From Cellulomonas sp. JH27-2 (GTDB lineage Bacteria > Actinomycetota > Actinomycetes > Actinomycetales > Cellulomonadaceae): a stretch of 64,000 nt of DNA. The translations under genes were made by a program, and so were the position numbers. A model generated the notes under the pieces. The model saw only the letters and a program-made list of their open reading frames with translations. It was not told where the DNA came from and made no database searches. This document shows positions 1 to 64,000 of this stretch, one piece after another. Each line of letters begins with the position of its first letter. Within the stretch, counting starts at the first letter, position 1. The DNA lies in assembly GCF_014837175.1 (NCBI RefSeq), contig NZ_JACYFR010000004.1, positions 1 through 64,000 of the forward strand, given 5' to 3'.

Positions 1-75
1 AACCCGGAAGCTAAGCCCCTCAGCGCCGATGGTACTGCACTCGCCAGGGTGTGGGAGAGTAGGACGCCGCCGGAC
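1..75 (+). rRNA. 5S ribosomal RNA, 3' part (truncated by window edge)
   Basis: The window opens inside a 5S rRNA. The stretch from the start through the segment reading GTGGGAGAGTAGGACGCCGC is the conserved 3' half of bacterial 5S RNA, including the closing 3' strand of helix I. About 40 bases at the 5' end are missing. A strong hairpin with a T-rich tail begins 8 bases later, as expected at the end of an rrn operon. The exact 3' end is estimated to within a few bases. Confidence 0.93.
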
Positions 76-82
76 ATCATTC

Positions 83-120
83 AGAAAGAGCCACCCCTAC
101 GGGGGTGGCTCTTTCTGTTT
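83..120 (+). terminator. rrn operon terminator
   Basis: A perfect 15-bp inverted repeat (83-97 with 102-116, arm AGAAAGAGCCACCCC) with a 4-base loop is followed by a T-rich tail. It lies directly behind the 5S gene and should end the ribosomal RNA transcript. Confidence 0.9.
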
Positions 121-179
121 CCCCAGGAACCGTGACGTCCTGTGTCGAGGCTGATCTCGCAGTAGGCATGGGGAGACGT

Positions 180-214
180 AGAAAGGGCCCAGCGCGACGC
201 GCCGGGCCCTTTCT
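180..214 (-). terminator. terminator downstream of glgB
   Basis: An 11-bp perfect inverted repeat (AGAAAGGGCCC at 180-190, GGGCCCTTTCT at 204-214) with a 13-base loop lies 17 bases beyond the glgB stop codon. Read on the minus strand it ends glgB transcription. It may also act on read-through from the rrn operon. Confidence 0.75.
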
Positions 215-230
215 GGGTCGAAGAGCGTCC

Positions 231-2438
231 TCAGAACAGGTCGGGCTCCTGGCCGGCGGACGGAGCGACGAAGATCACGGCACCGAGCGGGGGGATGCGC
301 ACGAGAGCCGAGTAGGGGCGTCCGTAGTGGGGGTCGGGCATGGCGTCGACCGAGCCGAGGTTCCCCACGCCTGAGCCGCCGTAGAGCTCGGCGTCGGAGT
401 TGTACGCCTCCGTCCACCGGCCGCCGCTCGGCAGCGCCAGGCGGTAGCTCTCGTGGGGTGTGCCGGCGAAGTTCACGACCACGACCGCGTCAGGTACGTC
501 GTGGCCGTGGCGGATGTAGGCGAGCGTGTTGCGTCCGCTGTCGTCGGAGTCGATCCACTCGAACCCGTCGGGCGTGTGGTCGAGCTGCCACAGGGCCGGC
601 GTGGCCTTGTAGACGGCGTTGAGGTCGCGCAGTGCCCGTTGGACACCCTGGTGGCCGGGGTCGTCGAGTGCCCACCAGTCGAGGCCACGTGCCTCTGACC
701 ACTCGTGCTGCTGGGCGAACTCCTGTCCCATGAACAGCAGCTGCTTGCCGGGGTGGGTCCACTGGTAGGCGAGCAGCGCGCGGACGCCCGCCAGCTTCTG
801 CCAGTGGTCACCGGGCATGCGGCCATAGAGCGAGCCCTTGCCGTGCACCACCTCGTCGTGGCTGATGGGCAGGATGTACCGCTCGGAGTACGCGTACACC
901 ATGGAGAACGTGATCTCTCCGTGGTGGTAGCGGCGGTTGATCGGCTCCTCCTGCAGGTAGTGCAGGGTGTCGTTCATCCAGCCCATGTTCCACTTGAGCC
1001 CGAAGCCGAGTCCGTTGTAGTCCGTGGGAGCGGTGACGCCCGGCCACGCCGTGGACTCCTCGGCGATCATCATCGTGCCCGGGCTGCGGCGGTAGGAGGT
1101 CGCGTTTGCCTCCTGGAGGAACGAGATCGCCTCGAGGTTCTCGCGGCCGCCGTAGCGGTTGGGGCGCCACTGCCCCTCGTTGCGGGAGTAGTCGAGGTAG
1201 AGCATCGAGGCGACGGCGTCGACGCGCAGGGCGTCGACGTGGAACTCCTCGAGCCAGTACGTGGCGTTGGCGACCAGGAAGTTGCGCACCTCGGCGCGGC
1301 CGAAGTTGAAGATGTAGGTGCCCCAGTCGGGCTGCTCGCCGAGCAGCGGATCGGGGTGCTCGTACAGGGCCGTCCCGTCGAACTGGGCCAGGGCCCACTC
1401 GTCCTTCGGGAAGTGGCCGGGCACCCAGTCGACGATGACACCGATGCCGGCCCGGTGGAGGGTGTCGATGAGGTAGCGCAGGTCGTCGGGGTGCCCGAAC
1501 CGTGAGGTGGGGGCGAAGTAGGACGTCACCTGATAGCCCCAGGAGCCGCCGAAGGGGTGCTCGGCGACGGGCATGAGCTCGACGTGCGTGAACCCCAGGT
1601 CGAGGACGTACTCGGTGAGCTGGTGGGCGAGGTCGCGATAGGACAGACCCTCGCGCCACGAACCCAGGTGCACCTCGTAGACGCTGAGCGCCTGGGTGTG
1701 GGGGTCGTTCGTGCGTCGGGCCGTCATCCAGTCGTCGTCGGACCAGCGGTGCGCGGACTGGACGACGACGGACGCGGTGGCCGGCGGCACCTCGGTCCCG
1801 CGGGCCATCGGGTCGGCCTTCTGCCGCCACGAGCCGTCGTTCGCGAGGATCTCGAACTTGTAGCGGGTGCCGGCGACGACGCCGGGGATGAACAGCTCCC
1901 AGATGCCGCTCTCGCCCAGCGAGCGCATGGCGTGCGTGGCGCCCTGCCAGTAGTTGAAGTCGCCGATGACACGGACGGCGCGCGCGTTCGGCGCCCAGAC
2001 CGCGAACGAGGTGCCGTGCACCTGACCGAGCTCGCCGGGGTACTGCTGCACGTTGGCGCCGAGCACGGTCCAGAGCTGCTCGTGGCGACCCTCGCGGATC
2101 AGGTGGCGGTCGAGCTCCTGGACCGTCGGCAGGAACCGGTAGGGGTCGTCGATCTCGGTGGTCGTGTCGCCGTAGGTCGCCTCGACGCGGTAGTCGGGCA
2201 CCTGGGTACCCGGGAGGACCGCGACCCAGACGCCGTCCTGCTCGTGCTCGGCGTCGTGCCTGCCCGAGGCGGTGCGGATCGACACCCTGTCCGCCAGGGG
2301 TCGCAGGACCCGGACGGTGACCGAATCGGCGCCGACGTGCGGACCGAGGATGCCGTGCGGGTCGAACCATGCGCCGTGGGCGACGGCGCGCAGGTGATCG
2401 GAGTCGACGGGGACCGGGGAGTGGGCGACCGGGCTCAT
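231..2438 (-). CDS. glgB: 1,4-alpha-glucan branching enzyme GlgB (GH13)
   Basis: Transfers 1,4-glucan chains to 1,6 positions, making branched glycogen in the cytoplasm. The protein has about 735 residues, the usual length with the N-terminal N1 and N2 (CBM48) modules. The GH13 catalytic set is visible: Asp407 in LRVDAV, Glu460 in IAEES and Asp528 in ISHDEV, almost the same spacing as in the E. coli enzyme. ATG at 2438 is chosen; an in-frame TTG four codons upstream (2450) is possible, and neither has a strong ribosome binding site. Here glgB is 9 kb from glgE-treS-mak, whose linear product it would branch, and is divergent from a sugar importer. Confidence 0.96.
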
Positions 2439-2550
2439 GTCCCTACCCAACCACTGACCAGGTCACGGCGCAGGGAACACCGGTGTGGTCGCGCTCCCGC
2501 ACGGGCGTGGCGGTGATCGAATCGAGACCAAAACGACATCGTCGAGGCGC

Positions 2551-2580
2551 TTGCGAGAACTTTATTCGTCTGTCAAAGTT
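2551..2580 (+). promoter_or_regulatory. candidate promoter with overlapping operator for the 2665 importer operon
   Basis: A TTGCGA box (2551-2556) and a CAAAGT box (2574-2579) are 17 bp apart. The spacer and -10 are overlaid by an inverted repeat, AACTTT (2558-2563) and AAAGTT (2575-2580), with an 11-base centre. The position suits a repressor site. No regulator gene adjoins this operon, so the binding protein is unknown. Confidence 0.4.
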
Positions 2581-2664
2581 ACTCCATCGCGTCACCGACG
2601 ACGCGCCGGGCATCGAAGCCCGGACCGCTTCCCGCTCCCTGCGGGCACCCCGAGGAGACCTACG

Positions 2665-3999
2665 ATGCGCTCCATCCGACGACGCCGGGCCGTGCTCGGC
2701 ACCACTGCCCTCCTGTCCGTCACGGCGCTGCTGACCGCGTGCGGTGGCAGTGACGACGACGCCACGTCGCAGGACTCGGCCAGCGCCGGCACCCCCAGCG
2801 GCTCGATCACCGTGCTGACGTGGCGCACCGACCTGGTCAAGGACGGCACGTTCGACAAGTACGTGACCGCGTTCAAGGCGAAGTACCCCGACGTCAAGGA
2901 CGTCAAGGTCGAGGGCATCACCGACTACGAGGGTGAGGTCAAGACCCGGATGAGCACCGACGACTACGGCGACGTGCTCGCCATCGTCGGCTCGGTGAAG
3001 CCCCAGCAGTTCCAGCAGTTCTTCGAGCCGCTCGGGGACACCGCCGAGATGAGCAAGACCTACCGGTGGCTGAACGACAAGTCCTACGAGGGCAAGGCGT
3101 ACGGCATCCCCGTGGTCGGCAACGTCCAGGGCATCGTCTACAACAAGAAGGTCTTCGAGCAGGCCGGCATCACCGAGTTCCCGACGACGCCCGACGCGTT
3201 CATCGCCGACCTGCAGGCGATCAAGGACAAGGTCCCCGGAACCGACCCGCTGTACACGAACTACAAGGACTCGTGGCCGGTCAGCGCGTGGGAGTACTAC
3301 CGCGGCATCCCGTCCGCGGACCCCGACTACGTCAACGAGATGACGACGTGGGACGCGCCGTGGGCCGACGGCCACGACCACGAGGTCATCGACGGCCTGC
3401 TCTTCGACGTCGCGTCGAAGAAGCTCATCGAGGCCGACCCGACGACGACCAACTGGGAGCAGTCCAAGCAGCTGCTCGGCACCGGCAAGATCGGCACGAT
3501 GCTGCTGGGCTCGTGGGCCATCCCGCAGATGCAGGCGGCCGCGGTGGCAGCCGGCAACTCGGCGGACGACATCGGCTACATGCCCTTCCCGGCGCAGAAG
3601 GACGGCAAGTTCCACGCCACGGCCGGCGGTGACTACAACCTCGCCATCAACATCCACTCGGACAACAAGGTGACGGCCCGCGCCTGGATCGACTGGTTCA
3701 ACAACGACTCGGGCTACTCCGAGTCGCAGGTCGGCCTCTCGCCGCTCATCGACGGTGCGGTCCCGGCAGCGCTGAAGGACTTCACCGACCAGGCAGAGCT
3801 GATCACGCCGAACCCCGCGCCCGCGGGCAAGGAGTCCCTGTTCAGCGACATCGACACCGCGTCCGGCATCATCCTGACCGACGCCGGCTACCGCAAGAAG
3901 ATCATCGACGACGCACGCTCCGGCAAGCGCACCAAGCAGCAGGTCTTCGACGACCTGAACAAGGCCTGGGCGAAGGGGCGCGCCGAGGCGGGTAGCTGA
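2665..3999 (+). CDS. ABC sugar importer, substrate-binding lipoprotein
   Basis: Extracytoplasmic solute-binding protein of the family 1 (maltose/oligosaccharide) type, 444 residues. The start at 2665 follows a GAGGAG ribosome binding site by 7 bases and opens with an Arg-rich n-region, a hydrophobic core and a lipobox ending LLTAC, so Cys about residue 26 should be lipidated. An in-frame extension to 2485 lacks these features. Two membrane permease genes follow directly. The substrate cannot be read from sequence; the neighbouring glgB and alpha-galactosidase make an alpha-linked oligosaccharide a reasonable guess. Confidence 0.9.
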   Translation: MRSIRRRRAVLGTTALLSVTALLTACGGSDDDATSQDSASAGTPSGSITVLTWRTDLVKDGTFDKYVTAFKAKYPDVKDVKVEGITDYEGEVKTRMSTDDYGDVLAIVGSVKPQQFQQFFEPLGDTAEMSKTYRWLNDKSYEGKAYGIPVVGNVQGIVYNKKVFEQAGITEFPTTPDAFIADLQAIKDKVPGTDPLYTNYKDSWPVSAWEYYRGIPSADPDYVNEMTTWDAPWADGHDHEVIDGLLFDVASKKLIEADPTTTNWEQSKQLLGTGKIGTMLLGSWAIPQMQAAAVAAGNSADDIGYMPFPAQKDGKFHATAGGDYNLAINIHSDNKVTARAWIDWFNNDSGYSESQVGLSPLIDGAVPAALKDFTDQAELITPNPAPAGKESLFSDIDTASGIILTDAGYRKKIIDDARSGKRTKQQVFDDLNKAWAKGRAEAGS

Positions 4000-4007
4000 G
4001 TCGCTCC

Positions 4008-4973
4008 ATGGCCAACGTCACCGGGGTGGTCCCCACCCCTGCCAAGAATGCCGGTGACGTCCGCAGCCGTGCCGCCCGGCTCATCAAGCCGGGCGGCACG
4101 CGCGGTGGGCGCCGCCGATCGCTGACGCCGTACTTGTTCCTGGTGATCCCGGTCGGGCTGCTCGTGCTGCTGACCTACGTCCCCGTCGCGAACATGTTCT
4201 TCTACTCGATCACCGACTGGGACGGCTTGGACAAGACCAAGAACGTCATCGGGTTCGACAACTACGTCTCGGTCTTCACCGAGCCCGACAACCTGCGCGT
4301 CTTCGTCGTCTCGCTGTACTACTTCGCGGGATCCTTCGTGCAGATGGCGCTGGCGCTCTACTTCGCGACGCTGCTGAGCTTCAAGGTGCGTTTCAAGAAC
4401 CTCTGGAAGGGATTCCTGTTCTTCCCGTACCTGATCAACGGGGTCGCGATCGGGTTGATCTTCCTCAACTTCGTCAAGCCCGGCGGTGGGCTGGACTCGA
4501 CGCTCATGGCGCTCGGGCTCGACAGCCTCGTCAAGCAGTGGACGGGTGACCCGGACGTCATCAACTACACGCTCGCCGGCGTCTCCGTCTGGCGGTACAT
4601 GGGCCTGAACTTCGTGATGTTCCTGGGGGCGATCCAGTCGGTCCCGCGCGACATCTACGAGGCCGCCGACCTGGACGGTGCGACGCGATGGCACCAGTTC
4701 CGCCACATCATCCTGCCGTCGATCCGACCCATCGTCGGCCTCTCGTTCATCCTGGCGATCTCCGGTTCGCTGTCGGTGTTCGAGATCCCGTACATCATGA
4801 CGGGCGGCGCGAACGGGTCGGAGACGTTCGTGATCCGCACGGTGCGGATGGCGTTCGTCAACAACAAGGTCGGCCTCGCGTCGGCGATGGCTGTGGTGCT
4901 GCTGATCATCGTGCTGCTCGTCACCTGGCTGCAGCGCCGCCTGGTCCCCGACGAGGAGGTCGACATCGTATGA
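4008..4973 (+). CDS. ABC sugar importer permease, MalF type
   Basis: Inner-membrane permease subunit of 321 residues with six predicted membrane spans. The EAA loop that docks the ATPase is present (EAADLDGATRWHQF, about residues 221-234). It starts 8 bases after the binding-protein stop and its TGA overlaps the ATG of the next permease (ATGA), so the three genes form one operon. The N-terminal cytoplasmic tail of about 35 residues is basic. Confidence 0.93.
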   Translation: MANVTGVVPTPAKNAGDVRSRAARLIKPGGTRGGRRRSLTPYLFLVIPVGLLVLLTYVPVANMFFYSITDWDGLDKTKNVIGFDNYVSVFTEPDNLRVFVVSLYYFAGSFVQMALALYFATLLSFKVRFKNLWKGFLFFPYLINGVAIGLIFLNFVKPGGGLDSTLMALGLDSLVKQWTGDPDVINYTLAGVSVWRYMGLNFVMFLGAIQSVPRDIYEAADLDGATRWHQFRHIILPSIRPIVGLSFILAISGSLSVFEIPYIMTGGANGSETFVIRTVRMAFVNNKVGLASAMAVVLLIIVLLVTWLQRRLVPDEEVDIV

Positions 4974-5803
4974 ACGGCGTGAAGAAGGGCGTGGGCGGAA
5001 CCCTCAAGTACGCCTCGCTCGTGCTGGGCGCGGTGCTGGCGATGCTGCCCCTGGTCCTGATCATCACGGGCTCGTTCAAGACCGACCAGGAGTTCCTGTC
5101 GACCGGCCCGTTCAAGGCCCCGGCGAGCTGGACCAACTTCTCGAACTACGCCACCGCCTTCACCGAGGGCGGGATGCTGCGGGCGTTCGGCAACACGATC
5201 ATCATCTTCACGGTGGCGATCATCGGGACGATCTTCATCGGGGCGGCAGCGGCGTACGCGCTCGACCGGTTCACGTTCTTCGGTCGCAAGGCGGTGCTGG
5301 GCCTGTTCCTGCTCGCCACCCTCGTCCCGGCGGTCACCACGCAGGTGGCGACGTTCCAGATCATCAAGGCGCTCGGCCTGTACAACACGCAGGGCGCGCT
5401 GATCCTGCTGTTCACGGGGACGGACATCGTCTCGATCTACATCTTCGTGCAGTTCATGCGGTCCATCCCGCGCTCGCTCGACGAGGCCGCGAAGATGGAC
5501 GGAGCCGGCCACGTCCGGATCTTCCTGCGGATCATCGTGCCGAACCTCAAGCCCGCGATCGCCACCGTGGTGATCATCAAGGGCATCGCGATCTACAACG
5601 AGTTCTACATGCCGTTCCTCTACCTGACGGACCCGGAGAAGCGGCCGATCTCCACCACGTTGTTCGCGTTCAAGGGGCCGTACGGCTCGCAGTGGGAGGT
5701 GATCAGCGCGGGCATCGTGATCACGATCATCCCGATCCTGCTGCTGTTCCTGTTCCTGCAGAAGTACATCTACAACGGGTTCACGTCCGGCGCCACGAAG
5801 TGA
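4970..5803 (+). CDS. ABC sugar importer permease, MalG type
   Basis: Second permease of the importer, 277 residues, starting at the ATG that overlaps the preceding stop. It has the MalG fold pattern of six membrane spans and the EAA loop (EAAKMDGAGHVRIF). No ATPase gene follows: a strong terminator lies 4 bases behind the stop. Actinobacteria often power several such importers with one shared MsiK/UgpC-type ATPase encoded elsewhere, which is the likely arrangement here. Confidence 0.93.
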   Translation: MNGVKKGVGGTLKYASLVLGAVLAMLPLVLIITGSFKTDQEFLSTGPFKAPASWTNFSNYATAFTEGGMLRAFGNTIIIFTVAIIGTIFIGAAAAYALDRFTFFGRKAVLGLFLLATLVPAVTTQVATFQIIKALGLYNTQGALILLFTGTDIVSIYIFVQFMRSIPRSLDEAAKMDGAGHVRIFLRIIVPNLKPAIATVVIIKGIAIYNEFYMPFLYLTDPEKRPISTTLFAFKGPYGSQWEVISAGIVITIIPILLLFLFLQKYIYNGFTSGATK

Positions 5804-5806
5804 GCG

Positions 5807-5835
5807 GGTCGCGGCCGCCCGTGGCGGCCGCGACC
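5807..5835. terminator. strong hairpin between convergent genes
   Basis: A perfect 13-bp GC inverted repeat (5807-5819 with 5823-5835) with a 3-base loop lies between the convergent importer operon and the alpha-galactosidase gene. It can end transcription from both sides. There is no long T run, which is common for terminators in GC-rich actinobacteria. Confidence 0.75.
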
Positions 5836-5849
5836 GTGCGTCACCCCGC

Positions 5850-7985
5850 TCAGGCGGTCGTCAGGTGCACGACGATCGCCTGAGCCGGCCACAGGGCCGG
5901 GATCTGCAGCCCCACCTCGGCCAGCACCCGTCCCGGCAGGACGACCTCCCGCGTCATCCAGCCGGGCGTGATCCAGCCGTGCCGAGCAGGTCCCACCTCG
6001 CCGCGCACCGCGACGCGGTAGCGCACGTCGGGCGCGAGGCCCGGCAGGACGACGCACTCGGGGCGGGCCTCTTCCACGGTGGCGACCGTCGCGATCGTGA
6101 AGACGGCCTCGTCCTGGTTGGCGCTGACGGCGCCGACGACGCGCAGCGCCGGGTCGGTCGTGTCGGGGTGGACCGCCGTCCCACCGTGCAGGACCGGTCG
6201 GAGCTCGCGGTACAGCGCGGCGAATGCCTGCAGCGTGGCGAGCTCGTCGTCGTCGCACTCGAGCACGTCCCACTCGAAGCCGGCCGAGCCCATGAGGCTC
6301 GTCGCCAGGCGGAACGCCAGGTCCGTGGTGCGCCCGGAGCTGTGCGCGGTGGGCGGTCCGACGTGGCCGCCGACGAGCTCGGGCGGCAGCAGGAGCTGCG
6401 TCCACCGCTGGATGTCCTGGCGTTCGACGGGGTCGTTCGAGTCGGACGCCCACACACAGTCCGTGACGGCGAGGATGCCGAGGTCGGTGCGCGCACCGCC
6501 GCTCGAGCACGACTCGATCTCGAGGCCGGGGTGGTCGGCCTTGAGGCGGGCGATCAACCGGTATGCCGCCAGCGTCTGGGCGTGCGTGCCGGGGCGGCCG
6601 TCGTGCAACGACTCGACGAGGTCGCGGTTGTGGTCCCACTTGATGAAGTCGATGCCGAGCCGGCCCACCAGCGCATCGATCTGGCCGTGCACGTGGTCCC
6701 AGGCCGCCGGGTTCGCGAGGTCCAGGACGTGCTGCGTGCGCCAGGAGACGCCCGGGGTGCCGGCCGCGTGCTCCGGACCGTGCAGCAGCCAGTCGGGGTG
6801 CGCGCGGGCGGCGTCCGAGTCCAGGTTGACCATCTCGGGCTCGAACCAGAGGCCGAACTGCATGCCCAGGCCGTGCACGCGCTCCGCGAGCGGCTCCAGC
6901 CCGTCGGGCCACACCGCCGGGTCCACCCACCAGTCGCCCAGGCCGCGCGTGTCGTCGCGCCGGTCGTGGAACCAGCCGTCGTCCAGCACGAACCGCTCGA
7001 CGCCGATCGCGGCCGCGCGCTCGGCGAGCCGAAGCAGCGTGGCGGGGTCGTGGTCGAAGTAGACCGCCTCCCACGTGTTGAGCACCAGCGGGCGAGGGGT
7101 CCGCGGATGCTGCGGGCGGGCGCGCAGCCAGGTGTGGAAGCGCGCGCTGATCCCGTCGAGGCCCTCGTCGGACCAGGCGAAGTACGCCGGCGGCGTCGTG
7201 TACGACTCACCTGCGGCGAGCACGACCTCGCCGGGACGCAGCAGCTCGCCGGCGCCGGCGAGCGTCGTGTGCTCGGTCAGCCGGTCCGTACGGTACGTGG
7301 TGTCGGCGCTCCAGCCCAGGTGCACCGCCCAGAGGTGGCCGTCGCGGTTGCGGGGCGCGCCGTCCGAGGCGATCAGCAGGTGCGGGTTGTCGTGACCGGG
7401 GCGCCCGCGACGCGACTCGCGGGCGATCGAGCCGCGCGGGAACGCGATGGTCTGCGGCGCCTTCTCGCGCGTCCAGCGACCGGTGAAGGTCGTCAGGTGC
7501 GAGGCCGTCCGGTGCACGGGCATCGTCGCCTCGAGCCACCCGACCTCGAGCGGGGAGTCGGCGCGGTTGTCGAGGCGGTGCGTCACGGTCACGAGCCCGC
7601 CGACCTCCACGGCGACCCGCGTCGTCACGGCCAGCCCGGTGGCCTCGTCGTACGCGACGGCCTCGACGGACGTCGACGTCGTCGTGACCGCGCCGCGCTG
7701 CCAGCGGGGGAACACGGGCCGGCCCGCGCGCGTCACCTGGATGCCGGGCCGTCCGGCCCAGCCGTCGCCCTCGGTCGGCAGGACGGACAGCGACCATGCG
7801 GCGTCGAGGGTGCCGGGCGGCGTCTGGCGGTCCGTCGCGAGGACCAGGTTCGTCAGCTCGTCGGGCGTGAGGTCGCCCAGGTCGGCGCCCCACGTCACGA
7901 CGCGTGCCATCGGGCCGCGCAGGTCCACGACCACCGCCGCTCCGTCGCGGCGCAAGTGGGCCCAGTCGGTGGTCTCGTGCGTCAT
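5850..7985 (-). CDS. alpha-galactosidase, GH36
   Basis: Hydrolyses terminal alpha-1,6-galactose from raffinose-type sugars or galactomannan. The 711-residue length fits GH36, with an N-terminal beta-supersandwich followed by a TIM barrel. The nucleophile Asp451 is in DFIKWDHNRD, the substrate-binding CSSGG motif is near 493-497, and the acid/base is Asp515 in WASDSND. No signal peptide is seen, so it acts in the cytoplasm on imported oligosaccharides. It is divergent from an esterase/isomerase/kinase operon and convergent with a sugar importer, so it probably processes what that importer brings in. Confidence 0.95.
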   Translation of the reverse strand: MTHETTDWAHLRRDGAAVVVDLRGPMARVVTWGADLGDLTPDELTNLVLATDRQTPPGTLDAAWSLSVLPTEGDGWAGRPGIQVTRAGRPVFPRWQRGAVTTTSTSVEAVAYDEATGLAVTTRVAVEVGGLVTVTHRLDNRADSPLEVGWLEATMPVHRTASHLTTFTGRWTREKAPQTIAFPRGSIARESRRGRPGHDNPHLLIASDGAPRNRDGHLWAVHLGWSADTTYRTDRLTEHTTLAGAGELLRPGEVVLAAGESYTTPPAYFAWSDEGLDGISARFHTWLRARPQHPRTPRPLVLNTWEAVYFDHDPATLLRLAERAAAIGVERFVLDDGWFHDRRDDTRGLGDWWVDPAVWPDGLEPLAERVHGLGMQFGLWFEPEMVNLDSDAARAHPDWLLHGPEHAAGTPGVSWRTQHVLDLANPAAWDHVHGQIDALVGRLGIDFIKWDHNRDLVESLHDGRPGTHAQTLAAYRLIARLKADHPGLEIESCSSGGARTDLGILAVTDCVWASDSNDPVERQDIQRWTQLLLPPELVGGHVGPPTAHSSGRTTDLAFRLATSLMGSAGFEWDVLECDDDELATLQAFAALYRELRPVLHGGTAVHPDTTDPALRVVGAVSANQDEAVFTIATVATVEEARPECVVLPGLAPDVRYRVAVRGEVGPARHGWITPGWMTREVVLPGRVLAEVGLQIPALWPAQAIVVHLTTA

Positions 7986-8012
7986 CGCATGCAGTCCGTT
8001 CGTGCGTCCGGT

Positions 8013-8044
8013 TTGGTCTCACATTGTTCGGTCGCTAAATTTAG
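8013..8044 (+). promoter_or_regulatory. candidate promoter with palindromic -10 / operator in divergent region
   Basis: TTGGTC (8013-8018), a 17-bp spacer and TAAATT (8036-8041) form a plausible plus-strand promoter. The -10 sits inside a perfect 10-bp palindrome, CTAAATTTAG (8035-8044), in a very AT-poor background. The palindrome also gives a TAAATT box on the minus strand, towards the alpha-galactosidase gene. It could be a shared operator, a bidirectional -10, or both. The rest of 7986-8193 shows no other clear signal. Confidence 0.4.
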
Positions 8045-8125
8045 TCCATGTCAGGCCTCGGACGACGAGGCCCGACCGATCCCGCTCACGGGGCCGGTCG
8101 TACGGTCGACCACACGCTGGAGTGC

Positions 8126-8197
8126 ATGGTGACGAACGAGGATCTTGCGAACCGCCGGGCTGTGCCCACGACGTACCGGGACGGGGCGGCGGCATGA
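8126..8197 (+). CDS. possible 23-codon upstream ORF coupled to the esterase gene
   Basis: ATG at 8126 opens 23 codons ending in a TGA that overlaps the ATG of the esterase gene (ATGA), the same coupling seen between the real genes of this operon. The predicted peptide starts MVTNEDLANRR and resembles nothing I recognise. No good ribosome binding site is evident. It could be a coupling uORF or chance. Confidence 0.2.
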   Translation: MVTNEDLANRRAVPTTYRDGAAA

Positions 8198-9180
8198 CCG
8201 CGATCGAGCTCGACGAGGCCTCGCTCGAGACCTACCGACCTACGCAGCACGCTCCCGCCGACTTCGACGACCTGTGGGCGCGGACCCTGCAGGAGGCGCG
8301 CACGTACCCGGTCGCGGTGGAGACGCGGCGCGTGGACGCCGGGCTGAGGCTCGTCGACGTGGACGACCTCACCTTCGCCGGGTTCGGCGGCGAGCGCGTC
8401 TCGGCGTGGCTCGTCCGTCCCGCGAACGCGACGGGGCCGCTGCCCGTCGTCGTCGAGTACAACGGCTACGGCGGGGGCCGCGGGGTCGCGCACCAGCACC
8501 TGCTGTGGGCGGCGGCCGGGTTCGCGCACCTGTTCATGGACACCCGGGGCCAGGGTTCCGCGTGGGGCAACGGCGGCGACACGCCGGACCCGCACGGCTC
8601 GGGCCCCGCGCTCCCGGGTTTCATGACGCGGGGGATCGAGAGCTTCGAGACGTACTACTACCGGCGCCTCATCACCGACGCCGTCCGGGCGGTCGACGCG
8701 GTGCGCGACCTGCCGGGCATCGACACCGACCGGATCGTCGTCAAGGGTGCGAGCCAGGGCGGCGGGCTCGCGCTCGCGACCGCCGGCCTCGTCGACGGTC
8801 TGGCCGGTGCACTCATCGACGTGCCGTTCCTGTGCCACATCCGCCGGGGCATCGAGGTGAGCGACACCGACCCGTACGGTGAGATCGTGCGCTACCTGGC
8901 CGTGCACCGAGGTGCGATCGAGCAGACCCTGGCCACGCTCGACTACGTCGACGGGATGCATCACGCCGCGCGGGCGAGTGCCCCGGCGCTGTTCTCCGTC
9001 GCGCTGCGCGACAACGTGTGCCCGCCGTCGACCGTCTTCGCGGCCCAGCACGCCTACGCCGGGCCGAGCGAGATCACCCGTTACGCGTTCAACAACCACG
9101 AGGGCGGGCAGGGGCACCAGGAGCGCGTCCAGCTCGACTGGCTCCGCGCGCGTGGCCTCACCCCTGCGGAGGCATCGTGA
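8194..9180 (+). CDS. acetyl esterase, AXE1 / cephalosporin-C deacetylase family
   Basis: Alpha/beta-hydrolase of 328 residues that removes acetyl groups from acetylated xylo- or manno-oligosaccharides. The family's catalytic residues are visible: Ser187 in KGASQGGG, Asp273 in RDNVCPP and His302 in NNHEGG. There is no signal peptide, so it should deacetylate imported oligosaccharides in the cytoplasm. The start at 8194 matches the conserved N-terminus; longer in-frame extensions are shadow sequence. Its stop overlaps the GTG of the next gene (GTGA). Confidence 0.9.
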   Translation: MTAIELDEASLETYRPTQHAPADFDDLWARTLQEARTYPVAVETRRVDAGLRLVDVDDLTFAGFGGERVSAWLVRPANATGPLPVVVEYNGYGGGRGVAHQHLLWAAAGFAHLFMDTRGQGSAWGNGGDTPDPHGSGPALPGFMTRGIESFETYYYRRLITDAVRAVDAVRDLPGIDTDRIVVKGASQGGGLALATAGLVDGLAGALIDVPFLCHIRRGIEVSDTDPYGEIVRYLAVHRGAIEQTLATLDYVDGMHHAARASAPALFSVALRDNVCPPSTVFAAQHAYAGPSEITRYAFNNHEGGQGHQERVQLDWLRARGLTPAEAS

Positions 9181-10394
9181 TCGCGTGGCCCGATCTGCCC
9201 ACCCACCACGACTGGCTGCAGCGCGAGCTGGTCCGCCTGCTCGGCTTCGGGCGCGAGCTGCCAGCGGCCGGTGGCGGCGCGGCGTGGCTGGACGACGACG
9301 GGCACCCCGACGCCTCCCAGCCCGTGCAGACCTGGATCACGGCGCGCACGGTCCACGTGTACTCGCTCGCGACGATGCTCGGCGAGCCCGGTGCGTCGGC
9401 GATCGCCGACGCCGCGCTGGCCGGCCTGACGGGTCCGCTGCACGACGACGAGCACGGCGGCTGGTTCGCCGACGCGGGGCCCGGCCGCGACGAGGGCACG
9501 AAGGCCTGCTACGACCACGCGTTCGTCGTCCTGGCGGCGTCGACCGCGACCCTGGCCGAACGTCCCGGTGCCCGTGCGCTGCTCGACGAGGCGCTCGAGA
9601 CGTGGCTCACCCGCTTCTGGGACGACGAGGCGGGCATGTGCGTCGACACCTGGGACCGCACGTTCACCACGCTCGACGCGTACCGCGGGGTCAACGGCAA
9701 CATGCACAGCGTCGAGGCGATGCTCGCGGCCTACGACGTGACGGAGGACCGGGCGTGGCTGGAGCGTGCCGCGCGCATCTGCACGAACGTCGTCGCGCAC
9801 GCGAGCGCGGGCGACTGGCGCATCCCCGAGCACTACGACGCCGACTGGACGCCGCAGCCCGAGCTCAACGCCGACAAGCCGGGGGACAAGTTCAAACCCT
9901 ACGGCGCCACGATCGGGCACGGCCTGGAGTGGGCGCGGCTGCTGCTGCACGTCGAGGCCGCGGGCGGCGAGGTGCCGGGCGGCGGGTTGGAGGCGGCGGC
10001 CGCGTTGTTCGAGCGGGCGGTCGCGGACGGCTGGGCCGCCGACGGCGCACCCGGCTTCGTCTACACGACCGACTGGTCGGGACAGCCCGTCGTGCACGAC
10101 CGCATGCACTGGGTGATCGCCGAGGCGACTGCCGCGGCCGCCGCGCTGTACCGCCGCACGGGCGACGAGCAGTACGGCGCGGCCTATGCGCGGTGGTGGG
10201 ACTACGCCGAGCAGCACGTGCTCGATCGTGAGCGCGGGTCATGGCACCACCAGCTCGACCGCGACAACCAGCCCGCTGCGACGGTCTGGCCCGGCAAGGC
10301 CGACCTGTACCACGCCGTGCAGTCGGTGCTCATCCCGCGGCTTCCGCTCACCCCGGCCATCGGCCTCGCCGTCGCACGGGGGCTGGTCGCATGA
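9177..10394 (+). CDS. AGE-family sugar isomerase/epimerase (mannose isomerase-like)
   Basis: An (alpha/alpha)6-barrel protein of 405 residues of the N-acylglucosamine 2-epimerase superfamily. GTG at 9177 is preceded by GGAGG at 9168-9172 and overlaps the esterase stop. Conserved barrel motifs are visible: VNGNMHSVEAM, GHGLEWARLL and RMHWVIAEA, with the histidines typical of the D-mannose isomerase / YihS branch. With a PfkB kinase directly behind it, conversion of mannose to fructose followed by phosphorylation is the simplest role. Cellobiose 2-epimerase or N-acetylglucosamine 2-epimerase activity cannot be ruled out. Confidence 0.85.
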   Translation: MIAWPDLPTHHDWLQRELVRLLGFGRELPAAGGGAAWLDDDGHPDASQPVQTWITARTVHVYSLATMLGEPGASAIADAALAGLTGPLHDDEHGGWFADAGPGRDEGTKACYDHAFVVLAASTATLAERPGARALLDEALETWLTRFWDDEAGMCVDTWDRTFTTLDAYRGVNGNMHSVEAMLAAYDVTEDRAWLERAARICTNVVAHASAGDWRIPEHYDADWTPQPELNADKPGDKFKPYGATIGHGLEWARLLLHVEAAGGEVPGGGLEAAAALFERAVADGWAADGAPGFVYTTDWSGQPVVHDRMHWVIAEATAAAAALYRRTGDEQYGAAYARWWDYAEQHVLDRERGSWHHQLDRDNQPAATVWPGKADLYHAVQSVLIPRLPLTPAIGLAVARGLVA

Positions 10395-11281
10395 GCGTCC
10401 TGGTGGTGGGGGAGGCGCTCGTCGACATCGTGCGGCGGGCGGACGGCAGCATCGTCGAGCACCCCGGCGGGAGCCCGGCCAACGTCGCGCTCACGCTCGG
10501 GCGGCTCGGGCGCTCGCCCCGGCTGCTGACGTCCTTCGGCGACGACGAGCGCGGCGCCGAGCTCCGCGCCTGGCTGCAGGAGTCGCACGTCGACGTCGTC
10601 GTCGCGCCCTCCCCGCGGACGTCGACGGCGGTGGCGACACTGGATGCGGCGGGTGCCGCGACGTACGAGTTCGACCTCACCTGGGACCTGGGCGACGTCG
10701 ACGTCGAGCCCGCCGACGTGCTGCACATCGGCTCAATCTCGGCGATCCTCGACCCGGGTGGGCGGCAGGTCGCCGAGCTCGTCGAGCGGGCGCGCCCCAC
10801 GACGACGATCACGTACGACCCGAACGCGCGACCGGCCCTCATGGGCGACCCGGCCGTGGCGGCGGAGCGCGTCGCGCGGCTCGTCGCGCTCGCGGACGTC
10901 GTGAAGGTCAGCGACGAGGACCTCGCCTGGTTCCACCCCGACCGCGAGCCGCTGCAGGCGGCGCAGGACTGGTTGGCGCTGGGTCCGGCGATCGTCGTCG
11001 TGACGACCGGCGGGAGCGGCGCGCACTACCTCACCGCGGCCGGCGCCGGGCACGTCACGGCCCCGAAGGTCGCGGTGGTCGACACCGTGGGTGCGGGGGA
11101 CACGTTCATGGGGACGCTCGTCGACGGGCTCGTGGGGGCGGGCGTCGCCGGGGACCGTGCCGCGCTGGGCGCGCTGGGCCACGACGCGTGGGACGCGATC
11201 CTGTCCCGCGCGGCGCGGGCCGCGGCCGTGACGGTGTCGCGGTCCGGGGCCAACCCGCCGCGGTCTAACGAGCTGGACTGA
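10391..11281 (+). CDS. PfkB-family sugar kinase, probable fructokinase
   Basis: ATP-dependent ribokinase-fold kinase of 296 residues. The N-terminal PfkB signature is seen in GGSPANVALTLGRLG (residues 26-40) and the second signature in DTVGAGDTF, with catalytic-base Asp237. It begins in the stop codon of the AGE-family gene (ATGA). In this context it most likely makes fructose 6-phosphate from the isomerase product, feeding glycolysis. Specificity within PfkB kinases is hard to predict from sequence alone. Confidence 0.88.
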   Translation: MSVLVVGEALVDIVRRADGSIVEHPGGSPANVALTLGRLGRSPRLLTSFGDDERGAELRAWLQESHVDVVVAPSPRTSTAVATLDAAGAATYEFDLTWDLGDVDVEPADVLHIGSISAILDPGGRQVAELVERARPTTTITYDPNARPALMGDPAVAAERVARLVALADVVKVSDEDLAWFHPDREPLQAAQDWLALGPAIVVVTTGGSGAHYLTAAGAGHVTAPKVAVVDTVGAGDTFMGTLVDGLVGAGVAGDRAALGALGHDAWDAILSRAARAAAVTVSRSGANPPRSNELD

Positions 11282-11286
11282 AGGCC

Positions 11287-12530
11287 TCAGCCGAGCAGAC
11301 GCTCCAGCCCGGCCAGCGGGATCGGCAGCCAGGTCGGGCGGTTGCGGGACTCGTAGACGGCCTCGTACAGCGTCTTGTCGAGCTCGAGCACGGTGGTGAG
11401 CAGCGGGTCGCCCGCCTCGCCGTACCCGGTGGTCAGAGCGGCGCGGGCGTCCGCGGTCCAGGCTGCTGCCGCGTCGCCGGTGAGCCCGCCGACGGCCGCC
11501 GCGTAGTCCATCGAGCGCAGCATGCCTGCCAGGTCGCGGACGGCCAGGTCGGGGCGGGTGCGCTGCTCGAGCGGGGCCAGCGGCTCGCCCTCGAAGTCGG
11601 TGATGAACCACTCGTCCTGGGCGCGCAGGACCTGGCCCAGGTGCAGGTCGCCGTGGACCCGCTGGCGCGGCGGGGCCGCGGCGAGGTCCCGGACGCGCGC
11701 CAGCAGGTCCGCGATCGCGTCCGCGTGGCCCGCGAGCTGGGGGACGGCCGACGTCGCCCACGCGAACCGCTGCGCGACGGCGTCGGCCAGGACGGTGGGG
11801 CCGTCGGGCGCGTCGACGAGCGGGAAGACGCGTGCCAGCGAGGCGTGCATCGTGGCCATGGCCTCGCCCAGGTCGCGGGCGAGGTCGGCGAACGACTCTC
11901 CGCGCCCGGCGTACGCGCACGCGAGCTCGAAACCGTCCTGCGCGCCCGCGACGAACGTGCTCATCGCACCCAGGTAGCCGCGGCGCGGGGCGCCGTCCGG
12001 CCCGGTCCACTCGCCCTCGAGCCACGCCAGCGGTGCGGGGACGTGGCGCCAGCCGTCCTCGACGAGGCGGCGCGGGACGTCGACGTCAGGGTTCTCGCCG
12101 GGCTGCAGGGCGCGCAGCACCTTGAGGATCGCGGTGTCGCCCAGGATGACGGACGTGTTGGACTGCTCACCGGTGATCATCCGCGCCTGCGCGGGGTCGG
12201 CGTCCGTGCCGGGGCCGTCGGCCGCCGCGAGCCAGGCCCGCAGGAACGCGGGGTCGGCGGTGCCGTCGTGCACCTCACGCCCGTCGACGTGCCCGACGAG
12301 CTCCCCGACACCCGGTCCCAGGACGAGCGGGACCTGCAGGAGTGCGTCGATCGAGCCGGCGCGCGCGGCGACCAGCAGGACCCGGACGTCGTCGGCCAGC
12401 GGGACCACCCCCACGATGGTCAGCTCGGCCTGCGCCCCCTTGGCGGGGAACCAGCGGCGGCCGGGCAGCCACGGGGCGAGGACCGCGAGCAGCTGCTCGT
12501 CGAGCGGGGTGGGGGACTGGGCGACGAGCG

Positions 12531-12534
<4 letters not shown>
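11287..12534 (-). CDS. mak: maltokinase (Pep2/Mak)
   Basis: Phosphorylates maltose with ATP to alpha-maltose 1-phosphate, the substrate of GlgE. The 415-residue protein has the kinase-fold signature HGDLHLGQ (His294-Gln301) and the metal-binding TDFEGE (Asp313), plus the N-terminal cap ([11 protein letters not shown]) typical of maltokinases. ATG at 12534 lies in the stop codon of treS (ATGA), so it is translated from the glgE-treS-mak message. It is convergent with the PfkB kinase gene, 5 bases away. Confidence 0.94.
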
Positions 12535-14335
<1,801 letters not shown>

Positions 14336-14339
<4 letters not shown>

Positions 14340-16537
14340 AGCTCCTCCAGAGCCACGACGTGCGCCGGGCGCTCGGTGGGGTCCAGGCGGACATAGGCCG
14401 ACGAGCCCCACGTCCACTCCTCGTGGGTCAGCAGGTCGCGGGCGCGCACCTGGGCCGGCAGGCCCAGTGCGGCGAGGTCGATCTCGACCGTCCCGTCGCG
14501 CGTGCTCCACGGGTCGAGGTTCACGACGACGAGCACCGTGTCCGACCGGCCCGTCGGCGAGTGCTCGGCGTCCAGGTGCTTGGAGAACGCGACGATCGCG
14601 TCGTCGCTCGTCGGGTGCACGCGCAGGTTGCGCAGCTGGCGCAGGGCCGGGTGCGACCGGCGGATCGCGTTGAGGTTGCCCAGCAGCAGGGCGATGCCCA
14701 GCTGGTCGGCCTGTGACCAGTCCCGCGGCTTGAACTCGTACTTCTCGTTGTCGATCTGCTCCTCGGCACCCGGCCGCGGAACCTTCTCGACGAGCTCGTA
14801 GCCCGAGTAGATACCCCACGTCGGGCTGCCCGTCGCCGCGAGGACGGCACGCACCGCGAAGGCCGGCCCGCCGCCGCTCGTCAGGTACGGCGGCAGGATA
14901 TCGTGCGTCGTCGGCCAGAAGCTCGGCCGCATCCACGCGCCCTGCTCGCCCGAGACCTCTGTCAGGTACTCCTCGAGCTCCACCTTGGTGTTCCGCCAGG
15001 TGAAGTACGTGTACGACTGGTGGAAGCCGATCTTGGCGAGCGTCGCCATCATCGCGGGGCGCGTGAACGCCTCGGACAGGAAGATCACCTCGGGGTGGTC
15101 CTTGCGCACGTCCGCGAGCAGCCACTGCCAGAAGTCGAGCGGCTTGGTGTGCGGGTTGTCGACGCGGAAGAGCGTCACGCCGTGGTCGATCCACACCTGC
15201 AGGACGCGCCGGATCTCGCCTGCGATCCCCACGGGGTCGTTGTCGAAGTTCAGGGGGTAGATGTCCTGGTACTTCTTGGGCGGGTTCTCGGCGTAGGCGA
15301 TGGTGCCGTCGGCCCTCGTCGTGAACCACTCCGGGTGCTGGGCCACCCACGGGTGGTCGGGGGAGCACTGCAGCGCGATGTCGAGCGCGACCTCGAGCTT
15401 CAGGGAGCGGGCACGGGTGACGAAGTCGTCGAAGTCCGCGAACGTGCCCAGCGTCGGCTCGATCGCGTCGTGACCGCCGTCGGCCGAGCCGATCGCGTAC
15501 GGCGAGCCCGGGTCGCCCGGCTCGGTGAGCAGCGAGTTGTTGCGGCCCTTGCGGTTGCTGGTGCCGATCGGGTGGATCGGCGTCAGGTACACGACGTCGA
15601 AGCCCATCCCGGCGATGCGGGGCAGCTCGTCGGAAGCCGTGCGCAGCGTGCCCGAGACCCAGCGGCCCTCGTGCTCGTCGTAGTGGGCCCCGTGCGAGCG
15701 GGGGAAGAGCTCGTACCAGGAGCCGGCCAGCGCGAGGGGGCGGTCGACGACCAGGGGGTAGGCCGGCGACGCGCTGACCAGGTCGCGCACGGGGTTCCGG
15801 TGCAGGGCGTCCTGGACCGACCCGGCCAGCGCGAGGTCGAGGCGTTCGGTGGGCGACAGGTGCGCCTCCGTCAGTCCCGATGCCGCGGCGGAGATCGTCC
15901 GCGCGTCGTCGTCGGGCAGACCGTCCCGCCCCGCCGCGCGGCGCAGCAGCAGGGACCCTTCGGTCAGCATGAGCTCGACGTCGACGCCCGCGGCGATCTT
16001 GATGGTCGCGTCGTGGACCCACGTCGCCCACGGGTCGGACCAGCCCTCGACGCGGAACGACCACAGCCCCTCACGGTCGGGCTGCAACCGCGCCTCGTAC
16101 CGGTCCAGGCCCGGGGCGATGTCGACCATGGGGGCGCTGGAGTGGTCCCGCCCGTCCGGGTCGACGAGGACGGCCGTCGCGGCGACCGCGTCGTGGCCCT
16201 CGCGGAAGACCGTCGCGCGTACGGGGAATGCCTCCCCGACCACGGCCTTGGCCGGGAACCGGCCCGCCTCCGCGACCGGTGCGACGTCCACCACCGGGAT
16301 GCGTCCGATCGGTGCGGTCACGGGAGTCGAGGCCGCGCGCGACCGGGGTGCGTCCGCCGCAGGCCCGACGGCCTGCGGCGCCGCAGCTGTCGCGGGCGCG
16401 GTGCTCGGTACCGGGACGGTCGCGCGCAGGGCTTCGTCCGGCGTCATGGCCGGCACCGCCGTGCCGATCGAGGTCGTGGGCTTGCGGCGGCCGTTCGAGC
16501 GGCGGCCGCGGCCGGGGCTCGCGGGGGTAGTCGTCAC
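14336..16537 (-). CDS. glgE: alpha-1,4-glucan:maltose-1-phosphate maltosyltransferase GlgE (GH13)
   Basis: Adds maltosyl units from maltose 1-phosphate to linear alpha-glucan. Catalytic residues are Asp460 (FRVDNP), Glu489 (FLSEAF) and Asp546 (TTHDIL). With GTG at 16537 the protein is 733 residues, longer than the usual 660-700, because about 78 Ala/Pro/Thr-rich residues precede the conserved start [11 protein letters not shown]. An alternative GTG lies at 16567, and a shorter protein from an internal start is possible. TAGGTT lies 8 bases before the chosen GTG on the minus strand, a near-leaderless layout. First gene of the glgE-treS-mak operon. Confidence 0.94.
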
Positions 16538-16638
16538 AGTTCCCGAACCTATCCGGACCCCACGCACCTAGGCATCCGCAACGCCCAGTTGCCGGGCGCG
16601 CCGAGGTGTGCGCGCTGTGTTCGTCACCGGTCAGCGGC

Positions 16639-16689
16639 GGTGGATGTCCGGGTGAACGACACGCCGTGTCGTTCAACCAGCCATCCACC
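16639..16689. repeat. 51-bp two-tier inverted repeat (hairpin or operator)
   Basis: An outer 8-bp pair, GGTGGATG (16639-16646) with CATCCACC (16682-16689), encloses 6-base unpaired segments on each side and an inner perfect 10-bp pair, TGAACGACAC (16653-16662) with GTGTCGTTCA (16666-16675), around a 3-base loop. It lies 17 bases after the flavoprotein stop and about 100 bases upstream of glgE. Termination of the flavoprotein transcript is the simple reading. The inner 23-bp dyad also has the size of a repressor operator. The rest of 16538-16705 shows no gene. Confidence 0.65.
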
Positions 16690-16705
16690 ATCAGGACGAC
16701 CCAGA

Positions 16706-18361
16706 TCAGGCGAGGGTGTCCGCCAGGGCGCGGCCCGTCGTGCGGCCCGTGAACAGGCAGCCGCCCAGGAACGTGCCCTCCAGCGCGCGGTGACCGTGCA
16801 CGCCGCCGCCGCCGAAACCGGACGCCTCTCCGACGGCCCACAGACCGGGCAGCACGCCGCCGTCCGGCCGCAGCACGCGCCCCTCGAGGTCGGTCGCCAG
16901 GCCGCCGAGGGTCTTGCGGGTGAGCACGGACAGGCGGACGGCGAGCAGCGGGCCGTGCGCGGGGTCGAGCAGCCGGTGCGGCTTGGCGACGCGGATGAGC
17001 TTGTCGACGACGAACTCACGGCTGCGCGCGGTCGCGATCACCTGCAGGTCCTTGCCGAGCCCGCTGGCGACCTGCCGGTCGCGGTCGACGATCGTGCGCT
17101 CGAGCGCGTCGGCGTCGATGCGCGACGTCCCCGTCAGCGCGTTCATCTTGGCCGCTAGCTCCTGCGGGGTGTCGGCCCAGAGGAACTCGTGGGACTTCTG
17201 CGCGAACGCCTCGACGGGCCCCACGGCGCCGGGCAGGACGCGCTGCAGGAGCTGCGGGACGCTGCGGCCCGTCAGATCGGGGTTCTGCTCGGAGCCCGAG
17301 AGGGCGAACTCGCTGCCCAGGATGGTCTTGTCGAGGACGAACCAGGAGTGGTCGTCGCCGCGGCCCGTGATGTGCTGCAGCGCCCCGAGGGAGTCGAAGC
17401 CCGGGAACAGCGGGACGGGCAGGCGGTGGCCGTCGGCGTCGAGCCACAGCGAGGACGGGCCCGGCAGGATGCGGATGCCGTGCCGCGACCAGACGGGCGT
17501 GTGGTCCGTGATGCCCTCGGGGTAGTGCCACATCCGGTCCTCGTGCACGACGGCGCCACCGGCTGCTCGGGCAGCGGCGATCCCGGAGCCGTCCACGTGG
17601 TCGGGGACACCCGCGAGCATGCGGTCGGGCAGGCGGCCGGCGGAGGCGGGCCACAGCTCGCGGACGCGCTCGTGGTTGCCGCCGATGCCGCCGGTCGCGA
17701 CGACGACGGCCGCAGCGTCCAGCTCGAACGGCGCGACGACCTCGCGCGACGAGCGGGTCGCCCGCGGCACCGGGTCGGGCGCGAGGACGTCGCCGCGCAC
17801 GCCGGTCACGCGACCGTCGGTCGTGACGAGCGACGTGACGCGGTGCCGGAAGCGCACGTCGACGAGTCCGGCGGCGCGCGCGTCGAGCAGGGCGCGCACG
17901 AACGGCTCGAGCACGCCGGGGCCCGTGCCCCACGTGACGTGGAAGCGGGGGACCGAGTTGCCGTGACCGTCGGCCAGGTACCCGCCGCGCTCGGCCCACT
18001 GGACCGCGGGGAACCAGCGCACGCCCTGGTCGTGCAACCAGCCGCGCATCGGTCCGGCGGCGAAGTCGACGAACCCCTCGGCCCACGCGCGGCCCCAGCG
18101 GTCGGAGCCGTCGTCGGCGAACTGCGCCGAGCCGAACCAGTCGGCGAGCGCGAGCTCGGCGCTGTCCCGGATGCGCAGCCGGCGCTGCTCGGGCGAGTCG
18201 ACCAGGAAGAGGCCGCCGAAGGACCAGAACGCCTGGCCCCCCAGGGAGGCGGCGGGCTCGGCGTCGAGCAGGGTCACGTGGTGGCCCGCGGCGGTGAGCT
18301 GGGCGGTGGCGACCAGGCCGGCCAGGCCGGCGCCGACGACCACGACATCGGAGTGCGTCAT
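16706..18361 (-). CDS. FAD-binding dehydrogenase (fumarate reductase / KstD-like fold)
   Basis: Flavoprotein of 551 residues. The N-terminal Rossmann motif VVVGAGLAGLVAT (about 7-19) binds FAD. The C-terminal closing motif GEASGFGGGGVHG is typical of the succinate dehydrogenase/fumarate reductase flavoprotein superfamily and its ketosteroid dehydrogenase-like relatives (COG3573 type). The substrate is unknown. ATG at 18361 is preceded by TATCGT exactly 6 bases upstream, so the transcript is probably leaderless and separate from glgX, which ends 52 bases upstream. The gene interrupts an otherwise alpha-glucan cluster without an obvious link to it. Confidence 0.87.
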   Translation of the reverse strand: MTHSDVVVVGAGLAGLVATAQLTAAGHHVTLLDAEPAASLGGQAFWSFGGLFLVDSPEQRRLRIRDSAELALADWFGSAQFADDGSDRWGRAWAEGFVDFAAGPMRGWLHDQGVRWFPAVQWAERGGYLADGHGNSVPRFHVTWGTGPGVLEPFVRALLDARAAGLVDVRFRHRVTSLVTTDGRVTGVRGDVLAPDPVPRATRSSREVVAPFELDAAAVVVATGGIGGNHERVRELWPASAGRLPDRMLAGVPDHVDGSGIAAARAAGGAVVHEDRMWHYPEGITDHTPVWSRHGIRILPGPSSLWLDADGHRLPVPLFPGFDSLGALQHITGRGDDHSWFVLDKTILGSEFALSGSEQNPDLTGRSVPQLLQRVLPGAVGPVEAFAQKSHEFLWADTPQELAAKMNALTGTSRIDADALERTIVDRDRQVASGLGKDLQVIATARSREFVVDKLIRVAKPHRLLDPAHGPLLAVRLSVLTRKTLGGLATDLEGRVLRPDGGVLPGLWAVGEASGFGGGGVHGHRALEGTFLGGCLFTGRTTGRALADTLA

Positions 18362-18367
18362 GGCACG

Positions 18368-18373
18368 ACGATA
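18368..18373 (-). promoter_or_regulatory. -10 box TATCGT, leaderless promoter of the flavoprotein gene
   Basis: On the minus strand TATCGT ends 6 bases before the ATG at 18361, which places the transcription start at or next to the A of ATG. No ribosome binding site is present. Confidence 0.55.
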
Positions 18374-18413
18374 CGCGTCATGGACGATTGTCCAGAAGTG
18401 ACGCGCCCCGAGG

Positions 18414-20603
18414 TCAGCCGGCGAGCACGTAGACCTGCAGGCTGAGCGGCTCGAGCTCGGTCGTCGCGCCTGCCGCGACGTGCAGCGCGCCGGCGATCGC
18501 CGTGCCGCGCTCGTCGGCAGGCCGTTCCCACACCGAGTCCCAGGCGAGGCGCCACCGTTCGCCAGGCTCTCCCGCGAGCGTGACGTCCAGCCCCTCGAGC
18601 GACCCGTTGATCACGAGCAGCACGACGTCGCCGTCCTCGTGCGAACGCAGCATCTGCAGCGTGCGGATCGCGGGGTCGTGCCACCGGGCGTGGTCGAACG
18701 GGTCGCCGGCCGCGTCGAACCACGCGAGGTCGGGGCGCGCTCCCGGCGCCGAGGGACGGCCGCTGTAGAACCGGGCCGTGCGAAGCGCGGGGTGGTCGCG
18801 GCGCAGCGCCAGCAGCCAGCGGGACGTCGCGAGCAGGTCGAGCCGGCTGTCCGTGAGGTCCCACTGCACCCAGGAGATCTCGTTGTCCTGGCAGTACGCG
18901 TTGTTGTTCCCGCCCTGCGTGCGGCCCATCTCGTCGCCCGCGGTGATCATGGGCGTGCCCGCGGACAGGACCAGCGTGGCGAACAGGTTGCGGATGGACC
19001 GGCGACGCAGTGGCGCGATGTCGGCGGCGGGGGAGTCGTGACCGATGGGGCCCTCGACACCGTGGTTCCACGACCGGTTGTCGTCGCTGCCGTCGCGGTT
19101 GTTCTCCCCGTTGGCGGCGTTGTGCTTGTGGTCGTAGGAGACCAGGTCCGCGAGCGTGAAGCCGTCGTGCGCGGTGACGAAGTTGACCGACGCCACCGGG
19201 CCACGCACCAGCGGCGGGTCGCTGTGACCGAACAGGTCGACCGAGCCGGACAGGCGCGTGGCCAGGTCGCGGACGCGGTGGCCGGGCAGGCCGTGCGCGG
19301 CGCGTGCGGGATCGGCGAGCCAGAAGGAGCGGGCGGCGTTGCGGAACCGGTCGTTCCACTCGCCGAACGGCGCCGGGAACTGGCCCGTGCGCCAGCCGCC
19401 GGGCCCGATGTCCCACGGCTCGGCGACGAGCTTGAGCCCGTGGAGCGCCGGCGACGCCGCTGCGGCGACCAGGAGCGGGTGGTCCGGGGTGAACCCGTCA
19501 GCGTCACGGGCGAGCGTCACCGCGAGGTCGAAGCGGAACCCGTCGACGCCCACGATGTTCGCCCAGTACCGCAGCGAGTCCAGCGTCATGCGGACCACCT
19601 GGCTGCGGCGGAAGTCGAGGGTGTTGCCACAGCCGGTCACGTCGGCGAGCGCAGCCGGCACCCCGCCGTCGTGCACGTAGTACATCGTCGCGTCGAGCCC
19701 GCGCCACGAGACGTGCTGACCGGGCAGCCCGCCCTCGCACGTGTGGTTGTAGACGACGTCGAGCAGCACCTCGATGCCGGCCTCGTGCAGCGCGTGGACG
19801 GCAGCGCGGACCTCGGCGAGGACAGCGGCCGGGCCCGCCTCCTGCGCGGCGCGCGTGGCGTAGGCGGCGTGGGGCGCGAAGAAGCCGAGCGTCGAGTAGC
19901 CCCAGTAGTTGGTCAGCCCCTTGGCGACGAGGTGCGGCTCGTGCGCGGCGGCGTGGACGGGCAGCAGCTCGACGGCGGTCACGCCCAGGCGCACCAGGTG
20001 GTCGATCACGCTCGGGTGGGCCAGCCCCGCGTAGGTCCCGCGCAGCTCGGCGGGCACCTTCTCGTTCCGCATCGTCAGGCCGCGCACGTGCGCCTCGTAG
20101 ACGACCGTGCGGTCCCACGGCACCCACGGGCGGTTCTCGGCCGGGTCGGGCCCGGGCAGGTCCCGCGTGTCGACGACGACCGAGTACGGGACGAAGCCGG
20201 CGGAGTCGCGCTCGTCAGCCGCGCCGTACGGGTCCCCGGCGAGGTCGTCGTCGACCACGTGGCCGTACGTCTGCGGGCCGTAGGTCATCTCCCCGACGAG
20301 CCCGCGCGCGTAGGGGTCGACCAGCAGCTTGGCCGGGTTGTGGCGCAGGCCCGCCGCCGGGTCCCACGTGCCGTGCACCCGGAACCCGTAGCGCGCGCCC
20401 GCGCCCACCCCGGGCACCTCCGCGCTGAACATGCCGAGGTCCGGGCCGTCGAGCCGCACGCGTCGCTCCGTGCCGTCGTCGTCGAAGAGGCACAGGTCGA
20501 CGGCGCGAGCGTGCGTGGCCAGCACGGCCACGACGATGCCGTCGTCGGTCGGGTGGACACCGAGCTGGGGAGGCCTGCGGTGCGTGCGGGTGGGGGCGCT
20601 CAC
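18414..20603 (-). CDS. glgX: glycogen debranching enzyme GlgX (GH13, isoamylase type)
   Basis: Hydrolyses alpha-1,6 branches of glycogen or limit dextrin. The protein has 729 residues: N-terminal CBM48 (about 10-130), catalytic barrel and C-terminal beta domain. The GH13 residues are Asp359 (GFRFDLA), Glu395 (LVAEPW) and the Asp of FVTAHDGF. The Asn/Gly-rich loop GGNNNAYCQDNEISW is typical of GlgX/TreX. GTG at 20603 is the first plausible in-frame start; CACAAT lies 6 bases upstream on the minus strand, suggesting a leaderless message. It is divergent from etfB. Confidence 0.94.
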   Translation of the reverse strand: MSAPTRTHRRPPQLGVHPTDDGIVVAVLATHARAVDLCLFDDDGTERRVRLDGPDLGMFSAEVPGVGAGARYGFRVHGTWDPAAGLRHNPAKLLVDPYARGLVGEMTYGPQTYGHVVDDDLAGDPYGAADERDSAGFVPYSVVVDTRDLPGPDPAENRPWVPWDRTVVYEAHVRGLTMRNEKVPAELRGTYAGLAHPSVIDHLVRLGVTAVELLPVHAAAHEPHLVAKGLTNYWGYSTLGFFAPHAAYATRAAQEAGPAAVLAEVRAAVHALHEAGIEVLLDVVYNHTCEGGLPGQHVSWRGLDATMYYVHDGGVPAALADVTGCGNTLDFRRSQVVRMTLDSLRYWANIVGVDGFRFDLAVTLARDADGFTPDHPLLVAAAASPALHGLKLVAEPWDIGPGGWRTGQFPAPFGEWNDRFRNAARSFWLADPARAAHGLPGHRVRDLATRLSGSVDLFGHSDPPLVRGPVASVNFVTAHDGFTLADLVSYDHKHNAANGENNRDGSDDNRSWNHGVEGPIGHDSPAADIAPLRRRSIRNLFATLVLSAGTPMITAGDEMGRTQGGNNNAYCQDNEISWVQWDLTDSRLDLLATSRWLLALRRDHPALRTARFYSGRPSAPGARPDLAWFDAAGDPFDHARWHDPAIRTLQMLRSHEDGDVVLLVINGSLEGLDVTLAGEPGERWRLAWDSVWERPADERGTAIAGALHVAAGATTELEPLSLQVYVLAG

Positions 20604-20692
20604 GCCCCCATTGTGGAGGAGGTGTGCGACGACGATGTTTCGCGCGGTCCCGACAGACGAACACCACCACCCGGTCCGTCGGCGGACCGGGG

Positions 20693-20698
20693 TAACGT
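20693..20698 (+). promoter_or_regulatory. -10 box TAACGT, leaderless promoter of etfB
   Basis: TAACGT ends 7 bases before the GTG at 20706. There is no Shine-Dalgarno sequence, so the transcript probably begins at the start codon. Confidence 0.55.
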
Positions 20699-20705
20699 TC
20701 CGGAC

Positions 20706-21494
20706 GTGAGAATCGTCGTCTGCGTGAAGCACGTCCCGGACATCCAGTCGGACCGCGCCCTCGGTGAGGGCGGTCGCGTGGTGCGCGACGGCGGTGACGG
20801 CACCCTCAACGAGCTCGACGAGAACGCGCTCGAGGCGGCGCTCGTCCTGGCCGAGGAGGTCGGCGGCGAGGTCGTCGCGCTGACGGTCGGGCCCGACGAC
20901 GCCGTCGACGCGGTCCGCAAGGGGCTGCAGATGGGCGCCGACGAGGCGGTCCACGTGGTCGACGACGCGATCGGCGGCTCGGACGTCGTCGGCACCGCGC
21001 GCGTCCTGGCCGCGGCGATCACGCACATCGGTGCCACCGACCCGGTGGACCTCGTCGTGCTCGGCATGGCGGGGCTCGACGGCCTGACGTCGCTGCTGCC
21101 GTCCGCGCTCGCCGCCCTGCTCGACGTGCCGGCGCTCCCGCTGGCCGCCGAGGTCACGGTGGCCGACGGGTCGGTGCGCGTGCGGCGCAACCTCGACCAC
21201 GCGACCGAGGTGCTCCAGGCGTCCCTGCCGGCCGTGGTGAGCGTGACCGACCAGGCCAACCAGCCGCGCTACCCCAACTTCAAGGGCATGATGGCGGCCC
21301 GTAAGAAGCCCGTCACCACGCTGGGCCTCGCGGACCTGGGCATCGCCCCGGCCGACGTCGGCACCACCGGCGCGCGGACGGCCGTCGTGGCCGCCGCACC
21401 CCGCCCGGCGCGGGAGAACCGGGTGCTCGTCAACGGCGGGAGCGAGGCGGGCGTGCAGCTCGCCGCCTACCTCGTCGAGAACAAGCTCGCCTGA
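20706..21494 (+). CDS. etfB: electron transfer flavoprotein, beta subunit
   Basis: 262-residue ETF beta subunit that carries electrons from acyl-CoA and related dehydrogenases to the respiratory chain. The conserved start RIVVCVKHVPD, the segment GADEAVHVVDD and the late signature with RYPNFKGMMAARKKP are visible. GTG at 20706 is set by this conserved start and by the -10 box 7 bases before it. etfA follows after 68 bases. Confidence 0.95.
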   Translation: MRIVVCVKHVPDIQSDRALGEGGRVVRDGGDGTLNELDENALEAALVLAEEVGGEVVALTVGPDDAVDAVRKGLQMGADEAVHVVDDAIGGSDVVGTARVLAAAITHIGATDPVDLVVLGMAGLDGLTSLLPSALAALLDVPALPLAAEVTVADGSVRVRRNLDHATEVLQASLPAVVSVTDQANQPRYPNFKGMMAARKKPVTTLGLADLGIAPADVGTTGARTAVVAAAPRPARENRVLVNGGSEAGVQLAAYLVENKLA

Positions 21495-21562
21495 GCCTCC
21501 CGCCCGACCCACCCATCGCCAGGTCCGGCACCGCCGGCACCACGGAACCGAGGAACGCGAAC

Positions 21563-22534
21563 GTGACCGACTCCCTCGTCCTGCTCGACCACTCCGCCGA
21601 CGGCGTGCTGCGCGCACCGGTTCGTGAGCTCGTCACGCTCGGCCGCACCCTGGGCACCGTGCACGGCGTGTGGGCCGCGGACGGTGCCGAGCCCGACGCG
21701 CAGACGCTGGCCGACCTCGGCGCGCTCGGCGTGGCGCGCGTGCACCGGCTGTCGTCGACGGGCGACCTGCACGTGGCCGCCGTGCTCGCGGAGGCGCTGG
21801 CCGACCTGCTCGACGCGACCGGTGCCGGCCTTCTGCTCGCCACCTCGTCGTTCGAGAACAAGGAGGTCGCGGCGCAGCTCGCTGTCCTGACCGGGGCCGG
21901 TGTCGTCACCGACGCCGACGGCCTGGCCGTCGAGGGCGACGGGCTCGTCGCCAGCAAGACCGTGTTCGCCGGCACCTGGAACACGCGCTGCGCGATCACC
22001 AGCCCGCTCGCGATCGTCACGCTCAAGGCGAACTCGATCACCGTCGAGCCGGCGGAGCGGGCCGGCACGCCCGACCTCGTCGAGCACGCGTCCACGGCTA
22101 GCGCCGCCGCGCAGCGGGTGACCGTCGTCGAGCGGACCGAGCGGCCCGCGAGCGGTCGTCCCGACCTGGGATCGGCGCACGTCGTCGTCGCCGGCGGTCG
22201 CGGCACGGAGGGTGACTTCACGCTCGTCGAGGAGCTCGCGGACGTGCTCGGCGGCGCCGTCGGCGCGACGCGCGTCGCGACCGACGAGGGCTGGATCGGC
22301 CACGACGCGCAGATCGGGCAGACGGGCGTGACCATCTCGCCGCGCCTGTACATCGGCGTCGGCGTCTCCGGAGCCGTGCACCACCGCGGAGGCATGCAGG
22401 CCTCCGGCACGATCGTCGCGATCAACTCCGACCCCGACGCGCCGATCTTCGAGATCGCGGACTACGGCATCGTCGGCGACCTCAACGAGGTGCTGCCGGC
22501 GCTGAGCGCCGAGCTGCGCCGCCTGCGCGCCTGA
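21563..22534 (+). CDS. etfA: electron transfer flavoprotein, alpha subunit
   Basis: 323-residue ETF alpha subunit. The C-terminal FAD domain is clear: GGRGTEGDF near residue 211, then GWIGHDAQIGQTG, ISPRLYIGVGVSGAVHH and INSDPDAPIFEIADYGIVGD. GTG at 21563 follows a GAGGAA ribosome binding site. It forms a pair with etfB. No ETF:quinone oxidoreductase gene lies nearby; the flavoprotein at 16706 is not recognisably one. Confidence 0.95.
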   Translation: MTDSLVLLDHSADGVLRAPVRELVTLGRTLGTVHGVWAADGAEPDAQTLADLGALGVARVHRLSSTGDLHVAAVLAEALADLLDATGAGLLLATSSFENKEVAAQLAVLTGAGVVTDADGLAVEGDGLVASKTVFAGTWNTRCAITSPLAIVTLKANSITVEPAERAGTPDLVEHASTASAAAQRVTVVERTERPASGRPDLGSAHVVVAGGRGTEGDFTLVEELADVLGGAVGATRVATDEGWIGHDAQIGQTGVTISPRLYIGVGVSGAVHHRGGMQASGTIVAINSDPDAPIFEIADYGIVGDLNEVLPALSAELRRLRA

Positions 22535-22535
22535 C

Positions 22536-23525
22536 TCAGGTCAGGTCGCGGAACCAGCGCACGGTCGCCATGCCCTGCGCGGCCTGGAACCGGCGCAGGT
22601 TGGGGATGCCGGGCGGCGGGGGCTGCATCGCGTTCCAGACGAAGTAGCCGGCCAGGCCGGCCAGGCCCGCGCGGAGCTCGTCGTCGGACACGCCCTCGGA
22701 CGCCGGCTGCGAGCGGAACAGCTCGGCCGGGTTGCCACCGCCCTGCAGAGCGACGCTGGGCAGCATGAACGCGAGGTCGATCCACGGCGCGCCCACGCTG
22801 GCGTGCGGCCAGTCGATGAGCCAGACCCGGTCGTGGTCCGGGTCGATCAGCACGTTGTCGGCGCGCAGGTCGCCGTGCACGAGCCCGTCGCCGGACACCG
22901 CGGGCAGCGCGTCCTGCTCGTTGCGCAGCAGCAGCTCGAGGTTCGCACGGGCCCACTGCCCGACCTCGCCGCCGACGTCGATCGCCCGTGCGCGCTCGTG
23001 GTCGTCGAGGGCGGCGATCTGACGCCACCCCGTGAACTCGTGCGCGAGCTGCTCGTCCGTGCGCGGGAGCGTGTGCCCCGGCAGAGGCTCGGCCTCGGCC
23101 AACCTCCCGACGGCGTCGAGCACGGCCGCGAGGTCGTTGTCGTGCCACGGGATGTGGGGCGAGCGGCCCGGGACCACGTCGAGACCGAGGATCACCCAGT
23201 CGCCGTCGTCGGACGACCACTGCAACCGCGGTGCTGGGACCTCCGGCGGGAGGCACGCGGCCACACGGATCTCGGCGCGGGCGAGCTCGGGCGAGGCGGG
23301 GTTCTGCTCGCTGGAGACCGCCTTGACGAAGACCCCCCGACCGTCGGCGAGCTCGAGCACCGCGGCGAAGCCGGGGGAGAAGCCGCTGGTGGCGCTCGTC
23401 TCGGCCGTCACCTGGCTGCCCGCGAGCTCCGTGATGCGCGCGCGCACGTGCCGAGGGAGGTCGCGCCAGTCGAGGCGTTGGCCACTGAACGCGACCGGCA
23501 ACGCGATGACGTCGTCGGCACTCAC
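22536..23525 (-). CDS. phosphotransferase of the aminoglycoside-kinase (APH) superfamily
   Basis: Protein-kinase-like small-molecule kinase of 329 residues. The Brenner motif HGDLRADN and the metal-binding LIDWPHA are intact, so it should be active. The substrate is unknown; such proteins in actinobacteria include sugar, choline and antibiotic kinases. GTG at 23525 is chosen because AGGA lies 7 bases upstream; a GTG two codons earlier (23531) is too close to that site. The gene is convergent with etfA, with a single base between the two stop codons, and divergent from the cysteine desulfurase gene. Confidence 0.8.
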   Translation of the reverse strand: MSADDVIALPVAFSGQRLDWRDLPRHVRARITELAGSQVTAETSATSGFSPGFAAVLELADGRGVFVKAVSSEQNPASPELARAEIRVAACLPPEVPAPRLQWSSDDGDWVILGLDVVPGRSPHIPWHDNDLAAVLDAVGRLAEAEPLPGHTLPRTDEQLAHEFTGWRQIAALDDHERARAIDVGGEVGQWARANLELLLRNEQDALPAVSGDGLVHGDLRADNVLIDPDHDRVWLIDWPHASVGAPWIDLAFMLPSVALQGGGNPAELFRSQPASEGVSDDELRAGLAGLAGYFVWNAMQPPPPGIPNLRRFQAAQGMATVRWFRDLT

Positions 23526-23602
23526 GGGCACATCCTGCCAGGTCGCGGCGTGTGCACTGCACAGTTCGCCGTCGCGCGTTCGGTCGGGCCGCCCCGCCTT
23601 CG

Positions 23603-23608
23603 TAGACT
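23603..23608 (+). promoter_or_regulatory. -10 box TAGACT, leaderless promoter of cysteine desulfurase gene
   Basis: TAGACT ends 7 bases before GTG 23616. The same hexamer at the same spacing precedes gatC at 38797. Confidence 0.6.
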
Positions 23609-23615
23609 GGACCGC

Positions 23616-24797
23616 GTGAGCGTCTACCTGGATCATGCGGCGACCACGCCCATGCTCCCGGGCGCGGTCGCCGTGCTGACCGACCAGCTCGCCCGCACGG
23701 GGAACCCGTCGTCGCTGCACACGTCCGGCCGGGCGGCTCGTCGCGTGGTCGAGGAGTCGCGCGAGCAGCTCGCCGCGTCGCTGGGTGCGCGGCCCTCGGA
23801 GGTGCTGTGGACCTCGGGCGGCACCGAGGCGGACAACCTCGCGATCAAGGGCCTGTTCTGGGCCCGGCGCAGCCACGACCAGGACCGACGACGCATCCTC
23901 GTGTCCGCCGTCGAGCACCACGCCGTGCTCGACCCGGCGTTCTGGATGGCCGAGCACGCGGGCGCCGAGCTGGTGCTGCTGCCGGTGGACGGCGACGGGG
24001 TGGTGCTGGTCGACGCGTTGCGCGACGAGCTCGAGGCGCACGGAGACCAGGCCGCGCTGATCTCGGTGATGTGGGCGAACAACGAGGTCGGAGCGCTGCA
24101 GCCCGTGGCCGACGTCGTCGCGCTCGCGCACCAGCACGGGATCCCCGTGCACGCCGACGCGGTGCAGGCCGTGGGCCAGGTCCCGGTCGACTTCGGCGCC
24201 AGCGGCCTGGACGCCATGACGGTCAGCGCGCACAAGGTCGGTGGCCCCGGCGGCGCCGGGGCCCTGCTCGCACGCCGCGGCCTGGAGCTGATCCCCGTGC
24301 AGCACGGCGGCGGTCAGGAGCGCGGTGTCCGCTCCGGGACGCTCGACGCGCCGTTGGTGGCGTCGTTCGCGGAGGCGGTCCGCGAGGCGGTCGACGCGAT
24401 GCCGACGTCGCCGGAGCGCATCGGCGCGTTGCGTGACGCGCTGGTCGCCGGCGTCCTCGAGATGGTGCCGGACGCCCGGCTGCGCGGACCCGCGGACGCA
24501 TCACGGCGTCTGCCCGCCAACGCGCACTTCACGTTCCCCGGCTGCGAGGGGGACTCGTTGCTCTACCTGCTCGACTCCGCCGGCGTCGAGGCGTCCACGG
24601 GCTCGGCCTGCCAGGCCGGGGTACCGCGCCCGTCCCACGTGCTGCTGGCCATGGGCATCGACGAGGACGAGGCACGGGGGGCGCTGCGCTTCTCGCTCGG
24701 CCACACGTCGTCGGCCGACGACGTGCGCACGCTGCTCGAGGTGCTGCCGGGGGTCGTCGAGCGCGCGCGGGCCGCAGGCATGGCGGGGGTGCGCTGA
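23616..24797 (+). CDS. cysteine desulfurase (NifS/IscS type)
   Basis: PLP enzyme of 393 residues that takes sulfur from cysteine as persulfide and passes it on. The start [10 protein letters not shown] is conserved, Lys207 in [10 protein letters not shown] binds PLP, and Cys332 in STGSACQAG is the persulfide carrier. The stop codon overlaps the ATG of mnmA (TGATG), so sulfur delivery to tRNA thiolation is the likely dedicated role. The nearby genes include no Fe-S scaffold. Confidence 0.95.
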
Positions 24798-25885
24798 TGC
24801 GCGTCCTGGCGGCCCTGTCCGGGGGCGTGGACTCGGCCGTCGCCGCCGCGCGCGCGGTCGACGCGGGCCACGAGGTGGTCGGCGTGCACATGGCGCTGTC
24901 CCGCACGCGCGACCAGTTCCGCACCGGCTCGCGCGGGTGCTGCTCGATCGAGGACGCCGGCGACGCGCGCCGCGCGGCCGATGCGCTGGGCATCCCCTAC
25001 TACGTGTGGGACCTGTCCGAGCAGTTCGAGCAGACGGTCGTCGCGGACTTCCTGGCCGAGTACGAGGCGGGCCGCACCCCCAACCCGTGCGTGCGCTGCA
25101 ACGAGCACATCAAGTTCGCGGCGCTGCTCGACAAGGCCGTGGCGCTGGGGTTCGACGCCGTGTGCACGGGCCACTACGCGCGCATCGTCGTGCGCGACGA
25201 CGGCACGCGCGAGCTGCACCGCGCGCGCGACGCGGCCAAGGACCAGTCCTACGTGCTCGCCGTGATGGGACCTGAGCGGCTGGCACGCTCGATGTTCCCG
25301 CTGGGCGACGTCGCATCGAAGGACGAGACGCGGGCCGAGGCCGCCGCGCGCGGGCTGTCGGTGTCCGCGAAGCCCGACTCCTACGACATCTGCTTCGTCG
25401 CCGACGGGGACACGCAAGGGTTCCTGCGCTCGCGGCTCGGTTCGCGGCCCGGTGAGGTCGTCGACACGTCGGGCGAGGTCGTGGGCGAGCACGACGGCGC
25501 CTACGCCTACACGGTGGGCCAGCGGCGCGGGCTCGCGCTCGGGCGCCCCGCCGCGGACGGCAAGCCGCGGTACGTGCTGTCGATCGAGCCGGTCGCCAAC
25601 CGGGTGGTCGTCGGGTCGGCCGACGAGCTCGTCGTCGACACCGTCACCGCCGACCAGGCCGTCTGGTACTCGCGCCTCGACACGGGCGACTGCCAGGTGC
25701 AGGTCCGTGCGCACGGGGCACCCGTCGACGCGCGCGCGACCGTCCACGACGACCGCGTCGAGGTCGTGCTGCCGACGGGACTGCGGGGCGTTGCCGCCGG
25801 GCAGTCGCTGGTGCTCTACGACGGCACGCGCGTGCTCGGTCAGGCGACCGTGACCTCGAGCCGTCGCGCACTGGCAGCACGATGA
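24797..25885 (+). CDS. mnmA: tRNA-specific 2-thiouridylase MnmA
   Basis: Introduces sulfur at C2 of wobble uridine 34 in tRNAs for Lys, Glu and Gln. The PP-loop SGGVDS (8-13) binds ATP. Cys98 in PNPCVRCN and Cys199 in SYDICFV are the catalytic pair, close to the E. coli positions. At 362 residues it is of normal length. Translational overlap with the upstream cysteine desulfurase suggests the two are made together. Confidence 0.96.
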
Positions 25886-25913
25886 GGGCGCCAGGCGACC
25901 GGCGGATCGCTCG

Positions 25914-31001
<5,088 letters not shown>

Positions 31002-31009
31002 CGCGACGG

Positions 31010-32191
31010 TCAGGCGATGCGGGCGTCGATCGCGGCGGCTGACAGCACGTGGTCGGCGGCCATCGCACTCGCCCCGAGGACGCCCGCGCGTCCCTTGGTC
31101 CGGGAGGCGACGATCCGCAGGTGCTGCGTGGCCAGCGGCAGCGAGCGTCGGTAGACGACCTCGCGGATCCCGGCGATGAGGTGCTCGCCGGCCTCAGCGA
31201 CCTGGCCGCCGACGACGATCACCGACGGGTTGAGCATGCTGACGCAGGCGGCGAGCACGCCACCGATGTGCCGGCCGGCCTCGCGGATCTCCCGGCTCGC
31301 GTCGAGGTCGCCCGCGCGCACCAGCGCCACGACGTCCGCGCTCGTGGTGGCCGGCGTCCCCTGGGCCGTCAGGGCCGTGGCGATGGCGGGGCCGCTCGCG
31401 ACCGCCTCGAGGCACCCGGTGTTGCCGCAGCGGCACGGCAGGTCGAGTCCGCCGGGCACGGCGATGTGACCGAGGTCGCCGGCGGAGCCCTGCGCCCCCC
31501 GACGGATGGCACCGTCCGAGATGATGCCCGCGCCGATGCCGGTGGCGACCTTGACGAACAGCAGGTGGTCGACCGCAGGCCACTGCGAGGTGTGCTCGCC
31601 GAGCGCCATGATGTTCACGTCGTTGTCCACGAGCACCGGGACGTGGAGACGACGGCCCAGCAGGCCCGGGACGTCGGCGTCGTCCCAGCCGGGCATGATC
31701 GGCGGGTTGATCGGGCGTCCGGTGGAGTGCTCGACGGGGCCGGGCAGCCCGACGCCGACGCTGACCAGGTCCGACGACGGCCGGCCCGCGGCCGTCAGCA
31801 GCTCGGCTGCGACGGCGGCCACGCGGTCGAGGACGGGCCCGGGCCCCTCGGCGATGGCGATCTGCTCGGCGTGCTCGGCGAGCACCTGGCCGGCGAGGTC
31901 CGTGAGTGCCAGCCGGGAGTGCGTCGCGCCGAGGTCAACGGCGAGCACGACCCGCGCGGCCGGGTTGAACCGGAACGTGGCGGGAGGCCGGCCACCGGTG
32001 GAGCTGGCCTCGCCGGCGGGGGAGACGAGGCCGGAGGCGAGCAGGGTGTCGACCCGCGCGGCGATCGTCGACCGTGCCTGGCCGGTGAGGGTGGCCAGGT
32101 CGGCGCGCGTGCGCGGCTGGCCGTCGCGCAGGAGCTGGAACATGTCCCCAGCGCCGGTCGGCTTGGGGGTGATCGTCGTCAGCTCCTCCAT
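31010..32191 (-). CDS. ROK-family transcriptional repressor
   Basis: 393 residues: an N-terminal winged helix-turn-helix (about 18-70, RADLATLTGQARSTIAARV) and a ROK sugar-sensing domain with DLGATHSRLAL and the zinc motif PCRCGNTGCLEA. It should repress in the absence of an inducer sugar. The gene is divergent from the ribose-type ABC operon at 32331, its probable target. ATG at 32191 and an in-frame GTG at 32197 are both possible; GGGGA lies upstream of the GTG at good distance. Confidence 0.92.
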   Translation of the reverse strand: MEELTTITPKPTGAGDMFQLLRDGQPRTRADLATLTGQARSTIAARVDTLLASGLVSPAGEASSTGGRPPATFRFNPAARVVLAVDLGATHSRLALTDLAGQVLAEHAEQIAIAEGPGPVLDRVAAVAAELLTAAGRPSSDLVSVGVGLPGPVEHSTGRPINPPIMPGWDDADVPGLLGRRLHVPVLVDNDVNIMALGEHTSQWPAVDHLLFVKVATGIGAGIISDGAIRRGAQGSAGDLGHIAVPGGLDLPCRCGNTGCLEAVASGPAIATALTAQGTPATTSADVVALVRAGDLDASREIREAGRHIGGVLAACVSMLNPSVIVVGGQVAEAGEHLIAGIREVVYRRSLPLATQHLRIVASRTKGRAGVLGASAMAADHVLSAAAIDARIA

Positions 32192-32295
32192 CCGCACAGT
32201 GAACCATCCCCGTCCTGTCGCTCGTCGCACCGCGTCGCCGGTGGCTTGTGCGGGTCACATTCGCATAACTCTGTCATCAATCTAGCAACTTTTGC

Positions 32296-32324
32296 TTGAC
32301 GTCCGTCATAAGTATCCCTAGTTT
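32296..32324 (+). promoter_or_regulatory. promoter of the ROK-linked sugar operon with overlapping dyad
   Basis: TTGACG (32296-32301), a 17-bp spacer and TAGTTT (32319-32324) form a near-consensus promoter, and the ATG follows 6 bases later, so the first gene should be leaderless. A perfect dyad, TGACG-TC-CGTCA (32297-32308), lies on the -35 box and is a good candidate for the ROK repressor site. The rest of the 139-bp divergent region is AT-richer than its surroundings. Confidence 0.65.
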
Positions 32325-32330
32325 CGTCGC

Positions 32331-33857
32331 ATGGTCACCGACGACCCCCAGGGCACCGCCGCTCTGCTCGAGATGCGCGGCATCGTCAAGCAGTTCCCCG
32401 GCGCACGCGCCCTCGACGGCGTGGAGCTCGACGTGCGGGCCGGGGAGGTCCACTGCCTGCTCGGCCAGAACGGTGCCGGGAAGTCCACCCTGATCAAGGT
32501 GCTCGCCGGTGCTCACCAGCCCGACGAGGGGCAGATCCTCCTCGACGGCGAGCCCGTCACGATCCCGCACCCGGTGGCAGGGCTCCGGCTCGGCATCGCG
32601 ACGATGTACCAGGAGCTCGACGTCGTCGACGGCCTGTCGGTGACCGAGAACGTCTTCCTGGGCCACGAGCTCGCCACGGGCGGGTTCTCGCAACGCCGTG
32701 CCGCCACGCGCCGCACGCGCACGCTGCTCGCACGGCTCGGGCACTCCGGGATCTCGCCGCACCGCGAGGTCGGGACGCTGTCCGCCGCCGGCAAGCAGAT
32801 CGTGTCGATGGCCCGCGCGCTGTCTCACGACGCACGTGTCATCGTGATGGACGAGCCGTCGGCCGTGCTCGACTCGGAAGAGGTGGCGAACCTCTTCCGG
32901 GTGGTGCGCGACCTGACGTCGCAGGGCGTCGCCGTGGTCTACATCTCGCACCGCCTCGAGGAGATCCGCCAGATCGGCGACCGGATCACCGTCCTCAAGG
33001 ACGGACGGACCGTCGCCTCCGGTCTCGCGGTCGCGAGCACAACGACCGCCGAGCTCATCCGCCTGATGACGGGCCGCAACGTGGAGTACGCGATCCCGCG
33101 CCGACCGCCCGTCCGGGAGGACGCCGCGACGGTCGTACGCGTGCAGGGGCTCGAGCTGCGCGGTGTGTTCCAGGACGTCTCGTTCGACGTGCGCGCCGGC
33201 GAGGTCGTCGGGCTGGCGGGCCTGGTCGGGTCGGGGCGCTCGGAGATCCTCGAGACCGTGTTCGGCGCCCGCCGGGCGACAGGCGGCTCGGTGCAGGTGG
33301 GCGACCGGACGCTGCGGCCGGGGTCGGTGTCCGACGCGGTGCGTGCGGGCGTCGGCCTGTGCCCCGAGGAGCGTAAGAGCCAGGGGCTGATCCTCGACGA
33401 GCCCGTCTACAGGAACATCACGCTGTCGACCTTCGCCCGCACCGCACGGGGAGGCTTCCTCGACGAGGCCGCGGAGCGTCGCGCCGCCGGCGAGCAGATC
33501 GAGGCCCTCGACGTGCGGCCCGGCGACCCCGAGCGGGCGGCGCGCACGCTCTCGGGCGGCAACCAGCAAAAGGTGCTGCTCGCCCGGTGGCTCGTGCACG
33601 GGTGCCGGGTGCTGCTCCTCGACGAACCGACCCGCGGCGTCGACGTCGGTGCTCGGGCCGAGATCTACGCCCTGGTCGCGGCGCTGGCGGCGCAGGGGGC
33701 CGCCGTCGTCGTTGTCTCGAGCGAGATCGAGGAGGTCCTCGGCCTGGCCGACCGCGTGCTGGTGGTCTCCGAGGGGCGCGTGGTGCACGAAGGTCCGACG
33801 TCCGCGATCGACGAGCACCGCGTGCTCGACCTGGTGATGGAAGGAAGTGCCGCGTGA
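32331..33857 (+). CDS. sugar ABC importer ATPase (RbsA/XylG/MglA type)
   Basis: 508 residues with two fused ATPase domains. The first has an intact Walker A (GQNGAGKST) but a non-canonical signature (LSAAGKQ). The second has a degenerate Walker A (GLVGSGRSE) with a canonical signature (LSGGNQQK). This asymmetry is normal for the CUT2 monosaccharide family. ATG 32331 follows the -10 box by 6 bases. Its stop overlaps the permease GTG (GTGA). Confidence 0.95.
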   Translation: MVTDDPQGTAALLEMRGIVKQFPGARALDGVELDVRAGEVHCLLGQNGAGKSTLIKVLAGAHQPDEGQILLDGEPVTIPHPVAGLRLGIATMYQELDVVDGLSVTENVFLGHELATGGFSQRRAATRRTRTLLARLGHSGISPHREVGTLSAAGKQIVSMARALSHDARVIVMDEPSAVLDSEEVANLFRVVRDLTSQGVAVVYISHRLEEIRQIGDRITVLKDGRTVASGLAVASTTTAELIRLMTGRNVEYAIPRRPPVREDAATVVRVQGLELRGVFQDVSFDVRAGEVVGLAGLVGSGRSEILETVFGARRATGGSVQVGDRTLRPGSVSDAVRAGVGLCPEERKSQGLILDEPVYRNITLSTFARTARGGFLDEAAERRAAGEQIEALDVRPGDPERAARTLSGGNQQKVLLARWLVHGCRVLLLDEPTRGVDVGARAEIYALVAALAAQGAAVVVVSSEIEEVLGLADRVLVVSEGRVVHEGPTSAIDEHRVLDLVMEGSAA

Positions 33858-34903
33858 GCGAGCAGGACGTCACGATCCCGGCGGCGGACGAGTCCGCCCG
33901 GGTGGAGAAGGAGGCGCCGGCGGCGCGGGAGCGGCGGTCCGGGCTGCTGCACGGGGCCGCCGGACGCAACCTGGGCCTGGTGATCGCGCTCGCGGTCCTG
34001 TGCCTGGTCGGCGTGATCACTGCCGGCGACCGGTTCGTCGGGACCGCCAACATCCTGACCATCCTGCGGCTCGCTGCGGTGACCGGGGTCCTGAGCATCG
34101 GGATGACGTTCGTCATCACGGGCGCCGGGATCGACTTGTCGGTCGGCTCGGTCCTGGGCCTGTCCTCGGTGTGGGCCAGCACCGTCGCGACCCAGACGAT
34201 GGCGCAGGACACGCACTGGATCGTCATGGTGGGTTGCGCCCTGCTCGTCGGCCTCGGCGCGGGCATCGTCAACGGCGTCCTCATCGCCTACGGCAAGGTG
34301 GTCGCGTTCATCGCGACGCTGGCCATGATGGTCTCCGCCCGAGGGCTGGCCGAGATCATCGCGAACCGGCAGACCCAGGTGGTCGAGGTCCAGGGTTTCC
34401 TGGACTTCTTCAGCGGATCCTTCCTCGGCGTCCCGGCGCTCGTCTGGATCTTCGCGGTCGTGTCCGTGATCGGTTGGGTGCTGCTCAACCGCACCACCTT
34501 CGGTCGCCGCACGGTCGCCGTCGGCGGCAACCCCGAGGCCGCGCGGCTCGCGGGGATCAACGTCAAGCGGCACACCATGTACCTGTACGCCCTCGCCGGC
34601 CTCGCCGCCGGGATCGGCGGCGTCATGATGCTCGGCCGCACCACGGCAGGGAGCTCGACGAACGGTCAGTTCTACGAGCTCGACGCCATCGCGGCCGTGG
34701 TCGTCGGCGGGACGCTCCTGGCGGGCGGCCGCGGCACCATCGTCGGCACCGTCCTGGGCGTGCTCATCTTCTCGACGCTGACCAACGTCTTCACGCAGAA
34801 CAACCTGTCGATCTCGGCGCAGGCGGTGGCGAAGGGCGTGATCATCGTCGTCGCCGTGCTGCTCCAGCAGCGCATCGCCGAGCGCTCCCGCGCGGGCACC
34901 TGA
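33854..34903 (+). CDS. sugar ABC importer permease (RbsC/XylH type)
   Basis: 349-residue permease of the CUT2 family with 8-10 hydrophobic spans and the family segments TFVITGAGIDLSVGSV and YELDAIAAVVVGGT. It starts at a GTG in the stop codon of the ATPase gene. The first 40 residues are charged and cytoplasmic. Confidence 0.95.
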   Translation: MSEQDVTIPAADESARVEKEAPAARERRSGLLHGAAGRNLGLVIALAVLCLVGVITAGDRFVGTANILTILRLAAVTGVLSIGMTFVITGAGIDLSVGSVLGLSSVWASTVATQTMAQDTHWIVMVGCALLVGLGAGIVNGVLIAYGKVVAFIATLAMMVSARGLAEIIANRQTQVVEVQGFLDFFSGSFLGVPALVWIFAVVSVIGWVLLNRTTFGRRTVAVGGNPEAARLAGINVKRHTMYLYALAGLAAGIGGVMMLGRTTAGSSTNGQFYELDAIAAVVVGGTLLAGGRGTIVGTVLGVLIFSTLTNVFTQNNLSISAQAVAKGVIIVVAVLLQQRIAERSRAGT

Positions 34904-34960
34904 CCCCGCGACCCACAGCACACCCACCACCCCAGCAGCACCCGATCAAGGAGGATCGTC

Positions 34961-36019
34961 ATGTCCGCAGGACCCCTGCGTCGCCGCTGGCTCGCCGCCG
35001 CCGGCGCCACCGCAGCACTCGCGCTCGTCGTCACCGGCTGCACGTCCAACACCCCCGACGAGACCCCGTCGGACACGGCGGCGGCCGCTCAGCCGGGCGC
35101 CACGTCCGACAACGACGCCCCGGGCGACAAGGTCGTCATCGGGTTCTCCGCACCCGCCGCCGACCACGGCTGGATGGGCGCCATCACGAAGAGCGCCGTC
35201 GCGGAGGCGGGCAAGTTCTCCGACGTGGAGCTCAAGCAGGCCGAGGGCACCAACGACGTCAACGTGCAGATCAGCCAGATCGAGCAGTTCATCAACGACA
35301 AGGTCGACGCGATCGTCCTGCTGCCGTTCGACGGGGCCGCGCTCACCGAGGTCGCGAGCAAGGCCATGAAGGCCGGCATCGTCGTCGTGAACGTGGACCG
35401 CGAGTTCTCCGACCCGAACGCCGCGCGGACCACCGTGCTGGGCGACAACTACGGCATGGGTGTGAGCGCCGGGCAGTACATCTGCGACCAGCTGGGCGGC
35501 AAGAGCGATGCCAAGGTCGCGGAGATCGCCGGCATCGACTCGCTGCCGCTGACGCAGGACCGCAGCAAGGGCTTCGCCGACGCGCTCGGGCAGTGTGGGC
35601 TCAAGGTCTCCAACCGCGTCGCCGCGGACTTCACGGTCCAGGGCGGCAACGCGGCAGCGGCGAGCCTGCTGCAGGCGGCGCCCAAGCTCGACGCGATCTG
35701 GAACCACGACGACGACCAGGGCGTCGGCGTCCTCGCCGCCATCAAGGACGCGGGCCGCGACGAGTTCTTCATGGTCGGTGGTGCGGGGTCCAAGAACGTC
35801 ATGGACGCCATCAAGGCCGACAACACCGTCCTGAAGGCGACCGTCATCTACCCGTCCACGCAGGCGGCCGACGGCATCCGGCTGGCCCGGCTGCTCGTGC
35901 AGGGCAAGGCGATGAGCGACCTCGTCGAGGTCGAGGTGCCGCGCAAGGTGCAGCTGTACGCGCCGGTCGTCACCAAGGCCAACGTCGACCAGTACCTGCC
36001 CACGGCCTTCGAGTCCTGA
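34961..36019 (+). CDS. sugar-binding lipoprotein of the CUT2 importer
   Basis: 352-residue periplasmic-binding-protein fold (Peripla_BP_4 type) with lipobox VVTGC near residue 27 and an acidic/Ser-Thr linker before the mature domain. A strong ribosome binding site (AAGGAGG) precedes the ATG, stronger than those of its operon partners, which fits the need for excess binding protein. The ligand is unknown; the neighbouring dehydrogenase and isomerase suggest a cyclitol, ketosugar or unusual hexose. Confidence 0.93.
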   Translation: MSAGPLRRRWLAAAGATAALALVVTGCTSNTPDETPSDTAAAAQPGATSDNDAPGDKVVIGFSAPAADHGWMGAITKSAVAEAGKFSDVELKQAEGTNDVNVQISQIEQFINDKVDAIVLLPFDGAALTEVASKAMKAGIVVVNVDREFSDPNAARTTVLGDNYGMGVSAGQYICDQLGGKSDAKVAEIAGIDSLPLTQDRSKGFADALGQCGLKVSNRVAADFTVQGGNAAAASLLQAAPKLDAIWNHDDDQGVGVLAAIKDAGRDEFFMVGGAGSKNVMDAIKADNTVLKATVIYPSTQAADGIRLARLLVQGKAMSDLVEVEVPRKVQLYAPVVTKANVDQYLPTAFES

Positions 36020-36023
36020 CGTC

Positions 36024-36062
36024 GACCGGGCGGGTCGGTGCAGCCCGGCGACCCGCCCGGTC
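36024..36062 (+). terminator. intra-operon hairpin after the binding-protein gene
   Basis: A perfect 14-bp stem (36024-36037 with 36049-36062) with an 11-base loop lies 4 bases beyond the binding-protein stop and 18 bases before the next start. It probably causes partial termination or protects the upstream mRNA, raising binding-protein yield over the downstream enzymes. Confidence 0.65.
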
Positions 36063-36080
36063 CGGACCCGAGGAGGGCCC

Positions 36081-37283
36081 GTGCCTCAAGCACCCACCGA
36101 CCGCCCACGCCTGGGCGTGGGGATGGTCGGCTACGCGTTCATGGGCGTCGCCCACTCCCAGGCCTGGCGCAACGCCCCGCGGTTCTTCGACCTGCCGATG
36201 TCCGTCGACATGGCCGTCGTCGCGGGCCGGAACGAGGAGGCGGTCCGGGCGGCGGCCGCCACCCTCGGTTGGCGCGACGTCGAGACCGACTGGAAGGCGC
36301 TCGTGCACCGCGACGACGTCGACCTCGTCGACGTCTGCACGCCCGGGGACGCGCACGCCGACATCGCGATCGCCGCGCTGCGCGCCGGCAAGCACGTGCT
36401 GTGCGAGAAGCCGCTGGCCAACTCCGTGGCGGAGGCCGAGGCGATGGTCGCGGCCGCCGAGCAGGCGCCCGGGGCGGCGATGGTCGGGTTCACCTATCGG
36501 CGCGTGCCGGCGATCCAGCTGGCGCGCCGGCTCGTGGCCGACGGGCGGATCGGCACCGTGCGGCACGTCCGGGCGCAGTACCTGCAGGACTGGATCGCGG
36601 ACCCCACCGTGCCGCTGTCCTGGCGCCTCGACCGGCAGCGGGCCGGGTCCGGAGCGCTCGGCGACATCGGGGCGCACATCGTCGACCTCGCGCAGTTCGT
36701 CACGGGCGAGCAGGTGACGGGCGTGTCCGCGGTCCTGGAGACGTTCGTGCACGAACGGCCGGTGGCCGACTCGTTCACGGGGCTGTCCGGCTCCGCCTCG
36801 GGCGACCGGACGGGCCCGGTGACCGTGGACGATGCGGCGATCTTCCTGGGTCGCATGTCCGGCGGCGGCCTGGCGACGTTCGAGGCGACCCGCTTCGCGT
36901 ACGGGCGCAAGAACGCCATCCGCCTGGAGATCAACGGGTCGGCGGGTTCGCTCGCGTTCGACTTCGAGGACATGAACGTGCTGCACCTGTTCGACGCGAC
37001 CGAACCGGCGGCGACCGCCGGCTTCCGCCGCATCGTCGTCACGGAGCCCGAGCACCCGTACGTCGGGGCGTGGTGGCCGGCGGGTCACGGGCTCGGGTAC
37101 GAGCACGCGTTCACCCACCAGGTCGTGGACCTCGTCGGCGGCATCGCCTCCGGCACGGCGCCCGAGCCGACGTTCGCGGACGGACTGCAGGTGCAGCGCG
37201 TCCTGGACGCGGTCGAGCGCTCGTCGGCTGCACAGTCCGTCTGGACACCGACCGCCCCCACGCGTTCGACGAAGGAGAGCTGA
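36081..37283 (+). CDS. Gfo/Idh/MocA-family NAD(P)-dependent oxidoreductase
   Basis: 400 residues. The N-terminal Rossmann fold begins [18 protein letters not shown], the conserved CEKPLANS motif (about 113-120) contains the catalytic-site Lys, and [13 protein letters not shown] lies in the C-terminal domain. Such enzymes oxidise inositols, glucosides at C3, or other sugars. GTG at 36081 follows GAGGAGGG. In the operon it sits between the importer and a TIM-barrel isomerase, so it likely performs the first oxidation of the imported compound. Confidence 0.9.
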
Positions 37284-37285
37284 CC

Positions 37286-38287
37286 ATGGCACGACCGATC
37301 ACGCTGTTCACCGGCCAGTGGGCGGACCTACCGTTCGAGGAGGTCGCCCGGCTGGCCGCGGGGTGGGGGTACGACGGGCTGGAGATCGCCTGCTGGGGCG
37401 ACCACCTCGACCCGTGGCGCTGGGACGACGAGGAGTACGTGGCCTCGCGCCGCGAGATCCTCGACCGGCACGGCCTGCAGGTCTGGGCGATCTCCAACCA
37501 CCTCAAGGGCCAGGCGGTGTGCGACGACCCCATCGACCAGCGCCACCGCGACATGCTGCCCGACGTGGTGTGGGGCGACGGCGACCCGGAGGGGGTCCGC
37601 GGCCGGGCGGCCGAGGAGATGAAGCACACCGCGCGGCTGGCCGCGAAGCTGGGCGTCAAGACCGTCGTCGGGTTCACGGGCTCGAGCATCTGGAAGTACG
37701 TCGCGATGTTCCCGCCGGTCTCGCAGGAGGCGGTCGACGCGGGCTACGAGGACTTCGCGCGGCGCTGGAACCCGATCCTCGACGTGTTCGACGAGGTGGG
37801 GGTGCAGTTCGCGCACGAGGTCCACCCGAGCGAGATCGCCTACGACTACTGGACCACGGTGCGCACGCTCGAGGCGATCGGGCACCGCGAGTCGTTCGGG
37901 CTCAACTGGGACCCGAGCCACTTCATCTGGCAGGACCTCGACCCCGTCGACTTCATCGGCGACTTCGCGGACCGGATCTACCACGTCGACTGCAAGGACG
38001 TGAAGCTGCGGCTCGGCAACGGACGCAACGGGCGGCTCTCCTCGCACCTGGCGTGGGCGGACCAGCACCGCGGGTGGGACTTCGTCTCCACCGGGCGCGG
38101 CGACGTGCCGTGGGAGGCGTCGTTCCGCGCGCTGAACGCGATCGGGTACGACGGCCCGATCTCGGTGGAGTGGGAGGACGCGGGGATGGACAGGCTCCTG
38201 GGCGCGCCGGAGGCGCTGGAGTTCGTGCGGCGGAACGCGTTCGCGCCGCCGGCGGCCGCGTTCGACGCGGCCTTCAGCTCGCGGTGA
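37286..38287 (+). CDS. sugar phosphate isomerase/epimerase family TIM-barrel protein
   Basis: 333 residues of the xylose-isomerase-like TIM-barrel family (AP endonuclease 2 superfamily). The probable metal ligands are the Glu of AHEVHPSE, the Asp of NWDPSH, the His of IYHVDCKD and the Glu of SVEWED. ATG at 37286 follows AAGGAGAG. With the dehydrogenase before it, it probably isomerises, epimerises or cleaves the oxidised product. Inositol-type and 3-keto-glycoside-type pathways both use such pairs. Last gene of the operon. Confidence 0.88.
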
Positions 38288-38292
38288 AGGTC

Positions 38293-38328
38293 GGGCCGGC
38301 CGCGTCTTGAGGGGGACGCGGCCGGTCC
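38293..38328 (+). terminator. terminator of the ROK-linked sugar operon
   Basis: A 14-bp stem with one G-U pair (38293-38306 with 38315-38328) and an 8-base loop lies directly after the isomerase stop. It separates the sugar operon from the next leaderless gene. Confidence 0.8.
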
Positions 38329-38348
38329 GACGTGCCCATACTGGCGAC

Positions 38349-38765
38349 ATGATCTCGCTGAGCAGTGCCCGTGCCCTGCGGGACTCTGGCCTGCGCTGGA
38401 CGCCGACGTCGGGTGACCGGTTCGTGATGCTCCAGGTGGGCATGGAGGACGACGTCTTCACGATCAGCGAGATGACGATCGAGGCCCACCAGTTCCCCAC
38501 CGGCACGGTGCTGGGCTTCAACGGCACCACGGAGTGGGCGCTCGACTCCGTGGCGCAGGAGGACGCGCTGTGGCTCCCGCGCGAGGACCAGCTGCGCGAG
38601 CTGCTCGGGGGCGCCTTCCGGTCGCTCGCTCGATCCACCGACGGCCGCTACCAGGTCCTCGCCGAGCTGCCGGGCCGCCCCGAGCAGCTCTTCACCGCGG
38701 TCCAGGCCACCGAGGCGTACGCGCAGGCGCTCCTGGCGCTCATCCGGGCTGCGGTCGACGCCTGA
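38349..38765 (+). CDS. conserved actinobacterial protein of unknown function
   Basis: 138 residues, no membrane span or signal. The central segment GFNGTTEWALDSV followed by ALWLPREDQLRELLG looks strongly conserved in character. Similar actinobacterial proteins are sometimes labelled pilus assembly protein CpaE, but nothing in this sequence (no P-loop, no receiver domain) supports that. CATACT lies 6 bases before the ATG, so the message is probably leaderless. It precedes gatC, which has its own -10 box. Confidence 0.75.
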   Translation: MISLSSARALRDSGLRWTPTSGDRFVMLQVGMEDDVFTISEMTIEAHQFPTGTVLGFNGTTEWALDSVAQEDALWLPREDQLRELLGGAFRSLARSTDGRYQVLAELPGRPEQLFTAVQATEAYAQALLALIRAAVDA

Positions 38766-38796
38766 CGCCCGGCCGCGGGCCCCGCGACGTCCCGAC

Positions 38797-38802
38797 TAGA
38801 CT
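38797..38802 (+). promoter_or_regulatory. -10 box TAGACT, leaderless promoter of gatCAB
   Basis: TAGACT ends 7 bases before ATG 38810. No Shine-Dalgarno sequence is present in the gap. Confidence 0.6.
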
Positions 38803-38809
38803 GCCAACC

Positions 38810-39109
38810 ATGTCCTCCCTTTCCCGCGACGAGGTCGCGCGTGTGGCGGGGCTGGCCCGGATCGACCTGACGGACGCCGAGCTCGACCGCCTCGCGGGTG
38901 AGCTCGACGTGATCGTCGAGTCGATCGCGCGCGTGAGCGAGATCGCCACGCCCGAGGTGCCGGCCACCAGCCACCCCCTGCCGTTGTCCAACGTGTTCCG
39001 CGCCGACGAGCCCGTGGCGGGAGTCGACCGCGACGCCGTGCTGGCCGCAGCCCCGGCAGCCGAGGACGGCAAGTTCCTCGTCCCGCAGATCCTGGGGGAG
39101 GAGGCATGA
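38810..39109 (+). CDS. gatC: Asp-tRNA(Asn)/Glu-tRNA(Gln) amidotransferase subunit C
   Basis: 99-residue GatC, which tethers GatA to GatB. The N-terminus [20 protein letters not shown] and the late [13 protein letters not shown] segment are typical. It starts at 38810 just behind the -10 box and ends overlapping gatA (ATGA). Confidence 0.95.
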
Positions 39110-40614
39110 GCGACCTCACGCGCCTGTCCGCCGCCGCGCTCGCCGACGCGCTGACGTCGGGCGAGGCGTCCAGCGTCGAGGCGACGCAGGCACACCTGGA
39201 CCGGATCGCCGCCGTCGACCCGGCCGTGCACGCGTTCCTGCACGTCAGCGGCGAGCAGGCGTTGGCCACCGCGGCCGACGTGGATGCCCGCCGGGCGTCC
39301 GGCGAGGAGCTGCACCCGCTGGCCGGCGTGCCGATCGCCGTCAAGGACGTCGTGGTCACGCAGGGTCTGCCGACGACGGCGGGCTCGAAGATCCTCGAGG
39401 GCTGGGTGCCGCCGTACGACGCGACCCTCGTCGAGCGGATCAAGGCCGCGGGCCTGCCCATCCTGGGCAAGACCAACATGGACGAGTTCGCGATGGGCTC
39501 GTCGACCGAGCACTCCGCCTACGGCAACACGCACAACCCGTGGGACCTGGACCGGATCCCGGGCGGTTCCGGCGGCGGCTCGGCCGCAGCGGTCGCCGCG
39601 TACGAGGCCCCGCTGGCCATCGGCACCGACACCGGCGGTTCCATCCGCCAGCCTGCGGCCGTCACCGGCACGGTCGGCGTCAAGCCGACGTACGGCGGTG
39701 TCTCGCGCTACGGCCTCATCGCCATGGCGAGCAGCCTGGACCAGGCCGGCCCCGTCACGCGCACCGTGCTGGACAGCGCGCTGCTGCACGAGCTCATCGG
39801 CGGCCACGACCCGCGTGACTCGACGAGCCTGGCCGAGCCGCTGCCCGACCTGGTGGGCGCCGCCCGCCTGGGGGCGACCGGCGACCTGAGCGGCGTGCGG
39901 GTCGGGGTCATCACCGAGCTGCAGGGCGAGGGCTACCAGTCCGGCGTGCAGGCGCGGTTCGACGAGTCGCTCGAGCTGCTGCGCCGGGCCGGCGCGGAGA
40001 TCGTCGAGGTCTCCTGCCCGCACTTCACGTACGCGCTGGCCGCGTACTACCTGATCATGCCGGCGGAGGCCTCCAGCAACCTGGCCAAGTTCGACGGCAT
40101 GCGCTTCGGCCTGCGCGTCATCCCCGAGGACAACCCCACCGCAGAGCGCGTCATGTCCGCGACCCGCGGCCAGGGCTTCGGTGACGAGGTCAAGCGCCGC
40201 GTCATCCTCGGCACCTACGCGCTGTCGGCGGGGTACTACGACGCCTACTACGGCTCGGCCCAGAAGGTCCGCACGCTGATCCAGCGCGACTTCGCTGCCG
40301 CGTTCGAGAAGGCGGACGTCCTCGTCTCCCCGACGGCGCCGACGACGGCGTTCAAGCTGGGCGAGAAGCTGGACGACCCGCTGGCGATGTACCTCAACGA
40401 CGTCGCCACGATCCCCGCCAACCTGGCGGGCGTGCCGGGGCTGTCGCTGCCGAGCGGCCTGTCGGACGACGGGCTGCCCGTCGGCTTCCAGGTGCTGGCA
40501 CCGGCCAAGGCCGACGACCGCCTGTACCGCGTCGGTGCCGCGCTCGAGGCGCTGCTGGAGAACGAGTGGGGCGGTCCGCTGCTGACGCGCGCCCCGGAGC
40601 TGGAGACCCGATGA
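39106..40614 (+). CDS. gatA: Asp/Glu-tRNA amidotransferase subunit A
   Basis: 502-residue amidase that releases ammonia from glutamine for tRNA transamidation. The amidase signature [13 protein letters not shown] is followed by [11 protein letters not shown], giving the Ser-cisSer-Lys triad together with the Lys of VAVKDV-like AVKDVVV. Both ends overlap neighbours by 4 bases. Confidence 0.97.
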
Positions 40615-42116
40615 GCGCGCTGGTGGACCTGGTCGACTACGACGAGGCCGTGTCCCGGTTCGACCCCGTGATCGGCATCGAGGTGCACGTCGAGCTCGGC
40701 ACGCGCACCAAGATGTTCGACGGCGCACCCGCCGGCTTCGGCGAGGAGGCCAACACCTCGGTGACGCCGGTGTCGCTCGGCCTGCCCGGCGCGCTGCCCG
40801 TCGTGAACGAGAAGGCGGTCGAGTACGCGATCCGCATCGGGCTGGCGCTCAACTGCTCGATCGCGGAGAGCTGCCGGTTCGCGCGCAAGAACTACTTCTA
40901 CCCGGACGTCCCCAAGAACTTCCAGACGTCGCAGTACGACGAGCCCATCGCGTACGACGGCTGGGTGGACGTCGAGCTCGAGGACGGCACGGTGTTCCGC
41001 GTCGACATCGAGCGTGCGCACATGGAGGAGGACGCCGGCAAGAACACGCACGTCGGCGGTGCGACCGGTCGCATTCAGGGCGCCGAGTACTCGCTGGTCG
41101 ACTACAACCGTGCCGGCATCCCGCTCGTCGAGATCGTCACGCGGCCCATCCTGGGCGCCGGCGAGCGCGCGCCGGAGGTGGCGCGCGCCTACGTGCAGAC
41201 GCTGCGTGACCTGTTCCGGGCGCTCGAGGTCTCCGAGGCGCGCATGGAGCGGGGCAACGTCCGCGCGGACGTCAACGTCTCGCTGCGGCCGACGTCCGCG
41301 GACCCCCTCGGCACCCGGACCGAGACCAAGAACGTCAACTCGTTCCGGTCGGTCGAGCGGTCGGTGCGCTACGAGATCAGCCGGCAGGCCGCCGTGCTGG
41401 ACTCCGGTGCGACCGTCACGCAGGAGACGCGGCACTGGCACGAGGACACCGGCACGACGACGTCGGGTCGCCTGAAGTCCGACGCCGAGGACTACCGCTA
41501 CTTCCCGGAGCCGGACCTCGCACCCATCGTCCCGGACCGGGCGTGGGTCGAGGAGATCCGCGCCGCGCTGCCGGAGCTGCCCGCCGCGCGTCGTCGTCGG
41601 CTGCAGGGGGAGTGGGGCTACGCCGACGCCGAGATGCGCGACGTGGTCAACGCCGGCGCGGTCGAGCTCATCGAGGCGACGGTCGCAGCGGGGGCGTCGC
41701 CCGCCGCCGCGCGCAAGTGGTGGATGGGCGAGCTCGCCCGTACGGCCAAGGAGCAGGACGTCGAGCTGGCGGACCTGCCCATCACCCCGGCCCAGATCGG
41801 GGAGCTGCAGGCACTCGTCGACGCCGGCCGCATCAACGACAAGCTCGCCCGTCAGGTGCTGGCCGGCGTGCTCGCGGGAGAGGGCGACCCGGAGGCCGTC
41901 GTCGTCGCGCGTGGCCTGGAGGTCGTGTCCGACGACGGCCCGCTGCTGGCCGCCATCGACGAGGCCCTGGCCGCCCAGCCGGACGTGGCCGAGAAGATCC
42001 GCTCGGGCAACCTCGGTCCGGTCGGCGCCATCATCGGCGCCGTCATGAAGGCGACCCGCGGTCAGGCCGACGCCGGCCGCGTCCGCGAGCTGGTGCTGGA
42101 GCGCGTCCAGGCCTGA
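40611..42116 (+). CDS. gatB: Asp/Glu-tRNA amidotransferase subunit B
   Basis: 501-residue GatB, which phosphorylates the mischarged aminoacyl-tRNA and transfers the amide. The signature segments [32 protein letters not shown] and [14 protein letters not shown] are present, and the C-terminal tRNA-binding YqeY-like domain is complete. Last gene of the gat operon, ending at a strong terminator. Confidence 0.97.
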
Positions 42117-42144
42117 GTGACCGGCGCCGAGCGCGCCCCTTCGT

Positions 42145-42180
42145 CGTCGAGCGCACCCGTTGCAGCGGGTGCGCTCGACG
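42145..42180. terminator. terminator between gatB and the convergent tetR-type gene
   Basis: A perfect 15-bp stem (arm CGTCGAGCGCACCCG, 42145-42159, with 42166-42180) and a 6-base loop. It serves gatCAB and, read in reverse, the regulator gene. Confidence 0.85.
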
Positions 42181-42206
42181 CGTCTCGGGCGCGCTCGCGG
42201 TGGGTG

Positions 42207-42800
42207 TCAGCGGGGGAGGTACTTCTCCTGGGCGCGCAGGTACGACTCGCCGTCGAAGTCCGGCAGGAGCGACGCTTGCACGATGTAGCTCTGCACCGCC
42301 GCGACGAAGAGCACCGCCTGCTCCGCGCCCAGCGCGTCGGCCTCGTCGGCGGCTCGCCCGTGCTCGCGCTGCTGCCACCGTGAGACGTACCGCCCGACGA
42401 CGGTCCGCAGCCGGCTGACCACCGAGCCCGCGAGCTCGCGGACCGTGGGGTCGGTGACGGCCTCGCCCCAGAGCTGGAGCATCACGCTCGGTGAACCGAG
42501 CTCGCGCTGCATGCCCTCGACCAGCATGCGCGGGAGCGCCGACGGCGCCGGCATCGGGTCCAGCGAGGCCAGGTGCTCGACGTCGGCGACCCTCGTGTCG
42601 ATGATGCGGGTGGCCACCTCCATGACGAGCGCTTCCTTGCTGGGGAAGTGGCCGTAGATCGCTCCTGCCGAGAGTCCTGCCTCGCTGATGATCTCCGCCA
42701 TCGACGTGGCGTGGAAGCCCTTGCGCCGGAACGCGCGCAGGGCAGCGTCGGCGATCTCCTGCCGGCGCGCGATCCGGTACTCCTCGGTGACCTTGGGCAC
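42207..42800 (-). CDS. TetR-family transcriptional regulator
   Basis: 197 residues. The N-terminal helix-turn-helix is clear (IADAALRAFRRKGFHATSMAEI through AGLSAGAIYGHF). GTG at 42800 is preferred since conserved sequence starts near it. TATGCT lies 5 bases upstream on the minus strand, so the message is nearly leaderless. The upstream region holds two copies of a GAACGAACRTTC site shared with the divergent membrane-protein gene, so the protein probably represses itself and that gene. Confidence 0.92.
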   Translation of the reverse strand: MPKVTEEYRIARRQEIADAALRAFRRKGFHATSMAEIISEAGLSAGAIYGHFPSKEALVMEVATRIIDTRVADVEHLASLDPMPAPSALPRMLVEGMQRELGSPSVMLQLWGEAVTDPTVRELAGSVVSRLRTVVGRYVSRWQQREHGRAADEADALGAEQAVLFVAAVQSYIVQASLLPDFDGESYLRAQEKYLPR

Positions 42801-42816
42801 ACGGCAGCATAAAAAC

Positions 42817-42828
42817 GAACGAACGTTC
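42817..42828. promoter_or_regulatory. TetR-type operator copy 1
   Basis: GAACGAACGTTC contains the palindrome GAACGTTC and lies between the start of the tetR-type gene and a TTGACA -35 box (42829-42834) of the divergent gene. Binding would block both promoters. Confidence 0.6.
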
Positions 42829-42864
42829 TTGACAACTTCCCGGCACGGGCGGAGCCTGGTAACA

Positions 42865-42876
42865 GAACGAACATTC
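42865..42876. promoter_or_regulatory. TetR-type operator copy 2
   Basis: GAACGAACATTC matches copy 1 at 11 of 12 positions and begins 48 bp from it. It lies just upstream of the AAGGAG ribosome binding site of the membrane-protein gene. Confidence 0.55.
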
Positions 42877-42896
42877 GGTTTACAAGGAGTTCTGTC

Positions 42897-43946
42897 ATGA
42901 CTGTCCAGCCGCACACCCCGTGGCGCCGCCTCGTCGGCCTGGGCGCAGCCCTCGCCGCCGTGGTCACGCTCATCGCCCTCGCGTTCCTGTGGCCGAGCGC
43001 CGCGTCCGACGCCCATGACCTCCCGCTCGCCGTCGCCGGGCCGGCCACCGCGACGGCCCCGGTCGAGCAGGGGCTCGAGCAGCGCGCGCCCGGCACGTTC
43101 GACGTCGTCGAGGTCGCCGACCGGGGTGCCGCCGAGCACCTCGTCCTCTCGCGCGACGTCTACGGCGCGATCGTTCTGGGTGACCAGCCCGAGATCCTCA
43201 CGGCGACCGCCTCGAGCTCCGTCGTCGCCCAACAGCTCGCGGCGCTGTCGCCGGTCCTGGCCCAGCAGCTCTCCGAGGTGACCGGCACGGACGTGAGCGT
43301 GCCGGTCACCGACCTCGTCCCCCTCGCGGCCGGCGACCCGCGCGGGACGATCCTCGGGCTCGTCACGTTGCCCATCGTCATCGGCGGCATGATCGGCGGC
43401 ATCGGCATCTCGTTGCTCGTCGTCGGGGTGTGGCGCCGCGTCGCAGCCGCCGGCGTCTACGCGGCCGTCGGTGGACTGGCGGTGGCCGGCGTCCTGCAGG
43501 GCCTGTTCGGCGCACTCCAGGGCAGCTACCTCGTCAACGCGGGCATCATCGCCCTGACCCTCGCCGGCATCGCGAGCGTGATCATCGGGTTCGTCTCGAT
43601 CGTCGGCCGCGCCGGCATCGCCATCGGCCCCGTCCTGTTCCTGCTCGTGGCCAACCCGCTGGCCTCGACCGCCGCGCCCTGGCAGATGCTGCCGGCGCCA
43701 TGGGGGCAGATCGGTCAGTGGTTCCCGCCGGGCGCGGCCGCCGCGCTGCTGCGCGACCACTCCTACTTCCCGCAGGCCTCGACGGCCTCGCTGTGGCTGG
43801 CACTGGTGGGCTGGGTGGTCCTGGGCCTGGTGCTCTCGACCGTCGGGCACTTCCGCAACACGGGTGGCGCGACCGCCGGCGCCATCGAGGAGGCGGAGGA
43901 GGCCGAGGGCATCGAGGTCGGCGACCCGAAGGCCGCGTTCGCCTGA
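42897..43946 (+). CDS. polytopic membrane protein, ABC-2/YhgE-like exporter component
   Basis: 349 residues: one N-terminal span (about 13-33), an extracytoplasmic domain of about 110 residues, then five spans (about 153-178, 186-206, 213-238, 243-262, 303-322) and an acidic cytoplasmic tail. This span-loop-five-spans layout is that of ABC-2 type/YhgE-Pip-like exporters, though no ATPase adjoins. AAGGAG lies 7 bases before the ATG. Control by the divergent TetR protein suggests response to a toxic or membrane-active compound. Confidence 0.75.
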   Translation: MTVQPHTPWRRLVGLGAALAAVVTLIALAFLWPSAASDAHDLPLAVAGPATATAPVEQGLEQRAPGTFDVVEVADRGAAEHLVLSRDVYGAIVLGDQPEILTATASSSVVAQQLAALSPVLAQQLSEVTGTDVSVPVTDLVPLAAGDPRGTILGLVTLPIVIGGMIGGIGISLLVVGVWRRVAAAGVYAAVGGLAVAGVLQGLFGALQGSYLVNAGIIALTLAGIASVIIGFVSIVGRAGIAIGPVLFLLVANPLASTAAPWQMLPAPWGQIGQWFPPGAAAALLRDHSYFPQASTASLWLALVGWVVLGLVLSTVGHFRNTGGATAGAIEEAEEAEGIEVGDPKAAFA

Positions 43947-44052
43947 CCGGCGACCGGGCTCGGAGTGGGGCCACGGCGCGCGTGAGACACGGCGGTAACG
44001 TCGTCGCCACACGCGCGCCGTACCGTCCGTGGGGACGCGAGAGGAGACGTCG

Positions 44053-44598
44053 ATGGACAAGCCGACGTTGCAGGGCGAGATGATCACCCTGCGCCCCATC
44101 CGACCCGACGACGCGGACGCGATGTGGGAGATGCTGGCCGACCCCGAGGGCAAGCGGCAGACCGGGACGACGGCCACGTTCACCCGCGAGAGCATCGCCG
44201 CCTGGTGCGCGAGCCGCGCCTCCGCGAAGGGCCGCTACGACTTCGCGGTGACGGCCAACGGTGACGACTCGTTCCGCGGCGAGATCGTGCTGAACGAGGT
44301 CGACGAGGGCCGGCGCTGCGCCAACCTGCGGCTGTCGATGGGGCCGACCTACCGGGGCCGTGGCTACGGCACCGAGGGGATCCAGCTGGTGCTGGGGTTC
44401 GCGTTCGACGGCATCGGGCTGCACCGGGTGGAGCTGGACGTGCTGAGCATCAACGCCCGGGCCAAGTCCCTCTACGAGAACCTCGGGTTCCGCGTCGAGG
44501 GTCGCAAGCGCGACGCCTACCGCGACGGGGACGGGTACTGCGATGCCATCGTCATGGCGATCCTGGAGGACGAGTACCGCGCCGGTCAGCTGGGCTGA
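44053..44598 (+). CDS. GNAT acetyltransferase, RimJ/RimL type
   Basis: 181 residues with the typical start ITLRPIRPDDADAMWEML, the acetyl-CoA loop YRGRGYGTEGIQL and the ending ARAKSLYENLGFRVEGRKRD. GAGGAG lies 6 bases before ATG 44053, which excludes the longer start at 44029. Substrate may be an amino group of a protein or small molecule; not determinable here. Confidence 0.9.
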   Translation: MDKPTLQGEMITLRPIRPDDADAMWEMLADPEGKRQTGTTATFTRESIAAWCASRASAKGRYDFAVTANGDDSFRGEIVLNEVDEGRRCANLRLSMGPTYRGRGYGTEGIQLVLGFAFDGIGLHRVELDVLSINARAKSLYENLGFRVEGRKRDAYRDGDGYCDAIVMAILEDEYRAGQLG

Positions 44599-44606
44599 CC
44601 GGCGCG
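44578..44606. terminator. terminator overlapping the GNAT stop codon
   Basis: A perfect 12-bp stem (arm CGCGCCGGTCAG, 44578-44589, with 44595-44606) and a 5-base loop. The GNAT stop codon (44596-44598) lies in the 3' arm. It also ends the convergent DoxX-like gene. Confidence 0.8.
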
Positions 44607-44629
44607 GGTCGATCGGGTGCGGAAGGCGA

Positions 44630-45208
44630 TCACCGCAGCCAGGAGTGCTTGCGCACGGCGGGAAGGTTGGCCCACCACTTGCCCAGGCCCCACGTGTCAC
44701 CGGCGAACGTGAGGGCGGCGATGATCAGCACCAGCGCGTAGATGACGTGGTAGTCGATCAGCGGGTTGGTCGAGCCCTGCTGCAAGGGCCACTCGGCCAG
44801 CCACATCATGGCCATGATGAGTGAGCCGGCCACGGCCGAGACGCGCAGGCCGATGCCGAGCATCACCGCCGCGCCCACACCCAGCATGCCGAGCATGAAC
44901 AGCCAGTCGGTCAGCGGGCTGGCCATGTTGGCGAACACGTCCTTGAACGGGCCGATCGCGGCGAACTTCATGAATCCCTGGCTGGGCTGCCCGCCGTCGA
45001 TCCAGGACAGGGTCGGCGAGCCCTCGGTGACGGCGGCGCCCGTGCTGTAGTGCAGTCCGAACGTCTTGTCGAGGAACGCCCACAGGAAGATGAACCCGGT
45101 GGCGAGACGCGCGATCGCCAGGGCGGTGCGGGCGCGGCCCGAGGTGACGATCGCGGGCTCGGTGCGTACAGCGGCGGTGCTGGTCGTGGGATCTGCGAGG
45201 GCGGTCAT
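44630..45208 (-). CDS. DoxX-like integral membrane protein
   Basis: 192 residues, four membrane spans, with RLATGFIFLWAFLDKTFGL in the first and AGDTWGLGKWW near the C-terminus, as in DoxX/thiosulfate-quinone oxidoreductase-like proteins. ATG at 45208 follows GGAGAG by a good distance; the extension to 45313 is shadow. Function in actinobacteria is unclear. The 122 bases to the photolyase gene hold no other feature I can support. Confidence 0.82.
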   Translation of the reverse strand: MTALADPTTSTAAVRTEPAIVTSGRARTALAIARLATGFIFLWAFLDKTFGLHYSTGAAVTEGSPTLSWIDGGQPSQGFMKFAAIGPFKDVFANMASPLTDWLFMLGMLGVGAAVMLGIGLRVSAVAGSLIMAMMWLAEWPLQQGSTNPLIDYHVIYALVLIIAALTFAGDTWGLGKWWANLPAVRKHSWLR

Positions 45209-45330
45209 GATCGGACTCTCCGTGTGAAGGTCGGTCGCCGTGCTCGGCGCCGTAGTCACACTCTCGTCCCGGTGCGAGCGGATGTTCCGGGACGTTCGTC
45301 CCCACTTCTTCACACCGTCTTCACGAGCGC

Positions 45331-46692
45331 TCAGCCGCGTGCCGCGTGGTACGCCTCCAGGGTGGCCTCACGCTCACGGGCGTGGTCGACGATGCGGTCG
45401 GGGTAGTCGGCAGGCGCCTCGAGACCGAGCCGCCACGGTTGGTGCACGGCTCGGCCGGGGATGCCGCGGAGCTCCGGGACCCACCGGCGCACGTACGTGC
45501 CGTCGGGGTCGAACTTCTCGCCCTGCAGCACGGGGTTGAACACGCGGAAGTACGGTGCGGCGTCGCGGCCCGTCCCGGCCACCCACTGCCAGTTCAGCTG
45601 GTTCTGCGGTACGTCGCCGTCGACGAGCCACGCCATGAAGTGGTCCGCGCCGCGCTGCCAACGGATGTGCAGGTCCTTGACCAGGAACGACGCGACCACC
45701 ATGCGCACCCGGTTGTGCATCCAGCCGGTCGCGCGCAGCTGCCGCATGCCCGCATCGACCAGCGGGTAGCCCGTCCGTCCCGTCGCCCACGCCTCGAAGG
45801 CGGCGTCCGCGCCCGGTCCGTCGGCCCACGCGTCGTCCGGCACCACGGCTCGCAGCGAGCGCCTCGTCGCCCCGGGGTGGTGCCACAGCACGTCGGCGTG
45901 GAACTCGCGCCAGGCCAGCTCGGAACGGAACGTCGCCGCAGACGCGCCCCGGTCGTGGGCGAGGTCGGCCAGCAGGGTGCGGGGATGGACCTCGCCGTAC
46001 TTGAGCGGGATCGACATCGACGACGTCCCGTCCACGTCGGGACGGTCACGGTCGGTGCCGTAGTCGCCCAACGCATCGGCGACAAAGGTGTGCCACCGCT
46101 CGCGCGCCGCACGCTCGCCGGCGCGCGGAAGTTCGACGCCCGTGTCCGGGGCGTCGGGCAGTGGGTCGGAGCGGATGCCGGCCCACGGGACCGAACGTGG
46201 GCGGGGGGCCGGCGCCGACCACCCGTGGTCCAACCACGCCCGACGGAACGGGGTGAACACCTGGAACGGCGAGCCCGCGCCCGTCGTCAGCAGACCGGGG
46301 CCGACGGCGTAGGGGGAACCCGTGGGCACGAGCTCGACGCCCGCGTCGTCGAGCGCCGCGCCGACGGCCTCGTCGCGTCGTCGGCCGAATGGCTCGGTGG
46401 CCGCGGTCACGTGCACGGACGACGCGGCGACCTCGCGGGCGAGGTGCGGGACGACCTCCGCCGGGTGACCCCGTCGCACGACGAGGCGGCCGCCCAGCTC
46501 GTCGTCGAGCGCCCGCAGGCTCGCCGCGAGGTACGCCAGCCGCGGGGCGCCTGCAGACGACCACAGGGCGGGGTCGACGACGAAGAGCGCGACCACGTCG
46601 CCCTCGTCGGCCCGCGCCCGCTCCACGGCGGCGACCAGGGCGGGGTTGTCCGCGAGCCGCAGGTCGCGGCGGAACCAGTGCACGCTCGTCAC
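45331..46692 (-). CDS. phrB: deoxyribodipyrimidine photolyase / cryptochrome
   Basis: 453-residue FAD photolyase repairing UV-induced pyrimidine dimers with blue light. The N-terminal antenna domain starts SVHWFRRDLRLADNPAL. The FAD domain contains DAGMRQLRATGWMHNRVRM, LNWQWVAGTGRDAAPYFRVFN-type sequence (split here as NWQWVAGTGRD and PYFRVFNP) and KFDPDGTYVRRWVPEL. Class I bacterial CPD photolyase is the best fit. GTG at 46692 is preceded by TAGCGT 6 bases upstream. Confidence 0.94.
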   Translation of the reverse strand: MTSVHWFRRDLRLADNPALVAAVERARADEGDVVALFVVDPALWSSAGAPRLAYLAASLRALDDELGGRLVVRRGHPAEVVPHLAREVAASSVHVTAATEPFGRRRDEAVGAALDDAGVELVPTGSPYAVGPGLLTTGAGSPFQVFTPFRRAWLDHGWSAPAPRPRSVPWAGIRSDPLPDAPDTGVELPRAGERAARERWHTFVADALGDYGTDRDRPDVDGTSSMSIPLKYGEVHPRTLLADLAHDRGASAATFRSELAWREFHADVLWHHPGATRRSLRAVVPDDAWADGPGADAAFEAWATGRTGYPLVDAGMRQLRATGWMHNRVRMVVASFLVKDLHIRWQRGADHFMAWLVDGDVPQNQLNWQWVAGTGRDAAPYFRVFNPVLQGEKFDPDGTYVRRWVPELRGIPGRAVHQPWRLGLEAPADYPDRIVDHAREREATLEAYHAARG

Positions 46693-46698
46693 CGGGCC

Positions 46699-46704
46699 AC
46701 GCTA
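46699..46704 (-). promoter_or_regulatory. -10 box TAGCGT, leaderless promoter of the photolyase gene
   Basis: On the minus strand TAGCGT ends 6 bases before GTG 46692, so transcription should begin at the start codon. Confidence 0.55.
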
Positions 46705-46783
46705 GGTCCCGTCGGCGTCCGCGGCGACCCGCCGACCTGGGTGGACACTGGCGCACACGGCAGGGACCGGCCACGATGGCCTC

Positions 46784-48370
46784 ATGGCAGACGGGGACGA
46801 ATCGGGCGTCTCGCGCGGCCGGCGACGCGGCGACGGAGCCGACGACGCGGCGGGCGCCGGTGGGCTCACCACGGCCGACGCGCCCGTCGTCCCCCGTGAC
46901 CACGCGTTCTTCGGGCACCCGCTGGGCCTCTTCACGCTGTTCGGCACGGAGCTGTGGGAGCGGTTCAGCTACTACGGCATGCGGGCCATCCTGCTGCTGT
47001 ACCTGACGGACACCGCGGCCAACGGTGGCCTCGGGATCGACGAGACGACCGGGCTGGCGATCTACTCGGCCTACGGCGCGTCGGTCTACCTGGTCTCGGT
47101 GCTCGGGGGCTGGCTCGCCGACCGCATGATCGGCGCGCGGCGCTCGGTCCTGTACGGCGGCGTCGTCATCGCGGCCGGGCACGTCTTCCTCTCGATCCCC
47201 GGCGCGGGCTTCTCGTTCACGGGCATCGTGCTGGTGGCCCTGGGAACCGGTCTGCTCAAACCCAACGTCTCCTCGATGGTGGGGGAGCTGTACTCGCGCG
47301 AGGACCAGCGTCGCGACTCGGCGTTCTCGATCTTCTACATGGGCATCAACATCGGCTCGCTCGCGGCACCGTTCGTGGTGGGCGCGGTGCGCGAGCGCTG
47401 GGGCTACCACGCCGGGTTCGCGGTCGCCGCCGTCGGCATGGCGCTCGCGCTCGTCGTCTTCATCCTGGGGCGCAACCTGCTGGGTACGGCCGGGGTGCGG
47501 CCGCCCAACCCGATGACCGCGGCCGACCGCGGTCCCGTCACGCGCCTGGTGGTCGGGGTCGCCGTCGGCTGCCTCGCCGCGGTCGCGCTCGCGTGGGCGA
47601 TCCAGGGGGACTTCAGCGCGGACACGTTCGTCGACGCGCTGTCCTACATCGCGCTCGCGGCGCCCGTCGCGACGTTCTGGGTCATGTTCCGGTCAGCGAA
47701 GGTGACGGCGCCGGAGCGCTCCCGGCTGCGGGCGTACATCCCCCTGTTCGTCGCGGCGATGCTCTTCTGGATGATCTTCGAGCAGGCCGGCGGCACGTTG
47801 ACCACGTTCGCGGAGGACAGCACCGACCGGACGATCGGTGGCATCACCATCTCCACGGTCTTCTACCAGTCGCTCAACCCGGCGTTCATCATCCTGCTCG
47901 CGCCGGTGTTCGCCTGGATCTGGCTGAAGCTGGACGACCGACCGCCCACCGCGGTCAAGTTCGCCATCGGGCTGACGCTGGTCGCGCTCAGCTTCGTGTT
48001 CCTCGGTGGCGCCGCATGGCAGGCCGGCGACGGGAAGTCCCCGTGGTGGGTGCTCGTCGTCGTCTACCTCGTGCAGACGCTCGGCGAGCTGTGCCTGTCG
48101 CCCGTCGGTCTCGCGGCGACCACGCTGCTGGCGCCCAAGGCCTTCCGCGGGCAGGCGATGGCCCTGTGGTTCCTCGCGACGAGCGCGGGGAACGCGATCA
48201 CGGCCCAGCTGGTGCAGGCCACGGCGGACGTCGGCGACGCCGCGTACTTCGGTGGGATCGGTGTGGTGACGCTCGTCTTCGCGCTCGTGATGTTCGCGCT
48301 CGCCCCCTGGGTGAGCCGGCACATCCGGGAGGGTGCGGAGAGCGGCGGCGACGAGGCGCTCAAGGGCTGA
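46784..48370 (+). CDS. POT-family proton-dependent peptide transporter
   Basis: 528-residue di/tripeptide importer of the major facilitator fold. The ExxERFxYY proton-coupling motif is present as ELWERFSYYGMRA (about 57-69), and the PTR2 segment FSIFYMGINIGSLAAP follows. Fourteen spans are expected. The 40-residue hydrophilic N-terminus is Gly/Asp-rich. CACGAT lies 6 bases before ATG 46784, a likely leaderless promoter, in the 91-bp region divergent from the photolyase gene. Confidence 0.94.
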   Translation: MADGDESGVSRGRRRGDGADDAAGAGGLTTADAPVVPRDHAFFGHPLGLFTLFGTELWERFSYYGMRAILLLYLTDTAANGGLGIDETTGLAIYSAYGASVYLVSVLGGWLADRMIGARRSVLYGGVVIAAGHVFLSIPGAGFSFTGIVLVALGTGLLKPNVSSMVGELYSREDQRRDSAFSIFYMGINIGSLAAPFVVGAVRERWGYHAGFAVAAVGMALALVVFILGRNLLGTAGVRPPNPMTAADRGPVTRLVVGVAVGCLAAVALAWAIQGDFSADTFVDALSYIALAAPVATFWVMFRSAKVTAPERSRLRAYIPLFVAAMLFWMIFEQAGGTLTTFAEDSTDRTIGGITISTVFYQSLNPAFIILLAPVFAWIWLKLDDRPPTAVKFAIGLTLVALSFVFLGGAAWQAGDGKSPWWVLVVVYLVQTLGELCLSPVGLAATTLLAPKAFRGQAMALWFLATSAGNAITAQLVQATADVGDAAYFGGIGVVTLVFALVMFALAPWVSRHIREGAESGGDEALKG

Positions 48371-48406
48371 CGCGCACGTGTGGGTGGCCGGTGCCAGGCT
48401 GGTGCT

Positions 48407-49117
48407 ATGGCCGACCCAGCGCAGAACCTTCGCTCCTCCGTCGTCACCGAGGCCGTTGACGACCGTCACTGGCGGGTGATCCTGCGGCGTCTTCGCGCCA
48501 CGTTCAGCGCGCCGGACTTCGCGACCGGCGCGACGTTCGTGGCGAGGGTTGCGGCGGCCGCGGACGAGGCGAACCACCATCCCGACGTCCTGCTGCGCTG
48601 GGGTCAGGTCACAGTGACGACGCGTAGCCATGACGTCGAGGGCCTCACCCAGCGCGACATCGACCTGGCGCGCGTCGTGTCCGCGATCGCCGACGACCTC
48701 GGGCTCGAGGGTGCGGTGCCGCGCAGCGAGATCCTGGAGATCGCCGTCGACGCGCTCGACATCCCTGCGGTCCGGCCGTTCTGGGCCGCGGTCCTGGGAT
48801 ACGAGGAGGCGACGATCCTGCCGTTCGACGGTGCGCCCGCGGACTCGTCGGCCGACGACTACGTCGAGCTCCGCGACCCTGCGGGCGTGGGCCCCACCGT
48901 GTGGTTCCAGCAGATGGATGCGCCGCGGCCGCAGCGCAACCGCATCCACTTCGACATCGCGGTCCCGCACGACCAGGCGGAGGCCCGGGTCCAGGCGACG
49001 ATCGACGCCGGCGGGCTCCTGGTCAGTGATCGCGAGGCGCCCGCGTTCTGGATCATGGCAGACCCCGAGGGCAACGAGGTCTGCATCTGCACGTGGCAGG
49101 CGCGCGGCTCGAGCTGA
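48407..49117 (+). CDS. pterin-4a-carbinolamine dehydratase fused to a VOC/glyoxalase domain
   Basis: 236 residues in two domains. The first (about 1-100) is a DCoH/PhhB fold with the active-site stretch EANHHPDVLLRWGQVTV and HDVEGLTQRD. The second (about 105-230) is a vicinal-oxygen-chelate domain starting EIAVDALDIPAVRPFWAAVL and ending FWIMADPEGNEVCICTW. The first domain retains the catalytic histidines. A pterin-dependent hydroxylase partner is not nearby. CAGGCT lies 6 bases before ATG 48407. The 179 bases after the stop hold a short GC hairpin but no gene. Confidence 0.87.
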   Translation: MADPAQNLRSSVVTEAVDDRHWRVILRRLRATFSAPDFATGATFVARVAAAADEANHHPDVLLRWGQVTVTTRSHDVEGLTQRDIDLARVVSAIADDLGLEGAVPRSEILEIAVDALDIPAVRPFWAAVLGYEEATILPFDGAPADSSADDYVELRDPAGVGPTVWFQQMDAPRPQRNRIHFDIAVPHDQAEARVQATIDAGGLLVSDREAPAFWIMADPEGNEVCICTWQARGSS

Positions 49118-49296
49118 CGGGCGCAGTGGCCCGTTCACGCCTTGCACCCGAAGTCCTCGGTCCCGTCGTCGGGCTCCTCCATCCCTGCATGGACCACCTT
49201 TCGGACGTCCCCCGCCTGCCAACCTACGCAGACGTAACCTGACCTCCGCCGCTTCAAGCCCCCACGGCGGCATGGGTTTCGTCGAAGGAGTCCGAG

Positions 49297-51159
49297 ATGA
49301 GTCGTCCGCTGCGTTCGCGCACGTCCACCCACGGTCGCAACATGTCCGGCGCTCGTGCGCTGTGGCGCGCCACCGGCATGGGCTCGGAGGACTTCGGCAA
49401 GCCGATCATCGCGATCGCCAACTCCTACACACAGTTCGTGCCCGGTCACGTGCACCTCAAGGACATGGGCGATCTGGTGGCGTCCGCCATCCGTGAGGCC
49501 GGCGGCGTGTCCAAAGAATTCAACACCATCGCGGTCGACGACGGCATCGCGATGGGTCACGCGGGGATGCTCTACTCGCTGCCGAGCCGTGACCTGATCG
49601 CGGACTCCGTCGAGTACATGGTCAACGCGCACTGCGCCGACGCCCTGGTCTGCATCTCCAACTGCGACAAGATCACGCCCGGCATGCTCAACGCGGCGCT
49701 GCGGCTGAACATCCCGGTCGTCTTCGTGTCCGGCGGCCCGATGGAGGCCGGCAAGGCGATCGTCGCCGACGGCGTCGCGTCCACGCCGCTGAACCTCATC
49801 AACGCGATCAACTACGCGGCCGACGACAACGTCACCGACGAGGCGCTGGCCAAGGTCGAGGAGTCGGCCTGCCCGACCTGCGGCTCGTGCTCCGGCATGT
49901 TCACGGCCAACTCGATGAACTGCCTGACCGAGGCGCTCGGCCTGTCGCTGCCGGGCAACGGCTCGACGCTGGCCACGCACGCCGCCCGTCGCGAGCTCTT
50001 CCTGGAGGCCGGCCGCACGATCGTCGACCTGGCCCGCCGGTACTACGACGACGAGGACGACACCGCGGCCCCCCGCGGCATCGCGACGAAGGCCGCGTTC
50101 ACCAACGCCATGGCGCTGGACGTCGCGATGGGCGGGTCGACCAACACGGTCCTGCACATCCTGGCCGCCGCGCAGGAGGGTGAGGTCGACTTCGACCTGT
50201 CCGACATCGAGGGCCTGTCGCGTCGTGTGCCGTGCCTGTCCAAGGTGGCACCCAACCACCCGCGCTTCCACATGGAGGACGTGCACCGAGCGGGCGGCAT
50301 CCCCGCGCTGCTCGGCGAGCTGAACCGGGCCGGTCTGCTGGAGACCGACGTGACGTCGGTGCACACGCCGACGCTGCAGGCGTGGCTCGACGACTGGGAC
50401 GTGCGCGGCGGCAAGGCCACCGACCGGGCGATCGAGCTGTTCCACGCCGCGCCCGGTGGCGTCCGCACCACGCAGGCGTTCTCGACCACCAACCGCTGGG
50501 ACCACCTCGACACGGACGCGGCCGACGGTTGCATCCGCGACGTCGAGCACGCGTACACGGTCGAGGGAGGCCTGGCCGTGCTGCGCGGGAACATCGCCCC
50601 CGACGGTGCCGTCTTCAAGACCGCCGGCGTCGACCCGGATGTCTTCCACTTCGTCGGCCGCGCGCTCGTGTGCGAGTCGCAGGACGAGGCCGTCGAGAAG
50701 ATCCTCACCAAGCAGGTGCAGCCCGGTCACGTGGTGGTCGTGCGGTACGAGGGGCCGGCCGGTGGGCCGGGCATGCAGGAGATGCTCTACCCGACGTCGT
50801 TCATCAAGGGCCGCGGGCTGGGCAAGGTGTGCGCGCTGATCACCGACGGCCGGTTCTCGGGCGGGTCGAGCGGCATCTCGGTGGGGCACGTCTCCCCGGA
50901 GGCTGCGGCCGGCGGGACCATCGGCCTCATCGAGGACGGCGACGAGATCGAGATCGACGTGGACACGCGCCTCATCCGGGTCAACGTGCCCGACGAGGTG
51001 CTCGCCGAGCGCCGCGCCAAGATGGAGGCGTCGGAGAACCCGTGGCAGCCGAAGGACCGTGACCGCGTGGTCTCGCCCGCGCTGCAGGCCTACGCGGCGA
51101 TGGCGACGTCCGCCGACCGCGGTGCCGTCCGCGACGTCTCCCGCATCCGCCGCACCTGA
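49297..51159 (+). CDS. ilvD: dihydroxy-acid dehydratase, long (E. coli-like) form
   Basis: Converts 2,3-dihydroxy-isovalerate and -methylvalerate to the keto acids of valine and isoleucine. 620 residues, like E. coli IlvD. Cluster ligands visible are Cys123 ([10 protein letters not shown]) and Cys198 in [10 protein letters not shown]; the position of the third Cys found in the 2Fe-2S branch reads [10 protein letters not shown], with no Cys. This pattern suggests the oxygen-sensitive 4Fe-4S type. AAGGAG precedes the ATG. A second, shorter ilvD lies 1.4 kb downstream. Confidence 0.95.
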
Positions 51160-51173
51160 CGGGTCATACCGGT

Positions 51174-51179
51174 TATACT
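51174..51179 (+). promoter_or_regulatory. -10 box TATACT, leaderless promoter of mazEF
   Basis: TATACT ends 6 bases before GTG 51186. An ACCGGT palindrome (51168-51173) abuts its 5' side and could take part in autoregulation by the toxin-antitoxin complex. Confidence 0.6.
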
Positions 51180-51185
51180 CGACGG

Positions 51186-51440
51186 GTGAAGACGGCGATC
51201 TCAGTCCCTGAACCCACGTACAGCGCTGTCGAGGCGCGCGTCGAGGAGCTCGGCATGAGCAGGTCCGAGTTCTACACGCGGGGTGCAGAACTCTTGCTGG
51301 CTCGCACGGACGCCGCGACCGTGACCGCGAGGATCGACCTGGTCGTCGAGTACGCCGGCGAGCAGGATGCGAGCCACGCTGCGGCAGTCGCCGCGGGGCG
51401 TGCCGTCCTCGTGGACGGTGGAGCGCAGGACGCTTGGTGA
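51186..51440 (+). CDS. mazE: MazE-type antitoxin (ribbon-helix-helix)
   Basis: 84 residues. The N-terminal part, KTAISVPEPTYSAVEARVEELGMSRSEFY, has the strand-helix-helix pattern of ribbon-helix-helix DNA-binding proteins. The C-terminal tail should bind and block the toxin. It overlaps the toxin gene and lies 26 bases after ilvD. As in other type II pairs, the antitoxin and its complex with toxin should repress their own promoter. Confidence 0.87.
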   Translation: MKTAISVPEPTYSAVEARVEELGMSRSEFYTRGAELLLARTDAATVTARIDLVVEYAGEQDASHAAAVAAGRAVLVDGGAQDAW

Positions 51441-51778
51441 TCTCGCGCGGAGACGTGTTCTGGCTCGATCTGGGCGAGCCCGACGGCAGCAGGCCGGCAC
51501 TGCGTCGGCCCGTCGTCGTGATCCAGGCCGATGCCTACAACGCGAGCCGACTCGCGACCACGGTCGTCGCAGTGATGACTTCCAACACGGCACTCGCGGC
51601 GATGCCCGGCAACGTGGTTGTCCCCTCCGGCGCCGCCGGGCTGCCGAAGGACAGCGTCATCAACGTCACAGCACTCGTCACGGTGAACAAGGTCGAGCTC
51701 GTCGAACGAGCAGGGGCATTGCCGGCGCCGTTGGCCCACGAACTGACGCGAGGCCTCACCCTGGTCCTCGGGCCGTGA
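51437..51778 (+). CDS. mazF: MazF-type mRNA interferase toxin
   Basis: 113 residues, type II toxin that cleaves RNA at a short sequence. The conserved start ISRGDVFWLDLG, RRPVVVIQADAYN, VVAVMTSN and LPKDSVINV segments are all there, including the Arg and Thr of the active site. GTG at 51437 (AGGA 6 bases upstream) is preferred over TTG 51434; it overlaps the antitoxin stop (GTGA). No frameshift, so the pair looks functional. Confidence 0.9.
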   Translation: MISRGDVFWLDLGEPDGSRPALRRPVVVIQADAYNASRLATTVVAVMTSNTALAAMPGNVVVPSGAAGLPKDSVINVTALVTVNKVELVERAGALPAPLAHELTRGLTLVLGP

Positions 51779-51790
51779 GCCGTCGAACGG

Positions 51791-52474
51791 TCAGTTGTTC
51801 GACGAGTCGTGGCGGGGGAGGCGGGCGTCGAGCCAGCTGATGAGGTCGCTGGTGCTGCGGGTCTGCATCCAGACCTGCCCGGGGCCGACGAACTCGGCGA
51901 CCAGGCCCTCGCCGCCCAGCAGGGTCGTCTTCCAGCTGTTGCCTGCCTTGCGGATCGCGTACTGCACCGTGCTCTCGAAGGCGACGATGTGCCCGGTGTC
52001 GATGACCATCCGCTCGCCGGGCGCGAGGGTCGTGCCACGGATCGCTCCGTAGGTCGCGATGAGCATGTCGCCCTGGCCCGAGCAGCGCAGCAGGATCAGC
52101 CCGGCCCCGGAGAAGAACCCGCGAGCGCCGCCCCACTGGGAGTCGACCTGGACCGTGGGATCGGAGGCGAGCCAGCCGCCCGACTGGACCAGCAGCTCGT
52201 CGCCCCCGGACAGGTTCACCAGCGCGATGTCGCCGGGGTAGGGCGGGGCGACGCCGACCGAGCCGCCCAGCTGCGACGTGAAGTCGTTGACGAAGAAGCT
52301 CTCGCCGCCGAAGGCGCGCTTGAGGCCGGACATGAAGCCGCCGCGGGTCGATGTCGCGACCGTGACGTCGCCGCGCTGCGTCGCCATCGCGCCCGACTCC
52401 ACGCGGAGGGCGCCGCCCGGAGGAAGCGTCGCCTCGGCGAACGCGAAGGCGCCCTCTTCAATGTGTACCTGCAC
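51791..52474 (-). CDS. AIM24 / TIGR00266-family protein
   Basis: 227 residues, all-beta protein with the family stretches GGALRVESGAMATQRGDV, MSGLKRAFGGESFFVNDFT and a Gly-rich C-terminal half. Members are widespread in bacteria and yeast mitochondria with no settled function. GTG at 52474 follows GAGGAGAG by 5 bases. The gene is convergent with mazF and divergent from the second ilvD. Confidence 0.88.
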   Translation of the reverse strand: MQVHIEEGAFAFAEATLPPGGALRVESGAMATQRGDVTVATSTRGGFMSGLKRAFGGESFFVNDFTSQLGGSVGVAPPYPGDIALVNLSGGDELLVQSGGWLASDPTVQVDSQWGGARGFFSGAGLILLRCSGQGDMLIATYGAIRGTTLAPGERMVIDTGHIVAFESTVQYAIRKAGNSWKTTLLGGEGLVAEFVGPGQVWMQTRSTSDLISWLDARLPRHDSSNN

Positions 52475-52592
52475 GATGCTCTCCTCACGACGACCCGCGG
52501 CCCCTTGCGGCTCGGCCATCATGCCCGGTCGGCGCCCGCGGCGTCGCTCATTCTCGCCGCGCGGTTCCGGGTGCATCCGCGCAGGTCGTCCC

Positions 52593-52598
52593 TAGAGT
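52593..52598 (+). promoter_or_regulatory. -10 box TAGAGT, leaderless promoter of the second ilvD
   Basis: TAGAGT ends 6 bases before ATG 52605; transcription should start at the A of ATG. Confidence 0.6.
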
Positions 52599-52604
52599 GG
52601 GGAC

Positions 52605-54299
52605 ATGAGCACCCCGGACATCAAGCCGCGCTCGCGCCAGGTCACCGACGGGTTGGAGGCGACCGCGTCGCGCGGCATGCTCCGGGCCGTCGGGATGGGC
52701 GACGACGACTTCGCCAAACCCCAGATCGGTGTCGCGAGCTCGTGGAACGAGATCACGCCCTGCAACCTGTCCCTGGACCGGCTGGCCGACGCCGTGAAGG
52801 CCGGCGTGCACGCCGGCGGCGGGTACCCGCTCGAGTTCGGCACGATCTCCGTGTCCGACGGCATCTCGATGGGGCACGAGGGCATGCACTTCTCGCTCGT
52901 CAGCCGCGACGTCATCGCGGACTCGGTGGAGACGGTCATGCAGGCGGAGCGGCTCGACGGCTCCGTGCTGCTGGCCGGCTGCGACAAGAGCCTGCCCGGC
53001 ATGCTCATGGCCGCCGCCCGGCTGGACCTCGCGAGCGTCTTCCTCTACGCCGGTTCCATCGCACCGGGGTGGGTCAAGCTGAGCGACGGCACCGAGAAGA
53101 ACGTGACGATCATCGACGCGTTCGAGGCCGTCGGCGCCTGCGCCCGTGGGCTGATGAGCGAGGACGACCTGGGCCGCATCGAGCGAGCCATCTGTCCCGG
53201 CGAGGGTGCGTGCGGCGGCATGTACACCGCCAACACGATGGCGTCCGTCGCCGAGGCGATGGGCATGTCGCTGCCGGGCTCCGCGGCGCCGCCGTCGGCC
53301 GACCGCCGCCGGGACGCCTTCGCGCACAAGTCCGGCGAGGCCGTCGTCGAGCTGCTGCGCCGGGGCATCACGGCGCGGCAGATCATGACCAAGGAGGCGT
53401 TCGAGAACGCGATCTCCGTGGTCATGGCGTTCGGCGGCTCGACGAACGCCGTGCTGCACCTGCTCGCGATCGCGCACGAGGCCGAGGTGGACCTGACGCT
53501 CGACGACTTCAAGCGCGTCGCCGCACGTGTGCCGCACCTGGGCGACCTCAAGCCTTTCGGCGCCTACGTCATGAACGACATCGACCGCATCGGCGGCGTC
53601 CCCGTGGTGATGAAGGCGCTGCTGGACGCCGGGCTGCTGCACGGCGACTGCCTGACCGTCACCGGCAAGACGATCGCCGAGAACCTGGCCGACGTGAACC
53701 CGCCGGACCCGGACGGCAAGATCCTGCGCGCCCTGGACAACCCCATCCACCACACGGGCGGCATCACGATCCTCGACGGGTCGCTGGCGCCGGAGGGCGC
53801 GGTCGTGAAGAGCGCCGGCTTCGACTCCGACGTCTTCGAGGGCACCGCGCGCGTGTTCGACCGCGAGCGGGCGGCGATGGACGCGCTGGAGGACGGCACG
53901 ATCGTCGCGGGCGACGTCGTCGTCATCCGCTACGAGGGCCCCAAGGGCGGCCCGGGCATGCGCGAGATGCTGGCCATCACCGGGGCGATCAAGGGCGCGG
54001 GCCTGGGCAAGGACGTGCTGCTCCTGACGGACGGCCGGTTCTCCGGCGGGACGACGGGCCTGTGCGTCGGTCACGTCGCGCCGGAGGCCGTCGACGCCGG
54101 GCCCATCGCGTTCATCCGCGACGGCGACCGCGTCCGGCTCGACGTGGCGAACGCGAAGCTGGACCTGCTGGTGGACGCGGCGGAGCTCGAGGCGCGCCGC
54201 GAGGGCTGGGAGCCGCTGCCGCCCACCTACACGCGTGGTGTCCTGGCCAAGTACGCGAAGCTGGTCCAGTCGGCGAGCAAGGGCGCGGTCCTCATCTGA
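52605..54299 (+). CDS. ilvD: dihydroxy-acid dehydratase, short form
   Basis: 564-residue IlvD/Edd-family enzyme. Three conserved cysteines are visible: Cys53 (ITPCNLS), Cys126 ([10 protein letters not shown]) and Cys203 ([12 protein letters not shown]), the pattern of the oxygen-stable 2Fe-2S dihydroxy-acid dehydratases such as those of mycobacteria and plants. It differs strongly from the 620-residue IlvD at 49297, so this is not a recent duplication. It has its own leaderless promoter, so the two may serve different oxygen or growth states. A sugar-acid dehydratase role is less likely from the sequence motifs but not excluded. Confidence 0.92.
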
Positions 54300-54353
54300 C
54301 CGTTCGGCGGGGACGACAAGACCACGCCTCGGGAGGGTCGCCCGTCGGCGGTC

Positions 54354-54758
54354 TCACCGGAGCGTGTAGTCGAACGTCACGCGGTGCGTGCCGTCGGCTT
54401 CGATGACCAGCGAACCGCCGCCCTCGATCCCGGCCAGGTCCCCGGTGCCGCTGCCGGGGACGATGGTGAAGTACTCGGCCGACCTGCCCGCGCCGCGGGT
54501 GGTGGCTGCGTGCGCGAAGTTGAACGCACCGGTGCGGCCGTCGAGCGAGCCCACGAACGACTCGATGGCGACATACGTACCGACCCCGCGCTCGGGGTCG
54601 AACGCCGACGTGAACAGGGTCGTCGACCGGCCCTCGGCGCCGCCCGAGTACAGCTTCTCCATCGTCGCGACCCCGACCCCGAGCGCCGTCGGCGCCTGCA
54701 CCGCGTCGACCGGGACCGGCGTGAACCCGCTGACCGTGAACGTCGTCTCTGTGAGCAT
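54354..54758 (-). CDS. DUF3224-family protein
   Basis: 134 residues, beta-rich, with LFTSAFDPERGVGTYVAIE, GRTGAFNFAHAAT and a DLAGIEGGGSLVIEADGTH ending, as in the small DUF3224 family of unknown role. The ATG at 54758 is preceded by TACGGT 6 bases upstream on the minus strand. It is convergent with the second ilvD; the 54 bases between show nothing certain. Confidence 0.82.
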   Translation of the reverse strand: MLTETTFTVSGFTPVPVDAVQAPTALGVGVATMEKLYSGGAEGRSTTLFTSAFDPERGVGTYVAIESFVGSLDGRTGAFNFAHAATTRGAGRSAEYFTIVPGSGTGDLAGIEGGGSLVIEADGTHRVTFDYTLR

Positions 54759-54764
54759 GCGGTG

Positions 54765-54770
54765 ACCGTA
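54765..54770 (-). promoter_or_regulatory. -10 box TACGGT, leaderless promoter of the DUF3224 gene
   Basis: On the minus strand TACGGT ends 6 bases before the ATG at 54758, with no ribosome binding site in between. Confidence 0.5.
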
Positions 54771-54851
54771 GCGCCGGACACCGACACGCCCGCCGGGCGC
54801 GGCGCCCTAGGGTGAGGGTGTCTGCTGGTTCGGGAGCGAGGGAGTGTCGTC

Positions 54852-55430
54852 GTGGGCAAGGTGCACGAGAGCATCGACGGGCGCCTTCGGACGTTCATCG
54901 AGCGGCAGCCCATGTTCTTCGTCGCGAGCGCGCCGAGCGGGCCGGACGGCCACGTCAACGTGTCGCCCAAGGGGATCCCCGGGTCGTTCGTCGTGATCGA
55001 CGACCACACGGTCGCGTACGTCGACATCACCGCGAGCGGCTCGGAGACCATCGCGCACCTGCGCCAGAACGGCCGCATCACCATCATGTTCTGCGCGTTC
55101 GACGGGCCGCCCAACATCGTCCGGCTGCACGGGCACGGCCGGTTCGTGACGCTCTACGACGAGGGGTTCGACGACCTGCTCGCGATGTTCCCGGGCGACC
55201 TGCCGGAGGAGCGCGGCACGCGGGCGGTGATCGTCGTCGACGTCGAGCGAGTCTCGGACTCGTGCGGGTACGGGGTGCCGCTCATGACCTTCGCCGGCGA
55301 GCGGGACCTCCTGCCCCCGTACATGGAGCGCAAGGGCGTCGAGGGCCGCGCCGACTACCGCCGGCTCAAGAACCGCGTGAGCATCGACGGCCTGCCGGCG
55401 TTCGACATGGATCCCGACGTGGCCGACTGA
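54852..55430 (+). CDS. pyridoxamine 5'-phosphate oxidase-family flavoprotein
   Basis: 192 residues of the split-barrel FMN-binding fold. HVNVSPKGIPGSFVVIDDH and NGRITIMFCAFDGPPNIVRLHG are typical of the F420/FMN-dependent oxidoreductase-like group rather than true PdxH. GTG at 54852 follows a GAGGGAG site. A TAGGGT -10 box at 54808-54813 would give a leader of about 40 bases. Substrate unknown. Confidence 0.85.
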   Translation: MGKVHESIDGRLRTFIERQPMFFVASAPSGPDGHVNVSPKGIPGSFVVIDDHTVAYVDITASGSETIAHLRQNGRITIMFCAFDGPPNIVRLHGHGRFVTLYDEGFDDLLAMFPGDLPEERGTRAVIVVDVERVSDSCGYGVPLMTFAGERDLLPPYMERKGVEGRADYRRLKNRVSIDGLPAFDMDPDVAD

Positions 55431-55522
55431 AACTGCCTGGTGAAACCGGCCACACGGCCCTCGCGGAGCCGGTACGGTTCGGGCAGTCACGACGACGGTG
55501 CGTGACGTGACGAGGGGGACAC

Positions 55523-56515
55523 GTGACCGCCGACCTGGCGATCTCCACGCGCGGCCTGCGCAAGACGTACCGACGGTTCAACCTGACGCGCTCCGTCGCG
55601 GTCGAGGGACTCGACCTCGACGTTCCGGTGGGCGGCGTGCACGGGTTCCTGGGGCCCAACGGGTCGGGGAAGACGACGACGATCCGCATGCTGCTGGGCC
55701 TCATCCGGGCCGACGAGGGCACGATGCGCTTGTTCGACCAGGAGGTGCCGCGCGCGCTGCCGCAGGTGGTCGGCCGCGTGGGGGCCATCGTCGAGCAGCC
55801 CAAGTTCTTCCCGAACTTCTCCGGGCGCCGCAACCTCATGCTGCTGGCGGGCGCGATCCACGCCGACCCGTCGCTCGTCGACGTCGTCCTGTCCGACGTC
55901 GGCCTCGCCGACCGCGCCAAGGATCGCTTCCGCAGCTACTCGCTGGGCATGAAGCAGCGGCTCGCCATCGCTGCGACGCTGCTCAAGGACCCAGACCTGC
56001 TGATCTTCGACGAGCCGACCAACGGCCTGGACCCGGCGGGGATCCGGGAGATCCGCGGCACCATGCGCGGGCTCGCGGACCGCGGCAAGACGGTGCTCGT
56101 CTCGAGCCACATCCTGGGCGAGGTCGAGCAGGTCGCCGACACCGTCTCGATCATCGCGCGCGGACGGCTGCTGGCCAGCGGTCGCGTGCAGGACCTCATC
56201 GGTGCCTCGGCTGTGACCACGGTGCGCGTCGGCGTGCACGACCCCGACGCGGCCGCGCAGGTCATCGCTGCGCGCGGCTGGGGCGTGCGGCGCGACGAGC
56301 GGATGCTGGTCGTCGACGGTGCGCCCGCGCCCGCCGCGATCACCGAGCTGCTGGCCGGCCACCGGCTGTTCGTCGACGAGCTCGTCCCGGTGCGCGCCGA
56401 CCTGGAGTCGGTGTTCCTCGAGCTCACCGCGGGCCAGGGGCCCGGCTCGCGAGCCGACGGCGGTGAGCACGGCCCGCACGGACGCCGCGCCCAGCCCGAG
56501 GGAGGTGCGCGATGA
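55523..56515 (+). CDS. ABC exporter ATPase, cassette 1
   Basis: 330 residues. Walker A GPNGSGKTT, signature YSLGMKQRLAIA and Walker B LLIFDEPTNGLDP are intact. The C-terminal 110 residues are an extra regulatory-type domain. GTG at 55523 follows GAGGGGG. Its stop overlaps its permease (ATGA). The same gene pair is repeated at 57579-59467, with recognisably similar sequence throughout (for example RGLRKTYR at the start and RLAIAATLL after the signature), so the region arose by duplication. Confidence 0.93.
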   Translation: MTADLAISTRGLRKTYRRFNLTRSVAVEGLDLDVPVGGVHGFLGPNGSGKTTTIRMLLGLIRADEGTMRLFDQEVPRALPQVVGRVGAIVEQPKFFPNFSGRRNLMLLAGAIHADPSLVDVVLSDVGLADRAKDRFRSYSLGMKQRLAIAATLLKDPDLLIFDEPTNGLDPAGIREIRGTMRGLADRGKTVLVSSHILGEVEQVADTVSIIARGRLLASGRVQDLIGASAVTTVRVGVHDPDAAAQVIAARGWGVRRDERMLVVDGAPAPAAITELLAGHRLFVDELVPVRADLESVFLELTAGQGPGSRADGGEHGPHGRRAQPEGGAR

Positions 56516-57495
56516 ACCTCCTGCGCGTCGAGCTCGCCCGGTTCTACGCCCGCGTCCTGCTCTGGTGCGTGGCGGTGGGTCTGTTCGTCGTGTCGGGGCT
56601 GGTCGTCTTCGACGCCTGGCACTCCTCCCGGCCGCCGTCGGCTGCAGCCGTGGCCGAGGCGCAGACGTTCTACGAGCAACAGCTCAAGGACTTCGAGGAG
56701 AACGGCGAGCAGATGGTCGCCGACTGCAAGGACCAGCAGTCGCAGGACCCGGACCCGAAGGCGGACTACGGCTGCGACCAGATGAAGCCGAAGCTCGAGT
56801 ACTACCTCCCGTACACGCCGAGCTTCGCCGGTGAAGGGGTCAGGTCGCTCGGGAACATCAGCATGGCGATCCTGCTCGTCGCGGGCCTGATGGGCACGAG
56901 CTTCGTCGCCGCCGAGTTCGCGAGCGGCGCGATCAGCAACTGGCTGACGTTCGCGCCGCGCCGCGTTCCCGTGTTCGCCAGCAAGCTCGGCGCCGCGTTC
57001 TTGGGCGTCCTGCCCGCCGTGATCCTGGCGGTGGGCGTCACCGCCGGTGGCATCGTGCTCGCCTACAGCTCCCACGGCCTGCTCGACGGTGTCACCGACG
57101 CTGCGTGGGCGGGCTTCCGCGACACGTCTCTGCGCCTCCTCGCCGTCGGACCGATCGCCGCCGTGGCGGGCGCCGCGCTCGCCTTCCTGCTGCGGCACAC
57201 GGCGGCCGTGCTGGGCGTGGTGATCGGCTGGGCCGTGGTGTGGGAGGGGTTGCTGCGGTCGCTCATCCCGACCCTCCAGCCCTACACGGTGGTGCTCGAC
57301 GTCACCGCGTGGGTGCAGGGCGGGACGACCTACTCCGTCGAGGACTGCGGCGTGCGTGCGCCGGACGGATCGATGACCTGCGAGTACGTCGAGCACACGC
57401 TGCACATGACGCAGGCCGGGCTGCAGCTCGGCGGGCTCGTCGTCGTGCTCGTCGTCGTCGCCCTGCTCGTGTTCCGCCGACGCGACGTGGCCTGA
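56512..57495 (+). CDS. ABC-2 type exporter permease, cassette 1
   Basis: 327 residues, six spans. The first extracytoplasmic loop carries Cys72 and Cys88, and the last loop Cys279 and Cys290, followed 37 residues later by the end FRRRDVA. The permease of cassette 2 has both cysteine pairs at matching places. Both pairs face outside by prediction, so disulfides are likely. The exported compound is unknown; family relatives include bacteriocin- and antibiotic-resistance exporters. Confidence 0.88.
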   Translation: MNLLRVELARFYARVLLWCVAVGLFVVSGLVVFDAWHSSRPPSAAAVAEAQTFYEQQLKDFEENGEQMVADCKDQQSQDPDPKADYGCDQMKPKLEYYLPYTPSFAGEGVRSLGNISMAILLVAGLMGTSFVAAEFASGAISNWLTFAPRRVPVFASKLGAAFLGVLPAVILAVGVTAGGIVLAYSSHGLLDGVTDAAWAGFRDTSLRLLAVGPIAAVAGAALAFLLRHTAAVLGVVIGWAVVWEGLLRSLIPTLQPYTVVLDVTAWVQGGTTYSVEDCGVRAPDGSMTCEYVEHTLHMTQAGLQLGGLVVVLVVVALLVFRRRDVA

Positions 57496-57578
57496 CCTGC
57501 AAGAACTTCAGTCCGGGGCGTTCCGCGCCGATGTCACCGGTGCACCGCGGCCGACCGGCCCGGGCGGACGGGTGGGCG

Positions 57579-58502
57579 ATGGGTGACGAGCCGGCGATCT
57601 GGACCCGGGGGCTGCGCAAGACGTACCGGTCGTTCACCATGCGCGAGGTCGTCGCGGTCCAGGGCCTCGACCTGCGCGTGCCCGCCGGTGGTGTGCACGC
57701 GTTCCTGGGGCCCAACGGCGCCGGCAAGACGACGACCATCCGGATGCTCCTGGGGATGGTGCGACCGGACGCCGGGGAGATCCGTCTGCTCGGGCACGCG
57801 CTCCCGCAGGGCCTCGAGCCCGCGTTGCGGCACGTGGGTGCGGTGGTGGAGCAGCCGACGTTCTACCCGCACTTCTCCGGCCGCGAGAATCTGATGCTGC
57901 TCGCCGTGGCGGCGGGCGTTCCCGCGTCGAAGGTCGATGCGGTGCTGGACCAGGTCGGCCTCGCCGGGCGCGGGCGCGACCGCTTCCGCAAGTACTCCCT
58001 CGGGATGCGCCAGCGGCTTGCGATCGCCGCAACCCTGCTGCGCGACCCGCAGCTCGTCATCCTCGACGAGCCGACGAACGGGCTGGACCCCGCGGGGATC
58101 CACGACGTGCGCGAGCTGATGAGGTCGCTCGCCGACCAGGGCCGGACCGTGCTCGTCTCCAGCCACGCGCTCGCGGAGGTCGAGCAGGTGGCGGACACGG
58201 TGTCGATCGTCGTGCGGGGTGCGTTGGTCGCGGAAGGGCGCGTCGCGGACCTGCTCGGTGAGCGGTCGGGCACGACCGTGCGGGTACGCGTGGACGAGAC
58301 GGACGACGCGGCCGCCGTCCTGCGGCGCACCGGGTGGACCGTGCGCGACGACGCCAACCACCTCGTCGTCGACGGTGCGCCGTCGGCGGCCGAGGTGAAC
58401 CGCTCGCTCGTGGCGTCGGGCATCTACGCGCACGAGCTGAGCCTGGTGCGGCCCGACCTGGAGGCGGTCTTCCTCGACCTCACGCGCGAGGTGGCCTCAT
58501 GA
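57579..58502 (+). CDS. ABC exporter ATPase, cassette 2
   Basis: 307 residues. Walker A GPNGAGKTT, signature YSLGMRQRLAIA and Walker B LVILDEPTNGLDP are intact. ATG at 57579 is chosen because the conserved domain starts close behind (IWTRGLRKTYRSF); an ATG at 57531 is also in frame. It begins 83 bases after permease 1 and overlaps permease 2 by 4 bases. Paralogue of the ATPase at 55523. Confidence 0.92.
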   Translation: MGDEPAIWTRGLRKTYRSFTMREVVAVQGLDLRVPAGGVHAFLGPNGAGKTTTIRMLLGMVRPDAGEIRLLGHALPQGLEPALRHVGAVVEQPTFYPHFSGRENLMLLAVAAGVPASKVDAVLDQVGLAGRGRDRFRKYSLGMRQRLAIAATLLRDPQLVILDEPTNGLDPAGIHDVRELMRSLADQGRTVLVSSHALAEVEQVADTVSIVVRGALVAEGRVADLLGERSGTTVRVRVDETDDAAAVLRRTGWTVRDDANHLVVDGAPSAAEVNRSLVASGIYAHELSLVRPDLEAVFLDLTREVAS

Positions 58503-59467
58503 CGCGTGCCCTGCGCGCCGAGCTCCGTCGGATCCGCCTGCGGACCGTCACGTGGCTGATGCTCGGCCTCCTGCTCGTCGTCGCCGCCGGGTTCGTCGCC
58601 ACGTCGTGGGACGACGCGCGGCCGAGGACGGCCGCCGAGCTCGCAGCAGCCCACGAGGCGTACGAGGACGACGTCCGCACCATCGCGGACATGGTCGTGC
58701 AGTGCCGTGCGCTCCGCGAGAAGAACCCTGACTTCGATCTCGACTGCGATCTGAAGGCCAACCCTGAGTCGTCGTATCTCTGGAGCGGCAGGTCCTTCGC
58801 TGACGTCCTGGCCAGTGCGGTCGACGGGCTCGCCGCGCCGCTCGCGGGCGCTGCGCTCGTCGTCGCGGTGTCGTTCGTGACGGCCGAGTTCGGCGCTCGG
58901 ACCATCGCGCCCTGGCTCGTCGTTGTCCCGCGCCGAACCCGGGTGGTGCTCAGCAAGACCTCGGCCGCCGCGATCGCCTCCGTGCCCGGCGCAGTGGTGA
59001 CCGTCGCGGTGACCGCGCTGGGCCTGATGGCGTTGTACGCGGCCTGCGGGCGCTCGGTCGGTGCGGCGGGCGTCTGGGGGCCCGTGGTGGGGACGGTCGG
59101 TCGTGAGCTGGTCCTGGTGGTGCTCGCCGCCGTCGTGGGCACGGGACTCGCCTTCGCGCTGCGGCACGCCACCGCGGTTCTCGGCGTCCTGGTCTGGTGG
59201 GTGATCGCCGTCGAGGTGACCCTCCCCGTGGTCCTGCCCGGGTGGGTCCCCGTGACGGTCGCGACGAACGCGAGCGCCTGGCTGACCGGTCGGGCGACGT
59301 ACACGGTCGAGCAGTGCACACCCGATCCTGCCCAACCCACGACGCCGTGGTGCCAGGACGTGGAGCACGTCGTCGGCGGGGGGCAGGGACTGATGGCGCT
59401 CGTCGTGCTGGCTGTGGTGGTCGCGCTGGCCGGCGTCCTCGTCTTCAAGCGACGGGACGTCACCTGA
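58499..59467 (+). CDS. ABC-2 type exporter permease, cassette 2
   Basis: 322 residues, six spans, paralogue of the permease at 56512. Cys69 and Cys83 lie in the first outer loop and Cys273 and Cys285 in the last; the second pair ends exactly 37 residues before the C-terminus, as in permease 1, and the tail FKRRDVT matches. Sequence elsewhere has diverged considerably, so the duplication is old or under divergent selection. Confidence 0.87.
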   Translation: MTRALRAELRRIRLRTVTWLMLGLLLVVAAGFVATSWDDARPRTAAELAAAHEAYEDDVRTIADMVVQCRALREKNPDFDLDCDLKANPESSYLWSGRSFADVLASAVDGLAAPLAGAALVVAVSFVTAEFGARTIAPWLVVVPRRTRVVLSKTSAAAIASVPGAVVTVAVTALGLMALYAACGRSVGAAGVWGPVVGTVGRELVLVVLAAVVGTGLAFALRHATAVLGVLVWWVIAVEVTLPVVLPGWVPVTVATNASAWLTGRATYTVEQCTPDPAQPTTPWCQDVEHVVGGGQGLMALVVLAVVVALAGVLVFKRRDVT

Positions 59468-59522
59468 CGCCCGTCCACTTGCTGGTCTCGTGAACCACGA
59501 TGTGAGACGGATCATGGGTGGC

Positions 59523-59551
59523 GTGACACCGCGCCTACGGAGGCGTAGCCT
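59523..59551 (+). promoter_or_regulatory. ilv operon promoter
   Basis: GTGACA (59523-59528), a 17-bp spacer and TAGCCT (59546-59551) form a good promoter. The leader peptide GTG begins 7 bases later, so the transcript would open directly with the leader ORF. A CTACG/CGTAG dyad (59535-59548) overlaps the -10. Confidence 0.65.
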
Positions 59552-59558
59552 CGCAGGC

Positions 59559-59603
59559 GTGCAGACGATCCTCCTCGTAGTACTTCCTGAGCGCGCCGGC
59601 TGA
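59559..59603 (+). CDS. ilvBNC leader peptide (Ile/Leu/Val-rich attenuator ORF)
   Basis: GTG at 59559 opens 14 codons, [14 protein letters not shown], then TGA. Six consecutive codons (Ile, Leu, Leu, Val, Val, Leu) are for the end products of the downstream pathway. A promoter ends 7 bases before it and a hairpin terminator lies 32 bases after it, 83 bases before ilvB. When branched-chain aminoacyl-tRNAs are short, ribosome stalling in this run should favour read-through. Attenuation of ilvBNC by such leaders is known in Corynebacterium; I infer the same here. Confidence 0.8.
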
Positions 59604-59635
59604 GGCCACCCGCACAGGCCTCGTCAGCGCGCTCA
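59588..59635 (+). promoter_or_regulatory. competing RNA stems of the ilv attenuator
   Basis: TGAGCGCGC (59588-59596, in the end of the leader ORF) pairs perfectly with GCGCGCTCA (59627-59635). A nested GAGGCC (59602-59607) pairs with GGCCTC (59617-59622). The outer stem would form only when the ribosome does not cover the leader end. Its 3' edge abuts the 5' arm of the terminator, so the two structures can influence each other. Confidence 0.6.
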
Positions 59636-59675
59636 CCCCTCGTTCGCCCGTGCCGGGCCCGGGGGGTTTTGTTTT
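59635..59675 (+). terminator. ilv attenuator terminator
   Basis: An inner stem GCCCG/CGGGC (59646-59658, loop TGC) and outer ACCCC/GGGGT (59635-59639 with 59663-59667) are followed by TTTTGTTTT (59667-59675). It is the only clear T-tailed terminator in front of a coding region in the window, and its place between the leader ORF and ilvB marks it as a regulated terminator. Confidence 0.7.
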
Positions 59676-59757
59676 GCCCACCACGCACGACCTCGCAGAG
59701 CAGCACCACCAGCAGCACCAACCCGAGCAGCACCACCGCACGCAGGGAGACACATCG

Positions 59758-61599
59758 ATGGTCACCGGTCCTCACCCGGCGCCGCCGCGCACACCCGCCC
59801 CGTCGCCGACCGCCGTCCCGACCCCCGCCCGCACGACGCCGAGCGTCAGCGAGCAGGTCACCGGCGCGCAGTCGATCGTGCGCTCGCTCGAGGAGGTGGG
59901 CGCCGAGGTCGTCTTCGGCATCCCCGGTGGAGCGATCCTGCCGACGTACGACCCGCTGATGGACTCCACCCGCCTGCGCCACATCCTGGTGCGCCACGAG
60001 CAGGGCGGCGGGCACGCCGCGGCCGGCTACGCGTCGGCGACCGGGCGCGTGGGCGTCTGCATGGCGACGTCCGGTCCCGGCGCGACGAACCTCGTGACCC
60101 CCATCGCCGACGCGCACATGGACTCGGTCCCGCTGGTCGCGATCACCGGGCAGGTGGGCGCGTCGCTGATCGGCACGGACGCGTTCCAGGAGGCCGACAT
60201 CGTCGGCATCACGCTGCCCGTCACCAAGCACAACTACCTGGTCACCGACCCCGACGAGATCCCGCGCGTCATCGCGGAGGCGTTCCACATCGCGTCGACG
60301 GGTCGCCCCGGCCCTGTGCTCGTCGACATCGCCAAGTCCGCGATGCAGAGCCAGACCACGTTCGCCTGGCCGCAGGAGATCTCGCTGCCCGGCTACCACC
60401 CGGTGACCAAGCCGCACGCCAAGCAGATCCGCGAGGCGGCCCGGCTGCTCGCGACGGCTCGTCGGCCCGTCCTGTACGTCGGGGGCGGCGTGATCCGCGC
60501 CCGCGCATCGGCGGAGCTGCGCGCCCTCGTCGACGCGTCCGGCGCGCCCGCGGTGACCACCCTCATGGCCCGCGGCGCGCTGCCCGACTCGCACCCGCAG
60601 AACCTGGGTATGCCCGGCATGCACGGCACCGTGGCCGCCGTCGCGGCGCTGCAGAAGGCCGACCTGATCGTCGCCCTCGGTGCCCGGTTCGACGACCGCG
60701 TCACGGGCCTGCTGTCGAGCTTCGCGCCCGGTGCCGCGGTCGTCCACGCCGACATCGACCCGGCCGAGATCGGCAAGAACCGCACGGCGGACGTGCCGAT
60801 CGTCGGCGACCTGCGCGAGGTCATGGCCGACCTGCTGCCCGAGCTCGCTCGTGAGCACGCCCAGCACGGCAAGCCTGACCTCGAGGGCTGGTGGAAGACG
60901 CTCGACGACCTGCGCGAGTCCTTCCCGCTGGGCTTCGACGAGCCGTCGGACGGGCTGCTCGCGCCCCAGCACGTCATCTCCAGGATCGGCGCGCTGTCCG
61001 GCCCGGAGGCGACGTACGTCGCGGGCGTGGGCCAGCACCAGATGTGGGCCGCGCAATTCATCCGCTACGAGCGCCCCAACGCGTGGCTCAACTCGGGCGG
61101 TCTCGGCACCATGGGCTACTCGGTCCCCGCGGCCATGGGCGCGAAGGTGGGGGAGCCGGACCGCACGGTCTGGGCGATCGACGGCGACGGCTGCTTCCAG
61201 ATGACCAACCAGGAGCTGGCCACCTGCACGATCAACGAGATCCCGATCAAGGTCGCGATCATCAACAACTCATCGCTCGGCATGGTGCGCCAGTGGCAGA
61301 CCCTGTTCTACGAGTCGCGCTACTCCAACACGGACCTGCACACGGGCCACGGGACCAAGCGCGTGCCGGACTTCGTCAAGATGGCGGACGCGTACGGGGC
61401 CGTGGGCCTGCGGTGCGAGTCCAAGGCCGACGTCGACGCGACGATCAAGCGCGCGCTCGAGATCAACGACCAGCCCGTGGTCGTCGACTTCACGGTCTCG
61501 CGCGACTCGATGGTGTGGCCGATGGTCGCCGCCGGCGTGAGCAACGACAAGATCCAGTACGCCCGGGGCATCAGCCCGGCGTGGGACCGGGAGGACTGA
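59758..61599 (+). CDS. ilvB: acetolactate synthase, catalytic subunit
   Basis: 613-residue ThDP enzyme, first common step of valine, leucine and isoleucine synthesis. [15 protein letters not shown], the catalytic Glu in [14 protein letters not shown], and the ThDP-magnesium motif from GDGCFQM to [11 protein letters not shown] are visible. ATG at 59758 follows GGGAGA. The first 37 residues are Pro/Ala/Thr-rich and not conserved. It is followed by ilvN after 53 bases. Confidence 0.97.
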
Positions 61600-61652
61600 G
61601 CGCGATGAACCTTGATGCCACAGCCCGACCCACGGATGCAGAGGACTGAACC

Positions 61653-63249
<1,597 letters not shown>

Positions 63250-63262
63250 TCTCGACTCACGG

Positions 63263-63293
63263 AACGGCACCCCGGGGCTCCTGGGGTGCCGTT
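63263..63293 (+). terminator. terminator of ilvBNC
   Basis: A perfect 11-bp stem, AACGGCACCCC (63263-63273) with GGGGTGCCGTT (63283-63293), and a 9-base loop, 13 bases behind the ilvC stop. Confidence 0.85.
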
Positions 63294-63339
63294 CGTCGTT
63301 CGTGCGCAAGGATGGACCGACGACGACGAAGGGTTGACG

Positions 63340-63759
63340 ATGACCGACACCACGGCTGACGACGAGTACGGCGCGGACGCGATCGCGACGGACGGCGACG
63401 ACCGCATCAGTGCGTTCTGGCAGGCGGCCCGTGGCCACCTGGGCTTCGGCAAGATGGAGTCGATCGTGGGCGGCAACCCGCTCGACGTGGTCCCGCCGCC
63501 GTCGTTCTCGTACGGCGAGGGTGCGGAGGCCGACGAGGTGCTGGCGCAGATCCTGGCGGGCTCGAAGACGGAGTCGTCGTACCCGCGTGCCGAGTCCGGT
63601 GACGAGCTCCCGCGGGTGGGGGACGTCGCGATCGTGCTGGACGGCAGCGGTGAGCCGAAGGCGCTGATCCGCACCACCGAGGTGGAGGACGCGGACCCGG
63701 TCGTGGAGCGGTTCGAGCTCGTGTACCCCCTGAACGGCCCGACGCCTGCGGTGGACTGA
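63340..63759 (+). CDS. ASCH-domain protein, short C-terminus
   Basis: 139 residues. FWQAARGHLGFG, ADEVLAQILAGSKTESSYP and LPRVGDVAIVLDGSGEPKALIRTTEVE match the ASCH fold, a PUA-like domain thought to bind RNA or modified nucleosides. The usual ending with an acidic EGEGD stretch and a following helix is missing; the protein stops after ELVYPLNGPTPAVD. It may be a short variant or truncated. ATG 63340 is set by the domain; a weak AAGGG site precedes. Confidence 0.75.
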   Translation: MTDTTADDEYGADAIATDGDDRISAFWQAARGHLGFGKMESIVGGNPLDVVPPPSFSYGEGAEADEVLAQILAGSKTESSYPRAESGDELPRVGDVAIVLDGSGEPKALIRTTEVEDADPVVERFELVYPLNGPTPAVD

Positions 63760-63813
63760 CCAGCGCGATGGCCGAGGAGTGAGACGGGCGTCCCGGTGGG
63801 TGGGATGCGGTCG

Positions 63814-63819
63814 TAGGGT
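63814..63819 (+). promoter_or_regulatory. -10 box TAGGGT, leaderless promoter of leuB
   Basis: TAGGGT ends 6 bases before ATG 63826, so leuB is probably transcribed separately from ilvBNC as a leaderless message. Confidence 0.6.
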
Positions 63820-63825
63820 GGCGAC

Positions 63826-64000
63826 ATGAGCACCCCGCTGGGATCCCGTGACATCAACCTCGCCGTCGTCGCCGGCGACGGCATCGGCACCGAGGTCGTC
63901 GAGCAGGGTCTGCTCGCGCTCGAGGCGGCGCTCACGGGCACCGGCGTGACGGTGAGCACGACGGACTTCGACCTGGGTGCGCGCCGCTGGCACGCGACCG
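63826..64000 (+). CDS. leuB: 3-isopropylmalate dehydrogenase, N-terminal part (cut by window edge)
   Basis: 58 codons are present. [19 protein letters not shown] is the N-terminal NAD-binding signature of the isopropylmalate/isocitrate dehydrogenase family, and the position after ilvBNC makes LeuB (leucine synthesis, third step) by far the most likely. The frame is open to the edge. Confidence 0.88.

Follow-up and report, generated by a model that had tools for sequence, protein, structure and literature searches.

Four enzymes without leaders are encoded around one control region in the window, a 64-kb stretch of a Cellulomonas genome, next to an importer operon (Table 1). The question raised by this locus is which carbohydrate an alpha-galactosidase, an acetyl esterase, an AGE superfamily isomerase and a PfkB kinase could serve together. 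The original prediction, an inference from the enzyme names, was decorated mannan. That reading is now supported by a substrate-binding protein (SBP) of the manno-oligosaccharide type, by the linkage of the importer to GH2, GH36 and ROK genes in the genus, and by a site common to four promoters. Judging from sequence comparisons, the gene set very probably works inside the cell as one arm of a beta-mannan regulon that is scattered over the genome and would be controlled by a ROK protein.

Table 1. Positions of the importer, the gene set and the operator-like sites in the window
Feature	Position	Strand	Basis
Operator-like site upstream of the importer operon	2552-2582	+	Second-best match in the window, 12.1 bits; 23-base core at 2560-2582, - strand
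SBP, lipoprotein of ABC importer, manno-oligosaccharide type	2665-3999	+	SBP_bac_1 (Pfam); relation to BlMnBP1
Importer permease 1	4008-4973	+	BPD_transp_1 (Pfam)
Importer permease 2	4970-5803	+	BPD_transp_1 (Pfam)
GH36 alpha-galactosidase, no leader	5850-7985	-	Melibiase 377 bits, GH36 N and C domains (Pfam)
Operator-like site in the GH36/AXE divergent region	8022-8052	-	Best match in the window, 12.7 bits; contains palindrome CTAAATTTAG
CE7 acetyl esterase (AXE1; AXE), no leader	8194-9180	+	AXE1 322 bits (Pfam)
Likely D-mannose/D-fructose isomerase (AGE), YihS/mannose-isomerase subfamily of the AGE superfamily	9177-10394	+	GlcNAc_2-epim 378 bits (Pfam)
PfkB-family kinase, likely fructokinase (PfkB)	10391-11281	+	PfkB 141 bits (Pfam)

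Organization of the gene set

The GH36 gene is divergent from AXE-AGE-PfkB (8194-11281, + strand), and the two share an intergenic region of 208 bp (7986-8193). AXE and AGE overlap by the four bases GTGA, and AGE and PfkB by ATGA, suggesting that the three genes form a single transcription unit. Signal peptides are absent from the N-termini of all four proteins, as judged by eye. The arrangement is thus as predicted, with four leaderless enzymes flanking one divergent control region. The GH36 domains contain the motifs KWDHNRD (position 449) and WASDSND (512), which we take to be the catalytic Asp motifs, and the protein is 47-50% identical to the GH36 proteins of 19 mannan loci in other genomes of the genus. 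The esterase has a GxSxG serine motif (GASQG at 185) and gives 335 bits to the solved CE7 esterase 1vlq. AGE, AXE and GH36 have one match each within the genome at the thresholds used.

Binding protein of the importer

The importer assumed in the original prediction is real, consisting of an SBP_bac_1 protein with a lipoprotein-type leader (by eye) and two BPD_transp_1 permeases; no ATPase gene is found within the cluster in the ORF list or by Pfam. The nearest solved structure to the binding protein is BlMnBP1 with 252 bits, while the next other protein gives 68 bits. The alignment with BlMnBP1 spans the protein, and the N-N pair of 'MNNRTD' is replaced by T-W here, in a numbering that is not tied to the published contacts. 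Mannotriose is the preferred ligand of BlMnBP1 and of its twin, and both also bind galactomanno-oligosaccharides (PMC8106489).

This relationship bears on whether the genes could instead form a raffinose/melibiose (alpha-galactoside) set, where the importer and GH36 would act together, the fructokinase would serve for the fructose of sucrose, and AGE and the esterase would be bystanders. GH36 and a fructokinase-like protein fit such a set. However, the binding protein is nearest to a manno-oligosaccharide binder, the operator-like site described below is common to the promoters of a GH26 mannanase and a GH2 beta-mannosidase, and GH36 is divergent from the beta-mannosidase gene in 19 other genomes. 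The alpha-galactoside set was rejected and is considered very improbable.

Mannan genes elsewhere in the genome

The absence of a mannosidase or mannan phosphorylase noted in the original prediction holds for the cluster, but not for the genome, which has a GH2 beta-mannosidase gene and one GH130 gene. The GH2 gene lies on contig C1 (581620-584064); it was found at 64% identity, and the best solved relative of its product is a beta-mannosidase (456 bits). This enzyme fills the gap. Divergent from it is a ROK gene (C1:584406-585587; Pfam ROK 152 bits), whose product is an orthologue (66% identity) of the ROK regulator of the genus loci. A secreted GH26 mannanase is encoded on contig C3, with 2bvt (409 bits) and then 2x2y (MAN26A, 403 bits), both presumably the Cellulomonas fimi enzyme, as the best solved relatives.

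GH130 was also considered as the missing step and was rejected. Its neighbors look like glycosyltransferases by eye, the best operator-like site near it scores only -3.7 bits in the matrix scan (locus L004), and its best NCBIfam matches, mannobiose phosphorylase models including one beta-1,2 type, give 132 and 129 bits, below the cut-offs of 550 and 450.

A common operator-like site

A site matrix was built from 53 sites, all from other species and none from this genome. With this matrix, a common operator-like site (a putative ROK box) is found at four promoters, those of the importer, GH36/AXE-AGE-PfkB, the GH2 beta-mannosidase and the GH26 mannanase. The four best matches in the window, which partly overlap, are all in the GH36/esterase and importer intergenic regions, and the scores at the GH2/ROK and GH26 promoters are 45.4 and 18.7 bits, respectively. 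The scores in the window should be noted, since the maximum exceeds 11 bits in 4 and 12.7 bits in 2 of 40 simulated windows (first-order Markov), so that a score by itself is weak evidence for the window sites of about 12 bits. Against real background, no match of at least 9 bits occurs in 1,022,131 bp from 55 high-GC loci. The GC filter used here (0.68) dropped 25 of the 80 AGE loci, including those from Pseudobutyrivibrio and Bifidobacteriaceae, and in an unfiltered scan of the 80 loci all 21 matches of at least 14 bits are in the loci of these two groups.

Across the genus, a 33-base seed is matched at 23 or more positions in 34 of 35 SBP promoters and in all 19 GH36/GH2 divergent regions. 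The same stretches contain 13 further GH2 genes without GH36 ahead, and these match at 17 or fewer positions. Each of the 27 GH26 copies found has its best match upstream, at a distance of 186-308 bp from the GH26 domain, with at least 9 bits in 23/27. The CTAAATTTAG core is also present in the ROK-side promoters of three esterase loci (L220-L222). Best scores are 0.9 or lower at 28 further esterase loci (L191-L218, 2.6-4 kb), and no site above 8 bits is found within the stretches L223 and L224, where AXE is near GH2.

A 23-mer pattern allowing up to three mismatches has three hits in the whole genome, at the GH2 promoter (C1, near 584188-584210), the importer and GH36/AXE, the same three sites from which it was drawn, and its reversed control hits none. 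The GH26 site is unmatched in this search, so the four sites do not share a single tight motif.

Linkage across the genus

Among the 81 genomes compared within the genus, 36 encode the binding protein. In the 35 SBP neighborhoods fetched from other genomes, the GH2 beta-mannosidase gene is found in 32, a ROK regulator gene in 33 and GH36 in 19. SBP and GH26 (27/81) occur together in 25 genomes (Fisher p = 2.6e-10, kinship ignored).

CE7 occurs in 74/81 genomes, so the family is not mannan-specific. Most relatives of AGE lie away from mannan genes. Among the best 80 of 140 AGE loci, several of them short stretches, GH2 queries give no match and AXE queries one, and 79 have no match to GH2, GH36, GH26 or AXE queries; at L009, L021, L038 and L082, mannan genes were not seen by eye. 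At the nearest AGE-PfkB pairs (L006-L008, 85-87%), neither the importer nor GH36 or AXE adjoins and no site reaches 9 bits; a LacI-type gene is next to the pair in two of the three.

AXE-AGE-PfkB might serve another acetylated polymer, xylan or pectin, and owe their place opposite GH36 at the common promoter region only to a chance insertion. The wide occurrence of CE7 is compatible with this, as is the cargo of the glgB-mak site, which differs from genome to genome. The order AXE-AGE-PfkB recurs in a second genome (L219), and this gene row begins with a GH28-like gene of a pectin-type family. On the other hand, the recurring row also lies behind a site, of 29.0 bits, in the same class as that of the window operon, and the seven nearest AXE relatives in the genus include three beside a GH2 beta-mannosidase gene and three beside an AGE gene. 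GH2, AGE and AXE adjoin in L224, and GH2 and AXE adjoin in L220-L222. Another polymer is considered unlikely.

Specificity of the isomerase, the kinase and the esterase

Of the three NCBIfam models matched by AGE, that of D-mannose isomerase is the best (457.5 bits, below its cut-off of 600), whereas the model of the cellobiose epimerase EpiA gives 41 bits. A mannobiose/cellobiose 2-epimerase was rejected for AGE. Such an enzyme would feed a GH130 mannosylglucose phosphorylase as in mannan loci of gut Firmicutes, where routes of epimerase and GH130 are known (PMC8262883), and the genome does contain a GH130 gene. Because of the model scores and the features of that gene described above, this role is quite improbable.

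The best solved relatives of AGE are YihS-type proteins, including the sulfoquinovose isomerase 7ag4 (367-372 bits), and the three catalytic histidines are present, His177, His248 and His379 aligning with those of YihS. The similarity could point to a sulfoquinovose (sulfo-EMP) set with AGE as the isomerase YihS and PfkB as the sulfofructose kinase YihV. However, His and Ala occupy the positions of Gln362 and Gln379 of YihS in the alignment, residues that serve as sulfonate contacts. Furthermore, the best solved relative of PfkB is a PfkB fructokinase with 215 bits, while sulfofructose kinase reaches only 43 bits, and neither an aldolase nor a sulfoquinovosidase is found among the ORFs and Pfam matches of the gene set. 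The sulfo-EMP set was rejected and is extremely improbable.

AGE is likely a D-mannose/D-fructose isomerase and would act on mannose in vivo. The kinase carries a DTVGAGD motif, and its best NCBIfam model is fructokinase (132 bits, below the cut-off of 450); it is likely a fructokinase. The CE7 enzyme would act on acetylated manno-oligosaccharides.

Comparison with known mannan systems

The gene set would be a variant of the known ROK-controlled mannan regulons, represented by Thermotoga ManR. As in the Thermotoga maritima ManR regulon, a ROK gene is linked to mannan enzymes, and the candidate operator is located here at the mannanase, importer and mannosidase promoters. In contrast, the present set is from an actinobacterium, is distributed over at least three unlinked loci and has an extra branch of CE7 and isomerase-kinase, and its importer has a binding protein and two permeases instead of MtpEFGKL. 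The Man26A/Man2A system of Cellulomonas fimi resembles it in the mannanase, given our assumption on the origin of 2bvt and 2x2y; the importer, the ROK site and the isomerase branch go unmentioned in the available excerpts on that system.

The mannan system of Bifidobacterium animalis subsp. lactis ATCC 27673 has a homologous binding protein, and on mannan its mannanase and putative beta-mannosidase are upregulated with the BlMnBP1/2 importer; the mannanase is GH5 rather than GH26, and the accessible text does not mention an isomerase-kinase branch (PMC8106489). The Faecalibacterium/Roseburia mannan loci (MULL) likewise bring together an importer, GH36 and acetyl esterases with an epimerase (PMC8262883). 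They employ CE2/CE17 and GH113 and obtain mannose 1-phosphate through phosphorolysis by GH130, in place of CE7, GH2 hydrolysis and probable isomerization of free mannose. The YihS-type AGEase from Pseudomonas geniculata, studied for mannose production, has a three-histidine active site and its lowest Km for mannose (PMC7762179), whereas the isomerase gene here is in a putative mannan operon. No paper describing this regulon was found in the titles and abstract openings of the open-access matches listed.

Proposed pathway and its significance

The secreted GH26 endo-mannanase would generate galactosylated and acetylated manno-oligosaccharides outside the cell, and the importer would take them up. 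CE7 and GH36 would then remove the acetyl and galactosyl groups, respectively, and the GH2 exo-beta-mannosidase would free mannose. The YihS-type isomerase would convert mannose to fructose and the PfkB kinase fructose to fructose 6-phosphate, so that mannose would reach glycolysis without mannose 6-phosphate. A route through a kinase and mannose-6-phosphate isomerase is also possible, and a class I manA gene is present in the genome. We infer that the ROK protein encoded beside GH2 binds the candidate operator, responds to an effector and controls the importer, GH36/AXE, GH2 and GH26 promoters.

It is somewhat probable that an operon for esterase, mannose isomerase and fructokinase has come under the mannan operator of a dispersed, ROK-controlled actinobacterial regulon, giving the mannose-6-phosphate-free route from decorated mannan to fructose 6-phosphate. 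Since the isomerase-kinase pairs of the related genomes L006-L008 are without the operator, acquiring or losing a single operator would be the step by which this branch joins or leaves the regulon.

The analysis turns a loose list of enzymes into a testable genome-wide pathway. It suggests what an importer encoded by 36/81 genomes of the genus may do, puts forward a regulator and an operator by which Cellulomonas would control its use of mannan, and predicts a route by which mannose would by-pass mannose 6-phosphate.

Organization of the cluster

The window takes up 64 kb of contig C4 in a source genome of 3.73 Mb and eight contigs. ORF positions and domain matches confirm the coordinates, families, and divergent layout originally given for the cluster, and inspection by eye agrees that the four enzymes lack leaders. 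The genes in the esterase-isomerase-kinase row overlap by 4 bases at both joints. The importer gene set contains no ATPase gene.

Positions of the cluster genes in the window and of the GH26 domain
Feature	Position	Strand	Remarks
glgB	231-2450	-	
Importer binding protein	2665-3999	+	
Importer permease genes (two)	4008-4973, 4970-5803	+	
GH36	5850-7985	-	
CE7 esterase	8194-9180	+	
AGE isomerase	9177-10394	+	
PfkB kinase	10391-11281	+	
Maltokinase (mak)	11287-12489	-	
GH26	C3:265029-265862		one in genome; 1326-residue protein with CBM11 and immunoglobulin-like domains; leader by eye

The importer in the genus

BlMnBP1 is by far the best solved relative of the binding protein (252 bits versus 68 for the next other protein). 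According to the available part of PMC8106489, this Bifidobacterium animalis subsp. lactis protein binds manno-oligosaccharides, galactomanno-oligosaccharides included. A genus search (E <= 1e-30) found the binding protein in 36 of 81 genomes, with the window's own counted. The genus is taken to be Cellulomonas, the name carried by the nearest relatives of the AGE locus. The 35 neighborhoods from the 35 other genomes (L116-L150), several of which end early at contig ends, contain ROK (33), GH2 beta-mannosidase-like (32), LacI-like (32), GH36 (19), and AGE (5) genes; two of the three without GH2 are short stretches (L125, 9,988 bp; L147, 3,915 bp). Both mak and glgB are present in 22 stretches, and in every one of these they flank the importer, which thus keeps the chromosomal position it has in the window. 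This places the predicted mannan importer inside a glycogen/maltose 1-phosphate gene group.

Predicted mannan enzymes and a candidate regulator elsewhere in the genome

In other genomes, the importer has beta-mannosidase and ROK regulator genes beside it; the window cluster has neither. The original statement that a mannosidase is missing locally is borne out. Queried with the GH2 protein of those loci, the genome gives a single match (64%), on contig C1 (C1:581620-584064), and the best solved relatives of its product are beta-mannosidases (456 bits). The best match to their ROK protein (C1:584406-585587, 66%) is directly divergent from this gene, and eight weaker ones (28-36%) lie elsewhere. 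The best solved relatives of GH26 are 2bvt (409 bits) and 2x2y MAN26A (403 bits), both of which we take to be the Cellulomonas fimi enzyme.

The single GH130 match of the genome lies in the gene group at L004:6055-10931. Its best NCBIfam matches are mannobiose phosphorylase models, under cut-off, and its neighbors resemble glycosyltransferases by eye; the group perhaps belongs to a different mannan or storage-glycan system. At 31010-36019, the window holds a further ROK regulator, 30-31% identical to the mannan-locus ROK, beside what by eye resembles a sugar importer gene set (ATPase, permease, lipoprotein); this seems to be a system of its own.

A shared operator-like element

A conserved 33-base element is found at the ROK/importer promoters of other genomes, where 34 of 35 agree with the seed at no fewer than 23 positions (the exception, L149, agrees at 16). 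All 19 GH36/GH2 divergent regions, with GH36 ahead of GH2, also match at 23 or more positions, and 13 other GH2 genes, with GH36 not ahead, give no seed match above 17 positions. One importer neighborhood, L150 (G040:C4:90748-93281), has two binding-protein genes of equal score that converge and overlap at their ends, and each has a ROK match and a site next to it; the pair reflects either duplication in inverted orientation or faulty assembly.

A matrix was made from the 53 sites that match at 23 or more positions (31 distinct), none from the window's genome. Its top four matches in the window (12.7, 12.1, 5.9, and 4.0 bits, partly overlapping) all fall within the GH36/esterase and importer promoters, and the next match, outside these promoters, scores 2.7 bits. 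On the other contigs, the GH2/ROK promoter scores 45.4 bits and the region upstream of the GH26 gene 18.7 bits. No match of at least 9 bits occurs in 1,022,131 bp of 55 high-GC loci, and 0.9 is not exceeded in another 28 esterase loci (L191-L218). Simulated windows reach a maximum above 11 bits in 4 of 40 cases; the score is therefore modest on its own, and the position of the sites is what matters. When a 23-base pattern was derived from three sites of this genome (GH2, importer, and GH36/AXE), a search of 3.73 Mb allowing up to three mismatches gave those three alone; the GH26 site does not match it. The pattern is specific in the genome; zero mismatches at its three sites are by construction.

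As an independent test, 27 GH26 genes were found in 81 genomes, and a 3.8-kb locus was taken for each. In all 27, the best matrix match precedes the GH26 domain by 186-308 bp, reaching at least 9 bits in 23. The weakest (-0.6 bits) is in G068, a genome without an importer match; G070 (78% complete) also lacks an importer match, yet its GH26 site scores 13.5 bits. Importer and GH26 co-occur in 25 of the 27 GH26 genomes (Fisher p = 2.6e-10, kinship uncorrected).

Esterase, isomerase, and kinase

One of the seven nearest esterase relatives, L219, comes from another genome of the genus. There, a GH28-like gene is followed directly by the esterase (69%), isomerase (80%), and kinase (76%) genes, with glgB and mak on either side of the row. 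A 29.0-bit site precedes the row and also stands ahead of the divergent glgB. The GH28-like protein heading the row (L219:8203-9627, minus strand) has no obvious leader; a cytoplasmic pectin-family enzyme behind a mannan-type site is odd. In three others (L220-L222), the esterase directly follows a GH2 gene; upstream of both are another importer type and a ROK gene, whose 32-bit site contains the palindrome ACTAAATTTAGT. This importer, between the ROK gene and GH2-CE7, has SBP_bac_5 and oligopeptide-type parts (Pfam, L220 only) and may serve as a substitute, taking up the same substrate. The gene order is GH2, AGE, esterase in L224; a GH1 gene separates GH2 and esterase in L223; an AGE gene adjoins the esterase in L195. 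Neither L223 nor L224 has a site above 8 bits within the stretch.

The AGE protein scores 457 bits against the NCBIfam D-mannose isomerase model, under the cut-off of 600, and 41 and 36 bits against the cellobiose epimerase and N-acyl-glucosamine epimerase models. It has the three histidines of the YihS/mannose isomerase subfamily (a feature described in the available part of PMC7762179), to which its sequence assigns it. The nearest solved relative of the kinase is a PfkB fructokinase.

A strict mannan role is opposed by two observations: in a set of 80 AGE loci, all from named genomes, 79 have no match to the GH2, GH36, GH26, or AXE queries, and no importer, GH36, or esterase accompanies the nearest AGE-PfkB pairs, which in L006-L008 stand between glgB and mak. 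A LacI-type gene adjoins the pair in L006 (Pfam) and L007 (by ORF), and none is called in L008. A plausible history would be recruitment of a previously free-standing mannose pair into the mannan regulon of some species.

Proposed pathway and known systems

Gene content, linkage, and sites were observed directly. All enzyme activities and ROK binding are predicted from the families. Outside the cell, GH26 would cut mannan, and the products would enter through the importer (2665-5803), presumably powered by a shared ATPase. Inside, the esterase and GH36 would trim the oligosaccharides, GH2 would release mannose, the isomerase would convert it to fructose, and the kinase would yield fructose 6-phosphate. 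The ROK repressor would control the set, with release by mannose probable, after Thermotoga ManR, for which such release is described in the available part of PMC3750489.

Novelty was judged against the available parts of PMC8262883, PMC8106489, PMC3750489, PMC7762179, and PMC5892457. No paper on the present regulon was among the matches listed in an open-access literature search of titles and abstract openings. ROK-controlled mannan regulons, manno-oligosaccharide importers, and GH26/GH2 enzymes are already known. The present set is different in combining such parts and in their dispersal within one actinobacterial genome, and also in having a CE7 esterase rather than CE2/CE17, hydrolysis rather than phosphorolysis, and an added isomerase-kinase branch.

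Follow-up and report, generated by a model that had tools for sequence, protein, structure and literature searches.

The 5′ leader of the ilvBNC operon of Cellulomonas sp. JH27-2 is probably a ribosome-mediated transcription attenuator and an orthologue of the ilvL elements found elsewhere in Actinomycetota. Within the window, by which we mean the whole stretch of 64,000 nucleotides that was analysed, this locus carries a promoter, a leader open reading frame (ORF) with a run of branched-chain amino acid codons, a hairpin and an intrinsic terminator. These parts and the reading frame are conserved in related genomes, the terminator covaries, and the leader has a strong codon bias. An earlier note on this DNA had proposed a translation-coupled attenuator with all of its parts in order. 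The peptide, terminator, conservation and covariation agree with that proposal, but the competing-stem logic attached to it fared less well. The remark that ilvBNC attenuation is known in Corynebacterium is borne out by published work on C. glutamicum (PMC11857589). Since leaderless ilvB attenuators have already been published, the element belongs to a known class: the leaderless start and the combination of ilvB leader and terminator are familiar in Actinobacteria, whereas the codon pattern and the near-absent overlap between hairpin and terminator are less so.

The attenuator parts and the ilv genes lie on the forward strand. The attenuator occupies the 5′ leader of ilvB(N)(C), as do ilvL-type attenuators generally. 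The acetolactate synthase large subunit gene ilvB (59758-61599; NCBIfam NF005860, 1121 bits, cut-off 881) starts with ATG and is preceded by the Shine-Dalgarno sequence AGGGAG (59744-59749). It is followed by ilvN, encoding the small subunit (61653-62177; TIGR00119, 203.6 bits, cut-off 56.9), and by the ketol-acid reductoisomerase gene ilvC (62221-63249; NF004017, 551 bits, cut-off 336). Upstream of the ilv operon, three ORFs (56512-57495, 57543-58502 and 58499-59467) encode an ABC-transporter ATPase flanked by two membrane proteins that resemble each other in size and layout; the two permease-like ORFs had no match to an NCBIfam model.

The leader ORF, ilvL, spans positions 59559-59603. As the earlier note had read it, this is a 14-codon ORF with six consecutive branched-chain codons: it begins with GTG, contains the putative regulatory codons ATC CTC CTC GTA GTA CTT (59568-59585) and ends at a TGA (59601-59603), 154 bases 5′ of ilvB. 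The run is found in 61/61 same-genus genomes, where the leaders start with GTG (n = 45) or ATG (n = 16) and encode peptides of 9-15 residues. The ORF thus appears to be a conserved coding sequence with an Ile/Leu/Val run, as in ilvL-type attenuators. Between the start codon and the hairpin arm, 58 of the 61 genomes have a distance that is constant modulo 3, whereas the distances from stop codon to terminator ignore the frame; this contrast is good evidence that the leader ORF is translated. The three frame exceptions (L047, L048 and L052) have in common a one-base deletion after the branched-chain run that shortens the peptide. In these loci (L047:270-385, L048:417-532 and L052:417-532) the leader is cut to VQTNLLVVLT, with the stop codon moved upstream, while the hairpin sequence and terminator are retained. 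A longer ORF in the same frame, from GTG 59523 or earlier, was rejected, as the added codons run across the −35 element and show no conservation. A hairpin at the start of the ORF (59559-59583) was likewise discarded as a part, its pairs being lost in several relatives.

Short ORFs are common in high-GC DNA, and the arrangement might be a chance resemblance in a GC-rich intergenic region. When the intergenic region was shuffled 5000 times with its dinucleotide content kept, one shuffle produced a run of at least six branched-chain codons in any ORF of at most 40 codons; with a TAnnnT motif 5′ of the start as a further requirement, 0 of 5000 did. The conservation in 61/61 genomes already refutes chance, to which we assign a negligible probability.

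Upstream of the leader, a −35 element (GTGACA, 59523-59528) and a −10 element (TAGCCT, of the form TAnnnT, 59546-59551) were read from the sequence and are kept in relatives. They are 17 bases apart, and 7 bases separate the −10 element from the leader GTG, which matches the promoter proposed earlier; the layout is present in 61/61 same-genus genomes. There, the −35 element is GTGACA in 59/61 and ATGACA in 2/61, the spacer is 17 bases in 46 genomes and 18 in 15, and the TAnnnT motif is kept in all 61, ending 6-8 bases 5′ of the leader start codon. The promoter thus appears to be placed for a leaderless leader transcript, the arrangement of ilvL-type attenuators. In C. glutamicum, the transcript begins a single base away from the start codon of the leader (work of Morbach et al., summarised in PMC11857589), and ilvL of S. 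lividans has been reported as leaderless (PMC8079986). Both precedents and the promoter spacing fit the leaderless ORF of the earlier note; the start site itself we infer from the spacing, which would place it at GTG 59559 or within a base or two.

The full layout of promoter, start codon, branched-chain run, hairpin and terminator precedes ilvB in 61/61 sampled same-genus genomes, with its spacing kept. None of these relatives lacks both the codon run and the hairpin, the finding that the earlier note had named as fatal to its proposal. The closest named record, Cellulomonas cellasea, is 90% identical in IlvB and has a leader peptide of its own. Further away, homologous leaders are present in Streptomyces, Mycobacterium, Nocardia, Rhodococcus and Corynebacterium. 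Leader and terminator were identified together in 30/30 genomes of a Streptomyces-type genus and 28/30 of a Mycobacterium-type genus, while a Corynebacterium-type genus had the leader in 29/30 and a detected terminator in 23 (these sample labels were inferred from leader peptides and named relatives). In the same-genus set, terminators were called with a regular expression, which missed the one in L007 that is visible in the alignment. One leader-peptide layout therefore precedes ilvB across much of the phylum, and the window adds a conserved, testable case. A leader ORF of the ilvL type was not found before ilvB in Microbacterium, Mycetocola, Agreia, Gryllotalpicola, Subtercola, Leucobacter and a Microbacteriaceae MAG, which suggests that the attenuator was lost or replaced in Microbacteriaceae. 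The loci without a leader on the Microbacteriaceae side are L149, L153, L156, L162, L170, L172, L173, L175, L180, L191 and L192.

Downstream of the run lie two stems. The GC-rich hairpin A (59588-59635), predicted by folding and covariation, takes its 5′ arm from the end of the leader ORF (codons GAG CGC GCC) and its 3′ arm from GCGCGCTC; it is a putative antiterminator or pause hairpin. The intrinsic terminator (59635-59675), identified by a terminator scan and folding, consists of a stem of ACCCCTCG and CGGGGGGT (59635-59667) and a U tract, TTTTGTTTT (59667-59675), that is broken by G59671. The scan returned one site where 0.1 were expected, and the terminator is positioned 82 bases 5′ of ilvB. 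A Rho-independent terminator thus probably separates leader ORF and ilvB, as in other ilvL-type attenuators. The fold z-score was −3.7 for the leader and −4.7 for hairpin A plus terminator.

An alignment of relatives had been suggested as a check on the codon run and on stem covariation. In our alignment of 61 same-genus sequences (54 distinct rows), both the run and the stems are kept in 61/61 and compensatory change was found. Overall, 91% of cells pair. The covariation score was 0.173 compared with 0.103 for shuffled alignments, and 0/500 shuffles matched it; kinship among the sequences inflates this comparison, but slid versions of the structure, a control that preserves kinship, were all far worse. 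In the terminator, 99.8% of cells in the lower stem are paired, and the base pair adjoining the U tract is A-U in 31, G-C in 21 and G-U in 2 of the 54 distinct sequences. The T-tailed terminator claimed before ilvB is thus present, kept in relatives and accompanied by clear compensatory change. For hairpin A, 88.7% of cells are paired over 17 pairs, and both sides change in 6/17.

The earlier note described these stems as competing. Both are present, but they are adjacent and compatible in folds that mask the ribosome footprint. With its 3′ arm, hairpin A runs right up to the terminator, and at most A59635 is common to both, pairing with U59588 in hairpin A and with U59667 in the terminator. 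We folded the 61 leaders without a ribosome and with one placed on the first branched-chain codon, on the last or on the stop; the terminator 3′ arm was included in some folds and omitted in others. Masked folding did not displace the terminator: its predicted probability was about 1 in all states, except for one sequence in one state. Nor was the terminator 5′ arm appreciably sequestered in the window genus before the 3′ arm is made, with a paired fraction of 0.07 for an early stall and 0.01 for a stall at the first GTA. The corresponding values were 0.0 (early stall) in the Streptomyces-type genus, 0.28 (early), 0.03 (first GTA) and 0.04 (stop) in the Mycobacterium-type genus, and 0.68 (early stall) versus 0.27 (stop) in the Corynebacterium-type genus, for which a competing antiterminator has been published. 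The folds of the 61 leaders at several ribosome positions contained no conserved classical antiterminator, and this candidate was set aside.

A rival reading accepts both the leader ORF and the terminator but has no sensing of branched-chain amino acids through competing RNA structures: translation would act directly on RNA polymerase, through pausing, pushing or Rho access, and hairpin A would be no antiterminator. In its favour, neither the window genus nor the Streptomyces-type leaders show a conserved pairing that excludes the terminator, unlike the Corynebacterium-type leaders. Also in its favour, and against attenuation by codon sensing, changes to candidate regulatory codons of the S. 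coelicolor ilvB leader were without effect and regulation was normal (Craster 1999, as cited in PMC1262725). Against it, compensatory changes accompany the conservation of hairpin A, whose 3′ arm adjoins the terminator. Static folding was also nearly negative for the Mycobacterium-type leaders at a valine stall, where the value was 0.03 as given above, despite experimental evidence for attenuation in M. tuberculosis (PMC13236596), so the folding test is insensitive. We consider direct action unlikely. The negative folding results weaken the competing-stem logic, but they do not argue strongly against attenuation. The fast attenuator of C. glutamicum has an overlap of three bases between antiterminator and terminator (PMC11857589), and by analogy the layout in the window could be an extreme form of such a short-overlap attenuator.

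Attenuation by a leader ribosome, the reading that we prefer, would proceed as follows. The ribosome would need no Shine-Dalgarno sequence and would load at the start codon of the leader itself. When charged Ile-, Leu- and Val-tRNAs are plentiful, it would reach the stop codon at 59601 and cover the 5′ arm of hairpin A, allowing the terminator to form and halting RNA polymerase near 59667-59675. Under branched-chain amino acid shortage, the ribosome would instead be expected to stall on the six regulatory codons. Hairpin A could then form right against the base of the terminator, resulting in more readthrough into ilvBNC. The lowering of termination by hairpin A is the most inferential step. 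An overlap of one base or less raises the question of how high-GC attenuators switch, including the puzzling one of Streptomyces.

Several features of this scheme have counterparts in better-known systems. Like the leader in the window, ilvL (ilvB-II) of C. glutamicum precedes ilvBNC and encodes a leaderless branched-chain peptide with conserved CUU and GUA control codons (PMC11857589, PMC10272879); the ilvB-II motif comprises 103 Corynebacterium sequences (PMC10272879). In both cases a hairpin overlaps or abuts the terminator. The C. glutamicum leader has 15 codons and encodes MTIIRLVVVTARRLP, while the window peptide differs in sequence and the window GC content is much higher. In C. glutamicum the antiterminator shares a GCC trinucleotide with the terminator, whereas in the window at most A59635 is common to the two stems. 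The ilvB1NC operon of M. tuberculosis, the same operon, also has an upstream ORF of branched-chain codons including GUA, followed by a hairpin and terminator (PMC13236596). Its regulatory codons encode LVVI, and replacement with Ala resulted in low, unresponsive expression (PMC13236596). Attenuation has thus been demonstrated experimentally in M. tuberculosis, while for the element in the window it is predicted. Hairpin A of several Mycobacterium-type leaders can extend into the terminator 5′ arm, which hairpin A of the window does not.

The leaderless ilvL of S. lividans encodes the peptide MRTRILVLGKRVG (PMC8079986). Streptomyces resembles the window in the order of hairpin and terminator and in having no predicted sequestration of the terminator 5′ arm. 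The Streptomyces ilvL has 13 codons with one GTA in the run, compared with 14 codons and two GTA in the window; the Streptomyces loci that we examined carry ATT CTC GTA CTT, and most of them have 43-57 bases between stop codon and terminator versus 25-45 in the window genus. Seliverstov et al. 2005 predicted ilvB leader peptides and terminators in Corynebacterium, Mycobacterium and Streptomyces, and called the mode of regulation unclear because regulation had persisted in codon mutants of S. coelicolor (PMC1262725). Like the window, their candidates combine a short ORF rich in Ile, Val and Leu codons with a terminator; Cellulomonas was outside the set of genomes that they used.

Some bacteria have a ppGpp riboswitch in front of ilvB (PMC10272879), and a small-molecule RNA switch (a riboswitch, T-box or LEU element) could in principle take the place of the leader peptide. 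Such a switch is very improbable here: the ORF is conserved in frame, and the Corynebacterium counterpart did not respond to ppGpp in in-line probing (PMC10272879). At gathering score, Rfam matched only a 5S rRNA gene at 1-75, truncated by the window start to its 3′ portion, and nothing credible at 59000-60200, and a riboswitch or other Rfam RNA was accordingly dropped.

The valine and leucine codons of the leader depart sharply from those of ilvB. The reference for codon usage was ilvB together with genes close to it. GTA accounts for 118/124 Val codons in same-genus leaders versus 2/1682 in ilvB of 30 genomes, and CTT for 65/146 Leu codons versus 3/1245 in ilvB; CTG, the commonest Leu codon of ilvB, is used 0 times in these leaders. 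In other genera, GTA makes up 105/205 leader Val codons compared with 34/3987 in ilvB of those loci, and 79/83 leaders, picked blind to their codons, contain at least one GTA. The leader candidates L124, L130, L158 and L075 (Arthrobacter, Paenarthrobacter, Brevibacterium and one further genome) use GTC or GTT without GTA. Across five groups, GTA represents 279/312 Val codons 5′ of the last Arg and 10/99 of those 3′ of it, although codons 3′ of the Arg fall within or close to the hairpin arm and thus make an imperfect control, and Fisher P-values are not to be taken literally given the relatedness of the species.

The conserved GTA/CTT stretch may alternatively be an RNA sequence or structure element and no codon sensor; it could, for instance, base-pair with another segment or offer leaderless initiation a weakly structured place to land. 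Consistent with this, CTCGTAGTACTT is almost invariant as nucleotides in the window genus, the Pro codon next to the run is often the A/T-ending CCT, and the GTA context has a weak downstream complementarity (mean z of −0.98 in the window genus and −0.43 elsewhere). The number of GTA codons and their spacing to the hairpin, however, differ by whole codons across the phylum, GTA exceeds GTT by 118:1 in the window genus, and no single downstream partner is common to the taxa. Pairing of the CTCGTA stretch with downstream RNA was rejected for its weak average signal and its inconsistency between taxa. We rate an RNA element without codon sensing as quite unlikely.

The phylum-wide bias towards GTA, a codon that these GC-rich genomes otherwise avoid, suggests selection for sensing of tRNA-Val(UAC). 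The conservation of CUU and GUA as control codons had been described before in close relatives of C. glutamicum (PMC11857589), and GUA is drawn as the stall codon for M. tuberculosis (PMC13236596). We found no published report of the rarity of GTA or of a phylum-wide pattern in ilvB leaders, in a search that covered few subscription journals. Given the theory of selective tRNA charging and the precedent of the leu leader (PMC1183508), isoacceptor sensing is a reasonable reading, although the same bases may be kept for a structural reason. We tentatively propose, as a possibility somewhat short of an even chance, that the ilvB leader reports the charging of tRNA-Val(UAC) and not valine generally, and that in the window genus and Streptomyces the hairpin merely abuts the terminator, so that the coupling would dispense with a classical antiterminator. 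The sensing position, where GTA is used almost exclusively, lends itself to a simple synonymous-codon experiment. Among the 45 tRNA matches found in the genome, the tRNA-Val genes comprise one each with the anticodons UAC, GAC and CAC.
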